Positions 1-64,000 of a stretch of DNA of 64,000 bases are shown piece by piece. The translations under genes were made by a program, and so were the position numbers. The stretch's first letter is position 1, and each line of letters begins with the position of its first letter. The DNA is from Lichenostomus cassidix (lineage: Eukaryota > Chordata > Aves > Passeriformes > Meliphagidae): positions 4,288,128 through 4,352,127 of the forward strand of contig CM039202.1 in NCBI GenBank assembly GCA_008360975.2. The letters run 5' to 3'. The notes beneath the pieces are model-generated. The model ran no database searches. It was given only the letters and a program-made list of their open reading frames with translations, and was not told where the DNA came from.

Positions 1-3000
1 TGCCCATCCTGGTGCAGAAAAGTGCCGAGTTCATCCGGGAGCACGGAGTGAGTGAGGAGGGAATCTTCCGCCTCCCTGGCCAGGACAACCTGGTCAAACA
101 GCTCCGGGATGCCTTTGATGCCGGGGAGAGACCCTCGTTTGACAGGTAATGCTGCATTCCCCCTCTTCCCCTCCCAAATTCTAAGGAAAAGCAGCCAGTC
201 TGACCCCCAGAGCTCAGCAGTATCGTGCAGGAAAGCAGGACCCTCCAGAAGGGCTTAACGAGGAGAGAGGATTCAGTGGAAACCACAAACATTGAACCAG
301 AGGGTGCTGAGATGAGATTATGCAAACAGAGGAAAACATTTAGGAAAATCCTGGCCTCATGCAGCAATTATGGTTTGCAGGAGCAGCCAAGGAAGGATCA
401 AAGGGAAGAGCCTGCACTGCTCATCAGCTGAGGGCTTTGAGAAAGGAGAGCAAGGGCAGGGTCTCAAATAAGCTCAGAGAACACTCTCATACACATAGCA
501 GAAGTTGTTCCTTTCCCTGCCATGATATTTTCCTCCTGCTGCTTTTCCCTACAACATCACATAGAGATGGGAGAGATTTTGAGAGATTTTTGCTGCTGCT
601 AAGCTGTGTCCCCCTGCCCCTCCTCCTCTGCAGGGCCAAGAGGAAATGGAGAACTCCCTGAATCTGGGAGAGCTGCCTGTTGCTACTCATAGGAGAGAGA
701 CCTTTGCAGCTACTGCCTCTGCCATACCCTGTGCAAAATGGGAGAAGGAGGGTAAAGCCCTGGTGGGACCTTTCCCAAAGCCCTCCCTTTGTCCAGGGGT
801 TTTTCTCACCTGTCCCCCCTTGATTTTGGCCCACCCTGCCCTGCTCACCTGTGCTGCTCCAGGGCTTCACCCCCAATTTGAGCTGATCAAATCACAATCA
901 CAGATCTGGGACAAAGGAAAAGTGGGTCCTGCCTTTGCACGGCACCTAAAGTGAGGAGTTTTGGCTCAATTCCTGCCCTGCCCTGTGAGCAGATCTGAGA
1001 CAAGTATTGCCCAGGCTGCTGCTGTGTGTGAAGGTGACACTGGCCATGGGGATGCCCCACCTGTGTGGAATTTGGGAGCTGTCCCATGTGGCACCTGCAC
1101 TTTGAGAGCCACCAGCAAGGCTTGGGATGCTCGAGGGAAGGGAGCCCCCAAACTCAGGAGCTCCCCTGGATTTTTGTGCAATGCCCATCTTGCTAAGCAT
1201 CATGCAGGAACTTTGTCTCTGTACTCACAGGCCTGTCCCTAACCACAAAACCTTTCCTGTGTTTATCCAGCTCTGTTAGGAAAACCCCATCACTTTTACC
1301 TAAATCGCCCATCCAGGCAAAAGCCAGATGGCATGAAACCATCCTACCAGTGGCTTTCCAGCTGAATATTTCTACTTCCTAGGCACTGAGCCCTGCTCAG
1401 AGCTTTCCTGTTGGAATCTGTGGAGGGCCATGGGAAGGTGAAGCCTTTTTTAATATTTGCAGAACTGTTCTGCAGTGGGGCATGGCCAGGGAGCTCAGCC
1501 CTCCCCGTGGTGTTCCCCCTGTGCTGCAGGACTTGCAGTTGATGCCTGAACAGGCTTACCTAAAACAGAGGCTAGACAAAGTTAGAAGAATAAAAAGCAG
1601 ATTAATTTATTAAAGGCCTTTAAGGTGCAATTAGGGCAGACAGAGCCTACTTGAGAGGCTACATCCAGAATGGACAGCGAGTCACAGGTTCTTCACATTT
1701 TATAAGTTCTGTCCATTAACATATTGAGCCTCAGTTCTCCAATTACACCTTCAGGTGATGATGTCAATTACCCCAAGCTTGCTCCCCTCAATTCACTGTT
1801 GTTTACATATTTTGAGGCCCTGAGGCAGTGAAGTGTCCTTGAATTCCCAATTTTGAGGAATTGTTTTGTTGAAAGATGCTGGGAGCAGAAGTTCTAGCAC
1901 TTTTATATAGAGTCCAGAGCTACACACTAAAACCACAGATACATGAAAATTATAGAAGCTAAAAATCCTAAGGAATCACAGTGAGCATTGCTGTGGTGGT
2001 CTCAGGGTGACTGCAACCCCCAGGCATTCCAACCAAAACACCTTCTCAGTGAGGAGGAAGGCAAATAATAGGGTTTGCAGTGACGTGAGAGCAGCGAGTT
2101 GCTGGCTTGAACCTTCAGTGCTATCCTTGCAGCCTGTTTGGGTTTTCAGGGGTTTTCACACACACAACCATGGCAGGATTGAGTTGTGAGTGTTAGAAAG
2201 CTGCTTTTGCACTCCAGGCACCCAGGATGCCTTATGGAGTGCATTGGTAGGTCCTACAAAAACACAGCTCTGAAAAAGTCCCTCTATGTTTGTGTGTGTT
2301 TGTTTAAAATAATAGTATTTTACAGCCCAAACCAATCCTATGGATAACTGACCTGGGGGATTTTTGCTTGAAGTTTATAAGAGTTTAGTGACTTCAAGGT
2401 AGGTCAGATAGAGGCTCATGATCTTGACAGTGTCCCTTTGACATAATATAAATACAAGTGCTGCAAAGCTGCAAACATCTGTCCCAGCAGAACATCCCCA
2501 GTAATTGCTGCTGGTCTGAAATCTCTGCCAGCTCCACACTGGGAAGTGTGGCCAAGCATGGGAGCTCCAGGCAGGATCTGCACATGGACCCTCCGGAGCC
2601 CAGAGGGGGTGGGGATGGCTTTGCTTGGAATGGGGAGATGGAGAAGAGTTTTGCTTCCTTTTTCTTGGTTCTCCACCCCTTTGAATGCAGTGACAAGAGT
2701 CAGGGTGGTGCTCCAGAATTGCTGCTCCCACTCATTAAATAATGTGGCTCCATAGTTGTCCAAGGAGTGAAGAAAAGTGATTTTAGGTTCACAAAGTAAA
2801 GAAGGGAAATTCAGATGACAATACCTGATTAGAAGTCTGTGTTGTGCCAGGAGCAGCTGCTGTTGGCTTTGGCTCCTACTTTGCCCATACCTGTGCCTGG
2901 GTGATGGAGCAGCCAGGAAAAGGGACTGCCAGGCTCCAGGACTTCCCAGGGAAGGGCAGCTGGATGGAGCTGAGACTATGACTTTGTGCCTGCTCAAAAC

Positions 3001-6000
3001 TTGGCATTGGGAGGAGGCATGAGCCCTCTACGTGAATTTTTTGCTGTCCCAGCCCAGCCTAGGCATGAATGCTGGGACCTGCCACCCTCAAGGTGGGGAA
3101 AATCTCCACCAAGCCTTTATTTTCCTGCCAGCTGGAGCCATTCACTGGCTTGCGGTGCCCTGTGGTTTCCCCTCCATCTGCTCTGGCCTCCCTATTTACA
3201 CCTCTGTGTTTCCACATCTGCACACAGAGCTCAAACAGAGCCTCAGTGGGGGTTTGCCGACCTGCTGGGTCTGAGTTTCACTGAGTAGCTCTTTGCACAT
3301 TGCAGGGACACCGATGTTCACACCGTGGCCTCCCTGTTCAAGCTCTACCTGCGGGAGCTCCCGGAGCCTGTTGTGCCCTGGCTGCAGTACGAAGATTTCT
3401 TGCTCTGTGGTCAGGCACTGGAAGCTGACGAGACAAAGGTAGAGATGCTTTGGTTTTCTTCTTTCTGGCCTTAAAATCTGTTTCAGTGCCAGAGCTTTAT
3501 GAGCTGGAGGTGCCAAGTGCACAGCATCATCAGCTGTGTTCCAAAGTTATTGAGCTTTGGAATCTGGGAGGAAAAAAAAGGAAGAAAAAGAATAAAAAAC
3601 TCTCCCAAAGCCAGTGGGGTTTCTCAACTTGACCACACGGGTTTGTGAATTTTAAAGCTTAAAGTTCTGCTCAGCACCATTTTTTGGTGGAGCCCTTGCA
3701 GCAAACAGCAAGTGTGAAAATCAGGACAGAAGGAAGCCCAACAACCTGCAGCCTTCACCTGGCTGAGCTGAGTGCAGAGCTGGCAGAGGGCACTGGGGGA
3801 CACCAATGAGGGAAGTGGGGATTTGGGAGAGGGAGAAGTGAGAAACCGATGGGAACTGTCTTTTTCTAACTATGTATTTTGGTGGAAAAGAAGCCTTCCC
3901 TTTGCAATAGAAGCCACTCATGGCTGCTGTTCCTATCCATGGAATCATGGAATCCCAGAGTGGTTTGGGGTGGAAGGGACCTTAAAGCCCATCCAGTTCC
4001 ACCCCTGACATGGATAGGGACAACTTCAATAGCCCAGGTTACCCAAAGCTCCACCCAACCTGACCTTGGGCACTTCCAGGAATAGAGAAATACACACAAC
4101 AATGGTGCAAAACACACGGAACCATGATGTGGATCTCCTGGCAAGTGGGACCTCTGGGAGCTGCTCTGGGAGCTCAGCACAGTGTTTCCAGGGCAAATGT
4201 TTCTCATGGGTTGTTTCATTTCAGGACCTTTTGGGTTAAAAGTGTCTGAAATGTTTATACATAAGACACTCAAGGAGATGAGGCAGGAGTGGCTCTTTCC
4301 AGAGAGCTCATCCCACACTTGTTGGGCTGGAGGGAACTCTGCTCCTTCCGTAGCTGCCTCTCCTTGCTGACCCCTGCAGAACTTCTCCATGGCCGTGCTG
4401 GGCCTGATGGAGAAATGTGGCTTCCAAGGTGAGCAAATGCCAAGAAAATCAGAGCCATGGAATCACTAAGGCTGGAAAAGACCTTTAAGATCTTTCAGTC
4501 CAACCATGAGTGCAGTAGCACCGCCGTGGTCACCACTAACCTGTGTCCCTGAGTGCCACATGCACACGTGTGTGGAACACTCCCAGGAATGGGGACTCCA
4601 CCACTGCCCTGGAAGTGGTGGAGTCACCAGGGAGAGACACCACACAGGCATGGATGGAGTGATCAAGAGCTGTTCTTGAGTCCATCTGTGCCTATGAATC
4701 TTACTGGAGCTGTTTCTTACTTGCATTTAGGGCCACCAGGAGCTCCTGAAGCAGCTGTCCCTCCTTCCCAGAGACAATTACAACCTCCTCAGCTACATCT
4801 GCAGGTCAGTGCTCTGCAGGTCAGCTCAGATTTGGTGTTGGGATCTGAAATGTCATCCCAAAAGATGACTCCTCTAGACAGAGACTTCTGAAGCTGTGCT
4901 TTGGTTTCCTTTGAGTCACCAGATCCTGATTTTTGTAGAGGAGAATTTCAGCCCCTGGGATAAACACCTTAACAATGTCTGAGCATAAATCACCACCCTC
5001 AAACTCACTTATAAATCCCTGAAAATTAAAATCAGGAGTAGTTTTCCTGGACAAAAACCTCGTGCACCAAATCTTCTGGGTTTCACCCAGTCTGGGTAGT
5101 TTTTCTCTGGTTAGAGCTTTGATGGGGGGATTCCCTTCCTTTCTGATTTGTTTTAGGGGGAGCAGCTCCTCACATGGTGGTTTTTATTTTCTGATATCAG
5201 TAAGACCCAGCTCCAGTTCATTCTTCTTAAGCCCAGTGTTTCTGTCCTTGTGACTGCAAGGAAGAGCTGGAAGGATGAATCAGGATTTTACACCAGCGGG
5301 GGTGTGAGGCTTTTTGAAATCTTCCACCTCTGATGTGAAATATGTGCCCTTGAATTCTGGCAGGTTTCTCTATGAAATACAGCTGAACTCCAGTGTCAAC
5401 AAGATGAGTGTGGATAACCTGGCAACAGTGATTGGAGTGAACCTCATCAGACCCAAGATAGAGGATCCTGCAATTATTATGAGAGGTAAAAGGGGCTTCT
5501 GGAATGGTTGGCATAGGAACACCTGGGCTGCTGGAATACTGAGTTGCATCCACAGTCTCAAAATTAAAGATTTTTCCATGGGAGAGCTGTGGATATAAGC
5601 CAGAAATGTGCCTGGACACAGTGAGTACAGCAGGGCAGAGTCAAGCCATGTGTTTGTTAGGCTGCAAAGGTGTTTATGGTGACAAAACCCCCTTAGGAAT
5701 TACACTGTGTGTTCCCTTCACAGAGTTCAGCCGATTCAGGAACTTGCTGAGGTAATTTCTGTATTGCTTAGAACAGGAAGGTGTAAAATTCTTCTTGGGG
5801 AAACAGAGGAAACTCAAAGAAAGGAGCATTTAGCTGTGCCAAATTGTGATTTTGTGGGCAGGGATGGAAGTAGCAGAACTGAAAGAAGAAATGTTTTAAG
5901 GTCAAGGGCTGCTCTGCTGTACAGAATCACATCAAGCAGGGGACTCTGCTCCTTCTGTGGCTTCCTCTCCTCACTGACCCCCTGCAGAACCTCTCCATGT

Positions 6001-8459
6001 TTGTGCTGGGGCTAATGGAGAGATGTAACTTCAGGGCAAGCAAATGCCAAGTCGTGGAATCACTAAGGCTGGAAAAGACCTTTGAGATCATCAAGTCCAA
6101 CCACACATCTGATACCTGGGCTTTGCTCTTGAGCCGAAGGGTCACAGTTTGTGGCTTGGTGCACCTGAGCAGACTCCTGGCTTGGTTGCTCCATATCCTG
6201 CTCCTGCTGTTCCAGGGAGATACAAAAATCCCTCCCTTGATTTGGCTTTGTGATCCTGCTCCTGGTTTTCTGCTCTATCTCCATTTTAGACACCAGACAG
6301 ACCAAGCAGAAATCCAAGTGGTCTGTCAGAAACCCAAGAAGGGATCCAGTGGTATTGGGTTTGCCCCTGACAATCTCTAATTCCTCCAGGCACACCCCAG
6401 GTCCAGAAGGTGATGACTGTGATGATCAGTGACCATGAAAAGCTCTTTCCCCCATCTAAGGATATGCCACCCTCCCCTCCTGCCCAAAAAAATGAGAAGA
6501 AAGCTCCCATCCCACGCAGCTCCGTGGGCTGGGGAGCTGCAGAGGACCCCACAGTGCACAGAGGCTCCATCCAAAGGCAAATGGTAAGGACAGATCCTCA
6601 GGGGAATAATCAAACCTACATTTATTAAATGTGTGATTAATTATGATGGGCTCTGACAGGTCAGTGAGCCTTAAAAACACTTGCTATTTATAGGTTAAAA
6701 AGCTGTATCTGTCATCCCTGGAATATTTACATCGGGAAAATGATGTAGATAAACTTTCCACTTTCCTGTGGAAAATCTGCTGTTCTGGGAAATATGAAAA
6801 CTCCCAAAGCTTTTTGGCTAAACAGCCAAGCACATGAAACCTTTTCAGCTCAGGCTGGTGAAGGGAAAACATTGAGGATTAAAGGCTTTTCTCAGAAGGA
6901 ATCTCTGCAAAAAGTTCTTTTTAATGGTAAACACAGTGCAATTCAAGATAGTTTTTTATGAAAAACTGTGGCTGTTTCTGCCACCAGGTCCAAATGTGCC
7001 CTTTGTAAAGCTTGCAGTGCCAGCAGTGGCTGTAACATGTCTGCTCCCACAGCAGGACAGGGCTCTCCTAAAGCCATGCTCTGTTTTACAGAGGGATGAC
7101 TCCAATCCCAGCAGTGCCCCTGGCCCAGCTGCGAGCTCAAGTGTCCCCGGGGAAGATACAGAGTCCAAAGACACACTGGGAATGTGGAAAACACAGTCAA
7201 GGAAAAGAACTCAGACTTTACCTACGAGGAAATCTTTCCTGGCAGTGGCTCCTCCAGGGGAGAAAGGCAGCAAGGAGAAGAATGACATCTTTGCCAGTGA
7301 CTTTTGGAAAAGCTCCCCTGGGAGCAGCACACACCCTGTGGCTTCTGATGGACACAAGAGAACGTTGTCTCATGATCTTTTTAAGCTGCTCGACCTTCAC
7401 AGGGCTTCAACCTATGACAATATTCCCCCCTCCCAGGCAGAAAGTGGGGAGGGCAGTGGCTCTAGCCCCAGCCCTTCCAGCAGCATCTCCGAGAAGGAAT
7501 TTCTGCCCTGCTTCAGTCCCAGCCACGAGACAAAGGAACCAGCCAGTCCCACCAGCAGCGCTGCTGAGGTGTCCAAGCCTGATGAGGAGAGCAGGGAGTT
7601 CCTGCAAAACATGATCCTCAAGCTGGAAAAAGATCTGGAGGCACAGAAAAATGACTACGAGAAGCAAATAAAAAGGTAACTTCAGGGAGCTGCTTTCTGC
7701 AGAGTGGGAATTGTGCAGCTCATGTTGCGACAGCAAACATTGGACAAATTTATTTACCAGTAATATTAGGCAGTATATAATAATAATGATTAATGATAAA
7801 ATATAGTATTTAGCAGGCTATCTAAAAATCTATGTGCTGTACTGTATCAGCTGTACTCTCTTGACAGTAGGTAATGTATTATTACAACATTAATACTCCA
7901 TAGCTCTTATCACATCATTATATGGCACTGCAATGTTCCTGCAATAATTACACTTTCATAATTCTTGTTATTACCACAATATTGGACCATTATACTTTCC
8001 AGAATTTCCATTGGTGTTTACAGCTCCACATATTGTTATTCTATTATGATTATTATCCCATTATCAATACGCATATATAGTGTTTATTGATTTATTGCAC
8101 CAAATTATGCACCATTGAGGGGCTCAGGACACCATCTCTGGCTTGTTTTGCTCATTAATGACACTGAGGTCAGACTCCTTAAGAGCCAAATGATGACTTT
8201 CCAGCACTTTTCCAATCCAATACTTTCAAGGTCTGTTTCCGTTTGCAGTCTCCAGAAGGAAAACTATGAAGTCTGGGCTAAAGTGGTGAGGCTGAACCAG
8301 GACATCGAGCAGGAGAAGAAGAAGTCTGGGGAGCTGGAGCAGAAGCTGATGAATGTGGAGCGCTTGCGGGAGGACCTGGAGAAGAAAACCAAGATGCTGG
8401 AGGAGGAGATAAAAAACTTAACTAAATCCACGAGTAAAACTGGTGCTAAAACCAACTAG
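1..8459 (+). CDS. ARHGAP25: ARHGAP25, Rho GTPase-activating protein 25 (3' part, seven coding exons)
   Basis: Coding exons: <1-145, 3306-3438, 4731-4804, 5364-5485, 6390-6583, 7092-7675 and 8249-8459 (stop TAG). All junctions are AG/GT with matching phases. The window opens inside the RhoGAP domain. EEGIFRLPG carries the catalytic arginine finger, and the domain continues through [31 protein letters not shown] and [15 protein letters not shown] Ser/Pro-rich linker follows, with [12 protein letters not shown] and SRKRTQTLP, then a C-terminal coiled coil ([20 protein letters not shown]) ending in GAKTN. The order and wording match vertebrate ARHGAP25, a leukocyte RacGAP that turns off Rac at the membrane and actin cortex during phagocytosis and migration. 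The N-terminal PH domain and earlier exons lie upstream of the window. ARHGAP24 and ARHGAP22 are the closest alternatives; linker motifs and BMP10/GKN synteny favour ARHGAP25. No break is seen. Confidence 0.95.
146..3305 (+). other. ARHGAP25 intron (RhoGAP exon to RhoGAP exon)
   Basis: 3.2 kb intron starting GTAAT and ending TTGCAG. Apart from the possible LTR-like block at about 1555-1995, I see no gene or clear element in it. Confidence 0.8.
1555..1995. repeat. Possible solo LTR or other old interspersed repeat in ARHGAP25 intron
   Basis: This AT-rich block lies in the first visible intron. It has LTR-like features: a TTTATTAAAGGCC stretch and a TTTTATATAGAG TATA-like motif. Its composition differs from the flanking sequence. 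I recognise no internal viral gene and could not define terminal repeats or a target-site duplication. The edges and the LTR label are tentative. Confidence 0.25.
3940..4086 (-). mobile_element. CR1 LINE 3' fragment
   Basis: The + strand reads GGAATCATGG...GGAAGGGACCTTAAAGCCCATCCAG, the reverse complement of the avian CR1 3' tail (sense AAGGTCCCTTCCAACCC...ATGATTC). It is 5' truncated, as is typical, and lies in an ARHGAP25 intron. Confidence 0.85.
4330..4440 (+). repeat. Exon-like segment, copy A (duplicated at 5935-6050)
   Basis: A pyrimidine-rich acceptor-like run ends CCCCTGCAG. It is followed by a 49-nt open segment reading [15 protein letters not shown] and a GTGAGC donor-like site. 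A similar sequence recurs at 5935-6050, reading [15 protein letters not shown], and both copies abut CR1 tails. It does not match the ARHGAP25 protein at this point, where exon 3438 joins 4731 directly. The origin is unknown; it may be a duplicated foreign exon or part of a repeat. Confidence 0.4.
4453..4645 (-). mobile_element. CR1 LINE 3' fragment
   Basis: The + strand starts GGAATCACTAAGGCTGGAAA and continues AGACCTTTAAGAT...CAGTCCAACCA, the reverse complement of a CR1 3' end. It ends about 85 bp before the ARHGAP25 exon at 4731. Confidence 0.8.
5935..6050 (+). repeat. Exon-like segment, copy B
   Basis: Diverged repeat of 4330-4440 with a conserved acceptor-like CCCTGCAG and a similar reading frame ([15 protein letters not shown]). 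The donor position is degraded to GGGCAAGC. It lies in the ARHGAP25 intron between 5485 and 6390, next to another CR1 tail. Confidence 0.4.
6052..6135 (-). mobile_element. CR1 LINE 3' fragment
   Basis: The + strand GGAATCACTAAGGCTGGAAA then AGACCTTTGAGATCATCAAG is the CR1 3' tail in antisense. It sits directly after exon-like copy B, as the fragment at 4453 follows copy A. Confidence 0.8.
7740..8110. repeat. AT-rich low-complexity stretch in last ARHGAP25 intron
   Basis: The sequence is dominated by TAATAATAAT, ATTATTACAAC and TTATTATCCCATTATC words. It contrasts with the GC-moderate flanking exons. No gene or recognisable element is visible. Confidence 0.6.
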
Positions 8460-8980
8460 GAGGAGACATACAACTTTGTGCAGACACAAAATGCAGCTGC
8501 ACGAATCCACAGGAATTGCAGGTTCAGAGCCAGGGACTTGTATTGTCCAGTGTCCTGCTACTGCCCACGGGCCGAGTGGGAGGAAGTAGACCAGAGCTTA
8601 GGAACCACGGAATTTCAAAAATATCCTTTAGCTTTTTTGGTGTGTTTATTTCAACTCCTCTTTCAGCTGCTCAGGTTACCTGGAGAATGTCTTGCTCTCA
8701 GAAGTTTGGGATATGGACACACGATGCCTTTACAGAAAGAAACCAGCAGAAACTCTCCTCCAGCTGCCTGTCTCCTTGCTGGAGATGCCCACATGCAAAA
8801 CATCCATGAATACTGGATCTGGGCAGGCAGAGGAGCCCCAGGGCCTGGCGTGGCCCAGCCTGTGGGGCAGTGCTGGGTGGTGGAGGTGCACACATGAATC
8901 ACCCAGTGCTGCTCTGTGCTTTCGTGGGGTTGAAGAAGCCCAGCAGCCTCAGGGTCTGAGATCTCCTGCAGCATCTCCTG

Positions 8981-9025
8981 CTGTGCTGTGCTGTGCTGTG
9001 CTGTGCTGTGCTGTGCTGTGCTGTG
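8981..9025 (+). repeat. (CTGTG)n microsatellite in ARHGAP25 3'UTR
   Basis: Nine consecutive perfect CTGTG units. Being in a UTR, it is likely length-polymorphic and transcribed. Confidence 0.95.
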
Positions 9026-9887
9026 CCAGCCATCCCTGCCATTGCTCCAGGAAGAAGATCCCAGTACCACACAAACTTCATCAGTTCTGTGGCTGTTCAG
9101 TTATTTTAAATTCCCTACTGGCAGCACAGTTTGAGTTCCTAAATCCTGACAAAGCTGGGAGAGCACTTTCACACAACTGTCCTTGGAGCTCTTTGTGCAG
9201 AGGGAGTCCAGCAGCAACTTTCCCAGCACAGAAAATTCTGCAAGGACAGACTTCAAAGGATGACCAATCTGGACTTATTTACTGCCCCTGCTTTGGTTGT
9301 TTCGTCATTTTTAAAGTGCAGACAGGATTTCCTCAGCCAGCTTGTGGAAACGTGGGTTTGCACACCAGTGAGGATGTCGGGTCTCACCCCATCACTTGCT
9401 GCCATTAGTGCAAAGTGGTCCATCTGGACCCAAAGATGTCCCTGTGGCTATTTGTGACCTTTCTGCTTGTCCCCCACCCCTGCCAGAGAGTTGTCCTTCC
9501 AGCAGTACCATGGTGCTGCTGAAGCTTTTGGTGGAGGAAAGAAAAAAACAGGACTCTGGACAGTTATTTTCTTCTACAAAAAACCTTTCACTTATTTATT
9601 TGAGAAAGGGGAACTATGAAGGCCTAGAGCCTTCACAGGAACAGGAAAGGGAAATCCATGGAGACCTGCAGGAGTTTTCAAGCAGGACCAACTTTTATGC
9701 CAGGCACATTGAGATGAATCACAACACTGGATTGTGGCTACTGAGGACTTGGCTTTGGCAAGGCAAAAATTCAGCTCCAGACAGGTTGCAGAGCTGTCTG
9801 ACAGGGAAAACGAACTGGGGAGAGAAAGGGACACGGAGGAAAATGTGTGAAAGGAGGGGAGATGGGAGTGGGAAAATGTTATTGGAG

Positions 9888-9893
9888 AATAAA
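9888..9893 (+). terminator. Poly(A) signal AATAAA, probable ARHGAP25 3' end
   Basis: Canonical hexamer about 1.43 kb after the ARHGAP25 stop, followed by a GT-rich stretch (AAGTCAATGTTTTGT), as expected of a cleavage site. Confidence 0.55.
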
Positions 9894-12800
9894 AGTCAAT
9901 GTTTTGTAGAAAGCACTTGCTGCTCTCAGCTTTGCTGGGGGTAGGGGGGCTGGTCTAGCCCTAAAACTGAGCCCAGACTCAGTCTCAGATTCAGTTTGGT
10001 GCACTGAACCCACCTTTGTATTTTATACCCACAGCTTTATACCCAGCTGTGGGTATAAAGTACTGGGGAAGGAGAGGTTTGTGAAAGCTGAGCTGCACTC
10101 AGAAACCCAATCCATAAATGGCTCATTTGACCTGCAGACCCTGACTCCAGGGGGTTTTTCTTTCCATAGAATCCCAGAGACTCCACAGCTCCTCGCTGTC
10201 CTGCCCACAAACCTTCACACCAGGGAATTGACCATTCCAGAGGCCTGGGTGGGTCTACTGCAAAATCCCAGCGCCTTCCCAAGGACCCACTGCCAATGTC
10301 CTCTGCTCTTCCAGGGATCAAACCCGAGCACAGGGTATCAAATCTGCTTGAAATGTTTCAAATCAGTCTTGGTGATAGGAAATCTCAGTATGGACCATGG
10401 TGAAGATCTGCATGGGGCCAGTGGGCCTGGACCTGCTGGTGCAGCTCAGCAGCTTTGCAGAGGGATGGAAGTCACGGAGGGGAGCTCAAGGAGGGCAGGG
10501 TGGCCTCCAGCAGGCTCAGCCACCCACAATGAGCTGCCCAAAGCTCACCTTCCCACACCTGCAGGTCCCACACATCACAGGAGTTGTCTCCTGAAGTCTC
10601 TTTCTTTCTGCTGCAAGTCAAAGTCCCCACCCTGGGACCCACGATTTCCTGACACTCAGATCAAGAGGTTCCAAAATGTTTGCCACCCTTTCCCAGAAAC
10701 TGCTGCCACTCACAATTCTTTTCTATGATTTCAGATGACCTTGACAGAGCTGCTTCAGTGTTGATTTGATTTTTTACTTTTGCAAGAAGCTCATCATAAA
10801 TCTGAGCGTGAGGCCCAGAAGTCATTAGGGAGAAACTTCTCCATCGGGTTTAGGAGCAACGTAGTGAACATCTGGGCTGGAAATGCCACACGCTCCTTTC
10901 TGCAAAGATCAAAAGTGTGAAGAGGCCAATAATTCCTTCACAGCAGACTGTAATGACGTGCAAAGGCCTGGCTGAGGCTCTGAAATTTCCACGATTAGGA
11001 CAAGTGCACGTTATTTTAGTATAAACTGCGCATTCCTCTGCTTCCGCTCAGATAGGCAAAACAACCCCGTGGCTGCTGAGGATCAGAGGGACTCCTTTGA
11101 AGATATTCCACCCATTAACATTTGCAGGGTTTATAGAGGTCATCAGTAAAAGAGAGACTTTCCAGCAGAGGTCAGGTGGGTTGGAAATTCCTGAGAGCCT
11201 GGAGGGAGAAGCAGCCTCAGAGAGTGACACAGGCACTTTGTGAGCTGATGTTGCTGTTGGGTGCTGTAGGATAATGGGGATTTCTTTTTTTTAAAGTGAG
11301 TTTTTCCCAGAGACAGAGAACCATGGAACTGTCCATGCCAGGCTGGTGAAACTGCACACTTTTCATCCCTGAGGGGATGGGTGTCCTCTCTGCTCAGCCC
11401 AGAGCCAAGCCTGAAGGTTGGCACTGCCCAAAGCCTACTCTGGATTTTCTCCATTTTCACATCTTCTGTTGGAGACCCCACAACATGAGATCCCCGAAAA
11501 CTGACTGATGCCCAGCCTACAGTTCCTTCCTCCCTCTATTGCTGCAGCCAGGCCATGAAGCTTTTTGGGGAAGGAGCAGCAGAGAAGGTCTCTTCTGCTC
11601 CTGGAGCAGGGGCTGCTGCTCCTCTGGGCTGCAAGGGACATTATAAACTCACAGGGGGAGGATTTGGTGGCTTTTCAGCTCAGCAGGTTTTGGGCATTGA
11701 CTCTGGATCTCCTGGAGAGTGTGATGCTACTCCTGTCATATAAAAGCACAACAGACTGTCCACAACAGGGAATAAAGAAAGATCATTTTCAGCCCTGTCC
11801 TGTAGGCTTGGAAACCTCCAAAAGGGCATTATTCAACCCTTTAACCCTCCCACTGCACCATGAGGACACAGGAGCTTTACCAAGGTGATAACCCAGAGAC
11901 CAGACTGAGGATTTTCCTCTCCCCTTAAATGTGGTACAGCTTTCCAAATTAGAGCTGTTAAACCACAGATCACAATGCATCCAAAGCTGTTAAATCATAC
12001 AGAGTGGGATGGAAGTCAGATATCTTTTAGGCCATCCTTTCAGTCCCCTCACTGCATTCTTTGTGCTAGAGCAGAAACTCTGTTTTGCTCTTCTCAGGTA
12101 TTTACTGAATAAATTCATTTAGGAATTCACTCCATTGTATCCAAGGGTTTGGTAGGCGTGAGAGGCAAGAAAATAAAATTATCCTTCCCACATTATTGTG
12201 TTTGGATCCCAAGCCAGTCACGCTTATTCTGACTTATCCCATCATATTTATCAAAGATGCATTTTTGGCAAGATAGGAACTTTCCTTTTTTAGCTTGGCC
12301 ACTGCACAGAGGAGCACATCGGGAGGCGAGGTGGACGTGCGGGAAGTGTCCAGCAATGGCCGAGGAAGCTTTGTCCAAACCCCAGGAGCAGTGAGAACAT
12401 GTTGTTCTCACCAGCAATTCCAGAGTGATGCAGTCCATCCTTCCTTTATGTGGGAGCGGAAAGATGCCCCAAAACCAGGCTGTTCTTAAGGAGAAAACAC
12501 TGCCAAATTGGGTGTTTGAGCAACTGTTCACCAAGGTGAGGAGAAAGAAGTGTCCCAAAAGCTGGGAGAAGTCCCATTGTCCCACTTTCCCTGTGTTTTC
12601 CTGCCACCTTGCTGCAGCACTGGGATCTACGAAACCAAAGTGTGAAACTGGCCTGCAGGAAAAATAACCTGGAAAAAAGGAGTGTCCTGATAATGCCAGG
12701 AAACATGTGGGCAGGAGGAAGCAGCCAGGGTAGTAGGGGCAAGAGTTGTCCAAATAAATTCTTCCTTGGAGAAAATCCTCATCTATTCCAGCCCCAAAAC

Positions 12801-14509
12801 CTGCAAGTTTAGGAACTGAGAGCTGTTGAAGCAGGTAAATGCCCTGAGTGCTGTTGTGGTGAATGTGGCATAGAGGCTCAAGCTGGGACAGCTGCTTCCT
12901 CGGAGAATTCAGAGTTCCAAAAGCTGCCTGCAGGAGGGTCCCCAGCAAGGTCACCCTTTGAGCAAGAATTCGCCCTTTCCTCTGTAAGAGTTTTCTCAGC
13001 AGGTAATTTCCATAAACAGGAGTGCCCAGCGGTTAACTGGGAATTGGGTTTCTTGAGAAGTAAAGTTTATAACTTCAGCCAAATACAGAGACAGGAATTT
13101 GGGTGCAATTTTTCCTGGCTGTGTGGCAGAGCAGAGACCTCAGTGGTGCTGCCACTGCAGGACTCCAGGGTGTGCTCAACCTTTAGGAAACACCAGAGAA
13201 TTCACCAAGGTGAAGAGCCCACTGAGCAGAGAGCCTGGCGAGAAGGAAATACCCTGTTTTCTCCTGAGCCCAGCACGGGAGGAAGCTTCACAAAAAGCCC
13301 TTTCCCTGCAGAACCCTGTCCCTAAGGTGTCCCTGTACCTCTGCATGGCCGAGGGCACTGACGCCGTCAGCAGCTGCTGGTGTGGCTTGTGAAAATTTGC
13401 TTTATCACGCGTAAAAACACGATGTGATATTTCAGCCCTCTTCACACAATGTCTCGATAACAGGGGCTGGGAACAGGGGAACGTTCCTGTAATCTCAGCT
13501 GGCCCCAGTGTTTGCTGCATCCAGGGAGAGATTCCAAAAGAGTGCGTTTCCCCCCAGCCGGGGGGCAGGGGCCAGGCTTTGACCTCTTATTAACGAAATG
13601 AGGATAAGTCTTGGCTTGGCACCTGCATTCTGAGCATGTGAGAGGTAAATCTTTCCTTTCCCTGGCAGTGCTGCTGCGTTTCCTTCCTCGTCTCCCTGAT
13701 AAAGGCTGGCTCAGGCTGCCATCCAGGCGGAGAGGCTCCCCTTGAGCTCCACGTGCTCTGGATGAGATCCACACTCAACCCCTAAGGCCAGTGGGGGGTT
13801 TGAGTCTTTTCAGTGACACCTTTACCCTGTGTGTCTCTTCCTGGAGCTCCGGGGATGGATTTTTGAACGCTGTCAAGTGTTTCCCTCACATGTATCCACA
13901 TTTCTGATGCCACTAGAACTTTGGTGCTCATTTGAAGTGCTGAGCTCTATGGAAATGCCTTTCCAAAAGGAGTCAGGAGGTCAGCCAAGCACCCCACGGA
14001 CAATTGTTCCCAACACAACAGCTACAGACAGCGCTGAGGAGTGAAAGGTCAAAATGTCCACTGGAAACTGGAGTGTTGTCACACCCTGGGAAGGGATGTT
14101 TCCACTGGGGGAGTGGGAATGTGTAGCTCCCTTGCTATATTCCTCATATCTGGTGTAAAGAAAGCTCTGTAAAGTGTGAAATAGGGACAAATCACTATTA
14201 CAGCCTACAGAAGACAGAGGATACATGTTTAGAAACTCATTATCTCAACAAAAGCTGGATCTTTCCCCTTGCTGGCAATGGAAGGGCATTGGTGTAGGGT
14301 CAGGGATAGCTCAGGAAGGTATGGAAAGGCAGCAGCAGATTAAATTGCTGTCATCCACCCTGACCTGCTCCTGCTCACTCAGACCTCCAGCCCCACTGAT
14401 CATGGCAAGCAGGATGGCTTTTAAAAATAAATTTGCAGCAGAGCCTTTGTTCCGTTTGTCAGATGTTGAGAAATCACAGGTAGGGAAAGCAGCTGGTGCA
14501 AAGCTCCTT

Positions 14510-14562
14510 CCCATCCCATCCCATCCCATCCCATCCCATCCCATCCCATCCCATCCCATCCC
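14510..14562 (+). repeat. (CCCAT)n microsatellite
   Basis: About ten perfect CCCAT pentamers in intergenic DNA. Confidence 0.95.
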
Positions 14563-16133
14563 TTCTCACGCTGGAGCTTTGGTGTGGTTTGCCCCCACGA
14601 TGGTGCTCAGCTCTCTGGGCCACGGCTCAGATGCTCAGACTGCTCTTTGCCTCCCCTGATTGATTTCCTTGTCCTCATTGTGCTTCAGTACCAGAGCAAG
14701 GAGTGCTTGGCCCATGGATGTGATTCTGCACCAGGATCCTGCACCCTGCAGTGCCTGACTGAGTGCTCAGTCCAAAACAAACAGATTCATTTGTCTGTCC
14801 CAGTCGAGGTCAGGTCATTGAGGTCACAGATTTTTGCTTTTCCAAAAAGTACAGAAGTAATGGAGCCTTTGAAAATGTTTGCAGGGCACATATGAAGCAG
14901 AGACAGACCAAGACTTGGGGGTCCTGAATCCCAACCTATAGTAAAAATACTTGTGCTAATAACCTGATCACCAGGCTTGACCCTTCCTTTAAGTGACTTT
15001 TGGCTGAAGGTTTGAGGCAGAAGCATTGTCAACATTAGTGCCCATGGTGAAGACACTGGTTCATTCCCTGGGAAGGATGATGCAGAAGCAGGATGGTTAC
15101 TGACAGGAGAATAGCTGGGAGTGGGTAGAGAGATGCAATTCTTCATTCACAGAAGTTTTGTTGTGTCCCAGTGGCTCCCAGTCCCTCCAGAGATGCTGTG
15201 TTCCCATGGGTCCAACTGCAGCACACGGCAGAGCCCTGCTCACCCAGCTCTGTCCAAAGAGTGACTCCTCTCTCCTGCAGTCAGAACAGGGGTTAATGCA
15301 GCTCTGGGGAGCTCGCTGAGCCCTTGGCTAAATCCTCTGCCTGCCCTGGAGCTCATTAGTGCTGCAGACTGTGCCCTGAGCAGTGTCAGGGGCTGGCGGG
15401 TGGCAGCCCCACCAGGAAGGACACAAACGTCCCACAAGCGTGTGGGGCTCTGCTGTGTGCTCTGCTCTGTTGTGCTCTGCTCCCCTGCCATTAACTCCCC
15501 ACTCGGGGCACTGGGCTGATCTCCAGCGCACTAATTAGGGCCCACAGAGGAAGCAAAAGACACACAATCAATATTATTGGGCCAGATTTGCAGCTGGTGG
15601 AAGCTGTCGATGGGCAGAGGAGCGGGAAAGAGCAAGAAGTGACGGGAGCTGGAGAAATCCCAAGGAGGGAGGGATCCCAAAAGGAGGGAGCTCAGCAAGG
15701 AAAGCGACTGTGGATGAAAGCAGATTGCTTTCCCGGCCAGAGTAACTTCATAATTGGTACAAAGCTCCAAGAAATATTTAGGATAGCCGGTTGCATTTGC
15801 ACATTGTTGCTATTTGTGTCTGTCTCAGCAGCAACCAACTGCTGTAAGTCAAAATTTAATCACTTCAACCCTTTTTGACATCTGCATCAGGCCCTGGGTC
15901 TCCAAACAGTGTGGGCTCACATTCCTGTGGATCCCTGTTTTAATCAATGTGAGATTCAGTGCAGATCAGGTGAGGAGCTCAGTGAGCACAAGCTGGTGAA
16001 CCCAAACTCCCAGTGCCTGCAGGAATGGTAACAGAGCTCATTTTTCCTGCAGTACATTGGCTCTGCTTCCTGTTCAGCTGGGTCAGATGTCAGCCTTGAG
16101 GCTTCTCTAGCTTGAGCTGGGCATCTAAAATCA

Positions 16134-16375
16134 GGGAATCATGGAATGGTTTGGGTTGGAAGGGACCTTAAAGCCCATCCAATGCCACCCCCTGCCATGG
16201 GCAGGGACACTTTCCACTATCCCAGGTTGCTCCAAGCCCTGTCCAGCCTGGCCTTGGACACTTCCAGGGACCAGGGGCAGCCACAGCTGCTTTGGGCACC
16301 CTGTGCCAGTGTCTCCCCACCCTCACAGGGAACAATTCCTTCCATATATCTAACCTAAATTTATTTAACCCAAAT
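16134..16375 (-). mobile_element. CR1 LINE 3' fragment
   Basis: The + strand reads GGAATCATGGAATGGTTTGG, GGAAGGGACCTTAAAGCCCA, CCCTGCCATGGGCAGGGACA and CAGCCTGGCCTTGGACACTT, all in antisense CR1 order. It is well preserved for about 240 bp and 5' truncated. Confidence 0.92.
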
Positions 16376-18187
16376 TTATTTTAACCTAAATTTTATAAAT
16401 ACACTAAAATGTGGCAATGATAAAAGCAAACAGAGCTTGATCAGCATTGAAGTTTTGCTCTCCCACTCTCCCAAAGCTTTGCATCTCCACTCTGCCTGAT
16501 TAGCCAGTGGTGACAGCTCAGGAAATGGATTCCACCAAGTCTCACAACAACTGATGTGAGCTGCTCTAATCTCTGGCAGATAAGGAGTTGCTACGGCAAA
16601 GTCAACATAAACCTGAGCACTCTGGCAGGCTGGGCTGTTGTTTAGCTGCTGTTGCTAGTCAGCTACTGTATCCAACTGCAGAGACCACCCTGCCTTCAAA
16701 CCTTCTCACTTAACTCGACACATACATTTTCAACACCATGTGAAGCTCCCAGCCTGGACAGGCTCAGTCACACAGAGCTGAAGGACATTGTTTGGGGAAC
16801 TCTAATGCTGCAACGAGCATTGGACTCATCCTAAAGTCACTGCAGACACAACTGGCAGCAGCTCCTGCGAAATAGTTACATTATTATTGAATTAATGGCA
16901 CTGCAGCTGGCCAGATAAAATAAAACACTGTGTATTGTCTTTGCAGGTCATCACAGAAAACATAATATTTAGAGATAGATAGGGAGTAAGCCAACTCCTT
17001 CCTTTTCAGGAAGCATTTCTCTGTGTCACGGAAATCCATTCCTCTCCTATAATTTCCTTTATTGCATTCATGTTGATTGCTTTTATCTCTCATATTTCCT
17101 GTCCTAAAAAATACAGTCAAAAGTCCTGATAAGCCCTTGAAATGCTGAGCAGGAGGCAAATCGATTTGTGGTGGGAACAGAATCACACTGACCACGTACC
17201 AACAGCATAAACCTAGCGAAGCTCCCATTCCCAACCTGAGTTCTTTTGCCCTGAGCTGGGTGTGTGGCACTGTATTTTGCAGTACATTTTGCAGCATATT
17301 TTGCAATACAGATGTTAGCAAAACTCTTCTATATTTTCTGGCATTATCTGCTCTAAGAAGTGGATCAGTTTTCTGGAAGAACGCAGTTGTATCCTGAGGA
17401 GTTTTGCCAGCAATGCTGTGTGGTGGGCTGGGGTTGGAAGCAGAAATTTTTCCAGCTAATCATTAGCTCAAATGCTGCTCTTACTGACATCTGAAGTGAC
17501 TCCTCAAGAGGCTGGATGGTAAATTGGGATTTGCTAAGCTGCATCTGAAGGGAAATACCATCAGTTGCTGCAGCAATAGCTCAAGGAGAAGCAGGGAGAT
17601 CTGGACCCCCTTGCACTATTCATCTTCTTGACAAGGGTATCAAAAGGTGGATTTTTCTCTCCACTTTTATCTGGGGAAAGAAGGAATAATTCCAATGGCT
17701 GCTCCTTCCCGTGCTTTCCACAGCCCTGCAGTTCCCCAGCAAGCTGCTCCTGGGTGAGGGACAGAGACGTGAGGGGGACAGACACGGACGTGCCTCGAGA
17801 GCCATCCGCCGGGAGAGGTGTTGGAGCTGTGGCTGGAAAACACGTATACAGCCTGAGATGGAGAGGGATGAGGGGATGGAGAGAGCAGCGCAGAGGGGAA
17901 GGGCAGAAGGAGAGTGAGAGAAGATGCCCAACAGCCAGATTGGTTGCTAAAATGTGCCTGGGGCTCTGAGGTCATGCCAAAGCCCATCCCTGTAGTGGGA
18001 TGTGCAAATGAGGAAATGACTGACAAAACTGGGAATCCTTGGATTTATGGTTTATAGAAAGAGAGTTTGCATTTGGTTTTTAACGAATGTCTCTACCTCA
18101 GTGAGCTTGTAATATAAAACGTTGCTTTTTCTTCTTGCTAAGATGCTTTTAAGTAAGCTGGGGTATCTTCCTAATATTCCTAATATC

Positions 18188-18420
18188 TCCCTAGATATTA
18201 GGAACAAATTCCTCCCTGTGAGGGTGGTGAGGCCCTGGCACAGGGTGCCCAGAGAAGCTGTGGCTGCCCCAACTCTTGAAGTGTCCAAGGCCAGGCTGGA
18301 CAGGGCTTGGAGCAACCTGGGATAGTGGAAGGTATTCTTGCCCATGGTAGGAGGTGGCAGTGGATGAGTTTTAAGGTCCCTTTCTTCCAACCCAACCAAT
18401 TCTGGGATTCTGTGGTTCCA
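18188..18420 (+). mobile_element. CR1 LINE 3' fragment
   Basis: Sense-strand CR1 tail: ATATTAGGAACAAATTCCTC, GGTGAGGCCCTGGCACAGGG, AGGCCAGGCTGGACAGGGCT, ending GGGATTCTGTGGTTCC. 5' truncated. Confidence 0.92.
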
Positions 18421-20630
18421 AGTCCATTTGCACAGCAGTTGGTTTGACAATATTTTCATTAGGAAATGTCCAGGATGCTGAACCATAACCACAGCTCCTC
18501 TGGGTTTCAGCTCTGCCATCTCAACGTGACCAGACCTGTCCAGCTAAAGCAGCTCTGGAGCAAACTCACAAACCTGTCTCGTTTGTCTGGAGGATGTTCT
18601 GGGCAGACACATCTTGGGGAGCTTTCATCTGTCTTCATTTAGACAGTTAAACTCGAGAAATTCAAGTGCACACCTGCTGTCCCTTTGCTTGCAGGGAGGA
18701 GGGAGGATTTGTCACCCCAGTCTGCCTCTCCTCAGAGCCAGAGACACCTGGGTGATTCCTGGGCCATGCCAAGGCTTAGCCACAAACCTGTCCCAATCTA
18801 CACCCATGGAAATCATACCATTACCCTGTGTGGGTCAATACAGGGGAAAAACCACATTATTTCTCCTTTTAACTTCAAAGCAGGAGTTTAGAATAAGATG
18901 AGGGTCATATTTTGGGGCTGGTTTGTGCTTTCTGTGACACAGCACCTCCCTGGCTGCCCTGCACCCCTGACATTGCTGGGCTGCAAGTACACAGCTGTGG
19001 CCAAAAGGCATGGTCCCAGCACTCATAATCAAACATAATACACTCCACATAATAAATGTCTTCTTCCAAGGGGTGCTGATAAGAATTTCCATTTTTAGTC
19101 AAGGGCAAATGAACCATTCAGCCTTTATTTGTTGCTGCTGCACTTGAAGAGGGAGCAGAAGCTAATTTTTTAACTTTTCCTGTAAATAATGCATTAATGA
19201 AGACAGATGGGTCAGCAACATAAACAAAAGCTCTATCTCAAACTGGTTTTGTTCTGGTTTTGTTTCCCAATATAGTAAGCAAAGTACCACCACCCCGGTT
19301 CCCATCCTATTAACAGTGTTTGCACTCCAAATGTTGAACTGGGTTATAAGGAAGTTTAAATTAACACTGGGCTGTAGTTTTTCAAATGTTTGAAGCAGAT
19401 GTTCAAGTGCCATGAAATCTTCCTGTTTGTTTTTTTTTTTCTCCCTAAAATTCTAATAGATTTTTCAGGGCTCTGGCTCAGTGTGTTTCACAGAAAATTT
19501 TAAACTGCATTTTTACCCTTGTGCTGTGGATAACCCAGGCACCAAACTGCCTGGAGTTGTCAAAAATCACACAATCCTTTGGTATTTCTGCAATGCTGGA
19601 GGTTCTGGTTTGATTTACTCTCTGAGCAGTCTCAGAAGGGCATTGCAGTAGTTTTGGAGAGCAGAAATTTAGAAGAGGTTCTGGCTGCTGCTTTGGATGA
19701 TGGTTCCTTTGGGAGATGATTTTTCCTAAGTGACCTTGGTTTTGGGAAGGTTCATCTCATGACTTTATCTCCAGAGGTGCTGCTCACCTGTCAGGGAACA
19801 AAGACCTTGGAAAGAGATATGTTCACAAAATTGAGGAATACTTTTCCCCCCCAAATTGGCATTTGGGCACCTCCAAACGGGATGGGCATGAGCCAGCACA
19901 GGCACTGCTCTCCTGGCAGAACAGGTCCTTGTCCCCAGGCTCACAGATGACCCCAAAGAGCCCAGAGCAAAGGCAGGGCTGAGGCAGTGGGGCCAGGAAA
20001 ACCACGCTGAGCTGTGAGGTTTAACACACAAAAAGTTGGGAATCTGTGTCCTCAATCAGCTCCACAGAGTGAGCCTGGACTCCAGGGGTCACCCCCAAGG
20101 GAGGGATAATGCAAGGAGGCTTTGGGGAGAAATGTGTTTGAGGAATTTTAGCCCACGCGCAGAGCGCTCAGAGATACGGATCCTTTAAGGGAACCTCAAA
20201 CTTCCAAGTGCTTGGTGAAATCTGGCATCGGTGCTGAGTGTTTGCTCAGGAGACACAGCTGTCACCATTCCTGCAAGGGCCCAGGAATGAGCAGGATGTC
20301 TTGAAGTTCGTGCTCTTCTAAAGGCATCGTGTGTGTTGATATAAGAGCAGCAATCCAAGACCAAAGCTCTTCCCTCAGCTCCCTCGCTGACCTGCTCTCC
20401 AGGCTCTTCCTCTCTGGTATCATTTGTTTTGCTCCCACCCCTTTGCCTGTCCTGCCTGTTTAGCCTGAAAGCATTGCCTGGAATTCTATATGGCCCCCAG
20501 CAAAAAAGGGGCTCCATAGCTGCTCACACTTTCTTATACACACTCAACTAGAAACAGATGAAAGCAAAATTCCAACTGATATTGATGATTTCGGTGAGAC
20601 AGCACTGCTTTAGTTGCTTACAATAATTCA

Positions 20631-20662
20631 GAGATGGATGGATGCATGGATGGATGGATGGG
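20631..20662 (+). repeat. (GGAT)n-type simple repeat
   Basis: Runs of ATGGATGG with one GCAT interruption. A second short run of the same motif lies at 20853-20884. Confidence 0.8.
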
Positions 20663-23660
20663 AAGATAGATACTTCCATATTGAAGCCACAATTTTCCAA
20701 ACCTTTCTAAAATTAGGATTTAATCGAAAACTTAAGTCAAACATCTGCTAATATGTTGATATAAAATAGATCAGAAATGAAAGAAAAATCAATACACACC
20801 AGTATTTAAGGTGACAAATAAAGTCTTTTAGAAACAGAAGTCACACTACTAATGTGGATAGATGGATGGATGGAAGGAAGGAGTACAGAAACATAGAAAA
20901 TGAAAACATGCAGTGGAATATTTTTTCAGGGACTTGGAAAAGAGTTCCAGGAGCTCCTAGGACTCCCAGCTTGGCAGCCCTGGCTCTTGTCACACTCTCA
21001 CCGTTATTTGTGAGTGTTCTGTCTATTTGGACAGGGGCTTTAAAGCCAAGCACTTCTGAGCTCACAGGAACAGCCTTAATTTGCTACCTGGGGAAAGATC
21101 TTTAGGAAATAACTGCCCCTCCCCCCCCGCTTTTTTTTTTGTTGTGATCTGATCTCTATCATAAAACTGCATGAACATCCAAAAAACACTTTTGCATTGT
21201 TACATTCAAAGGGGAGGACAAAAGGAGGGTTTTGCCCATAAAGCAGCCGTACAGAGCTGACAGACACCCATCACAAATGAAACACCATTCTCAGGAGTTC
21301 TGATCTCAGGTTATGAACAGCACAGGTGCAACTGAAGGATTCAAGAGATGCTTGGTTTTCTCCCAAAATAGCACAATGAGACACAGCTTTACTTCTTTCA
21401 CAACAAACTCTGGCTGAAATCTTCCTCAATCTGCAGCACCATCCTAATTTCTTTGAAAAGAAAAGTTACTCCTATCAACAGACTGGCTGCCCCCTAATTC
21501 TGAAGGACTATAATTGGAATTTATTGACATTTTTACTGCTCTTGCAGAAGTTCACACATGCAGCTGATAAAATGACACGTTGCCTGTGTTTGCTTTGTGC
21601 CATAACACACCACAGACCCTGCTCTGCTCCAGCAAATCTCTGACAGAGAGTGCAGGCAGCACTCTGCTTTGCAATGGGGTCACTTGAGAATTTATAGGGA
21701 GACTTTATATATTTATGGGTGATTGCATATTGTTTTTAAGGCACAGCTTTCCCTGCACCCTGTTCAGAGACACTGGTGCTGTTAAGGAAGGACAGAGGGG
21801 AAAAGGCAGGGAGGGCAGATCTCTGCCACGGGACAGCTTGCAGAAATGAGATGATAAAAGTAAATGTCGGATTATCTCCCTAATGCTGGATTATCACTCC
21901 TAACAAGGTGAATGGCTTGTCTTGGCAAATGGCTTCATAAGAATTGTGGATAGTTTTGAAAGGGTCTGTGTGGTCACACTTCAACCGTTGGCTGCTGCAG
22001 TTGATGTCAGCAGAGCGAATATCACACCTCTCACAAATTCCTCCAACACACCATTAGCCACAGGCTCTGATTGCAGAGTGGCTCGGGGGAAAGGTCTGTC
22101 AGGGGTGTCAGTCACTCACAGGGTGAGGAATAAAGCAATATCACAGCCCATGGTGCAGGACACTATCTGGAGACTGCATAATTCTACAATAAACTACACA
22201 GCTGAGCACTTAGAGCCGTGATACCCCTGCAAGAGGAGCTGGACAAGACCATATGTGCTCCAGAACTCCACTGAAACCACTGCAGTGAGGGAGCAGCTCT
22301 GCAAGCAAGGGGGTAACTGTGGCGTGTGGTATTTACAGGTAGCCAAGGGAGGAAAAAGAGTCAGCAACCTCATTCTCTGTGCCACACAACTCAACAGAGG
22401 GATTCCATGTAAAGTAGGAATAGCACAAGGTTTTATCCAAGTGGGATTACACACAAGCACAAAAATATAAAGCATTCTGTATTCTACATTATATTACAAA
22501 GGCAGGCAGTCAATAAATAGGTAAATAAATTATGGGGAGCACAGAAGAGTATGTGTGAAAATAGGTGAAATTGGGTTTAGTTGGTGCATGATAAAGTCTT
22601 TAGTGTTCATTCCCATGAAGTGTTGGAGTGATTCTTTCAAAGACCCTTATCACTTCCAGGGAAGATAACTTTCCCTTAAAAGTGTAAGACAGATGCAGGG
22701 ACAGTACAGTAGGCTCTGGTACAGGCTAAAAGAGTCAACATCACTTACACTTTCCCAAGAATCTGACAAATTTGCAGCTTAGTATAAATAAAGTGACGGG
22801 TCCATTGTTTCTCAGCTCCGACACCTCCTTATCACCACGATTTGTTGCAGAAGAGTGGTGGAAACATGGCATGTGACTCCATCTATAGAGCCTGGGGGGG
22901 AATATCCCTATGAATTGACAACTTCAGCGCTCACATAAAGGGAAGATGTTCTGTATCCCACTGGCATGAAGGGCTCTGCTGTTCTGCCTGGCTCTGCAGA
23001 GAGATGCAGCACTGCTGGGCCATTCCAGCCAGATTATGAATCTGCATCTTATGGAATTTACTGACTGCAAAGGGGGACCAGTTCTTAGCTGGTATAGATT
23101 TTAAGGACAATTTTAGCTGGTACAATTTCAAGGGTTCAGGAAATTTATTGCCCTTCCTTCTGCCACCTAAAGCTCTGGCCCTTGAGAGCCAACCCACGGT
23201 TGCTGCAGCAAAGCCGGTGCTACCTCAGAGTGATTTTGTAATAAACCTGCACAGGGGGAATTTTTTGCCTTGGCATATCAGAGCACTGCCCATGCCTGGC
23301 ACTGCTCCTGGGCCAGTTGCTTTCCTAAGAAAGATGGAAAGGGAATGGTGCCCTCCTGCTCCAGATGCCAAATCATCCCTGCCAGTTACCTTTGGCTGAA
23401 ACAGGGAAAGAGTAAAGGAAGCATTAAGAGGAAAGGAAAAAACACCTCATTTGTGCCTTATTGATTTAGGAGCTCAAGAATTATTGGGACTTAAGATCTA
23501 CAGAGATAAATTAAGAAAAAAATGAGCATGTAAAGACCTTTATAAAGATTTTAAAGAACATCGAACAATCTAGGTGTGATTGCCATCACTCACGTATCTT
23601 TAACAGCTCTGGAAAGTCTTGGAGATGCCAATCAACATTGATAAAGTACAAAAATATGCC

Positions 23661-23666
23661 TTTATT
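23661..23666 (-). terminator. Probable BMP10 poly(A) signal
   Basis: TTTATT on + reads AATAAA on the minus strand, about 320 bp after the BMP10 stop. It is the nearest canonical hexamer I found downstream of the gene. Confidence 0.5.
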
Positions 23667-23982
23667 TCCATGAATTTGGATGTGCCCTTTTGGTACCAAG
23701 AGCCTTCTCAAACAATCCAGTGATCAGCTCCATGCCCTGACAGGAGGAGAGACTCGGTCACAATCTGGACAGCGAAGAGCAGCGAGAAGGAAGCAATGGA
23801 ACAAAATATACAATCCCTATGGTCGCACGATGTGCCCAGTCCCCGTGACAGGAAAACATACAATTATCTGTACAGGCCTCATTAAATAACCTCATTAAAT
23901 AGCAAATCCCAAATGTACAAATTTACAGACTGGATCATTAAATACTACCCCTGTGCCCTCCCCGTGCGTGTGTTCCCTCCTA

Positions 23983-26900
23983 CTATCTGCAGCCACACTC
24001 TGACACCACCATGCCCTCGTACTTGAACTTGTAGGTGACCACCCCTGCATCCAAGTAGAGAATAGAGATGGGGTCAAGTTTGGTGGGCACACAGCAGGCC
24101 TTGGAAGCTTTCTGGGGGTTCTTCAGGTGAACCAAAGTCTTGACTATGGCGTGTTTGGTTGGTGTGACATGCTCTGTCAAGGGGTAGGCACACACCCCGT
24201 GGCACTCATAAGCTTCATACCCCGCTGGGGCGATGATCCAGGAATCCCAGCCAATCTCCTTGAAGTCGATGTAGAGGGGAGTCTTTTTGCAGTAGTTGCC
24301 TTTCGCGTTCCTGCGAATCCGGGCAGTGGAGTCGTAAATGATGTTGGAGCGCATCTGGAGCAGTGCCTCCTCCCCAGGCTGGTCATGGAAATTGCCAACC
24401 TCCAGCTCGTCCAGGTCCAGCAGCTGCTCATGGTCAATCATTTCGTTCAGCTCTTCCTTCTCTTCCTTTTTGTCGTTGCTTTGGTCATCAGAGTACACAA
24501 CCAACAGGGGCACGTGCTTGGCCTCAGAGTTGATGTCGATGTCGAGTTTCCCTTCCCCATTCTGCTCCTCCCCTTCCCTGCTCTCGATGTGAACCTCCAG
24601 CCGGTGTGTGGTCAGCCCTGCCCTGCACCAGCGCCGGATGGCCTCGGTCACCTCGAAGCTCTCCCACTCACTGCTTGTGCCGTAGATGTGCCTGGAGGCC
24701 AGGGCCACCATCTTCCTTTCTTCTCCAGCTCCCATGTGGATGTTTTCCAGCACTTCAAAAATGGTGACCTTCCGGTCAAGCCCGTTGTAGAGCCTTTGGT
24801 CCCTCTCCACCAAGGTGTAGAGCCTCAGCTCTGCCATGGTGATTTCCTCGTGGTGAGGGATGGAAACATTGAACAGGAGTGGGTATTTCCGAGTTCCTGT
24901 CACACCAATAGGGTGTGAATCTAAGTCTGGAAAGGACAAAAATAAAATATGTTAGAAGAATCAATACATCCAGAAACACACGCACCGAAAGTCATCTGAC
25001 ATGCTCTGCTTTGCTGGGTTTCACCTGAACAGCTCCAGAAAAGTGTTTTTTCAACACTTCCCAAAACTGTACTTGGAAAAAAGGCTGAAGTTATTTTAGA
25101 TGTGTAAGGACAACAAGATCCCAAACATGCTACAAACCTGGATTTAGAGACTCTCCTTCTACCCCCAGGCCTTCCAGGGACATCCTTGCCAACTGGAAGG
25201 TTTACATGTGAAAAATGTGTTGCCTAATATTGACATAAAAATCACTTCTAAGTTTATGCACAGCAACTATTTAATAAACAAGGGAAAACACTGATAGGTG
25301 CAGGAAGGGAAGGGCAGAAGGACGTGGCCCTGGAGCGAACATGAAACGGGCGACATTTGAGCTGCAAATACAGGAATCTGTGTGTGCTAAGTGTTCCTGT
25401 GCTAGCAGGAATTCGCTGCTCAAACTCCCCTCAGACATGGAGAGGGACAAGCACTAAGAGAGGAAAATCTGCTTTGGAAGATGTAAAGGCTCTGGTCAGG
25501 CAGAGCCGGTGGTGGCACCAGGGTGACCTGGCAGCAATCCCACCACAGGCCCTGTGGGCTTTGAGTGAGCAAGCAGCTGCACTCAGCCAGGCACCCTGGG
25601 CACCTTCAGTCAATCAAACACCTGAGAAGGACAATGTTTGGTGTCAGCTGGGCTGCCTGTCCTGCCTGCACTGTTGGTGTCTACACAGGCAACATTTATT
25701 TCTTCCCACAGTGCAGGATCTGCTCACGAGAGTGCATTTGCTGCCTCCTTGCAACCCAGAAGGCAGCTTATGACATAGAAGCCATAACTATAATTAATGC
25801 AAAGGCAAACTATTTGTGCCCTATTACTCCCTTCATCTCTGGCTTCCCCACTTTTTCTGTTTGTAGAAAAATGACACTGATAAAGCTGCAAGGACTGGCC
25901 AAGCTCCACCAGTGCACTTAGGCAAGCCATGAACTTCAGCGCGTGACCTGTCCTGTTCAACTCCAGCTTGGAGGCTTTAGGGCACCTGCCTTTTTCTATT
26001 TTTTTTTTCCATTTTGTATTTTCATCTCTTCACAAAGAAAAAAAAATGAGGGGTGATTCTGCTTCCATTGCCCTGGCTGTCAGTTTGTAAAGGTGGGAGT
26101 GGAACCCACTCTGCACAGAGCCAGCGCAGGAGGAGATTGTGAGCTAAAGACAATGTGATCCCAGATGAGCAATAATCTCCATACTAGGAGCAATCTCTGG
26201 GTTTTCCTAGACTTTACCAATAATAAAACAAGGCTCCAGTCCTTGCATACAATGCCAGGGTGGAGCAATGCCACCTGACCATGTGGGAGATGAGCACAAG
26301 GAATTCACCAGGAGGCAGGGGAAGGCCATGCTGTGTGTAAGAAGCTCAGTGAGCGTTAGAAGGGCATGAGACATGTGCCTTTGCATTTCTCTTACAGCTG
26401 GGATGTGGCTCTGCCCTTCACCCTGAAAGTCCATGGGGTGTCAGATCTCCTGCTGTTCCCAGAACAGCCCTGGGAGGGTTGGGAGATTTGGAGTCTGTAG
26501 GAAATGAAAAATTTCCCTTAAGACTTTTATTCAAGTATTAAGCACTGATTACAGCCCCATTTACAACCAAACTGTTATGGTCCATGGGTTAAAACAAAGA
26601 GCTACTTCCAGACATGCCACCTGTTATATTTCTATAATGAAGGATTTAATGGATAATAATGAAACTGGGATTGCTGCCAGTTTTCAGCAGGCAGGTGAAC
26701 AAAATTCCATGGTCTGTTTCTCCTGTCCTGATCATTGCAAGCAATTAATTTCTCTATCAAAAGAGGTCTTTAGCATGAAATGGATGATTCTTAGTTATGC
26801 AGACGTGAAGGAAACACTAAAAACATTATTTGCACACTCCTTTAAAGTGCATGTATTTCTGAATCTGTTACCATCAGCAGTCTCGCTTCGCATCCTGCTG

Positions 26901-28944
26901 GGTTGGATTGGAAGATGTGAGAGAAATACTGAAATGGCAGAAATTTAAGCCAAATTTCCCCCATTTGATGCAGAACTTCTGAACGGGCACAGCAGAACAG
27001 CACAGAGCTGCCAACACTACCTGGCAAAGGTCAGCCTGTGCCACTTCAGTGCTGCAAACCTGAATTTTTGCAGGTGGAATGATTTCAGTTTTGCATCACT
27101 AAACCACAGTTACCATAACTGTACTTGGCAATCTTTATCCCATTATTTATTTTTTTCAATAGCACAAAATGAGAACAGCACCTCCCTTGTGTGTGCCTTC
27201 ACTCCTGTTCCTGAGCAGAGACAAGCACAGCTGCTCAGGTGAGCAACTGCTCACCACTGCCTGCAACTGGTTTGCCACCAACCCTTCAATAAACTTCTCC
27301 ACGCTGAAGAAAAGGATATGTAAAGAAGCTTTAAACCACAATGCAGAGCCTCTTCACACTAGAAACCTGCTGCTGGTAAAGGGTGCCCAGGCCTGGCAGG
27401 AGATGGGAGCAGAACAGAGCTTTGGGTTTCTCTCCTGGCACCTCCCTGCCCTGCAAGACTCAAATGACTTCCTCTCAGCCTCTTCTCACAGCTCATCACT
27501 TTGAAACTGCAAATGTTAGAGGAAAAGCAATAATGCTTTTAACTTCATTAATTAAACAAACAGAGGCTGACAAAGGCCCCATGGCAGCTTGAATAGCCAC
27601 ATGTGCCCCTGGGTAATTAAACATGAATCAAAAAACTTGCATTTGCCACATGGAGTAATGGATACCTGGAATTGTTTAGTTGAAAAATGTTTTTAACGTA
27701 AAACGTGTTGGTGCAAAAAGGTATTGGCAAATTATTGGACATTACTGAAGCATTATCTCATCCTCCTTGAACTGAGGGGAATGTGGAAGAAAAAACATAG
27801 AGGGAAATGGCCCAAGGGCATTTGCTCAGTTGGGCAGAGCCAGGTGTTAATAATGCCATGGTTGTGTGTTTGACCCCTGTGTGGGCCATTCACTTAAGAG
27901 TTGGATTTGATGGCCCCTGTGGGTCCCTTTCAACTCAGTCTATTCTGCGATTCTGTCATAATTATGTTTCTTCAGGTTCTGTTTGTTTGTTTTTATTAGG
28001 AAATAGTCTGGTCCTCCAAAGTAAAGCCTAAGAGTTATCCAAAATTCCACTACACGTATTTCTGTGTATTTTCTGGACTGTGCTCTGATGCCAAAGGAAG
28101 AATACATTACAAATGCCATGGGGATCAATAGTGAGAAGGCATTAACAGAAAGCTGTACTTGGTTAAGATCATAATTTGAAAATATTGCACTCGAATATTG
28201 TATTTGAAAATACACTTTGAACAGCATGAAAAAATAAGTCTTGCCTTATTTCAAATACCACTTAAGGTATCCATTTAAAATATCAATCAGCTGATTGCAA
28301 ATGATGTGTGTCACTATGAGCATAAAGAAAATGATGCACTGAAATTATACTTGGTGCTGCCCCAACATTAAAGACACATCTTTCCCAAAAGCCCTACGGT
28401 CTCCAGAGCAAAGGACAAGGACTCTGTCTCACCAGTGGTGGGGTCTGGGCAGCCCTGCCACAGCTGCTGATTTCCAAGGCCATCCTCAGCAAAAGGCCTT
28501 TTCCCCAGCGCAGTTCATGCTCTGTACCTGGCCAAGACATTTCACACTGGCTCTGAAGATGCTCCTTTCTATCCACTTCTCCCAGAGATGAACAGATGAA
28601 CAGCTCTTACCTTCATTTTTGAAGCTCCTGATGATATTTGCAGAAGGCATTGATGTCCTGTCTGTAGCAAACCTGTTGTAGAGCTCTAGCATATACTCAG
28701 GAGGGTCCACCTTGGCCGACTCGTGCAGGGGGATGTCAGAGAGGTTCAACGTCTTCAAAAACTCATTTTTCATGTTCCGGAGCAGCGTGTTGAAATCAAC
28801 CCCATCTTGCTCAGAGAGGATCTCGTCAAAAAGAGGCACATCTTCCTCCAAGGAAGAGTGCTCCAGGCTCAGGATGGGACTGCAGGCTGCAAGGTGAACC
28901 AGGAGGGAGAGCACAGCGCACAGCTGGAGGATGACAGAATCCAT
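23983..28944 (-). CDS. BMP10: BMP10, bone morphogenetic protein 10 precursor
   Basis: Two coding exons on the minus strand: 28944-28611 and 24926-23983. They are joined in phase 1 (GAAG|GTAAG donor, CCAG acceptor) and predict about 425 aa against 424 in human. The start chosen is MDSVILQ, which opens the signal peptide ([20 protein letters not shown]). An in-frame ATG ten codons upstream is less likely because family members begin at this point. The propeptide follows with DGVDFNTLL and [13 protein letters not shown] furin-type RIRR site precedes the mature ligand ([20 protein letters not shown]), which carries all seven cystine-knot cysteines and ends SECGCR. BMP10 is a secreted heart ligand that signals through ALK1 and BMPR2 in trabeculation and vessel maturation. 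The 3.7 kb intron shows no other gene. The gene appears intact. Confidence 0.97.
24927..28610 (-). other. BMP10: BMP10 intron
   Basis: Single 3.7 kb intron with clear donor and acceptor. It contains a SINE at 27814-27957 on the + strand. Otherwise it is unique sequence with nothing I can assign. Confidence 0.85.
27814..27957 (+). mobile_element. tRNA-derived SINE with CR1 tail (TguSINE1-like)
   Basis: The 5' part looks like a tRNA-Ile-derived head: an A-box-like GCTCAGTTGGGCAGAGC, an anticodon-loop-like TTAATAATGCC and a degenerate B box GTGTGTTTGACCCC. It runs directly into a CR1-type 3' tail, GAGTTGGATTTGATGGCCCC then GTGGGTCCCTTTCAACTCAG. This composite matches my memory of TguSINE1, a SINE mobilised by CR1 in passerines. 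It is not a functional tRNA gene, because the acceptor stem does not close. The family name needs a library comparison. Confidence 0.75.
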
Positions 28945-29007
28945 GGCTTCGCCTGAGCCTCCAACCGCACTCAACGAGCTCTGGCTCTAGTGTGGGCTCA
29001 GTGGCGG

Positions 29008-29014
29008 TTTTATC
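29008..29014 (-). promoter_or_regulatory. TATA-like element of BMP10
   Basis: The minus strand reads GGATAAAA about 65 bp before the BMP10 ATG, at a spacing that would give a short 5'UTR. It is a weak match, judged on position alone. Confidence 0.35.
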
Positions 29015-29664
29015 CGCTGGGTTGTGCGCGGCTTGTGTCACACAGAGATGACAAGTTTGGAAGCTCTTGTCTTGAAACTTGTGATCTGTCCTGTCTGTCT
29101 GCCCCTTCCCCCTCCCCAAAACCAGGTCTCGGTAATTGGATCTGACTCGCTCTCCTCTATGGCCGCCTTCCCTCTCTTATCTCAGGCAGTGGAAGCTGCT
29201 CACCAGATTTGTTGCTATCTCACCATCCCCTCTCCCTTAATGAGCGTTTTGTAAACATTCTGTGCAGGACTCTCAGAGATAGGACAAGTTTCTCCTCAAA
29301 GAGGAGCTGCCCTTCCTTTCTCCCTCCTGGTAGCTGACTTCCCTGCTGTGTGTGAACCACTTGCATCCACGCAGATTTCAGCCGAACTCATAAATTCCAT
29401 AAAGGCTGTCTCCAAATGGACCCATTTCACACCAAGGGCAAACAGCAGCTCCCTCTGCCCTTTTCAAAACTATTTTAGAGTCCAGTAATTGCATTAAACT
29501 GAAAAAGGATTTTCTTTGGGAAAAATTCTGTCCTTCTGTGCTTGTCCAGCCTAAAGCTCAGGAGAAGAGCTTTTGTTGCTACCACAGCACACAGTCACCA
29601 GGCCCTGGATGCAGAGGAGAAGAGCTCAGTATGAGCAAGGAGAATGACATCCTCCAAGGAACAG

Positions 29665-29727
29665 GGAGTTGGACATGGTGATCCTCATGGGTGCCTTCCA
29701 ACTTGAGGTATTCCATGATTCCATGAC
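29665..29727 (+). mobile_element. CR1-type tail fragment
   Basis: GAGTTGGACATGGTGATCCT, then GGGTGCCTTCCAACTTGAGG and ATTCCATGATTCCATGA, is a diverged CR1 3' terminus in sense orientation. Confidence 0.75.
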
Positions 29728-32700
29728 TGGAGTATTCACCAACGATTCAGAAAATCTTCACTTCCTTTGTCTCTCGTACGTTACTTGGCAAGTCACAGTT
29801 ATACTTGATTTAGTCACATCAATACCAAATGAAAAATTATTAAAAACACACAAAGGCCAACAGGTGACTCTGATTTTAGGTTCACATCAATTCAAACAGC
29901 TCAGAGACAGAGTGTGGAGAAAATGGAAATAACTTTGTAAAAATATGTGCTAAAATTCAGTGGTGCTTTTTGTGTTAGTGTGCAAATTTCAACAAAATGG
30001 GAGCAGTGTGTAGGCAAAAATTGGTCTGGTTCATAGATAACATTATCCACTTAACTCTCCCTGTTCTCCATAGACTTTTCCTAAGTGCTCTTGTTTTGGC
30101 AGCGTGGCCAGAGCTCAGCTCCTGTCCCTGAGGGGTTCAGCACTCAAGATAAAGAACCATTTCTGCTTGTGCTGCAGAGTTTTTCCTTGCAAGCACTAAG
30201 AACTTTACCCAAGGACTAAACCACTGAACTGCTGGGTTTTCTGGACTCTTGCTTTTTTGTCGACCCATTGATTTGTTGCCCTGTCTCTGCAATTTTCTTC
30301 CTTCTTCATTTGCCCAAATCTATCACTGGCACAAATGGCCACAACTCCAGTTAACAGTTGGAACCATGCTCAAGTCATGCCTATTTTAAACTCATCTTCT
30401 ATGTTTTTAACTAAATATCAATATCCTTGTGAAAATTGTGTAGTGTGGCTGTCATGGAACCAGACATGGCATTTTAACCTCATTTTATTCAACTTTTCTT
30501 CTTCTGAACTTGGGAAACCTGATGACAGAAGCAAAGTGAGTTATCAAAGTTCCTGTTATTGCTACACCACATTAGAAGTAGATATTTGAGCTCAGCAAGA
30601 TTAATTTAGACTTCACTGTGGAGGTCATGGCTATCTATAAATCCTGTATGGTCTTATCAAAGGCTGATCTCTGGATATTGTGACTTTCCAGAGCTAAGCA
30701 CAGAAAATGGGGAAATTTTGGAGCAGTTTGGGTCACTTCTGTTAATTAAGAGGAACGTGCAGTCTTCTTTATGTTGATGATTCATCACCAAATTGAGGTC
30801 TTCACTGCCTTAGTAAGTGGGAGTAACATAAAACTCCCTGATAATTGGCTTTTTGCTAACTCTGTGATGCAGCACAACAGTGACTCCTATACTGGAAATT
30901 CTTTGGGGTTTTTCTCACAGCCAGTGATGCAGGACATTCCTCATGAGAGTGATAATGCCTACAGAGTGTTTCCTTTTTTAATGCTTCAATATTCATGTCA
31001 AAAATGCACTGATTTCATATATATATATGCAGATATTATTTAATTAAAGAGATAACCACCTTGTAAGAGCTGCTGCCTTCTGCACTGGGATCTATGGAAT
31101 TCCTTTCCAAGGGGTTGGGGTTTTCTGTGAGATTCAGGGCTGAAAGTTTTGAATTTAAAAGGATTTCTTCAGCATTTGCATCACTCAGAGGTTTTCAGCT
31201 GAGTCTCCTCTCTCACTATGAGCACACTGAGTATTTTGGGGTCTGCAGCTGGCCCTTGGTCAGAGGTTAGTGAAATGCTCTCTATTACTCTGTTAAAGCA
31301 GATGAGCAGTTCCAGAGCCAGAGGAGCTTTCCTGGGTTTGCTCCCCTTTTTTATGAACTAAAACTCATCTTGTTGTGCAGCCCTGGATCTCTGGGTGCCA
31401 ACACTGAACAACATCATTTCAGCTACTCTGAACCCTGCTCAGCCCAGACGCATTTCCTGTGGATCTATCATTTCACACCCTGCAGATACTACTTTGTAAA
31501 ATAAAATGCAGTTGTGAGCACAGGGATCTGACAACCATTTCCCAACCCACAAGTGTCATCTTGCCTCAGTAACTCCTTAGGAGCACAATTCCTGCTCAGA
31601 CATTCCAAGTGTCTTCACATTTCCGCTCTGGTTTTGATAAGTCCTTGAACAATGGCAGAGTGCAGGGGTTGTACACAAACCAGCTTTTGCTGAATTTCCT
31701 GACTTGTTCCATGTAGACCCTGCTGGGGATTTGCCAGATGAGGAATACCCAGAGAGCACATCTGATATAAAAGCAGCTTCCTGTTTCCTTATGCTGCAGG
31801 CTGATGATTTTAACACACTGGTAATTATTTTTTCTGAATTAAGTTATTTAACAGAAGGGATTTATTTCATGCCACTGAAATGGTTTGTCCTTTTTTCCCT
31901 CACATGCACTGCAGTTTACATACACAGTAAGTATCCTAGAAAGGAATTGCTTTCAAAAAATCAATGCTAACTATATCATCTGAGGTAGCTGGAAAGAGAA
32001 AATTTATCAGCATCACAGTTTAATCATGACTAAATCTGTAGCATAAGCAATGACCCCATTTCATTAGCAGTAAGTGGTTCATTGGGCAGGCTGGGTCTCA
32101 GAAAGGTCACAGAAAGGTCTCTTGGCCCTCACTCTGAGGAATTTGGTGTTCATCTCGCAGTTAATTTGCATCTGTGTGTGGGAAGATGTAGCTGCTGCAG
32201 CCCAGGGCTCTGCACTGACTTTGGCAGTGTTGGGGACCAACCTGTGGCACTCAGAGAGCACCCAGGGATCCATCTGCACCTTCCTGCTGGATCCGCTTGT
32301 GCTGGAGTGGGCTGGATGGGATCCCTTCCAGTGCCATGGTAAGAACTGGAGCAGGAAATCAGCCCAGGGATCAGAGAGGCCTTTCCTGCTCCCAGTGCTC
32401 AGCAGAGAGGGCAGGAAGAGCTGAGGCTCTGCAGCCACTCCTGTGAACTCCTCGCTGATCCAAAGGGTACATCCTGAAGATTGTGGGGCTCCAAAATAGA
32501 CTCTAATCTCGGACACCCCACAGCTTCCTCCCAGCTGATGCCTCCAGGGTTCCTTCTGTCAAGAGGCAGCAGAAGAGCAGGGTCAGAGCAGGAATGTGTG
32601 GGGCAGGAGCGGCGCTGAAAGGCTGGGAAGTGAGGCTGGGCTTTTCCAAGTGTCAAGGTCGAGAAACACGAGATCCAGAGGGTGTGGTGCTTCTCTGGGG

Positions 32701-35700
32701 AAGAGGAAGTGGGGAGAAGGAATGTGAAGTGTGTTTGCAGCATCCTCCCCTTTCCTTAGCCTGTTTTTCGGGATGGAGGAACAGCTGCCCTCACCCAGAA
32801 GCTCAGAGCCGCCTCAGAGGGGGAGCCTTTCCCAGGAGAAGGCAATCCATGTTTGCTGGAGTGCCCTGGGCTTTCTGGACATGAGTAATTCCCCAGGGAA
32901 TAAAAAATTTGCCAGTTATACAATGTCACTTCTAATTTCCCCATCTGTGAACTCGGCTGGGTTTTGGTTCAGCAGTCCATACCTTAAAATTTTTATGATG
33001 ACTTTTAAATTAGATTGTTACTACATAGTAGATTTTTTTTAAATGTGAAGAAATGCTTCTCTGGTCTTTCCCCCCTTTTTTTCTTGATTTGTTTCCATGG
33101 ATTCTGTAGAAAAAGTGTCTCAGAAAACACCACCAAGCAAGGCCAAAGAAACAAAAGTTTCAGTAGAGGGAAACAGAATTATTCTTGGATTAAATATAGA
33201 TGAATTACTGACAAAAAAAATATTCCTTGGAGTTCTCTTTTTTTTTTAATATTTGATGTAAAAAATCAATTAAATAAATAATGTACTGGAGGGGGAGAGG
33301 ATATTAGAATTTTACTTGTCCTGCTTGTAAACAAATATAAAAATCACAGGTAAAGCTGTGGTTGGACTGAAAACATTTCAGATTTCAAAAGGGAAGGACT
33401 CACATCCACTTCTGGGGCTTTTGGGAATGTTTCTTATACATTTTCAATCTGTAATTCCAAATCCCCATATTTAGAGCAGGTGAGGCAAGAAACTTAACAA
33501 GCACCAAGCACTTCCACTATCCTGTGATCTCAAGGAGCTTTGCAATTGTAATTTAACTTTATGTTTATTTGTGAGCAGCACAGGTAAACACCTGCATGTG
33601 CAATGGATAATAAACAAATAAATCCTGTCACCCAAGAACATGCCCTGGATATGAGGAGACACCTGGGATCCAAAGGGAACCATCCCTGTTTCACAGAATA
33701 AAATTTACCAAAGGACTTGCCCAGGGGAGCAGAGGACATGGACGGCAGACCCAGCAATTGTGCCTCAGTGTCCAGAGCTCAAAATCCCACTCCTGCTAAG
33801 CCACAAGAAACCACCCTGTCCCACCTTGCCCCTGCAAGGAATCTGCATTACAGCACAGGGGAACTTTTTTCCTGTGCTAAAACCTTTGAGAAACCCAAGA
33901 AAAGTCAGGTCACACTCAGCCACAGGAGGGCTTTTGCCCATCAGCAATAAAACAATAATAAAGAATGGGGTGTGTTTAATGGGAGGACAGGAATGACTTT
34001 GGTGATGTGAATCAGACAAAAACATTGGGATCAGTCTGAAAAGAACCCTCATATTTTCCCACTGCACAGTGTAGGGAGGTGTGAGACACACCCTTGTCAC
34101 AGCTCTTGGAACAAATCTCAACATTCAGACTGAATTGACAGCAGCTTGTTGAGAAATTCTTAAAATTCATTCTGGACTATCCCAAAATTCTTCCCAGGAG
34201 CTGTGGAAGAGCAAGGATTTCATGTCAAGGCTGCTCCCTAATCAGGGATCTCATGGAAGCAGGAGAGGGATGCAAACATGCTGTAGCAACCACAGCATGT
34301 TATTTGAGGTTTTCCAAAATACAGGGATGAAATTATTGCAAAAATGCCTCACAACGGTCCCTGTCAGGAGATAGCTGTGGCATGAGGTAACTGCTGGGTG
34401 TGATATGGGAGATAAAGAGGAGTGTGACACTGACAGTGTGATGAGCTTGCAATGGAATAACTAAAATTAGTTTCCATTCCTGCATCTGCCTGAGTCCTTA
34501 TTCCTGTATGCCTTGGTTCATGGCTGCTCTGGATTCCCTGTCCATAAATGGGCTGTTCCCAGGGCCTCTGTTCCCATTTCAGATGTCACTGGAAAATGAA
34601 AAGATAGTATTTAATGCAAGGGTGAGGCAGCAGGGAGAAACGTGGCAATTCAATACCACCTATATGATCAAGAAAAAAAATCAGGGAGAAGAAGGAAAGT
34701 CACTGGGCAGCTACAAGGACAGGAAATTCTTAAACTGGGTGACACCAGCTCCTCCTGACCCAGGGAATTCTCAACCTGCATGACAACAGCTCCTCCTGAT
34801 CCAGAGCACCACTGGCTTTGTGTGGGAAGCCCAGGGCTTGTTTCCCTCAGCTGTTCCCAGGCAAGTGAAAAGGATTGGGATCACACAAATGAGCAGGGCA
34901 CACAAACTGCCTGGAAATTCCCTTTCCTCCCTCCATTTTCCCTGCTGAGGTGGCAAGAGCTCCAGGCTCAGGTAGGGACTACATCCACGTGCATTTGCTC
35001 CAGTGCAACCTGGGTCAGTGGCCGCAGAGAAGTAATGAGAAGCTGAGAGTTTCAAGCCTGAGGAACTGAAACAGAAAGAAAAGAGATGGAAAAATATCTG
35101 GACATGGCCTCCCTGTCAGTGTCCTGTCAGTCACATGCAGCAAATGCCCTACAAGCTCACAGCTTCATTCCAGCTCCTGCTGTCCTTGCTCCTCCAGCAG
35201 ATTTTTGGAAGAGCTGCCACTTTCATGACTAGGTGGTTTTTGCACATAAATGGGAAATTTGTAGCATACACCGAGTTCACTGTCCAGTCCTGCAGTCAGA
35301 GAGGGATATCCAGGAAATTCTTAGATCCTTACATGAGACTGTCACATTCCAGCTTTGAACCTGGTTTTTTTCTTGCTCCTTTTCAACATGAACAAACACA
35401 GGCAATAAAAATGCACATGTATTTCCAGGGGCAGAAGTTATCTGCTTATATCATTTACAGGATTGGAAATGTCTCAAGAAATCTCTTGATTTGTCTCCCC
35501 TCCCATGGGCTTGGTACATGCCTTGGTATATATGGATGCAGGTCTAATAGTATTAAAAGGTCATTTAATATTTAATACCTTTTATGGTCACACAATTTAT
35601 TAATTCAGTCCTCAGTTAATTCAAACCTGCTGAGACATGGTCAAAAATAAATCAATTCCTATTTGATATCTCCACACAGAAAGTGAGAGCAGTGCTAATG

Positions 35701-37957
35701 AAGAGAGAGGAGTCGCTGCTTAGTCCCAGGAGTTTGGACTCTGCAGGCTTCTTATCACACTCCCTTCACAGAACAGTTTGACAGAAAAAGGTCAAGAGAA
35801 AGTTTTAATTTTACATTTTTGAAATTCTTTCTCTCATCATGCAGTTATTTTGTAGTGCCTTGGTATTCATGTGGGTGTTAAACCTCAGGAAATTTTGAGC
35901 AGCTCCAGTGACACTGACAAAAACAAGATTGCAGAGCAAAACCTTTCAGAACCTCCCAAACTTATCCCCTTTCCTTGTCAGCTCCACATCCAAGCGGGCT
36001 CGTTAAGGGATACCATTCTTTTCCTTAATAAGAGCTCCATTTAAAAGCTCTCACAGCCCTAAATGAACAAAGTTCTTGGGAATAATCACTAAATGTATTT
36101 TTTCCTTGGGTTTGAGAACTGTGGAATCTTAATCTTCAACAATGGAGAAAAAGCCAGACTCGGGTCAGCAGAAATTGTTTTGTTGGCAATTTTGATTCAT
36201 AACTTGAAATAATTTAATTGACAACTTGAGTACTAAGCAGAGATGGAATATTTTCTGGCAGCATTAGTTGATATCAACACGAGATATTAATGACTAAGTC
36301 AACGGCTTGTAATCACATCAGCAAAACATGAGGAAAAATTAGGCAAGCATGTCAAATATTTGCTCTGTTTATTTAATGTTAGGGTTGGAATCAGAAAGGG
36401 AAAGCAAATGGTACATAGCAGTAGAGAAGATTGATTAACTAAAAAATCCTGTTTAAGTATAGCCTTAAAAGTTCAAAGATGAAAGTATATTACATCCCAC
36501 TTTTTGTAACTTGATGACTGGAATTATACTGGGTAAATTAAAGTTGTCAGCAGCCTCTCTCTGTTTTGATTGCCATGCAACTGAATATCAAATTTTGTGT
36601 TTTCCATTCTTTTTGTAAGGGAAACTGTCTCAAGCACCTCACTAATCTTGACTTCAATTGCAGCAAAAATTCCAAAATATGGTCTGTTCCTCATGTCCTG
36701 GCTTCTGCAACTTTATTGTCTATGATGCTCAGAGTACTTGTGCCCTGGTCAGGGGTCTGATCAAATGCTGTCAAGAGCTCACAGGGCAACTGCTGAATGC
36801 TCCTCACCTGGAAAAGCCTTACATCTATCCAAGACAACAAATTGATGCACTAATTCCTCTTGAAATTTAACGAGTACATCGAAATGTCATTTTTCTTGGC
36901 AGCTTTTAAAAAACAACTCACAAGAGGCAAAACAAATGAGGGTCCAGTGGCAACAGCTCCATGTAAATATCTTTACAGGCAGGAAATTATTTCATGGATC
37001 CATGGCTTGGTTTGTGAGGAGCTGTCACAGAAGCCTGACACCATTTAAGTGGGAGCATTTGGATGCAAAGATCGCTCTTTCTCAGGTGCTGTATGTACTC
37101 TACTAATACTTGTGAGGCTCGGGATTGGGAAAACGCATTTTAACTGGAAAACTTTAAACCACACTCCCACTTTTGAGACTCTGACCATGCCAGCTTTATG
37201 GTTCTTGCTGTGTTGTGTTGATTTCCTTCCCAGCTGTTTAACACCAGCACTCCCACCCCTCTCATAGCTTCTCATTTTTAATTAGCAAGTCCCCCCCATT
37301 TAGGCTCAGCAGAGCCCCTAACTTGCTTTAAATCACGCTGCACATCTGCAGTTTTCCTCCGAGCAGCCCGGCAGGTTGGAGTGTCCTGTGACGTGCAGAA
37401 TCCTTTATCACATGGAGAGCACAGAACAAGCCCCGTGCAGGCCCTGGTGTTAAAGGGCTCAGCTTATCTGGCATGAGTGGCAGAGCCCTGGCTCAGCTCT
37501 CGTGTGCTGCACCCAGGGATGGTGCTCAGTGTGCTGCTGTCAAACACCTCCCAGCGTGCTCAGGGCAAAGCTCTGCATCCCAGAGCTTCTTTAGGTGGAA
37601 ACAGCCTCTGCTTCCCATCACAGAGGATGGAAAAGGGGATTGGTGATCCCTCCTGACTCGAGCCTTAACATTCTTACGTCTCAAACACATTTTTAAACAC
37701 TTGACAAACCGTAGATGACCATGTGTACAGTGGTGGCAGCAGGAGGGAGGGGAAGATCCCCAGCAGCTGGCAATGTGGCTGTGGGGTCTGTATGGCAACA
37801 GGGATGCACAGAGTCCCACCTGGAACATGCCAGGCAGGATTTACAGCCTGCAAACTAATAGGCTGGGCTGTCCTGGAAGATATTTGAACTACAAGAACAT
37901 CATCAGAAAAACTCATTGTGCTACCTCACCACCCTACCCTCCATTACAGATATATTT

Positions 37958-38023
37958 TGAAGGTTGGACTCGATCATCTTGGAGGTCTCCTCCAACCTTA
38001 ATGATTCCATGGTTCTATGATTC
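37958..38023 (+). mobile_element. CR1-type tail fragment
   Basis: GAAGGTTGGACTCGATCATC, then CTCCTCCAACCTTAATGATT and CCATGGTTCTATGATTC, is a CR1 3' end in sense orientation, only about 65 bp long. Confidence 0.85.
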
Positions 38024-38736
38024 AATCCCCACATCCGTTCTCATCCCAGTACCAGCAAATACAAAGCGATTTTTTAAAGCTGTTTTCTTCTCTTTCAGCA
38101 TAGACACAAAAGGATCAACTTTATGCTACATTTGCTTTTCTACCCAACAGGAAATGGCTGGAGCAACCTGATGTCCCCATTCAGTAGGTCTGAATCACCT
38201 TCCTCTCTTTGCACACACCCTCAGAAAATTAAATAAAGCGGGAACTGGCAAATCACAAGTCTGACTGCCTCTTACTGGGCCGAGAGAAAGGGCAGAGAAA
38301 AGGATTTGCAGAAGCGTGAAAAACACTAAAGCCAGCAGAGGCTGTGGCCATGCAGAGTACTGAGACTGGCAAGACCTGCCTGCAAGGAGCTACCAGCCCC
38401 CTTAGCCCTTGGTCCCCTCCAAAAAACCCAAATGAAGCAAGAGTCAAGAGCACAGAATCCTTCAGTGGGTTCTTCCAGTCCGAGGGCAGAGGCAGAGGAG
38501 CTGCTTGGATTTCTCTTGGTGGCAGCAGGGTGGTGATAAGGAGAGAGGGGTAAGGAGTTGGGGTTGCTGCCTTTACCTGTGCTCATGGTCAGTGTGGGAT
38601 TGGCCTTTGTCAGACTGAGCCTTCATCTCTTGCTGAGCCCCTTTTCTGAAAGGGAAAAGATTTCACTCCTTCATATTCAAGCTTGTGAGTCTTTGCTACT
38701 TGAGTTTCTGGAACACTTGGGAATATTTGATTAATA

Positions 38737-38784
38737 AACTTCATGCAAATGTAAGGTCTCAACTTCATGCAAATGTAAGGTCTC
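38737..38784 (+). repeat. 24-bp perfect tandem duplication containing octamer motifs
   Basis: AACTTCATGCAAATGTAAGG plus TCTC occurs twice in a row. Each copy holds the POU/octamer word ATGCAAAT. It lies in intergenic DNA with AT-rich sequence after it. Confidence 0.9.
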
Positions 38785-40337
38785 ATTATATAATAGAATA
38801 TATAAATATATACACATATATTAGAGAGAAAGATTAAAATTATTAAGAAATAAAAAAAATAGTTCAATTAATCATCAAATGGAGCATAATTACAAGTGAA
38901 AAGAAACATTCCACTGGATTGGAAATCTGAAAGAATGAATTCTAGTCCTTTGTATCCTAACTCAGTTTTTACTTCCTGGGGAACAGGTTGACAGGGATTA
39001 ATTTTATTTCATTTTATGTTATTTTTGAGCTATGGTTTGCTCACAGTTGGTGTTTTTACCAGCCTAATGACAGCATATCTCACCAACTTGGGTCCCAACT
39101 GCAATCACAAAACCCCAGCTCTCGAGGTTGCTGGAACCATTTGCCATCTAGTGGACAATGGAAATCTCACTCCATGCTCAGCTTGAGTAGAAAGATATAC
39201 ACAAGGATTGGGGTGTATTCCTTGGAAATCTGGTCTGGCTCATTGGCCAAGGTATTCACTTTTTTAAAATAAGTAATGGTGCAAGACCCAGCTCACGTCC
39301 TGATAATTTAGAATCTGAGTATTTAAGATCAGCCTGGACAGAAACTGAAGTGAGGATTTTGTCCTCTTTTCCACACTGATCTCGCCATGTTGTTTAGTGC
39401 TTAACCACAGAAGTTTGTTGTGGTTAATTGTTACAGACACACACTCCAGGGGCAAATTTTTGTCCTCTAAAATGGATTATTATTTTCCCTTTCATGACTA
39501 TGCCTTGTCAGCACAAAACATGTGGGAAGACCCAGCAGATGAGGACACCCATTCACATCTTTGGCCTGCCCAGATCACACAATTTCTATTTTATTTAGCA
39601 GTCTTAATTTCCCAATCTGACTTAATTTTTCTCTGCTACTGGGAATTCTCCCTATAAGGAAAAACTTACCAATGTTAATAACTGTCCCTTTTCATGACTT
39701 GATGCAAACTGGAAAGCTTGTTTTCACATGTCAGACAAGATTTATAAAAATCTGCCATCCCTCTTAATTTGTGTCTTTTATTTTAAAATGTATTTCTCAA
39801 CAAGGTAAGAGTTTCCACATTAATTTCTGATTTTAAAATGATCACAAGTGGTGCAGTTGTTGTACCTTGACCTTGGTAAATTGTCTTGTACACTGGGAAA
39901 TCTGGGGAGCTGGGAGGTTCTCAGGGGCATGGGCTCAGTGGTAAAAGCATCTTGGATTAATGTGCAGAACAGGTGACTGGAAATTTTATGTCCTTGGCAG
40001 TGAGGGACCACAGATGTTTCCTGCCCATGGGGATCAGGAAAGTTGAGCTGCACAGAGGTGAAGATGTGACCAGAGTGGGCTAATCCTGCCTGCCCTGAAT
40101 GCCTGGCATGTTTCAGCTGCCTGTCGGTGGCATCCAATGATACCATGACTTGGATTCCAAGAATGCTTTCAAACACCTTTCAGGCTTTAAAAAAAAAAGT
40201 TGGGAGCAAATAATCAACATTATCTTGATATTCCAGCCAGGAAAAAAAAATTGTTTTAATTTACAAAAGCTGCCAATGCACACGCACATTGATACTCACT
40301 CAGGCACACCCAGACATACTCCCACTGAGCTCTCTAG

Positions 40338-40371
40338 TGTGTCCCTTCCAACTCAGAATATTCTGTGAATA
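40338..40371 (+). mobile_element. CR1 or SINE tail remnant
   Basis: TGTGTCCCTTCCAACTCAGA then ATATTCTGTGAAT matches the terminal part of CR1-X or TguSINE1-type tails. Only the tail remains. Confidence 0.65.
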
Positions 40372-41035
40372 TTCCACACAAAATAATTTCCCCACTTTTT
40401 ACAGAACAAGCCTGGCTGAGAAGTTATATAAACTACCAGAATATGACCAGTACTTTGGTGGAGGTGAGCTTTGAAAGATCAGGTAACTTTCAAGATAATA
40501 AGTCACATCCTGACACTCTCCCCCTCTAGACTGTTCCAGCCGATATGCTTTTAGGATATGAGTTTGTGCACTGGCTCCTTTTTCATTTCAGTGACAGCTC
40601 TGCGCTCCAGTGCCAGTGGGATCAGGGCAGCCCTGTCCCTCTCCTGGTGCAGGTTCCCTGGCGCTGTGCTTTTCCAGGTGTTAACCTTGTGCTTGATGCC
40701 AACCAGCTCCACCTTATCCACCTGCACGTTGACCTTGGGCGGCTACCAGGACGAGCTCTGGGCTTTGTGCACTGAGAACACAACTCCACCATTGTTCCTG
40801 AGATCGGCTGCTGGGCTGCAGTGCTCTGTGGGTGCCTCTCATGGAAATCAGTGGGAATTTTCCATCCATTCCACTGGAAAATCTCATGTATCACAATGCA
40901 AAAAGATCCTCTACCAAAAAAGCAACCCACAAAGCTACTGAGCTCTAGGGCAGCAGATGTTTCATATTAGATAGAGCATGTATGAGTTAACTGGTTAATA
41001 AAATTAAAGGTTTAATATGTTAACATATTCAGCTT

Positions 41036-41503
41036 TGGACCCCTCATGCCAAGAAGGACATTGAGGTGCTGGAGCATGTCTGGAGACAGGAATGGAGCTG
41101 GGGAAGGATGTGGAGCACCAGAAGCAGCTGAGGGAGCTGGGGAGGCTCAGCCTGGAGAAAAGGAGGCTCAGGGGGACCTTCTGGCTCTGCACAATACCTG
41201 GCAGGAGGGTGCAGCCTGAGGGGTCAGGCTGTGCTCCCAGGTGACAGGGACAGGAGGAGCAGGAACAGCCTCGAGGTTGTGCCAGGGGAGGTTCAGGTCA
41301 GATTTTGGGGAAATTTCTTCACTGCAAAGGTTGTAAAGCCCTGGCACAGCTGCCCAGGGCAGTGGTGGAGTCCACACTCCTGAAAGTGTTCAAAAAGTGG
41401 CACCTGGGGACGTGGTTTAATGGTGAACATCGTGGTGATGGTGGTTGAACTTGGTGACCTTAAAGGCCTTTTCCAACCTTAATGATTCCATGATTCTGTG
41501 ATT
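41036..41503 (+). mobile_element. CR1 LINE 3' fragment, longest in the window's middle
   Basis: Sense CR1 over about 470 bp: GGACATTGAGGTGCTGGAGC, GGAGCTGGGGAGGCTCAGCC, TTTCTTCACTGCAAAGGTTG, and a tail ending CCTTAATGATTCCATGATTC. It lies about 600 bp downstream of the GKN2 stop. Confidence 0.93.
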
Positions 41504-42113
41504 TCTTTCATATCATGAACATTCAGTGCAGACCCTTTGTTGACAGAGGGTAGATTTAAAAATAGACATTTTCAGACTACAGTTATTGCAGGCAACAGTT
41601 GGATCTGATCTTCAGGGACACTTTACCTACTGCTGGCTTTTACCTCCTTGGTCTTTCCCTGTAGTCCAGAAATAGTATCAAGCACCTGCAAGATAAGAAA
41701 AATAGATTAATTATAATCTAAGACAGGTACATAAAGAATATTGTAAACTGTGGCCTAGTCAACAAAGAACGAAATGGCAGGAAATAGCAAGGGCAAATAC
41801 ACTATCAATAAACAGAATATCAAACTTCTTTCTCCTGCATAAGTCCTTTTCTCTGTTTTGTTCAGAGCTGGCTGTACATTCGTGTTTACCCTGTAATTAG
41901 TTATTTTAAATTGAGAATAAATTTCTTATGCTCTGCATGATCTTTGAGGTTGTTGGTGATATCAACAGGCCGAGCCTCAAGGGCTGTAAATTCAAAGATG
42001 AATTTGTATATTTGGGTGCTCTTGTGTAAAAATATCCTCTGGAAAACTGGGAGAATCAGAGCATGGCCATATGGGTTGTGTGTTTTATGATTCTTCCTAT
42101 GTTTCCTCCTCCC

Positions 42114-45100
42114 TTAGTTGGGAGCTGCACTGCAAGACATGCAGCAGCCCCACAACAGATTTGCCCCTGAGGTGCTGCATCCACAAATTTTCCACGAGCT
42201 GGACACCAGCCATGGAGGTACTGTGAGAGTGGATGGAGAGCTGAAGTTTTATTTACCAAACAACAAACACAGTGGTTAAAATGCAAATATTATTTATATA
42301 TATATATATATATATGTATATAGCTATATAGGTATATTCCTCACAGGCTACAATGAGACTATGAACTAACATTAAAACTAGAAACAATATTCTTCCATTT
42401 GTGAGTACAGGAAGGGCAGGAATGCTACTTCCCTAACTCAAAATTAATTGGCAGGTAATGAAGGATTTAGGCTTGTTTCAGGGTCCTCAGAACACAAAAA
42501 ATGTATTCCTGGTTTTAATTAACAAGTTTTGGATCACCAAGAACCTGCAGCCTGTGAATGCAATTAATCTAAAAGTACAGCTTCACCATGTGATAAAATG
42601 CTCTTTTATTGGATAGCAGATGGTGTAGCCAGGAGTCTGATTTGAAAAAAACAAACTGCAGACCTGGAGCAACTTTCCTCCAAAGGAGTGTCTTGCCTTT
42701 TGGCAGCCATTCACAGCTCCAATAAGCAGTAAATATTCAGTCTTCATCCCCAAAATGCATACCCCATCCGAGCCCTGGTAGGAAGGCTGTGAGAGTTCAA
42801 CTCTTCCCTGGGATGTGCAGCAGAGCAGGCAGGTGGCACCAGCACTGCCCCATCCTGTGCTTCCATCAGCTCCTGGCACCCCAAGCTGTATGGGAAACTC
42901 AGCAAGTGCTCATAGCTCTTTGTGCCCTGCCATTGTGTGAAAGGAAAACTTTATTCCTAGCTACAAATTCTTTATGGCTGGGACAGTGTCTTCTATTCAG
43001 GCTTGGAAAATGCCCAGAACAAAAATCTCTCTGACCCACTGCACTTATTCCAACTGCTACACATTTCCACTGGCCCTGCAGAATTCAAGCTGCTTTGCAA
43101 GTGTTGGTAATGTGGATCTGCTCCCTCCCTTTATCACCATTCACCTGTTTGCTCCCTCTCCCCAGCCATCCTACATAAGGTGAGCCAGCACCTGGATGCT
43201 GATCCCAAAGTGAAGTTCTCCACGGGAAAAATATATTCTGTTTCTGTTTCTTCACTTTATGAAGCATAAACCAATGCCTGGGCCATGTTGCTGCCCCAGC
43301 ATAGGAATGGAAGAAAGGGAAATGTAAGGCCCACTGTAATTGTTTTCTGATTTTGGATGAAAAAACAAAGCATTTTATTTATTTATTAAAGCATTATCTT
43401 TATTTGTATATCATAGGCTTGTTATACATCAAAGCTTTGGATGAGCAAGTTGAGCTTTGTACCCAAGTTCTGTTCCAGCTGGAGAACATGGTTACCATCA
43501 CTAAAACATGCAAAGAAACATGCATTTCCTTGTAACTGCAATGTCAAGATCCAGTTGCGATGAGCTCTTCACAGATTTTAAAGCCCAAAATGCTTGGAAT
43601 TCCGGCACTGGCACAGCCATCAACATCCCCTAGTGCTAAAAAAACCCCAAGAGAATGAGGATGGTATCAGTATCAGTATAAGTATCTCATTATCAGATGA
43701 GGTCCCTGTATCCAACTAGGAAAAAAGTCTTAAATACACAAATCTCAATCCCCAGTTATGGTCCTATTCAAGGCCTCTGTCTCAAAACTGTGCAAAACAT
43801 TTGTGGTGTAACTCAATGGGAAGAAATGTTTGTACAGCACCAGGGTACCAGGAGAATTTAGGTTAAAAAGGTAGGAAGGTGCCCTGGGAAAGAACCATAG
43901 TGTCCTGATTTGTAACTTACGTTCGGTGGCTACGAGCTGGTAGAGAGGCAGCCCTGTGCAGAGCTTTTCAATGTGTTTGCCATAGAGAACCCAGTCTTTG
44001 AAACGTCCCAGCCTGGAACTGCCAGCTTGGAACTGAGCCCACACATTATTCGGAGAGTATACGTCCTTCATGGTCTGAAAGGCAAAGCTTAGACACATCA
44101 GAAATGTAGCTTTAGCTTCACTCTGCTGGGACACCTGTAGAGAAGATTCCCAAACCTAAAGCCACCTTCCTTTGCCTCACAAAAAAAAGTTCAAAGTTGA
44201 AGTCTGGGGCTTCAAAAACCCCCCAAACAAACAAAAAAACCCCAAAACCAAAAAAAACCCAACCAACCAACCAACCAACCAACCATCCAACCAACCAACC
44301 AACCAACCAACCAAAAAAACCCAACAAAAAACCCCCCAGTCAATCTATTCAGTAACAAAATTCACTAGGTATTAGCTGATGGGCTGGCACAAAATGAGCC
44401 AGAGTTCCAGTTCACCTCCAGGTAATACTTCCAGTCTCCTTCTGAAACCTCAGCCTGAATAGGGAAGTCAAAATGTGGTCAAAGTAAATCAATCTCTATA
44501 CTCTCTTCTGGGAAAAAAAAATAAATTTCAAGCTATGTCAAGGTCAAAATATCAGCAAGATAATGAGGGAAAGTTTGCCTGAACTTATATTGTGATCACC
44601 TCAAAATAGTCAAATTACATCAGTTCCAAGGACAAGACAGCTTGAGACACCTCAACAATCCCCTATAAAACTGCAAGGGGGCTGTGATTCCAGCTCCATC
44701 ATTGTTAAGACAGCATAAGTCATTCCTGAACTGTTTTAGGGGCAGAGTGGAGGGTTTCCCTCACACCACACTGCTCCCATCCCTTCCTTTCCAGCAGCAA
44801 AGGTTCCCCACACAGTCACCTGTCTCTCAAAAGCCAGACGTCCAATGTCTTCCAGGTCTGGGATGTATTCCTGCTTTATTTTCATGATAAAGCAGGCATT
44901 TCGTGAAAATAACCTGGTCGCAATATACCCCTGTAATGGAAAGAATTAAGGTTAAATAATTAGAAATTGCTAACACTGACATTAGTTGATGCTCTCTACT
45001 CTTTGAGGCAAACTAGAAGAAACACCAAGTGGCTGCAGAGGTTGCTGCTGTGGAATGATTGGATTTCCTTTGTCATCTTTGGGGAATGGAATCAGCCAAT

Positions 45101-46664
45101 CCTGGTGCCTGTCCCTAAGACTGGAAGCATCATTTCTGACAGACTTTTGCTGCCCATGAGTGCTGGCAGCCAATCCTCACCTCCAGCCCCATGGAGGTCA
45201 GCAACCTCCTCACTTCCAGGAACTGCCACCACAGGTTTCATTACAAGTCTTTTAAACTGACCCACCATATGGACAAACAAGTAGATGGCCAAGGAGGAGG
45301 AAAGGTGATGGGAGACTTCAAAGAAACTGTGTTTCTTTGTGATGTGGTGAGAACACACTAAAATAATTTCTGATTTTAAAAACTTCCTCAGGGATTAATT
45401 TGAGGCAGACTCTTGGATTTACTCACACGTGTGTAGTCAAAAATGGTATCAGAGGAGTACACGCCAGAACGGACATGGACATCAACGATGTGCTCCTCAT
45501 TGTGGATGGTCATTGTTCCAGTGACATAGTTGCTGACAGGATCTCTCAGGACAAAGGTCTTTGGTAAAAAGCACAAAGTCATTGTTCATCATCTGACTTC
45601 CATCTTCAGCAGGTGCAACAACCCCCAATGCTTTCTGCTTTATGTAAATACTAAATCCCTTAAGAACCTGTGAGCAGTCTTAGGAGGCTCTTGAGGTGGA
45701 GATGAGTTATCAAACAGGCCCTCCTGCAGGCTGAGGAGAAACTGCATGGGACATCCCATGTCATTCTGGCCAGCAGCAGGGACTGGCAGGAGACTGCACC
45801 AGTCTCCAAATGTTTGGTTGAGCTAGGGCACCCCTGTCCCCCTGACTTCTTGTTACATTGCACCAGCACAGAACCACCTCTTTGGCTTCACTGTCACCTC
45901 TGGCAGAAGCTCTTTTTCTCTACACTTGGCAATAAGTACCTTGTTAGTTTCAGATTTTTCTGTGGTTTTCTTCCTGTTCTATTCACCCTGCCCAGGGATC
46001 CAACACATTTTAAATGCTCATGTGCAGGACAAGACTCATCACTCTACTTACGTCCAATGCAGAAGTCTGAGCCCAAAAGATGCCCAGGCAAATGAGGACT
46101 GCAGTCTGTAAAAGGAATCAGAATCTTGTAAATCAGAATAATGTAAAATCTCACTCAGCAGAAACAGCAGAGAGTGCCATAAAAAAATCCAGTCCATGAA
46201 CTGAGGGGAGGAGCTGTAGCATCAGTTTGAAAAGTTACCCATTTAGCATGTCTATTAGTTGAAAACAACTACAATTCCTCATTGTAAAGTTTTTGCTGTC
46301 AGGCTCTCCTTTGCTGTAACTGAAAAAGCAGAATAACATTGAATTTCTTCAGTTTTCAGATGCCATGTTGCTTCTTGATTTGCCTCTACAACTGCAATTA
46401 TTAAATCATAACTAAATCCCCCATCTGAAGTGTAACCAATTCTGCATTCTTTGCTCAAATGAGGCTTCCACTGACTTCACTGATCCAAGAAACGCAAGTT
46501 TCCCTCTGAACCACCCAAAGAAACAACACACAGATCATATTATTGTACCACTGTATTGTACCACTTACTTGAGCATCTTCTTCTTTATCCCTTTCTTTTC
46601 AAAAATAAGGAACTAAGAGTATTAAAAGTTCAACAGAAATGGAGATACTCACAAATCTCTTCAT
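42114..46664 (-). CDS. GKN2: GKN2, gastrokine-2 (BRICHOS protein), six coding exons
   Basis: Minus-strand coding exons: 46664-46653 (MKRF), 46105-46052 (signal peptide TAVLICLGIFWAQTSALD), 45558-45427, 44930-44820, 44074-43921 and 42220-42114 (stop TAA). They predict about 188 aa; human GKN2 has 184. The phases are 0,0,0,0,1, as in the other gastrokines here. BRICHOS hallmarks are present: Asp in DTIFDY, Cys in RNACFIMKI and Cys in IEKLCTGLPLY. The exon-5 match to human (KYTWVKYN / WFLLGSPIEKLC) and the minus orientation beside BMP10 identify GKN2. It is secreted by gastric surface cells. In human it partners TFF1 through a Cys just before TTIFDY; here that position is Tyr (VYSSDTIFDY). The last exon is Cys-rich (KICGCSTSG, WGCCMSC), five Cys against two in human. 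Exons 3 and 6 rest on weaker acceptors (CCAAAG; CACAG). Confidence 0.88.
42293..42332. repeat. (TA)n microsatellite in last GKN2 intron
   Basis: About 13 TA units plus TATATAG words, some 70 bp upstream (minus strand) of the GKN2 exon-6 acceptor, so close to the branch-point region. Confidence 0.9.
44256..44314. repeat. (CCAA)n microsatellite in GKN2 intron
   Basis: About 13 CCAA units with one CATC interruption, flanked by A/C-rich runs from 44221 to 44335. It lies between GKN2 exons 4 and 5. Confidence 0.92.
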
Positions 46665-46732
46665 TTTTCTTTCAGATGAGAACAAGAGGCTGCAGAAAGT
46701 AAGAACGCAAGAAAATCCCAGAGACCTTCAAC

Positions 46733-46739
46733 TTTTATA
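46733..46739 (-). promoter_or_regulatory. TATA box of GKN2
   Basis: The minus strand reads GATATAAAAGTT. The box lies 75 bp before the MKRF start codon, a spacing close to that of the two plus-strand gastrokine genes. Confidence 0.75.
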
Positions 46740-46744
46740 TCTTG

Positions 46745-49700
46745 CTGGAGGTGTGGGAAACACTTGACAGAACTTTCCTTCATGAGTTGAACAAGTCCAT
46801 ATCTACATGTCGTAAGCCTCCTATCTGAATTTTGGGTTGGCACAGATAACCGGACCCTGATATATTTAAAGTACTCAGTAAGTCTCAGTAAATCAATCAC
46901 TCTACAAATGGCTATTATTCACTGGTTTAAACTTTAGTTTTGCTGGTTCTATTTTTATAAATATTTAACTGTATATTATCCAGAATTAAATCACATTGGG
47001 ATTTAACTCTGCTATTCATTCATACAAACTGCATTTTGTCTTCTGAAATATAATCCTTAACAGCTTGATTGATAGTCTACAGAGAAATATTGGGAAGAAA
47101 CACCTGTGTCATGGTGGCCTCCATGTCAGCCAACAGACAGACCAATTCTTCAGCCATTTCTTTCATTGCATATATTGGATTGGGCCCTTAGCAACCTGAT
47201 AGTGAGTGGCAACCCTGCCCATGGCAGGGGGTTGGAACTGGATGATCTTTAAGGTCCCTTCTAATCCAAACCATTGTGGTATTCCATGATTCTATTTTGT
47301 GTGCAGGGACTCTCAACAAGAAGTGCTGTTCATTTTTGATCAGTTCCCACGATGCACAGAGCACATGCACTGAAATTAGTGACAGAATTGTGCTTCACAA
47401 GACAACTTGGGGAATTTTTGGCCTTCTCAGTATACAGAGGCTCTATGGTACACACAAGGTCACAGACAAAAGGAGCAGGATGGGGATTCCCTCTTTGAAG
47501 CTGCCACTGATTTCTGCATTTTATGGAAATGCCAGTGACCACAATATTGCCATGAGAATGTTCTCTGGTGCTCTCTGGTGACTGTGACCTTGCCTGGACT
47601 CCTCCCCATCTGCTGTTCTGCACCAGCCAGTGCTGGGGCCTGGAAGAATCACACTCTGCTTTCTACTAGAAAGTCTTAATCAAGGCTGGTTCACTCCTAA
47701 TAAAACAAGAACTCAAACTAATAGCAAACACATTTCTGTAATTTCTCTTATCAGAAAAAAGGTGAAGGAGTTTGTACAGAAATATCTCTCAACAAACAGG
47801 CCTCAATGGAAAAAAAAAAAGGAAACTGCACACATTTGCTCTATGCCACCTAAGTCCACATGAGAAAAGGTTATCTCAAGTATAACAATGCTGTGCTGCT
47901 AAGCAATATATCAGAAAACACATAAACAGATATCAAATTCTGATAAACCCGGTTAGACTAATTAGGTTGGTGTTGCACTCCTCTTGAAAGCTGGCTCTGT
48001 CCCTTCTTCTCAAAAGATTCTTTGTTTCTAAGATAACAGGTATGTCAGAAATACTCAGAGTAAATTTTGACAGTCAAGTAGGTATTTCACAGCAGGAATA
48101 TAACAAGGTTCAGACACCACAAGTTAAAAAAAAAGTTTTAATAAGTTCTAAATGCATTAAGGGGAAAGCCCAATTTAACTTTTCTTCAGTCATTATGCCG
48201 TCATAGACTCATTTCATTTGAAAAACACTCAAGAAGCGGCAGCCTCTGCTTTCCTCAGCATCGCTGTGCTTAGGCATAGGTGAGGGCTGAGCAGCAGGGG
48301 AGACCAAGAGTTATTTACTGAAGGAGAACTACAACAATAGCCACATTCTCACGATTTGCACCTTGCATTGCACTGACTGAACTCTGCTGATCCCATCAGA
48401 CCGTTTTTCAATTAAAGGTTAATTTCTCAAAAGTATTTGACTAATTAACACAATTGCAAGAGTCCACAGCCTGAGCTGGTTGTGTCAGGCAAAGCCTTAG
48501 ATATATTCCAATAGGCATGCCATACTTTTTGGAGTTCATCACACATCTCCCAGGAACACACCTGAAATCAGCATACATGTGCTTGAACCCAAGCACCAGA
48601 GTCCTAGAAGCACCCTTTGATAGGAAGCAGCTGAAGGAAGGAGCTGCCTAAGAAGGGCTGAAACCCCTCTAATTTCACTTTGGCCAGTCCTCAGGCGGAG
48701 GTTTAGCTTACTAAGCTGTGACTCAGAACCCTTTGGTGAACCTTGCTACCTCTAGTTTATGGTCTCTTTCTCAAATCAGCCCTTAGTCTATAATCAGGTG
48801 CTCCTCTCCTGAAGAGGCTCAGTGAAGACACAGGAGCCATGTCTGACAGCCAGAAAGCAGATCCTGGACAAGCTTGGAAAGGAAGGTCAGCAAAAGAACT
48901 CAGGAATTCCTATGAATATGAGGTTTAGAACCAACCTCATGATCTCTGGGGACTCAACATTTTTAACATATGATGCCACATTCTCAAGGTCAGCCCTGTG
49001 CTTTCCGTACTTTTGATCTCTCAAACCTCTTGAAGTCTCTCAAACCTTTCCTCAAATCAAATCACTTTTTCCTCAACTGTTACACTTGCAGGCATGTTGG
49101 TTGTATCAGGGAAGCCAGCACAAAATGGAATGTGAGAAATGTGCAAAAGAATAATTATTGTGTTACTACACAGCAATGTTTATTTTCACACAAGTAAAAA
49201 TTTCTCTTTTTTTTGTAAGGTCAAATAGTTTTAAATACATTCTATGTTATCCTGATGAAACATTACTAAGCTACAAAATTACTCTTAATTTATATAATTG
49301 CCAGAAGAATTTAACCCATTATTTGACACTGTCATCCACGAAAAACTAAACACTGAACTAAACTAAAACTAATCCACTAAAACAGGAGAACCTTGAGCAG
49401 CAACTAAAAAGTAAAATCACAGCATTTCAGTTCAAGTCTGATTAGTAAAAAGAAATTTAAACATGTGAAGGAGAGGATTCAATCAAGTTATGGTGAGATT
49501 ATATGGTCACAGTAAACTCTCATGGTGACTCACAGGGTTTTTCTCCAGGTACTTTTCATAAATATTTACTTTATCGGGGAGTCAGCAGGTAGTGGGAGAA
49601 AAGGCAAAGAGTGAAGCAACACCTCTAAAAACCAACATAACTCTCCATGCTCCCATTTGCACTCAGGTGGGCATGCCATGCTCTAGATAAAGGCAGGTGA

Positions 49701-50955
49701 CATAGCCTAGAAAACTCTGGCTCAAGGACAGGTCAAGCAGAACTAAGCACATTCCATAATTTAAAAAAAGAAAACACCTCAAGCTCCAGCTTCAAGGATG
49801 AAACCAGAAATAATTTCATCAGTTTTACTCTTGCTAGACAGCAAGGAACACAAAAAGCACATGAAAATGTGTGTGCACAAAATGAAACAGTAATTTGAGA
49901 AAAGGGTGAAATCTGAAATGCTTCTTACCCTTGGGAGGTTGCTGAAGAGTGATAAAAGAATTTACTATGGAAACAGAATGCCTTGAGCAGAGCGTTAAAG
50001 AGGACACAGAGACAAACTGGTAGTGGAAAAAAAAAATAGGGCCTTATGCAGACAAAGCCCCATTCCCTGCCCTTTTTCCTGGCTATTCTACAGTTGTCAC
50101 TAGTTTTGTAAGCTGTGCTTAGTGTCAAAAGCCTTTGCCACTAGAGCTGTGCGTTTGCCACATGAACTACTCAAGCACGCAGAAGCTGGTGGAAGATGTG
50201 GATGTTCAGGGCCACAAGTGTGATGCATTTCTGTAATGGCTAAGTTGGCTTGGATTGTTGGAAGACAGTGACAAAACTGCTTTCCAACTCCCTGCTCATA
50301 ATTCTGCAGGGATGAGGATAGTACAGCTCAGTTTCTCTTGCCTTTTCTGAGAAGGGCTCAATTAACAGAATTTCCAGAGGCTAGTAAGAGGATATTTTTA
50401 CATACAAAATAAGACTTTTATGTGTATTTGGTATCGTGGAGGCTAAGGACATAACCTGTCTCCATTTGGCATCCACAAATTAGTCTGATTAGATGAACTA
50501 AAAATCTTTCCCCTTGGTAGTTTTTCACTTTCATTCACCATATTTGACATCTTGAGCAAAGAGCAAAATGGATGTGAAACAGATGGAAAAGCCTAACTCT
50601 CAGCTCACAGCACTGTCAGACTGCTGCAGCTCCTCAGCACTCACAGTGGTTTTGCTTATAGGTCCAACTGCAGGCTGAGTCCTTTGCCACATTGGCACAA
50701 AGCAGCACTACAAGTTTACTGGGAATCTGCTCTGCTTCTGATTATCTTTTTTTTTTTACATTTAAACATTACTGTTAAACACATTGGACTTACCATGACC
50801 AGTTTTCTTTCATTTCCCTGTATGCAATGAATTCAATCGGGCTGCTATCAAAGCCTCCTCTTATCAGAGTGCTTCCCCAGGAAACTCGTCATGCTTCTGT
50901 GAACACAGGGCACCTGCCAATAAGGTAAACCTATTTTCAGATTTAACTTTCGGGT
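46745..50955. other. Divergent intergenic region GKN2-GKN1
   Basis: About 4.2 kb shared upstream DNA of two head-to-head gastrokine genes, AT-rich. The only clear element is a CR1 fragment at 47186. Regulatory sites common to both genes are expected here but I cannot point to one. Confidence 0.7.
47186..47297 (+). mobile_element. CR1 LINE 3' tail
   Basis: AGCAACCTGATAGTGAGTGG, CCCTGCCCATGGCAGGGGGT, TGATCTTTAAGGTCCCTTCT, ending ATTCCATGATTCTAT; sense orientation. Confidence 0.92.
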
Positions 50956-50961
50956 ATTATG

Positions 50962-50968
50962 TATAAAA
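50962..50968 (+). promoter_or_regulatory. TATA box of GKN1-like gene
   Basis: GTATAAAACG lies 58 bp before the MKFP start codon; good consensus and spacing. Confidence 0.8.
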
Positions 50969-51019
50969 CGTAAGAGTACACATCAATTACCAGCAGAGCT
51001 GGCCTGGCCTACCATCCAA

Positions 51020-54000
51020 ATGAAGTTCCCTGTAAGTATACGTATCACTTTCTCATAAAACTCTTATGGCAGGGCAGCTTTTAAATGGTTTTGAGCTTTT
51101 CCTGGCACCAAGCAAACTCATAGTGATTTCTGCAGGGCTCACAGAGTGAAAATGCCAACAGGGTGGGGACTGCAGGGGTGAAATCTCCCTTTTGGCAGGG
51201 ATGGAACTCCACATGCCTAATCAAACGTGAAAGAGAGAAGTGCTCTGTTCCAGGGGTGACACACACACGGGAGATGTCCACAGGACAATATTCTCTCCTT
51301 CATGACTCAGAGGCAAATCAAGAGTCTCGGCAATTCACATAAAGTTAGAGCTTAGCTGTTTGCTGAGAGCATGAGACATGAGAGATTTCAAGTGCAGGAC
51401 AGTGACACTGGGGTATTTGGAGCAGCCTGAAATCAGTGCAGGAAAAATTCTCAAGCATTACTGTCAAATACTCTGCATCAGACTTGGACATTTTTCATCA
51501 AAATCCTCTTCTGAAGGAGATGAAATCTGGGACCAATTCAATGTTCGAGGGATTGTCTTCAAGAAAATAATTGTTTACAATAGTTATCCCAAAAGAATTT
51601 TTCATCATAGCAATAGGAAATCTCTCCAAAAGAGATCAGCAGTATTTTGGACAAACCTGAGCAACAGCAAGCATGTGACTTCTTGTCTATAGATTTATGA
51701 ATGGGTAACAAATGTTTGATGTCCCAATTTTCCGAACAGAAATGCTTGTGCCTACCCTTAGACTATTAGTCTTGTATTCAGAAGAGGAGGTCACTATGAG
51801 GACACTGAGGTTCCCTTGCTGCTGTTTTCCAAGTACAGAGCTGGACTGTGCACTCGTATTCCAACTCTTCACAAGAGGTGCAAATGGACATTTCTCAGAT
51901 CTGATCTATGTCTGAAATCAAAAGCTCGAGGTGAAAAGCTCAGCTTTGCAAAGCAAATATTTCAGAGTACCTTTTTCCAAGGAGTTACTGAACTGAGGCT
52001 GGGCAAGTTTTAGAACCCACAGTGTTTCAATGACCTTCCTGCCGGGCAAGGTGCACTGCTGGGGCTAAGAGCCATTTCTATGCATGTGTTCTGTAAACTC
52101 ATCAAGGATTAATTCTCCTACATATTTAAATCCTCTTCAGCTGGTCCCCCCTTCAGAAAGTGCTGAGCCAGTACACAAAGTAAACAGAAAGTCAAAATTA
52201 TTTTAAGACAGCAAATAATTTGATGCAAGCTAAGCAGCATGGTGTTCAAGTGTTTTGAATTTCAAATTTTCATTTCAGATTGTGATTGCTTCTCTTCTTG
52301 GAGTTTTCCTGGCTCCTGCTCTTGCCAACTACGTAAGTATAGAGCTACACATAGCTGTTCACTGCTGCCACAGGAACTACTGGCTTTAGCTTGTACCTCT
52401 GAGAAATGTGTTTCTGGAAATGAAGCTGCATTTTTAAGTCTGATATTTAGAAGAAAATGGCATTTTAATTTTTCTATGATAACGAAGAAATTATTTCCTT
52501 GCTTGCTGTACTAAGGGAAAAAGACAGTTACCATACATGGAATCAGGAGATTCTGTCCTGAGATGAACATAAACACTGAAAATAATGGTGTGGAGAGCAA
52601 CAAGTATTAACATGGTTGATCTGACCACAAGATACAGTAGAATGCTGTAAATAATCTGGTGCCAGCAAGATCCTGATGGGGAAAGAATAGTAAAGCATTA
52701 TTTTGATATACTTAGAAAGTAAAGGCTTCCCAGCCTTCATTCTGAGCCAAGAAATTTTCTCCCCTTTAACCTGATCTCCAAGAGCAATAATTTTCCAAAA
52801 CGTGGCTACTAGAGCAAATGCTTTATTGAGTGAAACACCAGTGGGAATCTGGGAAGCTAAATCCTTACCTCCTTTAATCTTTTCCAAAAATCAGAACATG
52901 GAGGAAAACTTTAGCGGGGAGCCCAGTGAAAACTCAGACCACTCTGACACCAGGGTCAGCACCAACCCAAAGGAGGGCTCTGAGGCCTGGAAAACCATCT
53001 GGGACTTCAAGACTGTAAGTAGCTGCCACCATGGCACAAGAAAAATGGTGAAAGAGACCAACGTTTTCTAAAAAACACCAAAGCTCCAACAAAACTTCAT
53101 CATATTTTAGAAGAGATGTTTAAACACATCCTCCTTCAGCCATGGCACTGTTTCTGCTGTACTGTGTGCTGCACTGAGCTTTTCAGCAGCAAATTCCTTC
53201 ACCTGCCCTAAGCATGAGACCACATCATACACGTGGCATTACTGGAGGAGGCAAATACCTTTTACCAAAGTCTCTCATCAGCCTCCGTGACATATTTACC
53301 TAAACAATATAATTGAAAGGACCAATATTTTTCTTTCCTTATGACTATTTGCATTGTAGAAAGCTTTTCTTTTAACCAGCGCCTCTCTCTAGCAATCCAC
53401 TTCTCTTTCCCTGTAGTTCCTTTTGTTCCTGTTGGCAACAAAAAGGGGTTTCTCATTTAATTTTAATAGGGCTACGTTGCAACCAAAGTGTTTTCAAAGA
53501 ACACCTGCATCATTGCTACAACAAGCAAGAGGTTTTGGCTTGGCAAATGGTTCCCTGCACCACCTCAAGGAGACAAGGTAGGAAGGTGGATGAAAGTGGA
53601 GCAAAACCCTATTGATTGTCAGTGAAAAGCACTTGTTAGTACACACACAGGAGAAAAGTCTCCAAGAACTGAAAAGAACCTTCTCAGCAGGGCTGATTCA
53701 CTCTAACATTTCATTCAAAAGTTGCATTGCCCGTAAATAACCCCAATTACTGTTCAGCCTGGCCTTGGACACTTCCAGGGATGAGGCAACCACAACTTCT
53801 CTTGGCAACATGCGTCAGGGCCTCACCATCCTCACAGAGAATTTCTTAGTATCCCATTTAACCCTGCCCTCTGGCAGTGGGAAGCCATTTCCCCTTGTCC
53901 TTTCACTCCAAGCCCTTGTAAATAGTCTTGCCCCATCTCTCCTGTTGGCCCCTTCAGGTACTGGAAGGCCACAATTAGGTCACCCGAAGCTTCTCTTCTC

Positions 54001-54929
54001 CAGGATGAACACTTCCAATTATCTCAGCTTTTCCTTATAGCAGAGCTGCCCCATCCCTTTGATCATCCTGGTGCCTCCTCTGGACTCCCTTCAGTAGCTC
54101 CAGGTCCTTCCTGTGCTGGGATCCCAGGGCTGGAGTAGCTTTGCAGGTGGGATCTCACCTGAGCACGGCGGAGGGGCAGAATCCCCCCTGCTCTGCTGCC
54201 AATGCTGGGGATCAGCCCAGCACAGTTGGGTTTCTGGGCTGTTGGTGCACACTGATGGGGCATGTCCTGCCTGTCACCCACCAGGCCCCAAGTCCTTCTC
54301 GGCAGGGCTGCTCTTGATATGTTCATCCCCAGTTCTGAACTCCAGTTTTGGTTTCCCTAAATGCTGCTTTCTGGGTTTGTTTGATGCTCAGGGACCTGGG
54401 CTTTACCAATTGCCACCCAGAGAGAATCGCATGATTATCTCAAGGTTCAGACTCCAAAGCTTGAGCCCATTTGGAAAACGCATCCAAGCTCTGTGCAGAG
54501 GAATTCCCTCCTACCTTGCTTACCCAGCTCCTGGTGAGTTTGCTACTGACAGCCTTTGTGTTCCAAAATAAGGACAGGTTAACAGAATTACAAAAAAAGA
54601 TTCAAGCAAAGGTGAGCATGTCACTTATTGAAGTCCTATGACTTTTTATACATCAGTGTATACATATATAAGGAAATGCAGCAGGTCTATCACTCTTCTG
54701 CGTACAATGACCTGGAGCCCAGCCATTCTTAGGAAGGTCCTGGGCTCTAGTTCTTGACATAAGTCTGGAATTTTTAGGCAATTAGTAGGAAGCATTTCAG
54801 CTGCATTTTTATTTTCTTATTTTCTCAGTCCAAATCTAATCAGTTTTCCCTTTTCTTTCAGGATCAAACTTTTTAAGAGGATCAAACTCCTTAAGAGGAT
54901 CAAACTTCTTAGAGCGAGATATTTCATGA
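51020..54929 (+). CDS. GKN1: GKN1-like gastrokine (BRICHOS protein), six coding exons with atypical C-terminus
   Basis: Exons: 51020-51031 (MKFP), 52279-52332 (IVIASLLGVFLAPALANY, very close to the human GKN1 signal region), 52895-53014, 53470-53577, 54392-54533 and 54862-54929 (stop TGA). They predict about 167 aa; human GKN1 has 185. Exon 3 ends AWKTIWDFKT, keeping the BRICHOS Asp, and has an NFS glycosylation sequon. Exon 4 (GYVATKVFSKNTC) gives the first BRICHOS Cys. Exon 5 (FGKRIQALCRGIPSYLAY) gives the second. Exon 6 does not match the usual Cys-containing tail. It consists of three 18-bp repeats encoding GSNFLR-like units, then LERDIS. That exon has a good acceptor (TTTTCTTTCAG) and correct phase, and I found no conventional last exon before the next gene. 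The exon-6 assignment is the least certain part. The protein is presumably secreted gastric mucosal protein like its mammalian counterpart. Confidence 0.82.
53752..54343 (-). mobile_element. CR1 LINE 3' region inserted in GKN1-like intron 4
   Basis: About 590 bp in antisense: CAGCCTGGCCTTGGACACTT, CCCATTTAACCCTGCCCTCT, TCTCTCCTGTTGGCCCCTTC, CTCCTCTGGACTCCCTTCAG, GAGTAGCTTTGCAGGTGGGA. It fills most of the 814-bp intron between exons 4 and 5 and includes the distal 3' ORF2 and UTR region, but lacks the very 3' terminus. Confidence 0.9.
54861..54914 (+). repeat. Three 18-bp tandem repeats forming GKN1-like exon 6
   Basis: Consensus GGATCAAACTYYTTAAGA, three times, overlapping the splice acceptor. 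Each unit encodes GSN(F/S)L(R/E). Units 2 and 3 each begin with an AG-GATC junction resembling the true acceptor, so in-frame skipping of six residues is possible. Confidence 0.9.
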
Positions 54930-55277
54930 TTGAAATTTAAGATTAATGAACTGCCTGCTTATTACTGTGGTTATTCCTAACAAAGTGTGCAGAAGAAAAT
55001 TTATAGAATTGTGTACCCATAAGTAAGAATTTTCTCCATGATAATCTTCTCTTGATCATTTCAATTTCAATCATTTATCTTTCTTCTGCTCTGTGTGGAA
55101 GTTGTTGAGTATCAGTAAAATTTATCATCAACCTACATTGGTCTGTGCTGTATTTTTACAAACCCTTTGAAAAAGCAGAAAGAATCCAAAGACAAGTGGC
55201 AAAAGAATGGTGGTTCAAAATACCAGTTTTGGCATTTAAACCTCTTCCAGTACAATTTCCCAGGGAGAGTGCTGGGA

Positions 55278-55283
55278 AATAAA
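55278..55283 (+). terminator. Poly(A) signal, probable GKN1-like 3' end
   Basis: AATAAA about 350 bp after the GKN1-like TGA stop, the first canonical hexamer downstream. Confidence 0.5.
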
Positions 55284-55289
55284 TGCTGC

Positions 55290-56885
55290 TTTGAGCAATT
55301 ATTCATTATTTCAAGAAGAAAATAGTGCAACATCTACTACATTAACCATATTTAAGATAACATGAGATCAGTATGACTGATTTTTATTTTGACTTCTAAT
55401 TAACATAGTAAGACTTAGTAATGTAATGCAATATGAAATGGTTTACTTTAAAAATAAATAGTACCATGCAATATGGCCAATTGCAAACAGACAGATGCAC
55501 TATTGCTCTGATCAGCCCAGAAATCGAACTGCAAATAACAGAATTAAGAAATGTATTAAATGAAATCTGGGGTTGAAAACAGTTGTTAGGCCAAATGTAA
55601 GGCAAAAAGACTGAGCCTACTTTCTTCATCTGAAACATCACTAACTCGAGTCTGTCTAGAAAACACCACATCTTCACATTCCCTCCTCACTCAGGGGCCC
55701 TTTCCTTGCTGTTTGAAAGCAGTTACTCTAAGAGACACTTTACCCACTCAGGAACACCCCACAGTTACTCTAAGGAAAGGATGCAACAGCCTGTTCTGGT
55801 CAGGAAAAACCTTTTGGGGTCTCTAAGGGTCAACTGATATGAAAACCAAAGCAAAACTGCACCCAAAAATATTTTAGCACCTCCAAAGAAAAGCAACCGT
55901 AGGGTTGCAGTATTTAAACAAAAGTTCCTGTCTGACGTGCCTGGGGTTTCTGAAGAGACTCTCCTCTCCTTTTCCAACTTGGCATTGCATTTTCCTTGAG
56001 GTAACAGAGGTACAGCCCTCTTCCCTTATCCTACTGGGAGTCACTGGGAATGTCTCTCTGGGGGCCGTGGAGCCCTGTCACAGATGATGATTCCACACGC
56101 TCCCAGGCAGCTGGGATGTGGCCTGAGCAGGATCTGTGGTGCAGATCTTGCAGCCCTGTGGTCACCGCACAGCGCAAAGAGCCTGGCAGCCTCGCAGGCA
56201 AACAGGGATACCCTCTGCCCACTCCAACCAGACCCTCCCTGGTCTCCATGCAGGGAATAGCAGTGTGCAGATGCTTCTGGCCAGGGACAATGCCTGCTGC
56301 AATACCATCCCACTTAAAGCCACAATTCCAACAGCAGAGGTAAATACTGTCAGCAAGGCCCAGCTGCTCTCAAAACTGCTTTAACTTCCTGCACTTAGGA
56401 GCAAAAATCTGTCAGGAATCGTAAATGAATAAAGCTGGAAAGGTGTAAATGTCTCAGGGCTGCTCTGCCAAGTCCATGGAGGCACAGATGCCTCAGCCCT
56501 CACTGCCATATTTTAGTGGGTGCTATGGCTACCCGATAACATACAGTGCATTTTGGAAGGTAAAAAGGCTTTCACTTATTTTGTCAAATGCAAAGCTTTT
56601 TATATTTTTGTTTAAGCCCAAGGATATCTCTGATCTTAAGTTTAAACTGAATTTTCAAAAGTAAATACTACATGTCAGGAAAATACTATAAACATATTTA
56701 ATTTTTCACTGCAAATGGATTCCTATTTGATAACTATCAGACTCCAGCAGGTCAAAATGGTCAAAAGTACAATCCCCATGTTTATCAAATAGTTACAGCA
56801 GGAAATAATTTTATGGGGCATGTGACAGGGAAACAAATGACAAAATAATTTTATTGCAACAATCAGCATTTCCATGGCAAATTCT
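55290..56885. other. Intergenic region between GKN1-like and tandem-BRICHOS genes
   Basis: 1.6 kb unique sequence. I looked here for a conventional gastrokine last exon (G-[ST]-C...C pattern) and did not find one. No mobile element is recognised. Confidence 0.65.
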
Positions 56886-56892
56886 GAAAACA

Positions 56893-56899
56893 TATAAAA
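56893..56899 (+). promoter_or_regulatory. TATA box of tandem-BRICHOS gastrokine gene
   Basis: CATATAAAAGG, 63 bp before the MNLP start codon. No comparable promoter occurs before the second BRICHOS block. Confidence 0.8.
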
Positions 56900-56955
56900 G
56901 GTGGAGGGTTCACATTGCTCTTTCTACCTGCAGGAGCATCAGCTCTGCAGTCAAG

Positions 56956-59900
56956 ATGAATCTGCCTGTGAGTATGCATGCTTTTCTTCCTTATAAACTG
57001 AAACTTTGATTCAAACCCATTCCCTTATCCCTCAGAAGTGCTTCTGCCTTTCTAGAGCACAAAGGCTTTCTCTGGGGACATTTTGCTCCTCCAGAATGAG
57101 TAACTCAGCCCCTATTACCCAAATGAGCTGATGAGGTAAGGATTTTTTCACAGCTTGGCTGTACATTATTCAGAAAATAGGAAGCCTAATCCATGTCCAT
57201 TTTTGTCAACGCTTTTGCACAACTGGAGCAATGCACTAGTGGATCAACCCCTTCCCTGAAACGCCAGGGAGAAGAAATTCTCCTCAATCTTGTCAAATAC
57301 CTGTGTGTTCCTGCACAAGTGTGAGAAACAACTCCTGATTCAGCTCTTGGAAGAGCAAGTGTGAAATGTGTCTACTTTGCAGCATGCTGGGGTAAAGCAA
57401 GGGTGACTCCTTTTTAGGGCACTATTGCAATCCCAGGATGAAAGCAAAAAAGGATCCAAGGAGGACCCTTAAACATCAGATTAGGAGAAGGGAAGGAGGA
57501 TTCTCACAACGGGATTTATCAGACAGACCTGCAGTTACATTTGATATTTGATTTTCCTTTCAGATTTTGACTGCAGTCCTTCTTGGACTTATCTTAACTC
57601 CAGCCCTTGCTGATTTCGTGAGTATGGTGAACAAATTCCACATGCTTATCTACTCTGTATTCCCTAGTTCATGAGATACCCTTGATTCTTTTCCCATCAC
57701 TTTGGAGGAAAACAATTAAAATCTTCTCACACAGATCAAACTCTAAATGCACCAGATGACAGCTGACAGATGCAGCAAAGGATTCATGGAATCCATGAAA
57801 AGAATTCTTAACAGCCTCTGGCAAAGGGCACAGCCTTGATTGTGGGTCCTTTTGAAAATACTGATAGCACGGCTGGCACATTGTGGGGGCAACATTTCTT
57901 CTACAACAGAAGGGATATTTAAAAAGCATTAAAGAAAACACTGACTAATATGGCCATCTAAAAATGCTCCATTGTGTTTTCCAGTCTCAGCAGACAAATG
58001 AAAACCAGCAAATCATCTTTGGTGGAGACACCCATATAACTATCACTGGTATCTCACAAAGCGTGAAGATCAATAGCCAAACACAGGTGGCAATTATTGA
58101 GCAGAAGAGCAAAAATTTATCATGGAAAACTGTCTGGAACTACAACACGGTGAGTGCCAGAGTGCGTGCTTTCTCACAAAGTGAATAAGGACACTAGATT
58201 TTCATAGACCTGGCCAAAGGAAGGAGCTGGTTTCTGTATTTGAAAAGTTCAAGTAAAATATTAGGAATACAAATTCTCAGCATTAATTATTGTTTTGATA
58301 CAGACTTTGTCCCAATATTAACAGTTGGAAAAAACTGAATTGTGAGTGCTCGCTCATTTTATTCCACAGGGCGTCATTGCAACCAAAGTCACGCAGCAGA
58401 ACACCTGCTACATTTCCATCATGAACAGAAGTGAGATGCCCAGCTTTGATAATCTGGCCCGACTGGCACAAGAGAGCAGGGTAAGATTCCAAAGGAGTAG
58501 TAGTGTCCTGAGCCTGGACTTCATCGGGCCCTTTGTTAATGTGCTTTTACCTTCTGGAGAGGGTGAGGTTGTCACCAGCAGCAGGATCTCCTTTCTCTAC
58601 ACAGTACTGCAGATTGGGAATTTGTCCTAGGAATGCTTTGCCAAAAGAAGAAAGGGGCTGCATCATTCCCTCCCCCATCTCCCCTTTCTTTGAGGACGTT
58701 GAGCTCTGCAGCCTGCCGGACAAACCCTTGCTCTGAGGAGCCCTTCAAGGGCCTTAATTCTTTTGGCATGCCAAGATCTCAAAGTCCTTTGCAGGCCATT
58801 CAGCACCAAACTGCTTTGGTCAGCTCAGAACATTGCATTGCAGCCGTGCTTGGCCAGACATCATTCTCCTTTGAGGCGCGAGAGAGCGTCTCCCTACTGC
58901 ACAGCCTTTCCCCCACATTGATGGGATGAGGCACAGCAGGAGCCCTGTGGCCCTAGCTGAGGAAAGAGCAAGAGAGCAGCAGGAAGCTGAGGGCTTGGGA
59001 GGAAGCACAGGCATGCAGGGACAGTGGCCAGGAGACAAAGCAGTGCAGGAGGAAAGCAGTGGCAATTCATTTGAACCAAAGCCCTCGGGAGCTGTTCAGA
59101 AAGACCTTTCCCACTAGAGCAGCCAGGGGTCTCCGAGAGGTCCTAAGCACTGCTTGCAAATAGTCCGTGAGCAAACGTATCTGCGCGGGCTTGCTGCTGC
59201 CCTCTGGTTCCAGTTTAGAGTGGGCTGTGGGAAGAGACTTCTACTGCCAGCCTTCCAGCCGACAGCCTGAGTGTCTCTGAGGGGTGAGAGCAGGGACTGA
59301 GCAAATGCTTTGGAAGGAGCTCATGTTCAACACAGCTGCCGCACTCCTCCTTTTCAGCACGTTCCTTCCGCTGCCACTTCTCCTCGGGCTCCCTGCCCCT
59401 TTCCTCCCTTAGAACGCGGTGCCTTTGGAGCTGCTTTCAAGGCTTGCTAGTGGTTCCACAGGCACCCAGGGGATGAAAAGGTGTCCCCAAATGCAGTTGG
59501 TACTCAAACTCCAAGCCCTGAGTTGTTATTCCAGAGCTGCGAATGATGCCTAACCGGAACCAAATCACAGCACTGATCAATGCATTTATTTGATGTTTAG
59601 AACCTGATCGGTCTTGGAAGACCTACCAGGAAGATCACTTTTGTTGCCCATGGATTGGTCAACAACCTCAACTCCTACGGCGCCAACATCATCACTATGT
59701 GCAGCGGACTCACCACCTACATGGCATATGAAGTTCACGGTGAGTGCAAGCAAGGGAATTCTGAGGGTTACTTACATGGCACATTTTCCCTTTGGGAATG
59801 ACTAAGGAAGTATGCTGCTCTTCCATCTTGAGACACACAGAAACCAAGGCATGCAGGGTTTACACAAAGTTTCTGGCATCTCCAGGGAGTAGGATTGGAA

Positions 59901-62900
59901 AAGGGTGGTTTCACAGCTGCCATGGCTAAACTGATGAAAAGAATTCCATCACTGTTCTGAAATGTTTAAGGAGGAGTCAGGGAGGGATAAGAGAGTTTCA
60001 GACCATTTGGAGCTCCTCGGCAACGCCCAGGCAAAGAAAATGGGTCGTCCTAAGGACCGCTGTCCTTCGGCTCAGAGCTGGCTGACGACTTGACCGAGGC
60101 CCTTGCCAAACACTTGGGCTTCACAGCACCAAGCCAAGCGGCTTTCTTCCCTGTAGGTTTTTCCCAGGGGCAACAGTCGCGTTGCCCAGGGCTTGAATGA
60201 CCTACACTTCCTAGCAGTCTTGCAGAGCCTCACAGCAAACACATGGGACTGGCCCCATGAATCAGCAGCAGCCTAACCGTGTAATGCCCAGCCATGGGGA
60301 CTCACAGGAGCCAGTGGAATAGATCCCCGATTTCTGCACAAGAAAGCCCAAAGGGTGGTCAAGAGCACGGCTTGGTGGGCATTCCTTGCTGGGCTTGGTG
60401 GGCATTCCTTGCTGAGCCACAGAGCTGGTGCTCTTTGGAGACTCCAAGGGAATTTATCCCTCGTACAGCTCAACCTTTCCAAGTGCAGCAATTCTGCAGA
60501 ACCTGGCTCCCTCTGAGCAACAGCAACACCACCAGCACTCTCTTGCAGAGTGGCAGCCAAGGTCTTAGGCATTAGCTCATGGGGTTTGTTTTTGTTCCTT
60601 TCTTGCTTTTCAAGGACTCCAAGTGAATCTGGGATCATGCATTACCCTCGATGTCCTGAGAGTTGTGGACCTGAGGTACTGCACTGCCAATGGCAATGGC
60701 AATTGGAATGACAATTGGAATAACAACTGGAATGGAAATGGCAATTGGACCGGCAACTGGAATGGCAATTGGAATGGCGATTGGACCGGCAATTGGAATG
60801 GCAATTGGACCGGCCAGGTGAGAACACCTTCGCCCTTACCTTTCTTGAACCAAACGTGGGGCCTCTAAAGCCAGCCCTGATGCCCTTCTCACCCGGCATC
60901 TCCTCTTTCGAGGGGCTCCTGCTTGAGGGTGCACATGCTGAAACAGAGCAACGGCTGGGCAGAGGTTTCCGTCCGAGACCCAGAGCGTGGGCTAACTGTG
61001 GCCAGCTCTCTTGCACTCGTCCACCTCTAAAGGCGCCAGATGACAGCGGTCAGATGCAGCAGTGGATCATTGAATCCATGGAAAGAATTCTTACGGCCTC
61101 TGCCCAAGGGCACGGCCTAGATTCTGGGTCCTTTTGAAAACACTGAGGGCACGGCCGGCACTTCCCGGGGGGGCCGCGTTTCTACTACTCCAGCAGGGAA
61201 TTTTCGGATGCTTTGGGGACATCACTGACTCCCTTCAAATGCAAAACGTCTCCTTTCCCTTGGCTTTTTAGGTGCCGCAGTTTCCCGGTGGTAACCTCGG
61301 CAACAACACGCAAGTCATCATTGGTGGCCAGTCCCAAATCGTGACCCTCAAGAGGCTGTGGCGCGTGGCAATTATTGAGCAAAACAGCATCAGCGGGTCC
61401 TGGAAAACCATCTGGAACTACAACACGGTGAGTGGCAGGAGCCTGCCTGCTTGTTCAAAAAGCGTACAAGGACGCCGGCTCCTCGTACAGCTGGCCCGGT
61501 GACGGGGCTGGTTGCTTTATTCTCAACACTGGGAGTCCACGACGTGGGGTAGAAACTCTCAGCATTTGTTATGGTTTCCATCCTGACATTATGCCAATGT
61601 TAACAGTTGGAAAAAACTGAATTGTGAGTGCTCGCTCATTTTATTCCACAGGGCGTCATTGCAACCAAAGTCACGCAGCAGAACACCTGCTACATTTCCA
61701 TCATGAACAGAAGTGAGATGCCCAGCTTTGACAATCTGGCCCGACTGGCACAAGAGAGCAGGGTAAGATTCCAAAGGAGTAGTAGTGTCCTGAGCCTGGA
61801 CTTCATCGGGCCCTTTGTTAATGTGCTTTTACCTTCTGGAGAGGGTGAGGTTGTCACCAGCGGCAGGATCTCCTTTCTCTACACAGTACTGCAGATTGGG
61901 AATTTGTCCTAGGAATGCTTTGCCAAAAGAAGAAAGGGGCTGCATCATTCCCTCCCCCATCTCCCCTTTCTTTGAGGACGTTGAGCTCTGCAGCCTGCCG
62001 GACAAACCCTTGCTCTGAGGAGCCCTTCAAGGGCCTTAATTCTTTTGGCATGCCAAGATCTCAAAGTCCTTTGCAGGCCATTCAGCACCAAACTGCTTTG
62101 GTCAGCTCAGAACATTGCATTGCGGCCGTGCTTGGCCAGACATCATTCTCCTTTGAGGCGCGAGAGAGCGTCTCCCTACTGCACAGCCTTTCCCCCACAT
62201 TGATGGGATGAGGCACAGCAGGAGCCCTGTGGCCCTAGCTGAGGAAAGAGCAAGAGAGCAGCGGGAAGCTGAGGGCTTGGGAGGAAGCACAGGCATGCAG
62301 GGACAGTGGCCAGGAGACAAAGCAGTGCAGGAGGAAAGCAGTGGCAATTCATTTGAACCAAAGCCCTCGGGAGCTGTTCAGAAAGACCTTTCCCACTAGA
62401 GCAGCCAGGGGTCTCCGAGAGGTCCTAAGCACTGCTTGCAAATAGTCCGTGAGCAAACGTATCTGCGTGGGCTTGCTGCTGCCCTCTGGTTCCAGTTTAG
62501 AGTGGGCTGTGGGAAGAGACTTCTACTGCCAGCCTTCCAGCCGACAGCCTGAGTGTCTCTGAGGGGTGAGAGCAGGGACTGAGCAAATGCTTTGGAAGGA
62601 GCTCATGTTCAACACAGCTGCCGCACTCCTCCTTTTCAGCACGTTCCTTCTGCTGCCACTTCTCCTCGGGCTCCCTGCCCCTTTCCTCCCTTAGAACGCG
62701 GTGCCTTTGGAGCTGCTTTCAAGGCTTGCTAGTGGTTCCACAGGCACCCAGGGGATGAAAAGGTGTCCCCAAATGCAGTTGGTACTCAAACTCCAAGCCC
62801 TGAGTTGTTATTCCAGAGCTGCGAATGATGCCTAACCGGAACCAGATCACAGCGCTGATCTTACTGAATGCTGTTATTTGATGTTTAGAACCTGATCGGT

Positions 62901-64000
62901 CTTGGAAGATATACCAGGAAGATCACCTTTGTCGCCAATGGATTGGTCAACAACCTCAACTCCTACGGAGCCGACATCATCACTATGTGCAGCGGACTCA
63001 CCACCTACATGGCATACGAAGTTCACGGTGAGTGCAAGCAAGGGAATTCTGAGGGTTACTGATGTGGCGGTTTTCTTCCTTGGAGAATGACTAAGGCAAT
63101 ATTGCTGCTCTCCCACCTGAAGACGCACAGAAAGCAAGGCCTTCAGCTGTTGCTCAAAGGGTTTGGCATCTCCGCGGACCAGGACTTGAACAGGGTGGTG
63201 TCACATGCGCCAGAGCTGACCCAAAGCAAAGCAAAGCAAAGCAAAGCAAAGCAAAGCAAAGCAAACCCTTACAGCTCCTTCCTGGGAGCTTAAGGGGGCT
63301 CAAATATGGGCCCAGAGTTTTTCTGCCCACACGGAGCTCCTCTGCAATGCCCAGGCAAAGAAAATGGGTCGTCCTAAGGACCGCTGTCCTTCGGCTCAGA
63401 GCTGGCTGACGACTTGACCGAGGCCCTTGCCAAACACTTGGGCTTCACAGCACCAAGCCAAGCGGCTTTCTTCCCTGTAGGTTTTTCCCAGGGGCAACAG
63501 TCGCGTTGCCCAGGGCTTGAATGACCTACACTTCCTAGCAGTCTTGCAGAGCCTCACAGCAAACACATGGGACTGGCCCCATGAATCAGCAGCGGCCTAA
63601 CCGTGTAATGCCCAGCCATGGGGACTCACAGGAGCGAGTGGAATAGAGCCCCGATTTCTGCACAAGAAATCCCAAAGGGTGGTCAAGAGCACGGCTTGGT
63701 GGGCATTCCTTGCTGAGCCACAGAGCTGGTGCTCTTTGGAGACTCCAAGGGAATTTATCCCTCGTACAGCTCAGCCTTTCCAAGTGCAGCAATTCTGCAG
63801 AACCTGGCTCCCTCTGAGCAACAGCAACACCACCAGCACTCTCTTGCAGAGTGGCAGCCAAGGTCTTAGGCATTAGCTCATGGGGTTTTGTTTTTGTTCC
63901 TTTCTTGCTTTTCAAGGACTCCAAGTGAATCTGGGATCATGCATTACCCTCGATGTCCTGAGAGTTGTGGACCTGAGGTACTGCACTGCCAATGGCAATG
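56956..64000 (+). CDS. Tandem multi-BRICHOS gastrokine-like gene with Asn/Gly/Trp linkers (3' end beyond window)
   Basis: Exons: 56956-56967 (MNLP), 57564-57617 (signal peptide ILTAVLLGLILTPALADF). Unit 1: 57985-58149, 58370-58480, 59601-59739, 60615-60817. Unit 2: 61272-61427, 61652-61762, 62889-63027, 63917->64000. All junctions are in phase (0,0,0,0,1,0,0,0,1), giving about 390 residues so far. Each unit has exon 4 GVIATKVTQQNTCYISIM (BRICHOS Cys 1), exon 5 NNLNSYG...IITMCSGLTTY (Cys 2) and exon 6 GSCITLDVLRVVDLRYC, matching the last exon of human GKN1. Exon 6 then runs into an N/G/W repeat instead of a stop, and its CAG|GTGAGA donor is in phase with the next exon 3. Both exon 3s end WNYNT, with Asn for the conserved BRICHOS Asp. 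Unit 2 has no start or signal exon. If the exon-6 donor were unused, the frame would end at 60868 (TAA), but no AATAAA precedes 61272. It is presumably a secreted gastric-lining protein. It is not a copy of GKN1, GKN2 or, as far as I know, a described gene. Confidence 0.82.
57735..61020 (+). repeat. Intragenic tandem repeat, unit 1 (exons 3-6 and introns)
   Basis: It starts in intron 2 at CTCTAAATGCACCAGATGAC and ends after exon 6. It aligns with 61022 onward, offset 3287 bp around exon 3 and 3282 bp around exon 4. It is diverged from unit 2 up to about 58310, then nearly identical through exon 5 (59739) apart from scattered substitutions. The first part of intron 5 diverges again, and near-identity resumes at about 60015. 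A 22-bp duplication (GGGCATTCCTTGCTG twice, 60370-60414) is specific to this unit. Confidence 0.9.
60689..60814 (+). repeat. Asn/Gly/Trp-coding minisatellite in exon 6 of unit 1
   Basis: AAT-GGC-AAT-TGG-type 12-bp units with 18-bp variants. It encodes 42 residues made only of N, G, W, T and D, with nine Trp spaced every four residues (once six). Two NWT tripeptides are potential N-glycosylation sequons. It follows the Cys of RYCTA directly and is bounded by the CAG|GTGAGA donor. Confidence 0.95.
61022..64000 (+). repeat. Intragenic tandem repeat, unit 2 (truncated by window)
   Basis: Begins CTCTAAAGGCGCCAGATGAC, homologous to intron 2 of unit 1 but more GC- and CpG-rich. It contains exons 3'-6' and ends at the window edge inside the second Asn/Gly run. 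It has its own (AAAGC)n array at 63222, so it is not a simple assembly copy of unit 1. Confidence 0.9.
63222..63265 (+). repeat. (AAAGC)n microsatellite in intron 5 of unit 2
   Basis: Eight to nine AAAGC units, absent from the matching intron of unit 1. Useful to tell the two units apart. Confidence 0.95.

Follow-up and report, generated by a model that had tools for sequence, protein, structure and literature searches.

A 64-kb window (64,000 nucleotides) of the Lichenostomus cassidix genome, followed into its host contig, very probably holds an array that is one gene, a multi-unit member of the gastrokine-1 family, which encodes a secreted six-BRICHOS protein and was born by tandem copying combined with a stop-to-donor change, its inner units being homogenised by conversion and unequal exchange. 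Multi-BRICHOS precursors are known; the gene anatomy and the birth mechanism are what this analysis adds.

Structure of the array gene

The gene lies on the plus strand. A TATAAA box at 56893-56898, the sole TATA-like site in 56800-56960, marks a single promoter. The coding part of exon 1 (56956-56967, start codon and MNLP) and exon 2 (57564-57617) follow; the latter carries the peptide ILTAVLLGLILTPALADF, assigned as a secretion signal by its likeness to the signal peptides of relatives. Unit 1 consists of exon 3 of type A (57985-58149), exons 4 (58370-58480) and 5 (59601-59739), both matching the Pfam BRICHOS profile, and exon 6 (60615-60817), the tail of which is an Asn/Gly/Trp-rich 12-bp repeat. 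Unit 2 has the same plan, with exon 3 of type B (61272-61427), exons 4 (61652-61762) and 5 (62889-63027), again matching the profile, and exon 6 from 63917, which is cut by the window end at 64000 and runs to 64089 in the host contig. In the window part of the gene all introns are GT-AG, the phases match, and 391 codons are read without a stop. The promoter, exons, phases and Pfam matches agree with the sequence-only reading of this DNA, which had proposed one promoter, one start and one signal exon followed by in-frame exon 3-6 BRICHOS blocks. It had also placed a donor at the end of block 1 in phase with exon 3 of block 2. The phases do match, and both sites are strong: scored with a simple frequency matrix, the donor at 60818 is among the best 0.2% of 2991 GT sites, and the acceptor at 61272 belongs to the best 0.3% of 4880 AG sites.

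The suspicion that the array is longer than the window turned out to be right, the host contig past 64000 giving six units in all. In numbering continued from the window, array gene 1 has 26 exons and 25 introns, all GT-AG, and is predicted from the DNA to encode 1166 amino acids without an internal stop; six BRICHOS stretches (E 1.7e-121) are predicted in this one reading frame. The stop codon lies at 77526-77528, and ATTAAA is found 141 nt further, at 77669. Neither AATAAA nor ATTAAA occurs in 57929-75255, where 4.3 are expected and 3 of 300 simulations gave zero, a statistic weakened by the near-identical repeats. A separate first exon feeding 61272 had been named as evidence that would speak against a single gene; by tblastn no separate signal exon was found there, and between 50 kb and 97 kb the search returned none beyond the one at 57564-57617 and, at 52279, the signal exon of the gastrokine upstream. 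We infer that the array is transcribed as one mRNA.

Relation to gastrokine-1 and other BRICHOS proteins

The window units score 70.4 and 70.6 bits against Pfam BRICHOS (PF04089, cut-off 25 bits) over profile positions 2-91 of 91. Both conserved cysteines are present (Cys 90 and Cys 148 in unit 1, Cys 293 and Cys 351 in unit 2). The conserved Asp is replaced by Asn in all six units (WNY) and is kept in two other gastrokines of the window, the GKN2-like and the WDF-type one. The Asn column presumably corresponds to Asp105 of proSP-C. In a 2022 survey the Asp is not strict: Asn occupies the position in 68% of 74 multi-BRICHOS domains, the non-Asp cases all belonging to the GKN1 family, so the substitution does not bar membership among BRICHOS domains (PMC9627735). 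The same survey reports that changing the conserved Asp alters BRICHOS activity.

Proteins named gastrokine-1 occur among the homologues, and in the midpoint-rooted tree GKN1 and the array units form opposite sides of one fully supported branch. Single-BRICHOS bird gastrokine-1 proteins (Gavia, Calonectris, passerine GKN1) share the cysteine pattern, the WNY motif and the signal peptide with the array, and this genome's GKN1 has the same signal exon and exon 3-6 plan. They differ in having one unit and, as compared in this genome's GKN1, TGA where the inner array units have a donor. ProSP-C and Bri2 are membrane-bound single-domain precursors. Their BRICHOS structures (PDB 2yad, 8rnu) are top Foldseek matches of the model of a two-unit relative; the first seven matches are chains of three BRICHOS entries, with a best E of only 0.009 for a model of mean pLDDT 57. 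A PDB sequence search with unit 1 found no BRICHOS chain. According to the survey, the conserved Asp is present in proSP-C and Bri2, in contrast to the Asn of the array units (PMC9627735).

The inter-unit intron and its splice donor

The 454-bp intron between units 1 and 2 proved to be a hybrid, as had been proposed. Its 5' half (60818-61008) resembles the 3'UTR of the gene 1 last unit (77.8% over 81 bp, E 1.5e-12) and that of GKN1 (E 2e-4), and alignment identifies it as a former 3'UTR whose poly(A) signal has been lost. The 3' half (61009-61271) is intron-2-like and ends in the acceptor (78.8% over 208 columns, E 1e-44), the similarity starting near 61009-61025. Each of the 14 inter-unit introns examined matches intron 2 (E 2e-27 or better) as well as the gene 1 last-unit 3'UTR (E 3e-9 to 4e-13); the sole match of the four control introns is 11 nt long (E 0.30). 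Similarity to the GKN1 3'UTR is weak in five introns of the second array described below (E 0.37), and the last-unit 3'UTR of that array 2 resembles inter-unit introns over 20 bp only (E 5e-6). These comparisons support the proposal that the hybrid intron is the scar of an intragenic tandem duplication.

The intron had been described as free of promoter, start, signal exon and poly(A) signal. No TATA-like site or signal exon is found in it, nor any of 12 poly(A) hexamer variants in 60818-61272; the part concerning the start does not hold, as an ATG with a short open frame is present at about 60880.

Aligned by column, exon 6 ends in GTG TGA in GKN1, GCC TGA in the array 2 last unit and GTG AGA in the inner units; the gene 1 last unit has GTC TGG, followed by TAA. 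In the window the donor CAG|GTGAGA (60815-60823) thus sets AGA in the stop-codon column, and it is kept in 14 of 14 inner units examined. AATAAA or ATTAAA lies 137-152 nt past the stop in three of three terminal exons and in 0 of 14 inter-unit introns. These sequence comparisons demonstrate the homology of the former stop and 3'UTR. Because GKN1 and the array 2 last unit have TGA where the inner units have AGA, and the inner introns lack the poly(A) signal of the terminal exons, a former stop codon seems to have been turned into a splice donor in the inner units.

Two other explanations bear on this donor. The array might partly or mostly yield one- or few-unit proteins, by read-through of the donor or from starts within inter-unit introns. 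Read-through in the window reaches a stop at 60866-60868, and VRKP, the read-through end seen in array 2, terminates 12 of the 94 homologue models; in four of the 94 bird models the first Met is where alignment to the inter-unit intron begins, with no signal peptide at that place, and a TATA-like hexamer (74192) lies in the intron preceding the gene 1 last unit. Shorter products are therefore possible, but these models may be merely truncated, and this account of the array is unlikely in view of the missing poly(A) hexamers and of the window's intron, which has neither a signal exon nor a TATA-like site and whose donor and acceptor rank high. Alternatively, the donor could be ancestral and the terminal stops derived, with no change from stop to splice site. 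The TGA to AGA direction rests on GKN1 and the array 2 last unit being nearer the ancestral state in a tree rooted at its midpoint, and GTCTGG with a later TAA in the gene 1 last unit could be a decayed donor. This, too, is improbable, since GKN1 and the array 2 last unit both have TGA here and a poly(A) hexamer at the corresponding position, and a single-block gene would have no use for such a donor.

Gene conversion between units

Blocks 1 and 2 are unevenly alike, with 99.5% and 99.2% identity in two tracts and 72.8% elsewhere. The first tract (58318-59562) has 6 mismatches in 1245 positions and the second (60025-60698) 5 in 651 aligned, both on the plus strand; such tracts arose in 0 of 2000 shuffles. 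Judged by this pattern, the near-identical stretches are the product of gene conversion. For the final 44 exon-3 codons, comparison of units 1 and 2 gives a pN of 0.28 and a pS of 0.60.

Among the gene 1 units, B2-B4 are 99.5-99.9% identical, B5 about 97% and A about 93%. The high identity of B2-B4 would also be expected if haplotypes or repeated reads had been joined in tandem in the assembly and the true gene had a single block, and array 2 indeed contains a 500-N gap, at 4410635-4411134 of the host contig, and a frame break at inserted gene-1-like units. Such an artefact is nevertheless very improbable as the source of the array: outside the two tracts 27% of sites distinguish unit 1 from unit 2, the similarity of the gene 1 last unit to the others is only about 79-80%, no assembly gap interrupts 56956-77669, and the same architecture is predicted in other birds. 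The assembled copy number of the inner B units may still be wrong, because B2-B4 are so nearly identical.

The gastrokine locus

The array gene stands among tandem gastrokines, namely a GKN2-like gene, a WDF-type gastrokine, two arrays and GKN1, the second array and the single-unit GKN1 lying downstream of array gene 1. TATA-like sites precede the other two signal exons as well (96850 and 135784, continued numbering). Exons of a TGF-beta gene are found at 23986-24951 (111.9 bits) and 28489-28986 (20.8 bits, under the cut-off), and minus-strand BRICHOS exons at 44793-44945 (33 bits) and 43748-44155 (21.4 bits, under the cut-off). We take these genes to be BMP10 and GKN2, respectively, and the gastrokine order at the locus is likewise assumed; with these names, the array adjoins GKN2 and BMP10, as expected of a gastrokine-1 family member. 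Although such a tandem setting might suggest separate gastrokine genes that later lost their first exons, with block 2 as a pseudogene relic, this is most unlikely given the open frames and intact splice sites of block 2, the phase-matched junction, the signs of constraint between units and the 1166-residue frame continuous to its stop.

Multi-unit homologues

The sequence-only reading held that known gastrokines carry one BRICHOS domain each, which fails: the survey names GKN1 among four families that have multi-BRICHOS precursors (PMC9627735), and 32 of 94 homologues, gene models throughout, have at least two full units, all 32 being passerine by name. A single signal peptide is recognised by motif in 12 of the 32. 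As in the array gene, several BRICHOS domains are joined in the precursors of the survey, every one with a C-terminal segment of its own; up to nineteen domains occur in one precursor (PMC9627735). The main-text passages on these precursors offer domain counts without gene anatomy or species names, whereas here the exon-intron structure, the hybrid introns and the stop-to-donor change are described.

The closest counterparts are uncharacterised passerine proteins, among them those of Oenanthe melanoleuca (LOC130261889, P0037, 13 units) and Aphelocoma coerulescens (P0038, 12 units), which likewise have one signal peptide and then tandem units, compared with six units here, and which differ in linker length as well. 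The unit junction GQ|[VI]PQFPG also occurs in P0037. Unit 1 of the window clusters with the first units of Aphelocoma (P0038), Cyanistes and Melozone and with a one-unit Camarhynchus model (support 98/92), whereas the first unit of P0037 is of a different type. Among the matches listed, titles and abstract openings gave no dedicated study of multi-unit passerine proteins.

Proposed origin and significance

The steps would have followed in this order. A single-unit gastrokine, its last exon ending in TGA before a short 3'UTR and a poly(A) signal, would have been copied in tandem from intron 2 to the 3'UTR, which placed a second exon-3 acceptor downstream. A change of TGA to AGA (GTG TGA to GTG AGA) would then have abolished the stop while creating the donor CAG|GTGAGA; what had been 3'UTR would have turned into the 5' half of an intron and lost its poly(A) signal. 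Because the exon 3-6 module has phase 0 at both ends, extra copies of it would have added units with the frame intact. Subsequently the likeness of the inner units may have been preserved by gene conversion and unequal exchange, the first and last ones remaining distinct.

Chicken GKN1 makes up 20-25% of gizzard gene counts (PMC6293548), and by analogy the array gene may be expressed in the stomach. Quite tentatively, we suggest an abundant secretion of the stomach lining, in which several aggregation-suppressing BRICHOS beads on flexible Asn/Gly/Trp-rich linkers would gain avidity in binding to clients or to one another and might form part of the protective gizzard layer. It is conceivable, with slightly more confidence but still short of an even chance, that a single TGA to AGA mutation in early passerine history, abolishing the stop and creating a strong splice donor in one step, converted a one-domain gastrokine into a self-extending module. 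Arrays reaching a dozen or more units, homogenised by conversion that extends even to a neighbouring array gene, would then have given rise to a secreted polymer lining the stomach throughout the passerines.

One genome displays each stage from a one-domain to a tandem multi-domain gene: a single unit with stop and poly(A) signal, inner units with donor and intron, and terminal units with a stop. The finding points to a family of large predicted secreted proteins in passerines, built of a chaperone domain under study as a counter to amyloid disease, and the natural arrays of 6-13 units are candidates for polyvalent anti-aggregation proteins.

Extent and Anatomy of the Array

Gene 1, the gastrokine array gene of the window, starts with exon 1 at 56956 (+) and continues with a signal-peptide exon (57564-57617, +) and two exon 3-6 blocks. 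The splice model of the sequence-only reading was borne out base by base: these exons are connected by in-phase GT-AG joins and encode 391 codons without a stop. Each block covers positions 2-91 of 91 of the Pfam BRICHOS model with 70 bits, and the donor and acceptor of the junction between the blocks rank within the top 0.3% of the window's candidate sites. The 454-bp intron at this junction had been described as lacking a promoter, start, signal exon and poly(A) signal. It indeed contains no TATA-like site, no signal exon and 0 of 12 poly(A) hexamer variants; it does hold an ATG that opens a short reading frame, where the first Met of 4 of 94 gene models from other birds aligns.

The suspicion that the array extends beyond the window proved right. 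A search of the host genome located the window on contig C24 (4288128-4352127), with additional BRICHOS exons downstream, and the host contig, read for ten further 10-kb pieces, carries gene 1 to 77528 (here and below, window positions are counted on past 64000). The complete gene has 26 exons and a predicted product of 1166 aa with one signal peptide and six BRICHOS units; all introns are GT-AG, there are no internal stops, and the assembly has no sequence gaps within the gene. Unit 1 is of type A and units 2-5 are of type B (B2-B5); the terminal unit 6 stands apart, its C-terminus YCSGNGQVWKP being followed by the stop and, 141 nt further, by ATTAAA. The intron preceding the last unit includes a TATA-like hexamer at 74192, with no signal exon found after it there. 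At the DNA level, gene 1 and its array are genuine, and this assembly contains them in full. A coding 12-bp minisatellite at 60695-60809 (+) yields an Asn/Gly/Trp-rich linker, and exon 6 measures 203, 173, 161, 167 and 161 bp in units 1-5. Intron 5 of unit 2 contains a (CAAAG)n microsatellite (63222-63265); at the corresponding position, unit 1 shows an alignment gap, with no such array listed.

Origin of the Inter-Unit Introns

The proposed hybrid nature of the inter-block intron was upheld in all 14 inter-unit introns examined, the first half being 3'UTR-like and the second half similar to intron 2. Similarity to the last-unit 3'UTR of gene 1 is seen in all 14, with E from 3e-9 to 4e-13. For array 2, a second multi-unit gene downstream, matches to the last-unit 3'UTR are short, at 20 bp (E 5e-6), and those to the 3'UTR of GKN1, a single-unit gene beyond array 2, have E from 4e-7 to 0.37. 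Four control introns gave a sole match of 11 nt at E 0.30. Neither AATAAA nor ATTAAA occurs in any of the 14 introns, and 3/3 terminal exons have one of them at aligned places, 137-152 nt past the stop. Together, these matches and the poly(A) pattern identify the inter-unit intron, by sequence comparison, as a former 3'UTR fused to intron-2 sequence, the stop codon apparently having been absorbed into the donor.

Exon 6 ends with GTG TGA AAA in GKN1 and GCC TGA AAA CCT in the array-2 last unit (stop TGA in both), with GTC TGG AAA CCT TAA in the gene-1 last unit, and with CAG/GTG AGA, then AAA CCG or ACA CCT, in the inner units (the slash marks the exon end). The comparison places the donor's AGA at the stop-codon position. 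We infer the direction, from stop to donor, on the basis of GKN1 and the last unit of array 2: the stop codon of the last exon would have become part of a splice donor, and the former 3'UTR, joined to intron-2 sequence, would have become the inter-unit intron. The exon 3-6 module is in phase 0 at both start and end, so it could be freely repeated.

Likeness among Units

Blocks 1 and 2 share two near-identical tracts, one at 58318-59562 with 6 mismatches in 1245 and another at 60025-60698 with 5 in 651, and are alike at 72.8% of sites outside both. The score of the weaker tract was equalled in 0 of 2000 shuffles, and intronic sites are 99.4% alike within the tracts vs. 72.4% outside. Such a pattern is characteristic of gene conversion and disfavours a doubled haplotype. 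Across species, inner units group mostly by species or close relatives, and oscine first and last units by position; exceptions include Pithys and Pipra, whose first units group with their own species' inner units. Over the final 44 codons of exon 3, units 1 vs. 2 show pS of 0.60 and pN of 0.28, as would be expected under constraint.

Neighbouring Genes

Array 2 begins at 96913 and has a signal exon of its own. Its first unit is of a different type, inner units follow, and the last unit terminates in YCHGNIKA and a stop. GKN1 occupies 135847-138877. TATA-like sites at 56893, 96850 and 135784 precede gene 1, array 2 and GKN1 at similar spacing. Upstream of gene 1, a WDF-type gastrokine (52246-54580, +) has a signal exon, WKTIWDF and exons 4-5, and keeps the conserved Asp of the domain. 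Remnants of its exons 4-5 recur upstream of array 2, at about 91.4-91.9 kb, and upstream of GKN1, at about 134.1-134.6 kb, which suggests that a gastrokine and its neighbour were copied together as one segment.

Array 2 holds a unit block 99.4-99.7% identical to B2-B4 of gene 1 (downstream pieces L013-L014, host contig C24 about 4399404-4411462). To its left, exon 6 has 88 bp, not 83, which breaks the frame; to its right lie a 500-N gap and, next to it, a damaged exon. The block may be a real recent exchange between the arrays or an assembly error, so the true unit count of array 2 may differ from the assembled one.

Elsewhere in the window, BRICHOS exons with FDY, Asp kept, mark a gene at 43940-45513 (-) that we take to be GKN2-like. 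A TGF-beta family gene (23986-24951 and 28489-28986, -; Pfam TGF_beta plus propeptide) is presumably BMP10, by locus order. Two long open frames at 6876-8456 (+), the second of them coiled-coil-like and with Pfam matches all below cut-off, are assumed, also by locus order, to be ARHGAP25. Beyond the gastrokine cluster, the host genome has BRICHOS matches at C24 1415315, C17 1010479, C12 19619836 and C1 61597180.

Relatives in Other Birds and the BRICHOS Family

Three protein searches limited by length and shared words, one of which scored only the candidates with most shared words, gave 94 homologues, all of them gene models, i.e., predicted proteins. With a unit counted at ≥126 residues, 32 of the 94 have two or more units, 18 of these five or more, up to 13. 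All 32 are passerine by record name (taxonomy checked for two species); among the homologues returned, loon, shearwater, penguin, tropicbird and duck have single-unit proteins only. Suboscines and oscines are presumably both represented among the 32, and on that basis the arrays would be old within passerines. A signal peptide was recognized by motif in 12 of the 32, exactly one apiece. P0037 (Oenanthe melanoleuca LOC130261889) has the same unit junction as gene 1, GQ/IPQFPG as compared to GQ/VPQFPG. The C-terminal VRKP of 12/94 models corresponds to what read-through of the exon-6 donor yields in array 2.

A structure model was built from nine sequences for the two-unit relative P0010. Both of its units are predicted as folded and the Asn/Trp-rich linker as unstructured, with pLDDT of 70 or more at 201/457 residues (mean 57). 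In Foldseek, the top seven hits all belong to chains from three BRICHOS entries, the best E being 0.009 and none reaching 0.001 or better.

In one survey, multi-BRICHOS precursors are reported for GKN1 and three other families, with up to nineteen domains per precursor; Asn replaces the conserved Asp in 68% of multi-BRICHOS domains, the non-Asp cases all being GKN1 (PMC9627735). In gene 1, Asn stands at this column in 6/6 units. According to the same survey, Asp to Asn leads to a compact state, stronger fibril inhibition and weaker toxicity protection, and titration of the Asp falls between pH 6 and 7 (PMC9627735). We infer that an acid stomach would keep this Asp protonated in any case and that Asn would cost little there. 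In chicken, GKN1 accounts for 20-25% of gizzard gene counts (PMC6293548), and GKN2/ovocalyxin-21 is present in eggshell but was not found in that of zebra finch (PMC4666066). Among the top matches listed for open-access titles and abstract openings, no study is dedicated to the arrays of passerines or to the anatomy of their genes. The predicted gene 1 protein belongs to a passerine family already in databases and touched on by one survey. The present analysis adds how the exons are arranged, what the hybrid intron is made of, and a probable stop-to-donor origin.
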